This document shows, one piece after another, positions 1 to 35,933 of a DNA stretch of 35,933 bases. Where the stretch lies: positions 1-35,933 of the forward strand of contig CANHST010000004.1 in assembly GCA_947463235.1 (NCBI GenBank). The letters run 5' to 3'. Under the pieces are notes generated by a model that was given only the letters and a program-made list of their open reading frames with translations, was not told the DNA's origin and did no database searches. Source of the stretch: Acidimicrobiaceae bacterium. Its GTDB lineage: Bacteria; Actinomycetota; Acidimicrobiia; Acidimicrobiales; Ilumatobacteraceae. A program made the position numbers and the translations under genes. How positions within the stretch are numbered: the first letter of the stretch is position 1; each line of letters opens with the position of its first letter.

Positions 1-636
1 AGTGCGGATGTCTCCAACGCCGGCCTGCCCTTCTTCGCCATGCGCCAGATGCCGATCGGCAATGCCGACGCCTTGGTGGCGCGCATGTCGTTGACGGGAG
101 AGGTCGGGTTCGAGATCACGGTGCCGACGGTGCAGCACCGGGCGTTGTTTCACGCGCTGATGGACGTCGGTCGCGACCTCGGCCTGCGCCCGTTCGGGCT
201 TCGTGCGCTGGACTCGTTGCGGTTGGAGAAGGGTTACGGCATCTGGTCGGCCGAGTTCGCTCAGAACATCACTGCGTCCATGTGCGGTCTCGATCACCAC
301 GTGGCGCCCGCGAAGGGCAACTTCATCGGGAGGGAGGCGTTCCTGCGAGAGCAGGAGGCGGGTCCCGCCCAGCGGTTGGTGATCCTCGACGTCGATGCTC
401 ACGATGCGGATGCGAGAGGCTTCGAGCCGGTGTGGTTGGGCGACCGACGAGTCGGCTACGTCACCTCTGGGGCCTATGGGCACTCGGTGGGCAAGAGCCT
501 GGCGATGGCGTACGTCGACGCCGATGTGCTTGCCGGTAGCCCCTCGCTCGAGGTGGACCTCATCGGCGACCGGCGCACCGCATCGGTGTTGCCGCAGTGT
601 CCGTACGACCCCGCCGGCGATCGGTTGAAGGGATAG
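1..636 (+). CDS. GcvT / aminomethyltransferase-like C-terminal part (dimethylglycine/sarcosine dehydrogenase-type), 5' truncated by window edge
   Basis: Frame 1 is open from base 1 (SADVSNAGLPFFAMRQMPIG...) to TAG at 634-636. Text is typical of GcvT C-terminal domains (LTGEVGFEITVP, LGLRPFGLRALDSLRLEKGYGIW, GREAFL). Confidence 0.85.
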   Translation, partial: SADVSNAGLPFFAMRQMPIGNADALVARMSLTGEVGFEITVPTVQHRALFHALMDVGRDLGLRPFGLRALDSLRLEKGYGIWSAEFAQNITASMCGLDHHVAPAKGNFIGREAFLREQEAGPAQRLVILDVDAHDADARGFEPVWLGDRRVGYVTSGAYGHSVGKSLAMAYVDADVLAGSPSLEVDLIGDRRTASVLPQCPYDPAGDRLKG

Positions 637-639
637 CCC

Positions 640-1560
640 ATGCGTATCGCCAGCTATCTGCAGGGCGGCGCATGGCGTTCGGGCCTCGTGCTCGACGACT
701 CCATCGTCGACTCTTCCGCCGCTGCCTCGCTCGCGGGCTGGGACCAGCGCGACGTTGCGGCTGCGGTGTCGAACCGAGCACTGCTGGCACAGCCGAGCGA
801 TCGACTCCGCTCGCTGCTGGAGACCGCTGCCAGCAACCTCGACCCGCTCGGCGCTCGTGGTGCCGTTCATTCGCTCGGTGAGGTGCGCCTGGGCCCACCC
901 ATCGTCGACCCGTCGAAGATCATCTGCATCGGGTTGAACTATCGCGACCACGCGGAGGAGGTGGGTGCTGCGGCTCCGGCATCACCGATGTTCTTCGCCA
1001 AGTTTGCCAACTCACTGGTGGGCCCTACCGACGACATCGAACCCCCGATCGACACGGCGCAGGTCGATTATGAGGCCGAGTTGGCCGTGGTGATCGGCCG
1101 TCCCGGCAGGTACATCGCTGCGGATGACGCGCTGTCGCATGTGGCGGCGGTGATGGCGTTCAACGATGTGAGTGCTCGCGATCTGCAGCTTGCGAACGGA
1201 CTGTGGACCGGTGGTAAGGCGGTCGACACCTTCGGACCGTGCGGCCCATGGCTGGTGACGATCGATGAGTTCGACGACATTCAGCAGTTGGGTCTGCGCA
1301 CGCGTGTGAACGGCGTGACCGTGCAGGACGGCACCACCAGCAACATGATCTTCGGGGTGGCCGACACCATCGCCTTTCTCTCGCGCATCATGACCCTGGA
1401 GGTCGGCGACATCATCGCCACCGGCACGCCGGCGGGCGTTCGCAAGGCCCATGGGCCGGGCACCTACCTGCTCACCGGCGATGTGGTGGAGGTGGAGGTC
1501 GAGGGCGTTGGCGTACTTCGCAACACCGTCGTCGCGCCGCGTTCGCTCTCCGCCACCTGA
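640..1560 (+). CDS. Fumarylacetoacetate hydrolase family protein
   Basis: 306-aa ORF with FAH motifs (IICIGLNYRDHAEEVG, FAKFANSLVGP, DYEAELAVVIGR, FNDVSARDLQ, GDIIATGTPAGV). ATG 3 nt after the upstream stop. Confidence 0.92.
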   Translation: MRIASYLQGGAWRSGLVLDDSIVDSSAAASLAGWDQRDVAAAVSNRALLAQPSDRLRSLLETAASNLDPLGARGAVHSLGEVRLGPPIVDPSKIICIGLNYRDHAEEVGAAAPASPMFFAKFANSLVGPTDDIEPPIDTAQVDYEAELAVVIGRPGRYIAADDALSHVAAVMAFNDVSARDLQLANGLWTGGKAVDTFGPCGPWLVTIDEFDDIQQLGLRTRVNGVTVQDGTTSNMIFGVADTIAFLSRIMTLEVGDIIATGTPAGVRKAHGPGTYLLTGDVVEVEVEGVGVLRNTVVAPRSLSAT

Positions 1561-1631
1561 AACCGCTGAGCCGACATGAGTTCGCGCTTTCGTATCGACA
1601 TGAGACGAAATCGGTCGTAGTGTCTCACCTT

Positions 1632-1829
1632 ATGCTGCTGCGACTCGATGCTGAGAAGTGCCAGGGCCACAACCGTTGTTACGCGTTGGCGCCCGAATTG
1701 TTCGATGTCGACGAGTACGGCCAGTCCGTGCTGCTCGTCGAGGGCGACGTGCCCGCTGAACTGCACGCGAAGGCCCGTCTCGCCGTCAGCAACTGCCCCG
1801 AATACGCCATCTCGATCGTGGAGGACTGA
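1632..1829 (+). CDS. P450-associated 3Fe-4S ferredoxin (CxxHxxC...CP variant)
   Basis: Small ORF MLLRLDAEKCQGHNRCYALAPELFDVDEYG...SNCPEYAISIVED, immediately 5' of a P450. The ORF track starts at GTG 1620; in-frame ATG 1632 is preferred. Confidence 0.88.
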   Translation: MLLRLDAEKCQGHNRCYALAPELFDVDEYGQSVLLVEGDVPAELHAKARLAVSNCPEYAISIVED

Positions 1830-1830
1830 C

Positions 1831-3156
1831 GTGACCGACACCGTCGCACCCGCCGACACCCCGGGCTACGAGCCCCCGATCTTCGGCGACTCGCCCGAAG
1901 GCACGCACGTCTGGCAGCGCGTGCCGTACAACCCCGACGACTATGGCCCGGTCAGCGACTTTGCCACCGACTTCGACCACGGCGATCCGGCCTACAACCC
2001 GAACGCCCCCGAGGTGTGGAAGGAACTGCGCGACGCGAAGTGCCCCGTCGCTCACTCCGACCGTTACGGCGGCATGTGGGTGCCCATCACCCACGACACC
2101 GTGCACGAGATCGCCTACGACACGCAGCACTTCACCAGCCGCAGCGTCGTCGTGAGTGTTGGTCGCCCTGGCGACCTGTCGCTGCCCGCACCCATCGGTG
2201 GTGCGCCGCCCATCACGAGCGATCCGCCGTTCCACGCGATGGCTCGTCGGCTGCTGCTGCCCGCGTTCGCACCCAAGGTGATCGAGCCGTGGGAGTCGAA
2301 GGTGCGCGAGCTCTGCGTGTCGCTACTCGACCGCCTCGGCGATCTCACCCCCGGCGAGAGCATCATCGATGCCGCACAGCAGTACGCGCAGCACATCCCG
2401 GTCAGCGTCATTCGTCAGATGCTCGGCTTCCCCGAGAAGGACGAAGAGCTGTTCCGCCGCTTCGTGCACGAGACGCTCGAGCGCATCAACGAAGAGCCCG
2501 GCACTCGTACCGGCATGGACGAGTTGGGTCAGTACATCTTCGCCCAGATCCAAGACCATCGCGAGAACCCCCGCGACGACCTCACCAGCTACCTGATGGG
2601 CACGCAGATCGAGGGCATCGAGATGAACGACGAGATCGTCGGCGGCATGGTGATCCTGCTGCTCATCGCAGGCATCGACACCACGTGGTCGGCCATCGGC
2701 TCGTCGCTGTGGCACCTGGCGCAGCACCCCGAAGACCATCAGCGCATCATCGACGACCCCGAGGTGATGACCTTCGCGCTGGAGGAGTTCCTGCGTGCCT
2801 ATGCGCCGGTCACCATGGCTCGTCTGGTCGCCGAGGACACCGACTTCCACGGCTGCCCGATGAAGAAGGACGACTGGGTGCTGCTGCCGTTCCCGGCAGC
2901 GAACCGCGACCCGCACCAGTTCGAAGACCCCGACAAGTTCATCGTCGACCGGCAGGAGAACCGGCACGCTGCGTTCGGTCTCGGCATCCACCGCTGCATC
3001 GGCTCGAACCTCGCTCGCCTGGAGCTGAAGGTGGCCATCGAGGAGTTCGTGAAGCGGTTCCCCCGTTTCGAACTGGCCGACGATGTTCGCTGGAGCGTGG
3101 GTCAGATTCGCGGTCCGCGCGAGATGCCGGTGCGCATTCTCGACATCGCCAACTGA
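1831..3156 (+). CDS. Cytochrome P450
   Basis: GTG at 1831. I-helix LLIAGIDTTWS, ExxR (EEFLRA), heme loop FGLGIHRCIGSNLAR. The ORF-track start at 1648 runs through the overlapping ferredoxin gene and is not used. Confidence 0.95.
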   Translation: MTDTVAPADTPGYEPPIFGDSPEGTHVWQRVPYNPDDYGPVSDFATDFDHGDPAYNPNAPEVWKELRDAKCPVAHSDRYGGMWVPITHDTVHEIAYDTQHFTSRSVVVSVGRPGDLSLPAPIGGAPPITSDPPFHAMARRLLLPAFAPKVIEPWESKVRELCVSLLDRLGDLTPGESIIDAAQQYAQHIPVSVIRQMLGFPEKDEELFRRFVHETLERINEEPGTRTGMDELGQYIFAQIQDHRENPRDDLTSYLMGTQIEGIEMNDEIVGGMVILLLIAGIDTTWSAIGSSLWHLAQHPEDHQRIIDDPEVMTFALEEFLRAYAPVTMARLVAEDTDFHGCPMKKDDWVLLPFPAANRDPHQFEDPDKFIVDRQENRHAAFGLGIHRCIGSNLARLELKVAIEEFVKRFPRFELADDVRWSVGQIRGPREMPVRILDIAN

Positions 3157-3178
3157 CGTTGGTCCCGGGGCAGCGCTC

Positions 3179-4567
3179 ATGACCACCATCGACACATGGG
3201 ACACGCCGTTCCTGCAAGGGCTGATGAGGCCCGTGTTCGAAGAACGCGACGACGCCGACCTCACGGTGATCGGTGAGATCCCGAAGGCGCTGAACGGCAT
3301 GTTCGTGCGCACCGGGCCGAACCCACAGTTCGCGCCGATGGGTGCGTATCACCCGTTCGATGGCGACGGCATGTTGCACGCGGTGTACATCGACAACGGG
3401 ACCGCTCGGTACCGGAACCGATTCATCGAGTCGAAGGGCCTGCTGGCCGAGCGTCGGCGCGGCCGTGCGTGCTTCGGTGGCATGAGCAACTTCCAGTTCC
3501 CCGATCGCGACGTGGTGGCCGAGTCGGGCGTGTTGAAGAACACCGCCAACACCGCCACCGTGCGCCACGCCGGCCGCTACTTCAGCATGCTCGAAGCCGG
3601 GGCGCCCACCGAGTTCGACCGCGAGTTGCGCACGCTCGGCGAGCACGACTTCGGTGGTCGGTTGCAAGGCCCGATGACCGCTCACCCGAAGGTTGATGCC
3701 GTCACGGGCGACATGCTGTTCTTCGGCTACAGCCCGTCGTCGCCGTACCTGCGCTACTCGGAGGTGAACGCAGCTGGCGAGCTGGTGAGTTGCACCGAGA
3801 TCGACATTCCGGCTCCGGTGATGATCCACGACTTCGTGATCACCGAGCACTACTCGATCTTCCTCGACGCGCCGGCGGTGTTCGATCTGCACCGCATGCT
3901 CCAGGGCGGCGACCCGATGAGCTGGGAGCCCGACAACGGCACCCGTATCGGCGTGGTGCCGCGAGGCGGGTCGGGCGCCGACGTGCGCTGGTTCGACATC
4001 GAGAACAGTTACGTCGTGCACTTCTTCAATGCGTGGGAGGTGGGCGACACCATCGAGATTCGTGCGCCACGTATGCCCGACATGCCCGGTGCGTTCCAGT
4101 TCGACAATCCTGGCGCGGCGCGTGCGCCGCAGCCGTGGCGTTGGTCGATCGACCTCGCCACCGGTCGGGTGAGTGAAGGGCCCACCGGCGACACCGCCAG
4201 CGAGTTCCCCCGTGTCAACGAGCGGCTCACCGGTCGACCCACTCGCTTCGGCTACGCCTGCCCGCAGCGGTCGTGGGAGTTCGAGTTCGACTTCGAGGGC
4301 GTGTTCAAGTACGACTTCCACACCGACGACGTGGTGGCTCACCACTACGCGCCGTCGGAGGTGTGCGGCGAGCACGTCTTCGCGCCCGACCCTGATGGCA
4401 CTGCCGAAGACGACGGTTGGCTGATGAGCTTCGTCACCGACCGAGCGACGGAGCAATCGGAGCTCGTGATCCTCGATGCTCGCGACGTGGCGGCCGGGCC
4501 AGTGGCTCGAGTGCAGATGGCTACGCGAGTCCCTATCGGCTTTCACGCCAACTGGTTCGCCGACTGA
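3179..4567 (+). CDS. Carotenoid oxygenase family protein (carotenoid/stilbene cleavage dioxygenase-like)
   Basis: MTTIDTWDTPFLQGLMRPVFEER...; family motifs GMFVRTGPNP, HPFDGDGMLHAV; four candidate Fe-ligand His contexts (AHPKVDAVTGDMLFFGY, MIHDFVITEHYSIFLD, VVHFFNAWE, IGFHANWF). Confidence 0.92.
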   Translation: MTTIDTWDTPFLQGLMRPVFEERDDADLTVIGEIPKALNGMFVRTGPNPQFAPMGAYHPFDGDGMLHAVYIDNGTARYRNRFIESKGLLAERRRGRACFGGMSNFQFPDRDVVAESGVLKNTANTATVRHAGRYFSMLEAGAPTEFDRELRTLGEHDFGGRLQGPMTAHPKVDAVTGDMLFFGYSPSSPYLRYSEVNAAGELVSCTEIDIPAPVMIHDFVITEHYSIFLDAPAVFDLHRMLQGGDPMSWEPDNGTRIGVVPRGGSGADVRWFDIENSYVVHFFNAWEVGDTIEIRAPRMPDMPGAFQFDNPGAARAPQPWRWSIDLATGRVSEGPTGDTASEFPRVNERLTGRPTRFGYACPQRSWEFEFDFEGVFKYDFHTDDVVAHHYAPSEVCGEHVFAPDPDGTAEDDGWLMSFVTDRATEQSELVILDARDVAAGPVARVQMATRVPIGFHANWFAD

Positions 4568-4592
4568 ACTCGGGTTGCAACTGCGGGTGAAG

Positions 4593-4769
4593 ATGGAGGT
4601 GTTGGCCATCACGCACCCTGAACTGTTCACGCTCACGGCGATGGCGGTAACGGTGGAACCCGACGGGAACGTGCGTGGAGTTGCCGACCCGGCCTCGGTG
4701 ATTCACGTCTTCACCGATGTTGATGCGGACGCGGCCCACGCGGCCTTCATGCGTTCATTGGGTTGCTGA
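4593..4769 (+). CDS. Small hypothetical protein (about 58 aa)
   Basis: MEVLAITHPELFTLTAMAVTVEPDGNVRGVADPASVIHVFTDVDADAAHAAFMRSLGC; fills the gap between two genes on the same strand. GTG 4587 is an alternative start. Confidence 0.4.
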   Translation: MEVLAITHPELFTLTAMAVTVEPDGNVRGVADPASVIHVFTDVDADAAHAAFMRSLGC

Positions 4770-4827
4770 GAGACTGATTCCATACGGTTGCGGTCGACGC
4801 AACCAACGAAAGGTGAAAGGTGCCGTC

Positions 4828-5679
4828 GTGACGAAGGAGATCGGACGACTCAGGTCGTTGCTGTTCGCGCCGGCAGTGCGCCCGGATTTCGTTGCGCGAT
4901 TGAGCGAGCGCGGTGCCGATGCGGTGGTGATCGATTGCGAGGATGCCACGCCCGCTGGGTCGAAGGCGACCGGGCGCGCCAACGCTCGCGAGTTAGCGCC
5001 GACGCTGGCTGCGTCGTGCGCGGTGATGGTGCGCATCAACCCGCCGGCCACCGAGTGGTTCGCCGCCGATGTGGCCGAAGGGCTGTGCGTCGACCTCGCA
5101 GCGGTGGTGGTGCCGAAGGTGGAAACCATCGAAGGCCTCGACACGGTGTGTCGGGCCCTCGCGGCAGCGGGACTGGCCGACATCGGCATCCTCGCCGGCC
5201 TCGAGACGGCGCTGGGTGTGGCTGAGGCTCGCCCGCTGCTCGCCCACCCGCAGGTGGTGGCCGCCTATTTTGGAGCCGAAGACTTCATCGCCGACATGGG
5301 CGGCGTGCGCACAGCATCGAACCTCGAAGTGGCCTACGCCCGCTCGGCGGTGGCGCTCGCTGGCCGTCTCAGTGGTGTCCCAGTGCTGGACCAGGTGGTT
5401 ACCGACTTCCGCGATGACGAGCGGTTCGTACAAGAGGCGCGTGAGGCGCGTTCGTTCGGGTACGCAGGGAAGCTGTGTATTCACCCTGGTCAGGTGGCGC
5501 TTGCCAACGCGGCGTTCATTCCGAGCGCCTCTGAGGTGGATCGAGCGACCAGGCTGCTCGCTGCGTACGAGTCGGCCTCCCGGCTCGGTGTCGCGGCCAT
5601 CGACTTCGAGGGCCAGATGGTCGATGAGCCACTCGCCGCGCAGGCCCGCCGAGTGCTCGACCTCGCCGCCAACGGCTAG
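4828..5679 (+). CDS. CoA-ester lyase, HpcH/HpaI aldolase / citrate lyase beta-like
   Basis: [88 protein letters not shown] at 4828. Confidence 0.92.
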
Positions 5680-6155
5680 TCGACTTCGTCGGCAGGTTGT
5701 TCGAGCATCAGGGCCTGACGTACTGCGCGGCACACCAGTTCACCGTGCTGGTTGAACGCACGATGCTCGAACGTGACGATGCCCTGGCCGGGACGCGACG
5801 CCGACTTGCGTGCAGCCAGCACCTCGGTCTCCACACGAATGGTGTCGCCGTGAAAGAGCGGTGCAGGGAAGGTGACCGAGTCGAAGCCGAGGTTCGCCAC
5901 CGTGGTGCCGAGGGTGGTTTCGTGCACGCTGATACCCACCACCATGGCCACGGTGAGCATCGAGTTCACCAGCGGCTTCTTGTACTCCGTCTCGCGTTCG
6001 GCGTAGTCGAAGTCGAGGTGCACCCATGCCGGGTTCATCGTGATGGACGTGAACAGCACGTTGTCGGCCTCAGTGATGGTGCGCCGGATGACGTGCTGGA
6101 TGGTGAGCCCCGGTGTGAGCTCCTCGAGCCAGCGACCGGAGTGCGGTCGGTTCAT
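5676..6155 (-). CDS. MaoC family dehydratase
   Basis: [52 protein letters not shown]...[49 protein letters not shown]; hot-dog fold MaoC pattern. ATG at 6155 overlaps the upstream acyl-CoA dehydrogenase stop. Confidence 0.88.
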
Positions 6156-7339
6156 CGCTGCGGAGTCGCGTCGATGACGGAACGCTTGGCGATCTCCTCG
6201 AGCATCACCTCGGTGGCGCCGCCACCGATGGGGAGAATGCGGGCATCGCGCGACATGCGTTCCACGGGCGACTCGCGGATGTACCCCATCCCGCCGTGGA
6301 ACTGCACGCAGTCGTACATGATCTCGTTGATGACCTCGGCCCCGTAGGCCTTCACGCCCGACATCTCCTTGGTGTTGTCGGCGCCGGGCCCCATGACGGT
6401 GTCGCCCAGCCAGGCGGCGTGGTACATGGCGGCTCGGACGGCGTCGAGCTTCGCTTGGTTCATGGCCAGTCGTTGCCGGATGGCGCCGAGGTCGTAAAGG
6501 TGGCCACCGAAGGCCGGACGCGACTGGGTGTGCGCCAGCGTGAGGTCGAGCGCAGCCTGCGCCGCGCCGGCGCCCATCGCAATGAGCACCATCCGCTCGT
6601 TCTGGAAGTTGCGCATGGTCTCGTAGAACCCGCGGTGCGCGGTGCCGAGTACTTGGTCGTTGGACACCCACACGTCGTCGAACACCAACTCGGCGGTGTC
6701 GGAGCACAGCCAACCGTGCTTGGACAGCTTCTTCGCCACGGTGAAACCGGGCGTTCCCGCGGGTACGAGGAACATCGTGATGCCGTAACGGTTCGACGGG
6801 TCGGTGCGAGCGGCGACGATGGTGAGATCTCCATACACGCCGTTGGTGATGTAGGTCTTGGTGCCGTTGATGCGCCATCCGTCTCCGTCGGGCACGGCTT
6901 GGGTGCGCATGCCCGCAACGTCGGAACCTGCGTCGGGCTCGCTGACACCGATCGACGTGATCGTCTCGCCAGCGAGCATCCCGGGCAGCCAGCGCTCGAG
7001 CTGCTCCGGCGTGCCGGAGTTGAGAAGGTGCGGCGCGCTCATGTCGGTGTGCACGAGCACGGTGACGTCGAAACCGCCGAAGGTGGAGGAGCCGAGCGCC
7101 TCGGCGAAGACAGCGCTGGCGATCATGCCCAGCCCGAGGCCGCCATGCTCCTCGGGTACGCGCAGGCTGAACATCCCGAGGCTGCCCATCTTTCGCAGCA
7201 CCTCGCGGGGAACGCGGCCGGCTTCTTCCCAGGCGTCGCCGTGCGGGGTGACCTCTTTCTTCACGAACTCCACCGTCTGCTCGTAGATCGCAGTGAGTTC
7301 GGGGGTCATGTACACGTTGCGCATTTCTATTCCAGTCAT
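6152..7339 (-). CDS. Acyl-CoA dehydrogenase
   Basis: 395 aa; [93 protein letters not shown]. Confidence 0.95.
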
Positions 7340-8775
7340 CTCGGTGAAGTCGCGTGTGGCTTGGTGGGGGATGTGTGCAGGGAGAGCGCCCTATCTGCGG
7401 CGTTCGCTCCGCACATGCCGTGTGCGCCAGCCCCTGGCGGCGTGGATGCCGAGCACAGGTACACGCCGGGCACACCCGTGTCGTAGGGGTGGGTGGTGAC
7501 CCGTGGGCGGAACAACGTCTGCTTCATCGACGCCGCGCCGCCGATGATGTCGCCGCCCACGTAGTTCGGGTTGTAGACGGCCATCTCCGTGGCCGACCGC
7601 ACCGCCGTGCCGATGATGCGGTCGCGGAAGCCGGGAGCGAAGCGTTCGATCTGGGCGATGATTGCTTCCGTCGCGTCGCCGGTGTACCCGTGCGGCACAT
7701 GCGCGTATGTCCAGACAGGGTGCACGTTGCCGACGGAGCGGGTGGGGTCGCCGAGGTACTGCTGGCCCACCAGTACGAACGGGCGCGCCGGCATCTCGCC
7801 GGCGTGCACCGCATGTTCGGCCGCGGCGACCTCGGTGATGGTGCCGCCGAGGTGCACGGTTCCGGCGCGTCGGGCCGACTCGGCCACCCAGGGAACGCCG
7901 CCCTCGACGGCGAAGTCCACTTTGAACGCTCCGGGGCCATGAGCGAAGCGTCGGTAGGCGCTCGCAACGCGGGAGGGAAGTCGATCGCCGAGGATCTTCA
8001 GCGCTGTCGTCGGCGAGACGTCGAGCATGAGGATGTCGTGCGGCGGTAGTTCATTGATGGACGACACGGACACGCCGGTCTCGATGGTGCCACCGGCGTC
8101 GGTCAGCACCTTGGCCACAGCGTTGGCGATGGCCTGCGAGCCACCCTCGGCGACCACCCATCCGTGGGCGTGCGCTGCGGCGGTGAGCGTGACACCGATC
8201 GCGCTGGTCATCGGCCGGTTGAGCGGCCAGAACGCATGGGCGGCGACTCCCGCCCACAACGCTCGGGCCTGCGGGGTCTTCCACACTCGCCCGAGCATGG
8301 TGGCGGGAAGTGCGGCGCGCATTCCAAGTTTGGCGAGCGTGATGGGATGGCTCGGCACACGCAGGATCGGCCCGGCGACATCGTCGAAGAGGTCGTCGAA
8401 CCGCTCGGCGACAGGTCCGAAGACCTGTCGCCAGCGTCGACCATCGACACCGAGATGCTCGGCAGTGGTCTCGATGGATTGGTAGAAGGCGCCTGCCGAG
8501 CCGTCGTCGAGAGGATGGGCGCAATTGACGTCGGTCGTTCTCCACGTGACACCCGAGAGTGGGAGTTCGCGATAGAACGGCGACGCCAGCGCCAGCGGAT
8601 GCACCGCCGAACAATGGTCGTGGAGCAGCCCGGGGACGATGGCCTCCGAACTGCGCGTTCCACCACCGATCGTCTCGGATGCCTCGAGCACGGTGACCGA
8701 CACGCCCGCTCGTGCGAGGCGCGCGGCGGCGCTGAGGCCGTTTGGTCCGGCCCCGACGACGATCGCGTTGGTCAT
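7336..8775 (-). CDS. FAD-dependent oxidoreductase, phytoene desaturase (CrtI)-like
   Basis: [44 protein letters not shown] (Rossmann FAD motif); C-terminal [29 protein letters not shown] at 8775 chosen over the long ORF-track extension. Confidence 0.92.
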
Positions 8776-8779
8776 GTGC

Positions 8780-10582
8780 TCAGCGCTCGGCGATTGCTCG
8801 CCCTGGAGCGGTGAGGGCGAAGCCGGACGGCTCGTACCCCTCACGAGTCCAGGTGACCGTGTGAGGAAGCGGGCCGTTGGGGAGCCAGGGCTGCTCGTGT
8901 GCCGCGTCATCGTTGTGGTACCAGCCCTTCTCCACCGTGCCGAGGGCGGCATCGATGACCCGGTACTGGACCTTCTTGGTGAACATGGGCTGCGACTCGG
9001 TGAACACGACGACGAGGTCGCCGGGCTCGTACTCGCAGCGCTGTTGCACGGCCTCGACGAGTCGCTCGTCGTGGCAGTGCCCGTCGCCGAAGTTCCAGCC
9101 GGTGAGCGTGTTGCTGATGAACTCGCCCTCGCGCAGCACCCGGGTGTCGATGTCGCCGCTGTGGAGCATGTGCAACGTGATGTGCATGCGGCCCATCGGG
9201 TGCATCATCCGGAAGGCGATGGCCTTCTGAACGAAGATCTCCGAGATCTCCTTGCCGAAGAGCGGCTCGAGCTGGTCGATCTGGTTGTCGGCAGCCTTCA
9301 CGATGCGCTCGTTGAGACGGTCTTCCTTCTCCTTGTCGCGGAACGACCAGGTGGTGGAAGCCCAGTTGCCGGCGTACTGCTTCATGCCGACGAGGAACGA
9401 CACGTGCTGCGGCCAGATGGCGCCGAGGACGATCGGGAACAGTGCGAACGCCACGACACCGACGAGCAGAGCCGGGTTCATGTCGCCGACTCCGTAACCA
9501 TCACCCGCAGGGAAGTTGGCGAACAGGAACGCCGCGCAGAATCCGAAGAAGACGTTCCATTCGAGCGGAACGGCCAGCGGGATGGTGGAGATGATGAACG
9601 CGTGCAGCATCCACATCGAGATGATGGCGACCCAGGTGAGCCCGGGCCACGGCGAGAACAACAGCACGAGCGGCATGATGATTTCGCACGTGGTGCCACC
9701 GATGTGAGCGACAAGGTGGGTGAGCTTCGACGGCCTGATGTCGTTCGGGTAGTCGCGCACTGTGGCCATACGGAGCTTGCGGAAGCCGTTCCACGGGGTG
9801 TTCTGAATCATGATCGAGACGGTGGCCGAGAAACCGTGCTGCAGCTTCGAGATGCCGGCACCCATCCACACGACGACGATGAAAATCTTGGCGGCGACGA
9901 TCATGTCGACGAAGTTCGGGAACAGTGCGAACGCGAGCATCGTGGGCACGTATTGCTCGGAGCGGGCTGAGAGGAACACGCACTTGTCGCGAAGGCCCAT
10001 CAGCACGATCAGACCGGCGTACACGAGGAACGGCCAGCGCGGCATCACACCGGCGGTGCCTTCCGGCAAGCCCGGCACCTGCTCGCCGGAGAGGAACAGC
10101 ATCATGATCAGCCAGAACACGATGAGCTTGTAGAGGCCCGTGTCCCACGGTGTGCGGCGGTTACCAGCGGTGAACGGCACACGGTTGGGGTATGGAGGAA
10201 TGCGGATGGTGTCGTTCTGCCACCAGTACAGGCTTGCGCCGATCGGTGGGTCGAAGTGGAACGCCATGGGTCCGCAGGTGGCGGCGAGGCCAAGGATCTC
10301 GAGGAGGACGGTCCACACCATCAGCTTCTGGTACAGGATCGGCTCGTCCCACCATCCGGCGATGTTGTTGAACTCCAGCCCCTTGGTGAAGGCGCCGGCA
10401 ACGATGAGGCCGAACAGGCTGTAATAGAAAATCTTCCAAACGTAGAAGGTCGCCGTCTGGTTGGGTGTGCCGAAGCCGGCCTCCACCCAGTGCAGTTGCA
10501 GCAACTTCATCCGTGGCAGGAATGGCATCTTTTGGAATTCATCCAAGTCCACGGGTGGTAGTTCAGCGGTGCGGTAGCCCAT
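8780..10582 (-). CDS. Multi-pass membrane protein, DUF3556 / HTTM-like
   Basis: MGYRTAELPPVDLDEFQKMPFLPRMKLLQLHWVEAGFGTPNQTATFYVWKIFYYSLFG...; several hydrophobic segments. Resembles mycobacterial DUF3556 proteins from memory. Confidence 0.8.
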   Translation of the reverse strand: MGYRTAELPPVDLDEFQKMPFLPRMKLLQLHWVEAGFGTPNQTATFYVWKIFYYSLFGLIVAGAFTKGLEFNNIAGWWDEPILYQKLMVWTVLLEILGLAATCGPMAFHFDPPIGASLYWWQNDTIRIPPYPNRVPFTAGNRRTPWDTGLYKLIVFWLIMMLFLSGEQVPGLPEGTAGVMPRWPFLVYAGLIVLMGLRDKCVFLSARSEQYVPTMLAFALFPNFVDMIVAAKIFIVVVWMGAGISKLQHGFSATVSIMIQNTPWNGFRKLRMATVRDYPNDIRPSKLTHLVAHIGGTTCEIIMPLVLLFSPWPGLTWVAIISMWMLHAFIISTIPLAVPLEWNVFFGFCAAFLFANFPAGDGYGVGDMNPALLVGVVAFALFPIVLGAIWPQHVSFLVGMKQYAGNWASTTWSFRDKEKEDRLNERIVKAADNQIDQLEPLFGKEISEIFVQKAIAFRMMHPMGRMHITLHMLHSGDIDTRVLREGEFISNTLTGWNFGDGHCHDERLVEAVQQRCEYEPGDLVVVFTESQPMFTKKVQYRVIDAALGTVEKGWYHNDDAAHEQPWLPNGPLPHTVTWTREGYEPSGFALTAPGRAIAER

Positions 10583-10602
10583 GAGTTGTATCCCCCTGTT
10601 TG

Positions 10603-11559
10603 TTAGAACTTGCGGCCGCGGCGAAGTCGCTGCTGCCAGTCTCGTCGTTGTTGGTCGGCATCGAGGTAGGCGTCGTCTTCCGACGTGTGACGGCGAGACA
10701 CCTGGGCTCCGGTGAGCCGGCGAAGCTCGCGCTCGCGCACGCGCTGACGCGCCCACGACTCGCGAGTGTCCTTACGACGCTTCCGCTCGATGTGGTCTTC
10801 TTCGCTCTCGGCGGTGCCGCTGAGGTACGCGTGCTCGATCTCGTCGAGTCGCTGGAGGGCCTCGGCCGAGGTCATCTCCATGCGGATCTGGCCGCGTGCC
10901 ATCAGGTACATGCGATCGCTGTAGCGGAGTGCCTTGCGAGCGTGTTGCTCGATGATCAGGGCGCCAATGCCCTGTTCGTCGGCAGCCTGGCGCACGGCAC
11001 CGAGCAGACGATCGACGATCATCGGGGCGAGCCCGAGCGACAGTTCGTCGGCCAGCAGCAACTTCGGCTTGCGGCTCAGCGCACGCGACAGGGCGACCAT
11101 CTGCTGCTCGCCACCGGAGAGCATGCCGCCGCGTACGTCGAGACGCGGCTCGAGTTCGGGGAACAACTCCAGCGCCCGGTCCACGTCGCCGCCGCCGATA
11201 CGAAGGTTGTCGCGGGTGGACATCTTGGTGAAGATGAGCCGCTCTTCGGTGACGAGGCCCATTCCTTCTCGGATGCGCTGGTACATCGGGGTGAAGGTGG
11301 GCACGTTGCTGAACATCACGAGGCCGTCGACCGGTGCCAACTCGCCGGCGATGGTGAGCAACGTGGTGGTCTTCCCCGCACCGTTCGGTCCGAGCAGGCT
11401 CACGACCTCACCGGGCTTCACCGTGAGGTTCACTCCCGACACGACCTCGCGGCCGACGTAGCCGGCCTTCAAGGCCCGCGTCTCGAGCAGGTTCGGTGTG
11501 CGGCCAGCGGCATACGCACTTGCGTTGCCATCGACGTTCGCGACGGAGCTTTCGGTCAC
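10603..11559 (-). CDS. livF: Branched-chain amino-acid-type ABC transporter ATP-binding protein (LivF-like) with a charged C-terminal extension
   Basis: Walker [10 protein letters not shown], signature [15 protein letters not shown], Walker B KLLLADELSLGLAP. About 80 aa of Arg/Glu-rich tail after the ABC domain. Confidence 0.92.
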   Translation of the reverse strand: MTESSVANVDGNASAYAAGRTPNLLETRALKAGYVGREVVSGVNLTVKPGEVVSLLGPNGAGKTTTLLTIAGELAPVDGLVMFSNVPTFTPMYQRIREGMGLVTEERLIFTKMSTRDNLRIGGGDVDRALELFPELEPRLDVRGGMLSGGEQQMVALSRALSRKPKLLLADELSLGLAPMIVDRLLGAVRQAADEQGIGALIIEQHARKALRYSDRMYLMARGQIRMEMTSAEALQRLDEIEHAYLSGTAESEEDHIERKRRKDTRESWARQRVRERELRRLTGAQVSRRHTSEDDAYLDADQQRRDWQQRLRRGRKF

Positions 11560-14306
11560 TGTGCACCTCCTGCTGTTGCGACGGTGGCGGCGTTGACCGC
11601 AACGTCGTTCTCCTCATCCTCAGACTGCTGGCCGAGATACGCGGCGATCACCTTCGGGTCGTTGCGCACTTGTTCCGGCGAACCGTGGGCGATCATCTGC
11701 CCGAAGTCGAGCACCACGATGTCGTCGCAGACACCCATCACGAAGTTCATGTCGTGCTCGACGACGAGGATGGCGATACCCCAGTCGTCGGCGAGTTGCC
11801 GCACCACTCTGGCGAGCTCGAGGCTTTCGACGGAGCTGAGGCCAGCGGCGGGTTCGTCGAGAAGCAACACGCTGGGATGCATCGCCACCGCCCTGGCGAT
11901 GGCGAGCAGACGGCGCTTGCCGTACGAGAGGTCGCTCACTTCACGGTGCAGGTCGTCGTCGAGTTCGAAGGCCTTGATTGCGCGGACGACCTCCGGCTTG
12001 AACTTGGGAATCTTCGGCCAGACGAGATCTCGGAAGTACGAACCCATGTCTTGCGGGTCGGCCGCGAGGCTGAGATTCTCGAACACGGAGGTGTCTTCGA
12101 ACAGTTCGAGACTCTGGAAGGAGCGGGCCATGCCAGCGCGCACTCGGGCCGGTGCGCTCGCCGACGAGACATCGAGCTCGTCCACCTTCACGGTGCCCGT
12201 GGACTTGGTGAATCCGGTGAGGGCATCGATGAGCGACGTCTTGCCGGCACCGTTGGGGCCGATCAATCCGGTCACCTTGCCAGGGGCGAGCGTGAAGCTG
12301 ACGTCGTTGACGGCGGTGACCGAGCCGTACCGGACCGTGAGGCCCGAGACCGAGAGTTCACGGGCGGGCACTCGCTCGGTGTGCTCGGAGTCGGCGGCCA
12401 CCGAGACGTCTTCCAGCTTGATGAAGTAGGACTCGCCGAACTTCTTGGTGCGCTTCATGTAGCGGAACGTCTTCACCCACTCGGCAGCCACGCCGTCGGG
12501 GTTGGCGAGCACGGTGAGCAGAATCGCGATGCCGCTGATGAGTTCGATGTACTCACCGACACCACTCCAGGTGGCTTCGAGGACCTCTTGGTTGAAGCCA
12601 CCGGTGACCATCGTGGCGCCGACGAAGGCGCCCAGGAGGTGGCCCACACCACCCACGAGTGAGAGACCGGCGTAGATGATGGAGGTGAAGTTCGTGTACG
12701 ACTGGTAGCTGATCGAGCTGAGCCGGAAGGCCAGCAAGATGCCGCCGAGCGCTGCGACGGCCGATGCGAGCGAGAATGCGAAGAGCTTGGCGCGCACCAC
12801 GTTGATGCCGAGGGCAGCGGCGGCGCGTTCGTTGGTGCGCACGGCAATCAGGCGACGACCGCTTCGGCCGCGGCGCACGTTGGCCACCACCCAGACTGCA
12901 GCGAGGGCGAGGATCAAGGTGAAGATCGCGTAGCGCTCGGGGTGACGGATGGAGCTGATGTCGAAGCCGAAGATCGAGGGGTCGCCCACCTGGGTGCCCT
13001 TCACGCCGCCGGTGAAGTTGCGGTTACGGAACAGCATCAGCTCGATGGCGGTGCCGAGGCCGAGCGAAGCAATTGCCAGGTTGATGCCTCGAGTTCGCAC
13101 CGCAGGGAGGGCGAAGATGATGCCCAGCGGTACGGCGGCCAGCACTCCGAGGGCGAGGCCGAGCAAGAACGGGATGTGGAACACGGCAATGAGGCGCCCG
13201 GCAACGTAGGCGCCGAAGCCGGCCATTGCGTACTGCGCAAGTGAGAGCTGGCCGGTGTAGCCGGTGAGCACGACGATGGAGAGCAGCACGATGGCGGCGC
13301 CGAGGCTGACCGTGATGGCGTCGATCCACTTCGCGTCCTTGGTGAGGATGACGAAGATGACGGCGCCGCAGCCGAAGAGCGTCCAGTCCCACGAAATCTT
13401 GCCCGAGCCAACGGTGGGCAACTTCTGGAGGAAGTGGTCGCGGAGCGGCAGCGAGCGGCCGCGGAAGACCATCATGACGATGATGACGATGAACGGGAGT
13501 GACGGCCCAAGCCCATCTTGGTGCGAGAAGCGACCGACGAGTGCCTGACCGATGCCGAGTGCGAAACCTGCCGCAGTCGCGATGGGGAACCGCTTGAATT
13601 CGCCCACGAGGGCCGCCGCCATTGCTGCGAGCACGAGCGACGTCATCGAGGTGACCTGCAGGGTGATGATCGGAACCACGAGGATGCCTGCGATGCAGGC
13701 GACAGCGGAACCAAGCGCCCAGTTGATGACGGCGACGTAGTTGGGCGACACGCCCACGGCCGCCGCCGAACGCTCGCTCTCCGAGACCGCTTCGGTGGCG
13801 AGACCGAATTGGCTGGATCGGTACAGCAACCACAGCAGTGCGGAAGAGACACACCCGATCACCAGCAGGATCAAGCGATCGACCGTGATGCCCACATCGC
13901 CCCACAGCGTGACGCGATCGGTGGGCAGCCAGCTGTCGACCTGATGAGCTTGCGACCCGTAGCGGATGACGACGCCGGCCTGAATGAGGATGAGCACGCC
14001 GAGGGTGGCGAGCACCTGGACCAGGGTGCTGGCTCGCTTGCGTTGCAGCGGTCGCATGATCACCCAGTGGGTGAGTGCGCCGAGTAGTGCCGACAAACCG
14101 ATGCCGAATGCGGAGGCGAGGAGAAAGCTCATTCCGTGCTCGTACTGCAGTTCCCACTGCAGATACACGCCAGCGATTGCGGTGGCGCCGAGCGAGAAGT
14201 TGAGCACGCCGGTGCCGCGGAAGATGATGATCAGACCTTGCGATGCGAACGCGTACAGCGCGCCGACGCCAAGGCCAAGCAGCGCGAACTTCACTACCTC
14301 GTTCAT
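11556..14306 (-). CDS. Fused ABC transporter: LivH-like permease + LivM-like permease + LivG-like ATPase
   Basis: Single 916-aa ORF: N-terminal LivH-like (GALYAFASQGLIIIFRGTGVLNFSLGA), middle LivM-like (VVLTGYTGQLSLAQYAMAGFGAYVAG...VRTNERAAAALGI), C-terminal LivG-like ([32 protein letters not shown]). Confidence 0.94.
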   Translation of the reverse strand: MNEVVKFALLGLGVGALYAFASQGLIIIFRGTGVLNFSLGATAIAGVYLQWELQYEHGMSFLLASAFGIGLSALLGALTHWVIMRPLQRKRASTLVQVLATLGVLILIQAGVVIRYGSQAHQVDSWLPTDRVTLWGDVGITVDRLILLVIGCVSSALLWLLYRSSQFGLATEAVSESERSAAAVGVSPNYVAVINWALGSAVACIAGILVVPIITLQVTSMTSLVLAAMAAALVGEFKRFPIATAAGFALGIGQALVGRFSHQDGLGPSLPFIVIIVMMVFRGRSLPLRDHFLQKLPTVGSGKISWDWTLFGCGAVIFVILTKDAKWIDAITVSLGAAIVLLSIVVLTGYTGQLSLAQYAMAGFGAYVAGRLIAVFHIPFLLGLALGVLAAVPLGIIFALPAVRTRGINLAIASLGLGTAIELMLFRNRNFTGGVKGTQVGDPSIFGFDISSIRHPERYAIFTLILALAAVWVVANVRRGRSGRRLIAVRTNERAAAALGINVVRAKLFAFSLASAVAALGGILLAFRLSSISYQSYTNFTSIIYAGLSLVGGVGHLLGAFVGATMVTGGFNQEVLEATWSGVGEYIELISGIAILLTVLANPDGVAAEWVKTFRYMKRTKKFGESYFIKLEDVSVAADSEHTERVPARELSVSGLTVRYGSVTAVNDVSFTLAPGKVTGLIGPNGAGKTSLIDALTGFTKSTGTVKVDELDVSSASAPARVRAGMARSFQSLELFEDTSVFENLSLAADPQDMGSYFRDLVWPKIPKFKPEVVRAIKAFELDDDLHREVSDLSYGKRRLLAIARAVAMHPSVLLLDEPAAGLSSVESLELARVVRQLADDWGIAILVVEHDMNFVMGVCDDIVVLDFGQMIAHGSPEQVRNDPKVIAAYLGQQSEDEENDVAVNAATVATAGGAQ

Positions 14307-14369
14307 CTTCCCCCAACTCCTGTCCCCGATACGAGCGCCCCCTGCGCTGCATCCGGTAAGGATGCGTTC

Positions 14370-14389
14370 ACCTTAGTGCAGGTTCAGGT
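14370..14389. promoter_or_regulatory. Degenerate candidate TetR-operator copy (ACCTTAGTGCAGGTTCAGGT)
   Basis: Matches ACCTTAG-N7-TAAGG(T/C) with TCAGG in the right arm. Lies in the divergent 14306/14480 intergenic region. Confidence 0.4.
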
Positions 14390-14479
14390 CCGTGTCGAAC
14401 GCGCGCTTAGGTTCGTGGTACGCTTCGAATGTCTCGAGCGCAAGGGGGTGCTCGTTGACAATTCACCCAAGGGGGATTC

Positions 14480-15763
14480 ATGCGGTTCTTCAACAAGCCC
14501 GCATCGTGGAGGCGAGCAGTTGTCGCCGTCGCGGTGTGCGGATTCGTGGTCGCTTCGTGCGGCAGCGACAGCAGCGAAGGGAGCGGTTCAGGTGACACGT
14601 CGGCTGTAACGGCAGCTCCTGGATCCGAGACCACCGCCGCTCCTGCGACCGGTGCTCCGATCAAGGTCATGACGGTCACGACGCTCAATGCTGCCGGCCC
14701 GACCTACGAGAACATTTCGATCACGGCCAAGCTCTATGCCGACTACATCAACGCCAAGGGCGGCATCAACGGGCACCCGCTCGAAGTGACCGTCTGCGAC
14801 GAGAAGTTCGACCCTGCAGTGGCCACCGGCTGCGCTCGCCAGGCCGTCGACGAGGGCATGGTGTCGATCGTCGGATCGTTCACCTACTTCGCCGAGTCGA
14901 TCGTCCCGGTGATCAGCGAGTCGAGCATCACGTGGTTCGGTGCTTGCTGCCCGATCACCCCGTCGGAGCTCTCCAGCCCGTACTCGTTCAACATCGGCAA
15001 CCAGCCGATGTATGCGGTGGGTGCGGTCAAGCGAGCCGTCGACGACGGATGCGAGGCGATCAACGCGGTGATCATCGATGGCGCTCAGGTGTTCATCCCG
15101 CCGATGGAGAACGCCATGAAGGCGCTCGGCAAGAAGTTCGGGACAACAGTCATACTCCCGCCAACAGCGCAGGACTACTCGGCTGAGGTGGCTCAGGCCT
15201 CCAGCGGAGCTGACTGCGTGATCGCGATCATCTCCGAGACGCCGTTCATCACCTGGAACACCGCGTGGTCGCAGTCGGGCACCACCGCCCGTCAGTACGG
15301 CCCGCAGGGCAACCTGAACGCAGTGTCGGCGAAGGGCAACGAAGAGGCCACCGACGGCGACGTCGTCGTGGGTATGTACCCCGACCTCTCGACCGAGCCG
15401 TGGGCTGAGTACCGCGGTGCTCTCGAGGCTGCTGGCGTTGACCAGGAGAAGAACGACTACAACAGCCTCGGTGGCATGGGCACCTGGGCCGCGTACGTGG
15501 GCTTCACCAAGATCGCAGAGCAGATCGAGGGTGACATCACCGCCAAGTCGTTCTACGACGCCGCCAACACCACCACGAACCTCGACCTCGACGGCATGGT
15601 CCCGCCGATCGACTTCACCACGGAGTGGAGCGACGGCCTTGAGGGCTACAACCGTCTGTTCAACCGCAGCGTGACCTACAGCAAGCTCGACAAGGGCAAG
15701 GTCGTCCCGCTGCAGGATGGCTTCGAGGACGTCGGCAACCTGGCCGTGGGCAAGGCTCCGTAA
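14480..15763 (+). CDS. ABC transporter substrate-binding lipoprotein (Leu/Ile/Val-binding type)
   Basis: Signal peptide with lipobox FVVASC, Ser/Gly/Thr/Ala linker, periplasmic-binding text (DYINAKGGINGHPLEVTVCDEKFDPAVATGCARQAVDEGMVSIVGSF). Divergent from the fused permease operon. Confidence 0.93.
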   Translation: MRFFNKPASWRRAVVAVAVCGFVVASCGSDSSEGSGSGDTSAVTAAPGSETTAAPATGAPIKVMTVTTLNAAGPTYENISITAKLYADYINAKGGINGHPLEVTVCDEKFDPAVATGCARQAVDEGMVSIVGSFTYFAESIVPVISESSITWFGACCPITPSELSSPYSFNIGNQPMYAVGAVKRAVDDGCEAINAVIIDGAQVFIPPMENAMKALGKKFGTTVILPPTAQDYSAEVAQASSGADCVIAIISETPFITWNTAWSQSGTTARQYGPQGNLNAVSAKGNEEATDGDVVVGMYPDLSTEPWAEYRGALEAAGVDQEKNDYNSLGGMGTWAAYVGFTKIAEQIEGDITAKSFYDAANTTTNLDLDGMVPPIDFTTEWSDGLEGYNRLFNRSVTYSKLDKGKVVPLQDGFEDVGNLAVGKAP

Positions 15764-15774
15764 TCATTCGACAT

Positions 15775-15806
15775 CGGTGTGGGCGGTGGCGACACCGCCC
15801 ACACCG
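15775..15806 (+). terminator. Hairpin, 14-bp stem with GCGA loop, after the substrate-binding protein gene
   Basis: CGGTGTGGGCGGTG-GCGA-CACCGCCCACACCG, perfect stem, starting 12 nt after the stop at 15763. Confidence 0.75.
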
Positions 15807-15825
15807 GTCAATCGAAGTGTGCGCT

Positions 15826-15861
15826 ACAGAGCGGGCGGTCTTACGAGACCGCCCGCTCTGT
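15826..15861 (-). terminator. Hairpin, 16-bp stem with TACG loop, at the 3' end of the acyl-CoA ligase gene
   Basis: ACAGAGCGGGCGGTCT-TACG-AGACCGCCCGCTCTGT, perfect stem. One arm lies inside the last codons of the minus-strand CDS ending at 15841. Confidence 0.7.
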
Positions 15862-17415
15862 GCTGTTCCAGTACAGAGCGCGGACGGCCTTCTTGTCGGG
15901 CTTACCCACCGGCGTGAGCGGCAGCGAGTCGACGTAGTCGATCGACTTCGGTGCTTGCTGCGAGCCCTTCTCGTCCTTGACGAGTTGTTGCAGTTGGTGT
16001 GTCAGTTCGTCGGACGGCTCCACGCCGCGCTCGAGCACGACGAGTGCCTTCACGGCCTCGCCCCACTTGGGGTCGGGAACGCCGATCACCATCACCATCG
16101 ACACGGCGGGATGGGAACTGATGACGTCTTCCACCTCGCGGGGAAACACGTTGAACCCGCCGGTGATCACCATGTCCTTGGTGCGGTCGACGATGTAGAG
16201 GAAACCCTCGTCGTCGTAGCGACCGACGTCGCCGGTGTGCAGCCAGTTGCCTGACAGGGCTTGTTCCGTCTCGGCTGGGAGATCCTTGTAACCGTTCATC
16301 ACCAGGGGCCCACGGACGCAGATCTCGCCGGATTCACCGGGTGCGACGGGCTGGTTGTCGGCATCGAGTAGTGCGACGTGCATCCACGGCACCGGCCGGC
16401 CGCACGAGGCGAGCCGTTCGGGCTTGGAGAGGTCATGCTCGTGCTTCTTCAAGTGGGTGAGCACCATCGGTGCCTCGGTCTGACCGAAGAACTGGAAGAA
16501 GATCGGCCCCCAGTGCTCGATGGCGGCGGCCAGCTTGGCCGGACTCATCGGTGACGCCCCGTAGAAGATGGTCTCCATCGACGACATGTCGGCGGTGTGG
16601 TAGCGGGGGTGTCCTTGCAGGGCGTAGAGCATGACGGGAACCAGCAGCGTGCACGTGATGCGGTGCTCTTCCACGAGGTCGAAGAACGCGTCGGGGCCGA
16701 AGGCCTCCATCACGTAGAACGCGCCGCCCGCCGTGAGCACCGGCGCGAGTAGTGAGAGCGCAGCGTGCGACAGTGGTGTGGCGACGGCGATCCGCAGTGG
16801 CGTGGGGAACTCCCATTCGGCCATCTGGATCCAGGTCATCGACTGCCACACGCGGTGGGTCATCAGCACGCCCTTCGGGCGGCCTGTGGTGCCTCCGGTG
16901 TAGACCACGGTGCAAAGGTCTTCGAGGTGCACGTCGGCTGCGACGAGTGGCGCCGGTTCGTAGCGGTCGGCGAGAGCGAGGTAGTCGTCGCCGACCCCAT
17001 CGGGGCCGAACCCGAGCAGCGTCAGCGACGGGTGCTCAGCCTTCAGTTCGGCGGCGCGCTCGGAGAAGTGCTCGGCGTCGTAGACGAGGCAGGTGATCTC
17101 GGCATCGCCGACTGCGTATGAGTGGTCGCTGAGCGAACCCATCGGGTGCAGTGGCGTGAGGATGACGCCGTTCACCAGCGAGGCCATCGCGTTGAGCAGC
17201 ACCTCGGGCCGGTTCTTGGAGAGGATGGCAAGCCGACTGCCGGCAGACACCCCGACCGACCGCTGCGCTTGCACGAACTGGCTCGTACGCGCCCGCACCT
17301 CGGCGTAGGAAAGGACGCCCGATGAGGTGTGGATGCAGGGCGCGTCGTGGTGAGCCTCGAGGCTGCTGACGACGAGGTGAGGCAGCAGTGGCTGCTCGTG
17401 AAGGACCGACGCCAT
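15841..17415 (-). CDS. AMP-dependent acyl-CoA synthetase/ligase
   Basis: P-loop TVVYTGGTTGRPKGVLMTH; FFQFFGQTEAPMVLTHL; WLHTGDVGRYDDEGFLYIVDRTKDMVITGGFNVFPREVEDV. Confidence 0.95.
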   Translation of the reverse strand: MASVLHEQPLLPHLVVSSLEAHHDAPCIHTSSGVLSYAEVRARTSQFVQAQRSVGVSAGSRLAILSKNRPEVLLNAMASLVNGVILTPLHPMGSLSDHSYAVGDAEITCLVYDAEHFSERAAELKAEHPSLTLLGFGPDGVGDDYLALADRYEPAPLVAADVHLEDLCTVVYTGGTTGRPKGVLMTHRVWQSMTWIQMAEWEFPTPLRIAVATPLSHAALSLLAPVLTAGGAFYVMEAFGPDAFFDLVEEHRITCTLLVPVMLYALQGHPRYHTADMSSMETIFYGASPMSPAKLAAAIEHWGPIFFQFFGQTEAPMVLTHLKKHEHDLSKPERLASCGRPVPWMHVALLDADNQPVAPGESGEICVRGPLVMNGYKDLPAETEQALSGNWLHTGDVGRYDDEGFLYIVDRTKDMVITGGFNVFPREVEDVISSHPAVSMVMVIGVPDPKWGEAVKALVVLERGVEPSDELTHQLQQLVKDEKGSQQAPKSIDYVDSLPLTPVGKPDKKAVRALYWNSTERAVS

Positions 17416-17434
17416 GACGAACCTTTTCTGGGGT

Positions 17435-17587
17435 TTAGAGGATCTGGAATGCCACGATGGCGACGATGAGGCACGCGGTGAGGACGATCATCGCCACCGC
17501 CGCGAAGCCGTCGCGCCGCACCGACCGCTGCATCTCAGGGGTGCGCGGCGGTGGCGTGACGTTCTGGTCCTTGATCTGGTAGGTCAT
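17435..17587 (-). CDS. Small single-pass membrane protein (50 aa)
   Basis: MTYQIKDQNVTPPPRTPEMQRSVRRDGFAAVAMIVLTACLIVAIVAFQIL. GGAGGGG Shine-Dalgarno-like sequence upstream of ATG 17587. Same strand as, and 19 nt upstream of, the ligase. Confidence 0.6.
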   Translation of the reverse strand: MTYQIKDQNVTPPPRTPEMQRSVRRDGFAAVAMIVLTACLIVAIVAFQIL

Positions 17588-17628
17588 TCGGGTCCCCTCC
17601 CGTGACGTGCGGTACAAGCAGTGCCGCC

Positions 17629-17648
17629 ACCTTAGCCTAAGTTAAGGC
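17629..17648. promoter_or_regulatory. Candidate TetR-operator copy (ACCTTAGCCTAAGTTAAGGC)
   Basis: CCTTA-N8-TAAGG inverted repeat, ending 3 nt before ATG 17652; same layout as the site at 22527-22546. Confidence 0.65.
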
Positions 17649-17651
17649 GTC

Positions 17652-18902
17652 ATGGAACTGGGAGAGAATCCAACGACGACTGCCCTGCGTGTTCGCCTCG
17701 AAGCGTTCATGGACGAGCACATCTATCCGAACGAGGATCGGTTCTTCGCCGAATCGATGGAACTCGGCCCTTGGCAGGCGTGGCCGGTAGTCGAGGAACT
17801 CAAGCCCTTGGCTCGTGCGGCGGGGCTCTGGAATCTGTTTCTCCCGCAGAGCCATCGCGGCAGCGGGCTGACGAACCTCGAGTACGCACCCCTGTGCGAG
17901 GTGATGGGTCGGTCGCACCTGGCGCCTGAAGTGTTCAACTGCGCCGCACCCGATACCGGCAACATGGAGACGCTCGAGCGCTATGGCACCCCGGAGCACC
18001 AGGAGCGCTGGCTGGAGCCGCTGTTGGCGGGCGAGATCAGATCGGCATTCGCGATGACCGAACCGGCCGTCGCGTCCAGCGACGCCACGAACATCGAAAG
18101 TTCCATCGTGCGCGATGGCGACGAGTACGTCATCAACGGCCGCAAGTGGTACACCACGAACGCCACCCATCCCCGCTGCGAGATCATCATCTTCATGGGC
18201 AAGACCGACGCGGGAAATCCCGATCGTCATCGCCAGCAGTCGATGATCCTGGTTCCGCGCGACACGCCCGGGGTGGAGGTGTTGCGTCCGTTGCCCGTCT
18301 TCAACTTCTACGGCATGCCCGACCGGGCGTCGGAGGTGCAGTTCACCGACGTGCGCGTGCCCGCCTCGAACATGTTGCTCGGCGAGGGTCGAGGCTTCGA
18401 GATTGCACAGGGGCGTCTCGGCCCCGGCCGCATCCATCACTGCATGCGACTGATCGGTCTGGCGGAGCGCGCGCTGGAACTGATGTGTCGGCGCACCGAG
18501 CACCGGGTGGCGTTCGGCCAGCCGATCTCCACCCAGAGCGTCACGCTCGAGCGCATCGCCGAGGCGCGCATTGCCATCGAGCAGACCCGCCTGCTCACGT
18601 TGAAGACGGCGTACCTGATGGACACCGTCGGCAACAAAGAGGCACGTCGCGAGATCGCGATGATCAAGATCGCTGCCCCGCAGATGGCCTGTCAGGTGGT
18701 CGACTGGGCGATCCAGGCGTTCGGCGGTGGTGGCACCAGCAACGACTTCGGGCTCGCGGCGATGTATGCCACCGCCCGGTTGCTGCGACTTGCCGATGGC
18801 CCCGATGAGGTGCATCGCAACCAACTCGGCCGGCTCGAAGTGCGTCGCCATTCGTCCAAGGGACCGGTCGAGCCGAAGGCTCCATACACCCCGAGCTGGT
18901 AA
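17652..18902 (+). CDS. Acyl-CoA dehydrogenase family protein
   Basis: [108 protein letters not shown]. Confidence 0.95.
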
Positions 18903-18908
18903 CGCCGG

Positions 18909-20882
18909 TCAGTCGTCGGCGGCGTCGAGCGCTACGAGGCGCTGGTGCAGGGCGACACGGTCGCCCGCAGCCACCAGCACTTCACGCACGATGGCCACCT
19001 GCGCGGCTCGGAGCGTGTGCTCCATCTTCATGGCCTCGACCACAGCAACGGTCTGCCCAGCTTCCACCCGCTGGCCCACGGCCACGTCGACGCTGACGAC
19101 AGTACCGGGCATGGGGCTGGTGACGGTGAGGCCAGCGGCCGCAGTGGCATCGCGTCGCGCGCCGTGGTTGGGCGCTGCGGCGAGGTGCCACGTGGCGCCT
19201 TCGCGGCCCACCCACACACCGGTCGGCGTGACCGCGGCCGCGAAGTGCTGGGTCATGCCGTCGACCACGAGAGCGATGGTGGAGCCCTCTTGCGTTGCGA
19301 CCACCTGGCCGCTCCAGTCGCCGACGGTGGCGTTCCACGCTCCGCTGCCGACATCACAAAGCCGCGTCTCGACAACGCCGCCATCGGGGTTCAGGTGCCG
19401 CACGCAGACGTCGGCGGTGTCGCCGATGCGCCAGCCGCGCCGATCGCTCCACGGGCCGCTTCCAGCGAGCGCATGCAACTGGGCGAGCGTCGCCACCACG
19501 GCGGCCTCCGGTGGCATTGCCGTCGCCGGCCGCGACGCCACGAGGCGGTCGATGAGGCCGGTGTCGAGGTTGCCGTCGGCGACGTCGGGGTCGGTGAGCA
19601 GAACGCGCAGGAACTCGATGTTGGTGGTGAGCCCCAATACGACTGTTTCGCCGAGGGCAAGGTGGAGACGCCGACGCGCGCTGTCTCTGTCGCTTCCCCA
19701 GGCGATCACTTTCGCAAGCATCGGGTCGTAGTCGCTTCCGACCTCCCCGCCGACGACCATCGACGAGTCGACCCTCACGTGGTCGCGCCCGGCGGGCTCG
19801 TGCAGCAACTGGATCGTTCCACCGGTAGGAAGGAACCCCGTCGCTGGATCCTCTGCGTAGACCCTGGCTTCCACTGCATGGCCGCGAGGTGCAAGGTCGG
19901 CTTGGTTGAACCCGAGCGGCTCACCCGCAGCAATCCGGAGCTGCTGCTCGACAAGATCGATACCCCACACCATCTCGGTGACGGGGTGCTCCACTTGCAG
20001 CCGGGTGTTCATCTCGAGGAAGTAGGCCTCGTCCGGACGTTCGCCCGACACGACGAACTCCACCGTTCCGGCGTTGATGTAGCCACAGGCACTGGCGGCT
20101 GCGACGGCCTGGGCACCGAGGAGGGCGCGCTGTTCGTCGGTGAGGTACGGCGAGGGTGCCTCCTCGATCACCTTCTGGTGGCGTCGCTGAAGGCTGCACT
20201 CTCGCTCGCCGAGGTGCACCACATTGCCGTGGGCATCGGCGAGGACCTGCACCTCGATGTGGCGGGGGCGTTCGATGTAGCGCTCGATCAGCAGGGTGTC
20301 GTCGCCGAACGAATTGCGAGCCTCGCGCTGGGCGCCAGCGATGGCGGTCGCCCATTCATCGGGGTCGCGCACGAGCCGCATGCCCTTTCCACCACCGCCG
20401 GCGGACGGCTTGATCAGTGCCGGAAGGCCCACTTCCGTCGCCGCAGAGATGAGTTCGTCGACGCTGAGGCCAGTTCCATCGATGCCCGGTACCACGGCCA
20501 CACCATTGGCAGCCACGGTGCGCTTGGCGCGGATCTTGTCGCCCATTGCGTTGATGGCCGAGATCGGTGGACCGATGAAGACAATGCCGGCCTCGGCACA
20601 GGCGGTGGCAAGCGACACATTCTCGGAGAGGAACCCGTAGCCCGGGTGCAGCGCCTGGGCGCCGCTACGCAGCGCGGCCTCGACGATGCGTTCGACCGAC
20701 AGGTAGCTCTCGGCGGCGGATGCCGGGCCGATGCGGACCGCCGAGTCGGAGGCCATCACGTGTCGGGCGTGGGCGTCGGCATCGCTGTACACCGCGATGG
20801 AACGGATGCCGAGCGTCCGCAACGTGCGCGCGACTCGCACGGAGATCTCGCCTCGGTTGGCGATCAGGACGCTGTCGAACAT
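18909..20882 (-). CDS. Acyl-CoA carboxylase biotin-carboxylase/BCCP alpha subunit (methylcrotonyl/propionyl/geranyl-CoA type)
   Basis: MFDSVLIANRGEISVRVARTLRTLGIRSIAVYSDADAHARHV; KPSAGGGGKGMRLV; FLEMNTRLQVEHPVTE; C-terminal biotinyl motif VEAMKMEHTL. Confidence 0.95.
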   Translation of the reverse strand: MFDSVLIANRGEISVRVARTLRTLGIRSIAVYSDADAHARHVMASDSAVRIGPASAAESYLSVERIVEAALRSGAQALHPGYGFLSENVSLATACAEAGIVFIGPPISAINAMGDKIRAKRTVAANGVAVVPGIDGTGLSVDELISAATEVGLPALIKPSAGGGGKGMRLVRDPDEWATAIAGAQREARNSFGDDTLLIERYIERPRHIEVQVLADAHGNVVHLGERECSLQRRHQKVIEEAPSPYLTDEQRALLGAQAVAAASACGYINAGTVEFVVSGERPDEAYFLEMNTRLQVEHPVTEMVWGIDLVEQQLRIAAGEPLGFNQADLAPRGHAVEARVYAEDPATGFLPTGGTIQLLHEPAGRDHVRVDSSMVVGGEVGSDYDPMLAKVIAWGSDRDSARRRLHLALGETVVLGLTTNIEFLRVLLTDPDVADGNLDTGLIDRLVASRPATAMPPEAAVVATLAQLHALAGSGPWSDRRGWRIGDTADVCVRHLNPDGGVVETRLCDVGSGAWNATVGDWSGQVVATQEGSTIALVVDGMTQHFAAAVTPTGVWVGREGATWHLAAAPNHGARRDATAAAGLTVTSPMPGTVVSVDVAVGQRVEAGQTVAVVEAMKMEHTLRAAQVAIVREVLVAAGDRVALHQRLVALDAADD

Positions 20883-20891
20883 GGTGTCTCC

Positions 20892-22517
20892 CTACATCCG
20901 GAACACGCCGTACCCGACGGGTCCGAGCGGAGATTGTGCGGCGGCGCTGAGCGCCAGGCCCACGACCATGCGGGTATCGCCGGGCTCGATGACGCCGTCG
21001 TCCCACAGGCGTGCCGTGGCGTAGTAGGGATGGCTCTGGGTCTCGAACTGCTCGAAGATCGGGCGGCGGAACTCGGCCTCATCGTCGGCCGACCATTCGC
21101 CGCCGCGGCCCTCGATCTGATCGCGTCGCACCGTGGCGAGCACCGACGCGGCCTGTTCGCTGCCCATGAGCGCCAATCGCGCGTTCGGCCACGTCCACAT
21201 GAAGCGAGGCGAGTAGGCGCGCCCGCACATGCTGTAGTTGCCGGCGCCGTAGGAGCCGCCGATCACCACGGTGAACTTCGGTACGCGAGCGGTGGCCACG
21301 GCGTTCACCATCTTGGCCCCGTGCTTGGCGATGCCACCTGCCTCGTAATCGCGGCCCACCATGAAACCGGTGATGTTCTGGAGGAAGAGCAGCGGGATCT
21401 GCCGTTGGTCGCACAACTCGATGAAGTGGGCACCCTTCATCGCCGCCTCGGAGAAGAGGACGCCGTTGTTGGCGATGATGCCCACGGGCTGACCCCAGAT
21501 GTGAGCGAACCCGCAGACCAGCGTCTGGCCGTACAGCTGCTTGAACTCGAGAAACCCGCTGCCGTCGACGATGCGTGCGATGACTTCCCGCACGTCGTAC
21601 GGCGTGCGCGGGTTGGCAGGGATCACGCCGTGCAGGGTCGATGGGTCGACCAGCGGTTCGATCGATGCCTTCACCTCCCACGGAGCAGGCGGAGGCGGGG
21701 GCAGCGTGGCGACGATCTGGCGCACGATCGCGGCGGCGTGCCGGTCGTCGTCGGCGAGGTGATCGGTGACGCCCGAAACGCTCGAGTGCATGAGTCCGCC
21801 TCCGAGATCTTCGGCCGATACCACCTCGCCAGTGGCTGCCTTCACCAGCGGCGGCCCGCCGAGGAAGATCGTGCCCTGATCGGCAACGATCACGGTCTCA
21901 TCGGCCATCGCCGGAATGTAGGCACCGCCGGCCGTGCACGAGCCAAGGACCGCGGCGATCTGAGCGATACCGCGAGCGGACAGCTGTGCCTGGTTGTAGA
22001 AGATGCGGCCGAAGTGATCGCGGTCGGGGAAGACGTTGTCCCACTCCGGGATGAACGCGCCGCCAGAGTCGACGAGATAGATGCATGGCAGTCGGTTCTC
22101 GAGCGCGATCTCCTGCGCTCGAAGGTGCTTCTTCACGGTGATGGGGTAGTAGGTGCCGCCCTTGACCGTGGCGTCGTTGACGACGATGACGCAGGTGCGG
22201 CCCGATACCTGGCCGACGCCGGTGATGATGCCGGCAGCCGGGGCTTCGTCGCCGTACATGCCGTTGGCGGCGAGTGGCGACAGTTCGAGGAACGGAGAAC
22301 CGGGATCGAGGAGGGCGTCGACCCGATCCCTCGGGAGCAACTTGCCCCGGGAAGCATGGCGCTGGCGCGACGACTCGGGTCCGCCGCGGCGTGCGGTCGC
22401 CAGGTCGTTACGCAGACCTGCGACCAGTGCGTCGAGGGCCTCGGCGTTGGCATGAAAGTCGGCACTACCGCGATCGATGTGGCTCGCCAGCGGAGGAAAC
22501 GGTGTTGTTTGCCACAT
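20892..22517 (-). CDS. Acyl-CoA carboxylase carboxyltransferase beta subunit (methylcrotonyl-CoA carboxylase-like)
   Basis: [92 protein letters not shown]...[26 protein letters not shown] 22517 preferred over the ORF-track GTG at 22523. Confidence 0.93.
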
Positions 22518-22525
22518 GAGCACGT

Positions 22526-22547
22526 GACCTTAGTTAGAATTAAGGTC
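22526..22547. promoter_or_regulatory. Candidate TetR operator (GACCTTAGTTAGAATTAAGGTC)
   Basis: 7-bp perfect inverted repeat GACCTTA/TAAGGTC with 8-nt spacer, filling the gap between the divergent carboxylase (ATG 22517) and TetR (ATG 22550) genes. Confidence 0.75.
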
Positions 22548-22549
22548 AG

Positions 22550-23224
22550 ATGTCTATGTCGGACCCCACCGGTCACACGCGCAAGAAGCGTCGTCTGCGT
22601 CTGGGGGCCGTGTCGCGCCTGTCCAACGGTGAGTCGCAGCGGTCGAACATGACCCGCCGTGAGGAGTTGCTCGAGATCGCCGCAGAGCTCTTCGCTGCCC
22701 GCTCCTTCGTGAGCGTCACCGTCGACGATCTCGGCGCCGCTGCCGGTGTGTCGGGCCCCGCCCTCTATCACCACTTCGAGAGTAAGGAAGCAATGCTCGG
22801 CGAGATGTTGGTGGACATCAGCCACCACTTGCTGGAGGAAGGTCGGGCCCTGCGCGATGCCGTGGCCCCCGAGCAGTTACTCGACGAACTCATCGTGCGG
22901 CATGTGGACTTCGCCGTCGATCATCGAGCGCTCATCGCCGTGCACTTCCGCGACCTCTTGCAGGCCAGCGACGACGACCAGCGTCGGGTTCGCCGGCTGC
23001 AGCGTGAGTACGTGGAGATCTGGGTCGATGCGTTGCAGGCCAAGAACGCCGATGTGCCCTCGGCGGTTGCGCGCGCGGCGGTTCATGCAGCGCTTGGCCT
23101 CATCAACTCGACGCCGTTCAGCCCGCGGGCGCGTCGCTCCGACCTGGTGGAGCTGCTCACGTCGATGGCTGCAGCGGCGTTCGCTGCGGCAGCGGGCTTC
23201 GCGCTCGACACCGACGACGACTGA
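22550..23224 (+). CDS. TetR/AcrR family transcriptional regulator
   Basis: RREELLEIAAELFAARSFVSVTVDDLGAAAGVSGPALYHHFESKEAMLGEMLVDI is a TetR N-terminal HTH; about 33-aa basic N-terminal arm. ATG 22649 is an alternative start. Confidence 0.94.
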   Translation: MSMSDPTGHTRKKRRLRLGAVSRLSNGESQRSNMTRREELLEIAAELFAARSFVSVTVDDLGAAAGVSGPALYHHFESKEAMLGEMLVDISHHLLEEGRALRDAVAPEQLLDELIVRHVDFAVDHRALIAVHFRDLLQASDDDQRRVRRLQREYVEIWVDALQAKNADVPSAVARAAVHAALGLINSTPFSPRARRSDLVELLTSMAAAAFAAAAGFALDTDDD

Positions 23225-23253
23225 ACGCCGCCGCTCGTAGCCCCAGATGGGGT

Positions 23254-23763
23254 TCAGCCCCGTCGAGCGGCCTCGATGGCGGCGATGTCGATCTTGCCCA
23301 TCTCCATCATTGCGTTGAACGCACGCTTGGAAGCTGCGGGGTCGGGGTCGGCCAACGCTTCGCCCAAGGCCTTCGGCGTGATCTGCCACGACAGGCCCCA
23401 CTTGTCTCGACACCACCCGCACTGACTCTCCTCGCCGCCGTTGTTCACGATGGCGTTCCAGAGCCTGTCGGTCTCCTCCTGGTCGTCGGTGGAAATCTGG
23501 AATGAGAACGCTTCGGTGTGCGTGAACGCCGGGCCACCGTTGAGCCCGAGGCACGGGATGCCGGCCACGGTGAACTCCACGGTGAGCACGTCGCCCTCCT
23601 TGCCGTCGGGGTAGTCGCCGGGTGCAAAGGCGATGGCGCCGACGGAGCTGTTGGGGAACGTGGCGGCATAGAACTGCGCAGCGCCAAGCGCATCGCGGTC
23701 GTACCAGATGCAAATGGTGTTCTTCGGGGTCACGAACGTCTCCTTCGATCGGGTGTTGCGCAT
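23254..23763 (-). CDS. VOC family protein (PhnB / 3-demethylubiquinone-9 methyltransferase-like domain)
   Basis: TPKNTICIWYDRDALGAAQFYAATFPNSSVGAIAFAPGDYPDGKEGDVLTVEFTVAGIPCLGLNGGPAFTHTEAFSFQI...CGWCRDKWGLSWQITP. GTG 23733 is an alternative start. Confidence 0.9.
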   Translation of the reverse strand: MRNTRSKETFVTPKNTICIWYDRDALGAAQFYAATFPNSSVGAIAFAPGDYPDGKEGDVLTVEFTVAGIPCLGLNGGPAFTHTEAFSFQISTDDQEETDRLWNAIVNNGGEESQCGWCRDKWGLSWQITPKALGEALADPDPAASKRAFNAMMEMGKIDIAAIEAARRG

Positions 23764-23929
23764 CGACGTTGCGACATTCGATCGTGGCTACGGCCAATCA
23801 TCAACCGTGCGGCGCTGGCCATCGCACCGTGACCGGCCTCGGCGGTGAAGGGGTTCTGCGCGAACGGGTACGGTGGAGGGCACTCGCGTTCGCGATCGTC
23901 GCGAACTCTCGAAGAAGGATGAATCAGTC

Positions 23930-25300
23930 GTGAGCAGCTATGCAGTGGTGAACCCCGCCACCGGTGAAACCGTTCAGACCTACCCGACCATCACCGACGA
24001 GGCCTTGGTCGCCGCCATCAACGGGGCAAACGATGCCCACCGATCCTGGTCGCGGCACACCAGCGTCGCCGAGCGCGCGGCGATGATCGCCCGGGTGGCC
24101 GAACTGCACACCGAGCGGCAGGACGAACTGGCCGCCATCATCGCCCGTGAGATGGGCAAGCCCATCGGCGATGCGCTCGGCGAGATCGGCTTCAGCGCCG
24201 CCATCTACCAGTACTACGCCGACAACGCCACCGAGTTCCTGGCCGACGAGCCCGTCACCCTGATGGGCGGCGAGGGCACCGCCATCGTGCGCAAGAGTGC
24301 GCTCGGCGTGCTGCTCGGCATCATGCCGTGGAACTTCCCCTACTACCAGGTGGCGCGTTTCGCCGGCCCGAACCTCATCATCGGCAACCCGGTGCTGCTG
24401 AAGCACGCCCCGCAGTGCCCGGAGTCGGCCGCTGCCATCGAGCAGATCTACCTCGACGCTGGCTTCCCCGCCGGTGCCTACACGAACATCTACGCCACCA
24501 ACGAGCAGGTGGCCGACATCATCGCCAACCCGATCGTGCAGGGTGTGTCGCTCACCGGTTCCGAGCGTGCGGGTGCAGCGGTTGCCGAGATCGCCGGTCG
24601 CCACCTGAAGAAGGTCGTGCTGGAGCTCGGCGGTTCCGACCCGTTCATCCTGCTGTCCACCGACGACCTCGATGCCACGGTTGCCTCAGCCACCATCGCT
24701 CGCGTCGATAACTGCGGCCAGGCCTGCAACGCTGCCAAGCGCTTCATCGTGATGGACCACCTCTACGACGAGTTCGTCGAGAAGTTCACCGCCTCGGTGC
24801 TGGCCACCAAGGTGGGCAACCCCACCGACGACGACATCAACATCGGGCCGCTCTCGTCGTTGGGGGCCGCGCAGCGCCTGGCGTCGCAGGTTGATGCAGC
24901 CGTCGCCGCCGGTGCCACGCTGGTGTCGGCCGGCGAGCGTTCGGGCTCGTTCTTCCCGCCCGGCGTGCTCACCGGTGTCACTCGCGACAACCCGTCGTTC
25001 TACGAAGAGCTGTTCGGCCCGGTGGCCATGATCTTCAAGGTGACCAGCGAGGACGAAGCCATCGACCTGGCCAACGACACGCCGTTCGGCCTGGGCTCGT
25101 ACCTGTTCACCACCGACGCCGAGCAGGCGGCCCGCGTGGCCGATGCCATCCAGGCCGGCATGGTGTACGTGAACATCGTCGGGGCCGACAGCCCCGAGCT
25201 GCCCTTCGGCGGTGTGAAGCGCTCCGGCTCGGGTCGCGAGCTCGGCCGCTGGGGTGCTGATGAGTTCGTCAACAAGAAGCTCATCCGCGTCGGCGCCTGA
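23930..25300 (+). CDS. NAD(P)-dependent aldehyde dehydrogenase, succinate-semialdehyde dehydrogenase-like
   Basis: MPWNFPYYQVARF, VSLTGSERAGAAVAEIAGRHLKKVVLELGGSDPFIL, catalytic Cys context DNCGQACNAAKRF, ELPFGGVKRSGSGRELG. GTG 23930 preferred; the ORF track begins at 23873. Confidence 0.93.
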   Translation: MSSYAVVNPATGETVQTYPTITDEALVAAINGANDAHRSWSRHTSVAERAAMIARVAELHTERQDELAAIIAREMGKPIGDALGEIGFSAAIYQYYADNATEFLADEPVTLMGGEGTAIVRKSALGVLLGIMPWNFPYYQVARFAGPNLIIGNPVLLKHAPQCPESAAAIEQIYLDAGFPAGAYTNIYATNEQVADIIANPIVQGVSLTGSERAGAAVAEIAGRHLKKVVLELGGSDPFILLSTDDLDATVASATIARVDNCGQACNAAKRFIVMDHLYDEFVEKFTASVLATKVGNPTDDDINIGPLSSLGAAQRLASQVDAAVAAGATLVSAGERSGSFFPPGVLTGVTRDNPSFYEELFGPVAMIFKVTSEDEAIDLANDTPFGLGSYLFTTDAEQAARVADAIQAGMVYVNIVGADSPELPFGGVKRSGSGRELGRWGADEFVNKKLIRVGA

Positions 25301-25322
25301 CACCCGCTGAGAGTTCTGCGTT

Positions 25323-25352
25323 GAAGGCCCGGGCCCCACGGCCCGGGCCTTC
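25323..25352 (+). terminator. Hairpin with perfect 13-bp stem after the aldehyde dehydrogenase gene
   Basis: GAAGGCCCGGGCC-CCAC-GGCCCGGGCCTTC, 22 nt after the stop at 25300. Confidence 0.8.
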
Positions 25353-25411
25353 GCCATTCCGCGGCCCCGCGGCTCGAGTTCGGTCCGCCGCGTGTCGGGC
25401 CCTACCTGGTT

Positions 25412-25510
25412 GGGCGCGATTTCTGCCGCCCGTGGCACAACGACCACCCACGGGTGCGAAAAGTGCCACAGGTGGCTCACTTCGCGCCCGTGGGCGCGAA
25501 ACGTGCCGTG
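25412..25510. repeat. 99-bp structured intergenic repeat, copy 1
   Basis: Base-for-base identical to 35305-35403. Contains palindrome TTCGCGCCC-GT-GGGCGCGAA at 25481-25500 plus smaller inverted repeats. Confidence 0.95.
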
Positions 25511-25537
25511 CCGGCGGACCGGAGTTTCCTGGCGCAG

Positions 25538-26260
25538 TTACTGCTCGTCGGCGAGCGCAGTGTCGCCGAGATAGCTGCTGGCGAGCACCTCGCGGTCTCG
25601 TGCAAGTTCCTCGGCGGTGCCTTGCACGACCACTTCGCCGTGGCTCAGCACATATGCCCGATCGGCGATCTTCAGTGCGGCGTGGACGTGCTGCTCCACG
25701 AGCAGTACTGCGGTTCCGGTCTCGTCGGCGATGCGACGAACCACTGGCAGCAACCGCGCCACGATGATGGGTGCGAGACCGAGGCTCATCTCATCGATCA
25801 TCAGGACCCGGGGCTGTGCGATGAGCCGACAACCAAGCGCCAACATCTGTTGTTCGCCGCCCGACAGCAGTCCGGCTTTGCGCTCGATGATTGCAGCCAA
25901 TGCGGGGAAGTAGTCGAGCACGTCGTTCGTGGTGACGGTGCTCGCCCGGTGGCGATGCAGACGGAGGTTCTCGGCCACGGTGAGTTGGAAGAAGATGCCC
26001 CTGTCGTCGGGCAGCAACGCCAAGCCTCGTCGAGCGATGGCGTGGGTGCTCGCGCCTGCGACGGGTTTGCCGAGCACATCGATCTCGCCGTCGATGATAG
26101 GCAGCAGGCCCGCAATGGTGAGCAGTGTGGTCGATTTGCCGGCCCCGTTGGGACCCAGCAATGCCACCACCTCGCCGGCATCCACCTGGAGGTTCAAGCC
26201 CCGCACCGCAGGGATGCCATGGTGACCCGCAACGAGGTTGCGAACATCGATGACCTTCAT
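25538..26260 (-). CDS. livF: Branched-chain amino-acid-type ABC transporter ATP-binding protein (LivF-like)
   Basis: [89 protein letters not shown] 26260 overlaps the upstream stop. Confidence 0.95.
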
Positions 26261-29055
26261 GCCTCGACCTCCTCGCCGAGATAGGCGGTGACAACGGCCT
26301 GGTTGGATCGAATCTCGTTCGGCGTGCCTTCGGCAATGATCTCGCCGAAGTCGAGTACGTAGATGTAGTCGCACACGTCGAGCACCAATCCCATGTCGTG
26401 ATCGATCAGGAACACGGAGATGCCGTTGTTCGCGATGTCGAGAATCCGTGAGGCCAGCACGCCGCTCTCGTCACTGTCGAGGCCTGCAGCAGGCTCATCC
26501 ATCATGATCAGCCGAGGCCGGCTGACGATCGCTCGAGCAACCCCCAACAGTTTCTGTTGACCAAGCGACAGGTTGGAGGGCTTCAGTTCGGCCCGGTCCG
26601 CGAGGCCCACCATGTCGAGTGCCCAGCCGACCTGGTCGAGGTCGACGGTTCTGTTCGGCGTGAGCAGATCGAGCATGAACGACTTGGCAGAGGAGGTCTC
26701 GTTTGCCACCCGCACGTTTTCGATCACGCTGAGGTCACCGAAGAGTTCCATGCTCTGCCACGTTCGAACCAGGCCCGACCGCGCTCGTTGGTGGGGGCGC
26801 AGGCCTTCGAAGTCGTTGCCATCGAACGTCAGCCGCCCGCGTGCCGTCACGAAACCGGTGATGGCGTCGATGAACGTGGTCTTTCCTGCGCCGTTAGGGC
26901 CGATCAGGCCCACCACCTGACCTTCGCGCACTTGTAGCGACACACGATTGTTGGCCATGAGCCCGCCGAACTGAACGGTGATGTCGTGCGCGTCGAGCAC
27001 GACGGGCCGATCGGCGAACGTCGGGCGTTCGATGCGCGCGGGGACGTTGGTGGGTGCGGCTGGGGAGGGCGCGGGTCCGGTCGTAGGTGCAGCAACGCCG
27101 GTCGGTGCCACGCGTGCCCGCTTGGCTTTGAACGCTTCGACCTTGCGGTGGGTCGCGCCAGCGATGCCTTCGGGGTTGAAGATCGCCGTGAGCACCAAGC
27201 CGAGTCCGGCGATCACGCCGTAGCTGCTACCGAGATCGAAGAGCCGGTCGGTGATGACGAACGTGATGCCGAGTGGGGCGAACGTGCCTGCGACCAGCGC
27301 ACCCGACACCGAGGTGATGCCTCCGAGATATGCGAACGCCAGGAACGACAACCCGACCAAGGTGGAGAAACTGTCTGCCGACAACTGCCCTCGGCTGTAG
27401 CCGATCAGTGAGCCACCGATCCCAGCAATGAACGAGGCGAGACCGAACGCGAGGAGCTTGTTGACCGACACGCTGATGCCGATGGATGCCGCCGCCCGCT
27501 CGTTGGATCGCACGGCCAGGAACCGGCGACCGATCGCGCCGCGAGCCAGATTGCCCACGAGGACGGCGACAACAGTGAGGAAGAACAGCACGAGCAGACC
27601 GAACTGCCAACGAGCGATGACCTTGCCCTGTCGGACGCCGAGGTCGATGCCGAACAGCATCGGGTGCGGCACGAGGTTGCCCTCGGTGCCGGAGAACTTC
27701 GGATTTCTGAAGATGAACTTCTCCAGGGCGACGGCACCAGCAAGGGTGACCACCGCCAGTTGGGCACCACGGATGCGAAGTGCGGGGATGCCCACCAGAA
27801 CGCCGAAGCCTGCAGCGATGATGCTGGCCAGCAGCAATGAGAAGGGGAATGGGACACCCATCCCGGTCGTCAACTTCGACAGGACAAAGCCGGCGACACC
27901 AGCGATGGCGGCCTGTGCGAGTGAGATCTGCCCCACCAAACCGGTGAGTACCACCAGCGACAACATGATGATGCTGATGATCATGCTCGAGATGACGCCG
28001 AATCGGTAGGTGCCATTCGTCAGCAGGATGGCGGCTCCACCGGCCACAACAAAGGCCGCGATCACCGACGGGCGGTTGCGAGGCCGGATCACCGGAGGCA
28101 ATGGGTCGGCCTCGGCGTCGCCACGCGTGGGAAGCGAACCGCCCACGAGGAAGAGCACGATGATGATGACGATGAAGGGCACGGCATCGGACAGGCCGGT
28201 GACGGCCCAACTTGGCCACCAGGTTTTCGTGGTCTGAAAGCCGACGACCGACTGGAACGCGCCGAGGGCGAGCGCAGCTGCAACGGTGATGGCGATCGAT
28301 TGCAGACGCCCAATGAGCGCGGCCGCCAGTGCTGGCACGATGGCGAGGGCGTAGGTGAGTGGGTTGAGCACCGTGGTGGGCGAGACGAGGATGCCGATGC
28401 TGCCGACGACGACGCCCGACAGCAGCCAGGTGGCACCGGCGAGCAACTGCGGCGAGTAGCGCGCCAGTGCGATGGTGCGCTCGCTTTCGGCCGATGCTCT
28501 GGTAGCCAGACCGATACGGGTGAAGCGGAAGTACGCCCACAGCGCGCCGGCCACCAACACCACCACGAGCGTGAGCCAGAGTCGATCGCGCGGGAACGTG
28601 ATTCCCGCTATCTCGAGCGGTTCGTTCGGCATGATCGGCGCGACTGCTCTGGACTCGCTGCCGAACTGCAACACCGTCAGTGCCTGCAGAAGGATGAACA
28701 CGCCGACAGAGGCGACCACTTTGGCCAAGATGGGGGCATTGCGGAGCGGCCTGAAGACCAGGAGATGGATGGCGATGCCGAGCACGGCGCACGACAGCAC
28801 CGCGATCAAGAATGCCGGCACGAACGAGGTTGAATCGCCGAGTGAAACTCGATGCGGTATCCCGATCACCGGGAGCACGAGGTCGCCCGTACGGCGGAGT
28901 TCGTCGTAGACGTAGGCGCCCCACATCGCCATCGCCCCAGTGGCGAAGTTGATGACCCCGGTGCCTCGATACGTGATCACGACGCCCATGCCCACAGCGG
29001 CGTACAACACGCCGAAGCCGAGGCCGATGAGTGCGAAGATCAAGTACTGGTTCAC
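26257..29055 (-). CDS. Fused ABC transporter: LivH-like + LivM-like permeases + LivG-like ATPase (second copy)
   Basis: 932-aa ORF with the same three-domain order as 11556-14306. Pro/Ala/Thr linker ([24 protein letters not shown]) before the ATPase domain ([33 protein letters not shown]). Confidence 0.94.
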
Positions 29056-29074
29056 GATGCTCCTGATGACTAGC

Positions 29075-29109
29075 GAAGGTGGGGGCCGGTCTTCGCGGCC
29101 CCCACCTTC
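29075..29109 (-). terminator. Intra-operon hairpin, 14-bp stem with 7-nt loop, between the substrate-binding protein and permease genes
   Basis: GAAGGTGGGGGCCG-GTCTTCG-CGGCCCCCACCTTC, perfect stem, in the 79-nt gap between 29135 and 29055. Confidence 0.75.
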
Positions 29110-29134
29110 TCGTTCACGTCGTTATGGACTTGGC

Positions 29135-30460
29135 TCAGCCCTGCGAGTACTCGTAGGCGTCGAAGAAGTCCTTGGCGATCTCGCGTCCGATAGTGCCATC
29201 GTCCTTCTTGATGACCTTGTACACCGCGATGCCGGCCGAGCAGGCCGACTTGCCGCTGGGCCACGGCGCCGCACCGCACTTGATGTCCGGACCGAACCAG
29301 CCCTCGGTGACCTCGCCGCTGTTGAGGGCGGCTTCCACCGATTCAGCCGTCATGTCACCGGTCACTCGTTCGAGAATCGTGCGGAGCTCCATCCACGCTC
29401 CGAATGCAGCGACGGCGAAGCCCTCGGTGTAGTCGGACTGACCGGCGGCCTTCATCGCTGCCTCGTAGTCGGTGAGATTCGTCGCAATCCGCTCTGGTGC
29501 GAACGACTTCATGCTCGGGAAGTACAGGTCGCCCTGGGTGTAGGTGTCCACGGCCGCATCGCCCACGATGGGGATGTAGAAGCTGCACGAGCCGGCGAAG
29601 ACGACACCGGGGAACGCCGCAGCGCGTGCTGCACCGACCATTCCGATGCAACCGGGTTCGGTCAACTGGCCCCAGATCATCTCTGCGCCAGCGGACTGGG
29701 CAGTGGCGACGGCGGCTGTCCAGTCGGGCGCAGCCGGATCCACTGCAATGGTCTGGAGTTCGATACCGAGTTTGTCGGCGATTGGCTTCGTGATCGTGTT
29801 GATGAAGCCTTCCCCTGCGGCGGACTGCTCGTACACGGAAGCCACCTTCGTGAGGCCGAGATCCTTGGCGAGAGCGAACGGACCGACGGCGTACGCGTCG
29901 CTGGCGGCGTGCAGGATGTGCGACCCATCGGCATTGCCCTGCGCGGGGCCCCAGCCGTTCGAGGTGACATAGGGAATGCCTGCCTCTTGGTAGAGCGGAA
30001 GCGCTGCGTCGGACGCAACGTCGATACCCGTATAGGCCATGACGACGCCGGCCTCGATGAGCTGGTTTGCGCAGTTGATCGACCCCTCCGGCGAGGCATC
30101 GGCGAGGCAACTCACGACTTCGATCGTGGCACCGTTGATGCCGCCGTTCGCGTTGATCTGATCGATGGCTACCTCGCCGCCAATGCGGAACTCGGGCAGA
30201 GCGATGGCGCCACCCTCGTTGTTGACATAGCCGATCTTGATCGTCTCGCCGGTGCGGTCGATAGCGGCAGCCGTGGTCTCGGTAGGCGCTGTCGTGTCGG
30301 CGGCAGCCGAGGTCTCGGTGGCAGCCGAGGTCTCCGGCGCAGCCGTGGTCTCGGCAGCTGCGGTGGTGGCCGAGGACGACTCACCGTCGCTGCATGCGGC
30401 CGCCACCATCGTCGCGGCCGCGAGTAGCGCCGTCAGTCGAAGTGCAGATCTCTTCTTCAT
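29135..30460 (-). CDS. ABC transporter substrate-binding lipoprotein (Leu/Ile/Val-binding type, second system)
   Basis: Signal/lipobox MVAAAC, Thr/Ala/Glu linker, TIKIGYVNNEGGAIALPEFRIGGEVAIDQINANGGINGATIEVVSC. Confidence 0.93.
   Translation of the reverse strand: MKKRSALRLTALLAAATMVAAACSDGESSSATTAAAETTAAPETSAATETSAAADTTAPTETTAAAIDRTGETIKIGYVNNEGGAIALPEFRIGGEVAIDQINANGGINGATIEVVSCLADASPEGSINCANQLIEAGVVMAYTGIDVASDAALPLYQEAGIPYVTSNGWGPAQGNADGSHILHAASDAYAVGPFALAKDLGLTKVASVYEQSAAGEGFINTITKPIADKLGIELQTIAVDPAAPDWTAAVATAQSAGAEMIWGQLTEPGCIGMVGAARAAAFPGVVFAGSCSFYIPIVGDAAVDTYTQGDLYFPSMKSFAPERIATNLTDYEAAMKAAGQSDYTEGFAVAAFGAWMELRTILERVTGDMTAESVEAALNSGEVTEGWFGPDIKCGAAPWPSGKSACSAGIAVYKVIKKDDGTIGREIAKDFFDAYEYSQG
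30267..30374. repeat. Degenerate 18-bp tandem repeat encoding the lipoprotein linker
   Basis: About six 18-bp units, best in gcagccgaggtctcggtg / gcagccgaggtctccggc / gcagccgtggtctcggca (30303-30356). Encodes TTAAAETTAAPETSAATETSAAADTTAPTETTAAA. Confidence 0.65.
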
Positions 30461-30493
30461 GTGTTCCCCCTATGTGATGTGTAGTGGCCGAGT

Positions 30494-30691
30494 TCACGGA
30501 TCGGTTGACTCGGAAGGCGGCAGTGAGCTCTCCAAGAGCGTGAGCAACTCGATCCAGCCGACGAACGGCATTGGAACGCCGTCCTCAACTGCAACCGAGC
30601 CGATCACGCCGGGCGGCGCGCAGATCCCGGGACGTCGTTCCTGTTGAAGATGGAGTTCGATCCGTAGCACGAGCGTCACCCCCAGCTGCAC
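30494..30691 (-). CDS. Small hypothetical protein (65 aa)
   Basis: VQLGVTLVLRIELHLQQERRPGICAPPGVIGSVAVEDGVPMPFVGWIELLTLLESSLPPSESTDP. GTG start with AGGAAG 8 nt upstream; the ORF track uses TTG at 30718. Confidence 0.5.
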   Translation of the reverse strand: MQLGVTLVLRIELHLQQERRPGICAPPGVIGSVAVEDGVPMPFVGWIELLTLLESSLPPSESTDP

Positions 30692-30745
30692 GTGTTGAGC
30701 TTCCTGCCTGGTTGCCAAGTGTCGGTGCCGCCGAGATCGTTGCCT

Positions 30746-30773
30746 AGTAGGGGAACCCCTACTGGTCCCCTAC
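30746..30773. promoter_or_regulatory. Candidate LuxR-type operator: palindrome AGTAGGGGAACCCCTACT plus an extra CCCCTAC half-site
   Basis: Perfect 18-bp palindrome at 30746-30763. CCCCTAC at 30756-30762 recurs at 30767-30773, 11 bp apart. Confidence 0.6.
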
Positions 30774-30818
30774 GATGGGGCTGCCGTCGTGGGGACGGCG
30801 AAGAGGGGGAGTGTTCGC

Positions 30819-33653
30819 GTGGATGCGATCGCCGACGTGCAGGTCGGCGCATCGGAGTTGGTGGGCCGTGAGGCGGAGCTTGCTCGCGTGCTCGGCCACT
30901 TCAAGCAGGCCGAGCGAGGCGCCGGCTCGGTGGTGGTGGTTCGGGGTAGCGGTGGAATCGGCAAGTCGAGGCTTGTCGCCGAAGTGGCCCGGAGAGCGAC
31001 GGCAATGGGCGCCCTCGCGGTGACGGCGCATGCCGCCACGTTCGATCGGGGCTTGCCGTATGCGCTGTTGGGCGAGCTGATTGCTGGTCTGCCCGATGAT
31101 TTGTCCGCTGATGTGGCCGGTCGGAAGTCGACGCTGTCGGGGTTGCTTGGTATTGGTGGGGCACGTACCGGTGGGAAGATCGGTGGTCCCTCCGATGTGT
31201 TGAGCGCCGCAACGGGTCTCATGGGGTCGATTGCCGAACACCGTCCTCTCGTCGCCATCTGGGAGGATCTCCATGAGGCGGACGCCGACTCGGTGTTGCT
31301 CTTCATGCGGCTCAGCCGTTGGCTCGCCAACTCGCGTGTATTGCTCATCGGCACGCTTCGCTCCCCGGGCAACGCAGAGACCCACGAGCTTGAACGCCTG
31401 GTCGACAAGCTCGAGGTGGAGGGCCGCGGTTCGGTGGTGGATCTGGGTCCGCTGGACGTGTCCGAAGTGCGAGCCATGGTCGGGGACATGATCGGGGCCG
31501 AGCCCGATCAGGCGCTGGTGGATTTCGTGTACTCCTCGAGTCGCGGCAACCCATTCTTCACTTCGGAAACGACCCGCTCGCTCGTCTCGTCCGCGAGCAT
31601 CGCAGTGAGCCCGACGCGAGCACGTTTGCTCAACAACGGCAACCTTCTCAACCGCCGCACTGCACTGGTTCACCGCTTCTTCCAGATCGGCAGCGTCGAG
31701 GCGCGTGTCGCCAGAGTGTTGTCGGCATTCGGTCGTGTCTCACTGAGCCACCTATCGCTGGTGGCCATGATTGCTGAACTTCCGGAACCAAGAGTCGTGA
31801 CGGCGTTCGACCAACTGGTGGCGAGGCAACTGCTGGTGCGACAGGGGGACAGTCGATTCGAGTTCGCTCACAGCATTCTTCGCGAGGCGCTGTACGACGA
31901 CCTCGGCCCAGCTGAGCAACGTCGAATACACGGGCTCATCGCAGCGCGGCTCGCGAGTGACACCGAAAGGGGCGACACGGTCGATGTCACAGAGCTGGCC
32001 ACGCATCTCGTGGAGAGCGCCGACCCTGGCGATCCGCGTGCAGCCGAGGTTCTGATCGACGCCGGACGCTTCACCTTCAGGACAGCTCCGTTGGTCGCTG
32101 CCGGCTGGTTTTCGAAGGCTGCGCAATGGCAGCCAGCACAAGGTCCACACCGTGCGGAGCTGCTGGCGCTCGAAGCAGCGGCCATGTTCAGAGCCTCCAG
32201 GCCGAAGCGCGCAGCCGAGCTCGGCAGTGCTGCGCTCCTTGGTCTGCCGCAGGGGCCGCTGCGGCAACGCACTCTCTCCCACACCGTGAATAGCTTCTAC
32301 ATTTCCGCCGACCTGCAGGCGGCGGTCGACCTGATTGACAGGGAGGAAGCCACCGTCGGCGAACTGTCCGTGCCGTTGCGGGCGCAGCGGGCCCACTTCG
32401 TCGTGCAACTCGGCCTCGGCGACCGAGCCGAGCCGATGTACGCGCTCGAGGCCGAAGGACTGGGTCCGGTCGAACTCTCGATCGCGATGAGTCACGACCT
32501 ACATCGTGCAAATGTCATCAACGCTGCGATCACTGAGCCGTACCTCATCGCCGGCCTCGAGGAGTTGTTGACTCGATCGAGCCCTCAGACTCAGTTGGCG
32601 ATTCATGGCACGATGGCGCTCGCATATGTCGGGTCGGGCGACCCCGTGCGGCTCGCAACGGCAATTGATGCTGCGGCGGAACTGCGCCCTGATCGCGCCA
32701 GCCTCACCATCGGTGGCCAGTTGGAAGTTGCCACGCTCGTCCATCTCCTCTTCAAGGGCCGTTGGGATGACGCGCTCGCGTTCATTCCCGACCTGGCGTG
32801 GGACCTGCAGCAGAGCGAGGCGACGATTTGTGAAGGCCTGATGCAGTTCGTCGAATGCGAGATCTATCTCGAGCGCGGCCAATACCGAAAGGCCAGTGCG
32901 GTGGCGGCCACCTTTGTGCCGCGCATCGAGGGAATTCGCCGCTCCACCGACACGGCAACCGCTCGTGTGGAGTTGGCGCTCGGGAATGTGGGGCGCGCAC
33001 GGCAGATGCTGGAGGATGGATGGTCCAGGGTCGAATCAACCGGTTTGTCCGGGGGAGTCGACGTTCCGCTGTTCGCGCTCGTTGAGACATGTATGGCTGC
33101 TGGCGATGTGGCCGCCGCTGAGCACTACCTGCGGTTGTTGGACGAGTTTGCGGCGTTGACCGCGTCCCCGTTAACGGGTGTTCGTGCCCTCCTATCGCGC
33201 TCGATGGTGAAGGGAGATGTTGAGGCGGCCCGAACGGCGTCCTCCTATGCCGGTTCGCTCGGTCTGCCGTTCTTGTCAGCGAAGGCGCGGTTGCTGGCGG
33301 CCGAGTCGGGAGACGATGTGGCCGACAACCTCGTTGCTGCGTACCAGGTCTTTGATGAGTTCGGTGCGCTGCCCTGGCGCCAGCGTGCTGCAGCCCAGAT
33401 GCGAATCGCTGGGCTACAGGTTCCTCGGCAGCCAGCGACTGAGGGCGACGAACTGTCGCAGGCCGAGTCCAGGTTGGCGCGCATGGTGAGCGAGGGCATG
33501 ACGAACAACGAGATTGCGACCGTTCTGAACTACAGCGTCAAGACGATCGAGGTGTACCTCACGAGGCTGTATGCCAAGACACACTGCAGGTCTCGCACGG
33601 AACTGGGTGTCGCGGTCACCCGTGGCGAACTCCTGCTGGCTCCCGAGGGGTGA
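30819..33653 (+). CDS. Large ATP-binding LuxR family transcriptional regulator (LAL/AAA-type)
   Basis: P-loop VVRGSGGIGKSRLVAEVA; C-terminal LuxR HTH ESRLARMVSEGMTNNEIATVLNYSVKTIEVYLTRLYAKTHCRSRTELGVAV. GTG 30819 preceded by aggggga at 8-nt spacing; ORF track starts at 30789. Confidence 0.92.
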   Translation: MDAIADVQVGASELVGREAELARVLGHFKQAERGAGSVVVVRGSGGIGKSRLVAEVARRATAMGALAVTAHAATFDRGLPYALLGELIAGLPDDLSADVAGRKSTLSGLLGIGGARTGGKIGGPSDVLSAATGLMGSIAEHRPLVAIWEDLHEADADSVLLFMRLSRWLANSRVLLIGTLRSPGNAETHELERLVDKLEVEGRGSVVDLGPLDVSEVRAMVGDMIGAEPDQALVDFVYSSSRGNPFFTSETTRSLVSSASIAVSPTRARLLNNGNLLNRRTALVHRFFQIGSVEARVARVLSAFGRVSLSHLSLVAMIAELPEPRVVTAFDQLVARQLLVRQGDSRFEFAHSILREALYDDLGPAEQRRIHGLIAARLASDTERGDTVDVTELATHLVESADPGDPRAAEVLIDAGRFTFRTAPLVAAGWFSKAAQWQPAQGPHRAELLALEAAAMFRASRPKRAAELGSAALLGLPQGPLRQRTLSHTVNSFYISADLQAAVDLIDREEATVGELSVPLRAQRAHFVVQLGLGDRAEPMYALEAEGLGPVELSIAMSHDLHRANVINAAITEPYLIAGLEELLTRSSPQTQLAIHGTMALAYVGSGDPVRLATAIDAAAELRPDRASLTIGGQLEVATLVHLLFKGRWDDALAFIPDLAWDLQQSEATICEGLMQFVECEIYLERGQYRKASAVAATFVPRIEGIRRSTDTATARVELALGNVGRARQMLEDGWSRVESTGLSGGVDVPLFALVETCMAAGDVAAAEHYLRLLDEFAALTASPLTGVRALLSRSMVKGDVEAARTASSYAGSLGLPFLSAKARLLAAESGDDVADNLVAAYQVFDEFGALPWRQRAAAQMRIAGLQVPRQPATEGDELSQAESRLARMVSEGMTNNEIATVLNYSVKTIEVYLTRLYAKTHCRSRTELGVAVTRGELLLAPEG

Positions 33654-33655
33654 TC

Positions 33656-33669
33656 TAGGGATTTCCCCA
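33656..33669. promoter_or_regulatory. Candidate second LuxR-type operator (TAGGGATTTCCCCA)
   Basis: Fits TAGGG-N4-CCCYA with the same spacing as 30748-30761 (TAGGGGAACCCCTA). Located between the LuxR stop and the esterase ATG. Confidence 0.4.
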
Positions 33670-33757
33670 CTTGCCGTCTGCTTGCCGTCGCTGCAATGTC
33701 GCTGGTGCAGAGGCCCGCGTCGAGCGGGCACGCCGATACTTCGAGTTTGGGGGAAAC

Positions 33758-35281
33758 ATGGCAGTCGCAACATCGAGTGGTCTGGTCCGTGGGGGCGTCA
33801 GCGAGGGAGTACACCACTTCTTGGGTGTGCCCTATGCGGCACCGCCCGTGGGAGCGCTGCGATACTCGCCGCCTCAACCTCGGGCTGCGTGGGACGGCGA
33901 GTTCGATGCGACCGCCTTCGGTGCCGTCTGCATTCAGGCACCGATGCCCGGCACGTTCGGTGAGATCGGGACACCGTCGAATCCTGCCGGTGACGACTGT
34001 CTGAACCTGAACGTTTGGACACCGGATCCCGCTGCCGCCGGCTTGCCGGTGTTGGTCTGGATTCACGGCGGCGCCTTCTATGCGGGCTCGGGCATCGATC
34101 CGGTCTACGACGGCGCTGCTTTCGCCCGCGATGGTGTGGTCTGCGTCACGATCAACTATCGGCTCGGCGCACAGGGGTTCGCTCATTTCGGCGAACACTT
34201 CCCGGAGTTGGCCGATGCAGGCAACGCTGGACTGCTCGACCAGATTGCCGCTCTTGAGTGGGTGCAGCAGAACATCGCCGCTTTCGGTGGCGACCCTTCG
34301 AACGTGACGATCGCTGGCGAGAGCGCTGGCGGCATGAGCGTGGGTTGTCTGCTTGCCAGTCCTCGTGCGAAGGGGTTGTTCCGTCGGGCCATCGCACAGA
34401 GTGGGGCAGCGCACAACGGCGTGAGTGCGGCGACGGCTTCGATGATCGCAGGCCACCTGCTGGCAGAGGTTGGTGTGGAACCCGGCGACCTGGACGCGCT
34501 CCTCGCGGTGCCAGCCGATGTGATGCTGGCCGCCCAGGTGCGCCTGAACGATGAACTTGCGCAGACCCGCGACTTCGCTCGCTTCGGTGAAGCGGCTGCG
34601 TCGGCGATGCTGCTGCAGCCGACCTATGGCACCGCGGTGCTGCCGCATCGCCCGATCGACGCTGTCGCCGCGGGCAACGCCGCGGAGGTCGATCTGCTGG
34701 TGGGCACCACGCGCGAGGAGACGCTGATCTTCATCGTCGATCTGAAGGACATCTTCAACGAGGCACTCGTGGAGGCCACCCTGGATGCCTTGATGGGACC
34801 GGCTGGTCGTTCAGGATCGGATGTGCTCGCGGTGTATCGAGGGAACCGCCCCACCGCGCAACCCCACGAGCTTGCTGCCGCGGTGGAAACCGACCGGATG
34901 TTCCGACTGCCAGCGTTGCGGCTCGCCGAGGCTCAGACGGCTCACCGCCCCAATGTGTGGATGTACCGCTTCGACTGGCGGTCGACGGCGCGGGATGGAG
35001 AGTTCGGCGCCTGCCACTTCCTCGAGGTGCCATTCGCCTTCGATCGCCTCGACAACGACGAGGCTCGGGGCATCGCCGGTGAAGGTCCCCAGGCGTTGGC
35101 CGACACTGTGCACGCTGCCTGGGTGGCGTTCGTCACGACCGGAAACCCGAACCACGGTGGGCTGCCGGCCTGGCCGAGCTTTGATGCGGCGACGAGAGCG
35201 ACGATGTGTCTCGACCTCGTGCCTCATGTGGAGAACGACCCCGCGGCCGATGAACGCGCCCTCTGGGACGGCCTGATCTAA
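33758..35281 (+). CDS. Carboxylesterase/lipase family protein (type-B)
   Basis: GVHHFLGVPYAAPPVGALRYSPPQP; DDCLNLNVWTPD; VLVWIHGGAFYAGSG; nucleophile elbow TIAGESAGGMSVG. ATG 33758 after tttgggggaaac. Confidence 0.95.
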   Translation: MAVATSSGLVRGGVSEGVHHFLGVPYAAPPVGALRYSPPQPRAAWDGEFDATAFGAVCIQAPMPGTFGEIGTPSNPAGDDCLNLNVWTPDPAAAGLPVLVWIHGGAFYAGSGIDPVYDGAAFARDGVVCVTINYRLGAQGFAHFGEHFPELADAGNAGLLDQIAALEWVQQNIAAFGGDPSNVTIAGESAGGMSVGCLLASPRAKGLFRRAIAQSGAAHNGVSAATASMIAGHLLAEVGVEPGDLDALLAVPADVMLAAQVRLNDELAQTRDFARFGEAAASAMLLQPTYGTAVLPHRPIDAVAAGNAAEVDLLVGTTREETLIFIVDLKDIFNEALVEATLDALMGPAGRSGSDVLAVYRGNRPTAQPHELAAAVETDRMFRLPALRLAEAQTAHRPNVWMYRFDWRSTARDGEFGACHFLEVPFAFDRLDNDEARGIAGEGPQALADTVHAAWVAFVTTGNPNHGGLPAWPSFDAATRATMCLDLVPHVENDPAADERALWDGLI

Positions 35282-35304
35282 CCGTTGCTGACACCCTCTG
35301 AGTC

Positions 35305-35403
35305 GGGCGCGATTTCTGCCGCCCGTGGCACAACGACCACCCACGGGTGCGAAAAGTGCCACAGGTGGCTCACTTCGCGCCCGTGGGCGCGAAACGTGCC
35401 GTG
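35305..35403. repeat. 99-bp structured intergenic repeat, copy 2
   Basis: Identical to 25412-25510. Palindrome TTCGCGCCC-GT-GGGCGCGAA at 35374-35393. Confidence 0.95.
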
Positions 35404-35420
35404 AACCGGGGCCGGTCGCG

Positions 35421-35768
35421 TCAGGCGCAGGCGACGCAGGTGGCGGCCCAGGGCACCACTTCGAGGCGCTCGGCCATGATCTGCCGATGGCACACGGTGC
35501 ACTGACCGTACGTACCCTCGGCGATGCGGGCGAGCGCCTCATCCACCAGGGTCAACTGTTGCAACAACTGTCCGTGGATGGCCACATCGGTGAACCGTTC
35601 GATGGCGATGCTGGTGCCTTCGCCCACTCGCTTGCCGAATGAGATGCCGCCGCTCGGCACCGTGGCACCCGACCGCAGCGCCTCGGCGCGCGCCGTCAGC
35701 TCGTGGTGTAACGCTGCGAGCACCTCCTCGGGGGAAGCAACCTCACCCGAGGAAGGACTGTCGGTCAT
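35421..35768 (-). CDS. TraR/DksA-type zinc-finger protein
   Basis: MTDSPSSGEVASPEEVLAALHHELTARAEALRSG...QLLQQLTLVDEALARIAEGTYGQCTVCHRQIMAERLEVVPWAATCVACA; CxxC...CxxC and YGxCxxC typical of DksA/TraR. Confidence 0.88.
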   Translation of the reverse strand: MTDSPSSGEVASPEEVLAALHHELTARAEALRSGATVPSGGISFGKRVGEGTSIAIERFTDVAIHGQLLQQLTLVDEALARIAEGTYGQCTVCHRQIMAERLEVVPWAATCVACA

Positions 35769-35933
35769 CAGTGCGCGGCGACGTGGGCGGCGACGGACTG
35801 GAGGAACGCCTCGTGGTGCGCTTCGAAGTTGGTTTCTTCGCCCATCGTGGTGCCATAGGAACGCGTGGCCGACAGCTTCACGATGGTGACGTCGTCGTGC
35901 GGCGACACGAACACCCATTGGTTGTAGATGCCA
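35768..35933 (-). CDS. Serine hydrolase / beta-lactamase family protein, 3' end only (truncated by window edge)
   Basis: Minus-strand frame reads GIYNQWVFVSPHDDVTIVKLSATRSYGTTMGEETNFEAHHEAFLQSVAAHVAAH*. Stop (35770-35768) overlaps the DksA-like ATG. Not in the ORF track because no internal Met start qualifies. Confidence 0.6.
   Translation of the reverse strand, partial: GIYNQWVFVSPHDDVTIVKLSATRSYGTTMGEETNFEAHHEAFLQSVAAHVAAH

Follow-up and report, generated by a model that had tools for sequence, protein, structure and literature searches.

The 99-bp repeat that occurs twice in the window (the whole 35,933-nucleotide stretch analysed here, which is contig 4 of G000, a 3.12-Mb actinobacterial draft genome in 317 contigs) belongs to a dispersed family of palindromic elements, and copies of this family bracket one clade of genes for AbiEi-like proteins with a predicted nuclease domain. 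Our best explanation, to which we give as a whole a probability of roughly 55%, has three parts: the repeat is a non-autonomous interspersed palindromic element, whose 17-bp arms alternate in orientation and keep to a fixed 40-bp register (U1 hairpin, tagged U2 and half unit); the partner protein is an AbiEi-like two-domain DNA-binding part fused to a predicted Vsr/EDxHD homing-type nuclease domain; and the elements would be both the DNA target and the non-autonomous passengers of this nuclease, spread and homogenised by cleavage and repair.

Anatomy of the element

The two copies, at 25412–25510 and 35305–35403 of the window (no strand assigned), were read directly and are identical over 99 bp, as the first-pass annotation of this DNA had stated; the inverted repeats that it listed are all found in both copies, and the gene ends that it gave match the open reading frames, which converge on each copy. 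Copy 1 lies between an aldehyde dehydrogenase gene (23873–25300, plus strand; PF00171, E 4e-126) and the gene of an ABC transporter ATPase (25538–26374, minus strand; PF00005), and copy 2 between a carboxylesterase-family gene (33671–35281, plus strand; PF00135) and one for a DksA/TraR-type zinc-finger protein (35421–35918, minus strand; PF01258). A separate GC-rich, terminator-like hairpin is located just 3′ of the aldehyde dehydrogenase gene (25323–25352, plus strand) and has a homologue downstream of the same gene in G008. The statement that the flanks of the repeat differ holds overall, except that the 4 bp directly to its left (GGTT / AGTC) are part of the half-unit end of the element. 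The latter extends over 25408–25508 and 35301–35401, and 99 bp is not the designed length of the repeat.

Each unit is a 36-bp palindrome of the form TGGC-N6-CGNN-CCC(AC/GT)GGG-NNCG-N6-GCCA. Two units make an inverted pair separated by a linker of exactly 4 bp, and another 4-bp linker leads to a half unit (TGGC..CGCGCCC(A/G)ACC) on one side only, so that the element comprises 2.5 units; a half unit of this kind adjoins nearly all paired copies. In copy 1, all parts of which are assigned to the minus strand, the half unit GGTTGGGCGCGATTTCTGCCG forms the outer end (25408–25428) and is followed by the less regular of the two units (25433–25468; CCCACGGG in plus-strand reading) and by the more regular hairpin (25473–25508; CCCGTGGG, likewise in plus-strand reading), both defined by unit scan and alignment. 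Copy 2, also on the minus strand, begins with the half unit AGTCGGGCGCGATTTCTGCCG (35301–35321) and continues with units at 35326–35361 and 35366–35401 that reproduce 25433–25468 and 25473–25508 exactly. In most copies of the family, the symmetry of the less regular unit is broken by TGGCTCAC/GTGAGCCA in one of its arms. Several arm types exist, namely GGACCC and CGCGCCC cores with TGGC arms and, in G013, a GGGAGG..CCTCCC type, and all of them share the same 2.5-unit plan.

A dispersed family concentrated at gene 3′ ends

Searching G000 with the 99-mer returns 24 matches, and the pair in the window is far beyond what chance would give. A covariance model built from 20 copies finds, with both strands counted, 58 matches in this genome (about 29 paired copies), 48 in G013, 26 in G005 and 16 in G008, with few or none in other congeners; under stricter filters, a 198-genome sample of the order yields matches in this genus only. 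Against a reversed-motif control with 0–1 occurrences, there is clear enrichment of the core CGCGCCCNNGGGCGCG in several of the genus's genomes and also in G022, which represents one other genus. In an unbiased 832 kb of G000, 88.7% of which is coding, all nine perfectly paired cores are intergenic (9/9), and the intergenic regions that they occupy comprise six convergent and one tandem, whereas convergent regions make up only 40 of 351 overall. A wider, match-selected list gives 14 convergent regions among 22 classifiable ones in G000, and the tandem regions with elements in that list mostly carry them closer to the upstream stop codon. The repeat is accordingly a dispersed family with many copies, an avoidance of coding sequence and a bias towards 3′ ends and convergent genes, as the first-pass annotation had envisaged, and none of the outcomes that it named as counting against this is seen; the same location bias has been published for REPs (PMC3733652).

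Other arrangements were seen along the way. At L009 (G000:C19:5794-6335), four tandem element copies alternate with GC-rich spacers, and G013 has one copy and a half. Related elements centred on CCCATGGG occur in G022, from another genus of the family, and frequently form long tandem arrays (L285–L290); the unit pattern has an exact match in one viral contig (L101, IMGVR_UViG_3300002920_000145). Pattern matches in named genomes outside Acidimicrobiia mostly look like chance, at one per genome, and were set aside. Upstream of a paralogue of the nuclease gene described below, a long perfect palindrome CGAGTCGGGACTCGCACCC/GGGTGCGAGTCCCGACTCG is present (L261 68–114 and L263 1352–1390); together with tandem repeats of GAGACTCGGTTGGTGCC at L115, it represents another repeat family.

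Elements bracket one clade of nuclease genes

One gene of G000 (G000:C1:21223-22146) sits between two copies of the element, and so does its orthologue in G013. A search of the genus with this gene identified close homologues, 56–63% identical, in ten genomes; most of these genes have an element pair on either side, with the half unit outermost in both flanks. G022, G220 and G221, from three other genera, contain further close homologues, which likewise lie between palindromes, mostly with the same core. The palindrome-flanked clade amounts to 16 loci in 13 genomes and four genera, three of the flanks being partial or divergent. By a simple motif count, at least two motifs are present on both sides of 13 of the 16 clade members and of 1 of 36 paralogues (p = 1e-8); the exceptions are G011, with a truncated 3′ flank, G009, with a weak 3′ side, and G022b, with a divergent palindrome. 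The clade is monophyletic, forming one branch with support 100/99, and the flanking of other AbiEi/DUF559-type paralogues, considered as alternative partners, was unconvincing.

Most clade members are located at the 3′ end of nuoN, as judged from flanking sequence, and those of G005, G004a/G011 and G022 are elsewhere. Because the gene thus occurs at several different loci, a shared neighbourhood alone does not account for the flanking. Gene and elements are not found together in every genome: G008, whose assembly is 75% complete, has about eight copies and no clade gene was found in it, and G001 has the clade gene and almost no dispersed copies.

Individual loci show further features. The second clade nuclease of G022 (G022b; L304, G022:C7:374999-375907) is followed by a different palindrome, TGCGTGCGCAAACC / GGTTTGCGCACGCA, which perhaps represents a second element family. 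In G221 (L305 and L312, G221:C205), the clade gene is split over two overlapping frames and likely frameshifted, with palindromes on both sides. Most members (L241–L256) have a GATATGGTGCGCG-like box, probably a promoter −10 region, in the stretch from the 5′ element to the start codon.

Arms match within species

Each bracketing element was compared with the dispersed elements of seven genomes. Its best dispersed match lies in its own genome in 11 of 12 tests, and in 10 of 12 with the core masked; the unequal sizes of the sets favour G000 and G013 in this comparison, and G002, G004 and G014, with 4–5 copies, also match themselves. For G220, 305 kb scanned with the strict motif gave no dispersed element; the sole pair, which has this genome's own arms and lies 16 bp after a gene, came from a local-alignment scan.

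The partner protein and how it might act

The protein encoded between the elements is about 305 residues long. AbiEi models cover residues 7–178; in Pfam searches, AbiEi_4 is matched by 10 of 10 members and the MTES_1575 nuclease by 9 of 10, the nuclease match being below the gathering cut-off. An AlphaFold model (pLDDT 84) is matched by Foldseek to the AbiEi antitoxin (6y8q, E 1.9e-6) and, in its C-terminal part, to the catalytic domain of I-Bth0305I (3r3p; probability 1.00, E only 0.012) as well as to AbaSI; solved structures searched with a sequence profile of the nuclease alignment gave no match. No variation is seen at residues E206, D238, E249, D251, H256, D265, R268 and D269. The sites that AbiEi and Rv2827c bind in their own promoters are tandem inverted repeats with gaps of 3–4 bp (PMC7319586), and the resemblance of these gaps to the 4-bp gaps of the element may be taken as a lead, by analogy, to what the AbiEi-like part recognises.

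We envisage that the AbiEi-like part would bind the inverted repeats of the element and that the nuclease part would cut or nick at or near them; repair templated by other copies could then homogenise copies, replace them and occasionally duplicate them. Copies would survive selection chiefly between the 3′ ends of genes, doing no harm there and perhaps also serving as bidirectional RNA hairpins. More broadly, and with a confidence that stops a little short of even odds, we propose a class of palindromic elements driven by a bacterial homing nuclease, in which the AbiEi-Vsr-like protein recognises the species-specific inverted-repeat arrays on either side of its own gene and both homogenises their non-autonomous copies and spreads them through the genome, in a manner resembling REP/RAYT and built on an unrelated enzyme.

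A different interpretation, which we regard as doubtful, takes the element to be above all an operator for an AbiEi-like autorepressor, its copies having been dispersed passively by recombination or slippage and the nuclease domain being inactive on them. Inverted repeats with short fixed gaps do lie beside an AbiEi-type gene, as in the promoters bound by AbiEi and Rv2827c (PMC7319586), and a TATGGT-like box separates the 5′ element from the start codon in most members; however, a copy is also found after the 3′ end of the gene, and most copies are located between gene ends, far from any promoter of the nuclease gene.

Folding and the question of termination

The fold of the window copy surpasses the average dinucleotide shuffle by 15 kcal/mol (z −3.9), and folding is strong on both strands (z about −3.8 to −7.8). 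Rfam covariance models found no match in the window. The compensatory stem changes that the first-pass annotation proposed to tabulate do exist in two orthologous pairs, where C-G becomes G-C (L011/L123) and T-A becomes C-G (L105/L127). Covariation across the family is weak and restricted to the first hairpin, which is modestly better than shuffles within type (0.646 vs 0.582, 43 of 2000 shuffles). The second hairpin (L2/R2) and the alternative pairing R1/L2 are no better than shuffles, so a two-hairpin RNA is not claimed, and an apparent R2/L3 signal was lost once shuffles were restricted to within type.

These folds, the compensatory changes between orthologues and the convergent and 3′-end bias would also suit elements that are host-beneficial bidirectional terminators or stabilisers of mRNA 3′ ends, selected between convergent genes and providing transcriptional insulation where they flank the nuclease gene. 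Yet the hairpins, although stable, have no T-run 3′ of the units and hence no U-tract, and copy 1 lies downstream of the separate, conserved terminator-like hairpin at 25323–25352. Such a role would moreover leave unexplained both the within-species matching of arms and the fact that a single nuclease clade, in four genera, is flanked on both sides and its paralogues are not; as the main account of the family, we think the odds are clearly against it. Termination and a plain operator role may nevertheless hold alongside the partnership with the nuclease.

Turnover at orthologous sites and origin of the identical pair

Orthologous sites in the sister species G013 have flanks about 90–98% identical; some carry the same element, and some an element of another arm type that keeps to the same register, which shows rapid replacement. 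At the window site the flanks are 94–98% identical and the element only 80% (79.6%), the G013 element reading as a mosaic of arm types; at another site, G013 keeps only a half-like relic. A clean empty site showing a target duplication was not seen at orthologous positions, which carry other element types or relics. Since the flanks at the window site are so much better conserved than the element itself, local conversion or duplication best explains why the window copies match perfectly, in keeping with the recent spread or gene conversion that the first-pass annotation had suggested.

That this identity, as opposed to the family, is an artefact of assembly is unlikely. G000 is a draft of 317 contigs and 99 is a common assembly k-mer length, but the contig continues across each copy into unique sequence on either side, copy 2 is bordered on the right by sequence orthologous to the G013 site, G008 conserves what lies to the left of copy 1, and the family, being independent of the identity of the window copies, cannot be explained in this way.

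G013 is without window positions 25310–35287, and its junction falls at a 13-bp direct repeat that borders the missing segment on the left (CTGACACCCGCTG, 25297–25309) and on the right (CTGACACCCTCTG, 35288–35300; no strand in either case). We considered whether the 10-kb segment between the copies is an element-flanked island and rejected this, because the 13-bp repeats are situated outside the left copy of the element and G008 keeps the hairpin to the left of that copy. As the repeats are so placed and the aldehyde dehydrogenase hairpin is conserved in G008, a deletion in G013 is the simplest reading of the sequence comparison, though outgroups lack the segment too. The segment (about 10 kb) encodes a branched-chain amino acid type ABC transporter, a LuxR-type AAA regulator and a carboxylesterase; it has no near-identical match in other congeners, and its tetranucleotide make-up is somewhat unusual (rank 71 of 75). 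G013 also lacks another part of the window, 4570–23214 (18.6 kb), and the junction there has a short repeat around CGACTGAAC.

Comparison with known systems

REP-like palindromes are widespread; to our knowledge, the RAYT family is the one well-characterised candidate for their mobilisation, and many repeat families have no known partner. The present elements resemble REP, BIME and REPIN sequences associated with RAYT in being short intergenic palindromes, arranged in inverted pairs near gene 3′ ends or between convergent genes (PMC3733652), and in that repeats flank the partner gene. They differ in their 36-bp units, exact 40-bp register and half unit, and in their partner, which is an AbiEi-Vsr-like nuclease rather than a Y1/HUH transposase. 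A search for Y1_Tnp (PF01797) in 15 genomes of the genus found no such gene, and the GTAG or CGTC tetranucleotide is absent from the element end, units ending in TGGC/GCCA and the half unit in CGCGCCCRACC; because these two defining features of REPs fail, the element is not filed as one. The likeness to REP/BIME drawn by the first-pass annotation therefore stands for layout, dispersal as a family and 3′-end bias, and falls for the RAYT-like gene that it suggested looking for; the strict 40-bp register with its half unit and the nuclease partner gene had no place in it. It is very unlikely that these are true REP/BIME elements whose RAYT transposase has been lost or missed in the assemblies, for in spite of a layout, dimer structure and 3′-end bias like those of REPs (PMC3733652), Y1_Tnp is matched in 0 of 15 genomes of the genus as against 5 of 14 control genomes, no GTAG/CGTC tag stands beside the unit, and the gene that elements flank is a different one.

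Tandem inverted repeats with short fixed gaps are shared with the operators of AbiEi and Rv2827c (PMC7319586); here, in contrast, the sites are dispersed through the genome, the protein carries a putative nuclease domain, and its gene stands alone between two copies of the element. With EDxHD (Vsr-like) homing endonucleases such as I-Bth0305I, the partner protein shares a predicted nuclease fold and conserved acidic and histidine residues, but there is no intron or intein, and in place of one homing site the gene is linked to a palindromic element with dispersed copies. MITEs are similarly short, non-autonomous and dispersed, and a nuclease locus with elements in inverted orientation at its two ends recalls them; unlike in MITEs, no DDE transposase was identified, and no target duplication was found at the orthologous sites compared. 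The GC clusters and double-hairpin elements of fungal mitochondria are likewise short, GC-rich mobile palindromes with rapid replacement and merger of units, and endonuclease-driven spread has been proposed for them (PMC4478555). These elements are organellar, however. We know of no gene that is flanked by them in this way.

Among the open-licence papers searched, we found no published account of a pairing between palindromes and an AbiEi-Vsr-like nuclease. The bracketing of one nuclease gene by the elements suggests a new type of partnership, in which a small mobile repeat is paired with an enzyme. If so, it would suggest a role for the AbiEi-DUF559/MTES_1575 fusion proteins of Actinobacteria and provide a defined gene with which to test what causes repeats to spread and evolve in concert; and a dispersed palindrome family with a partner nuclease of another fold would be a second solution beside RAYT.
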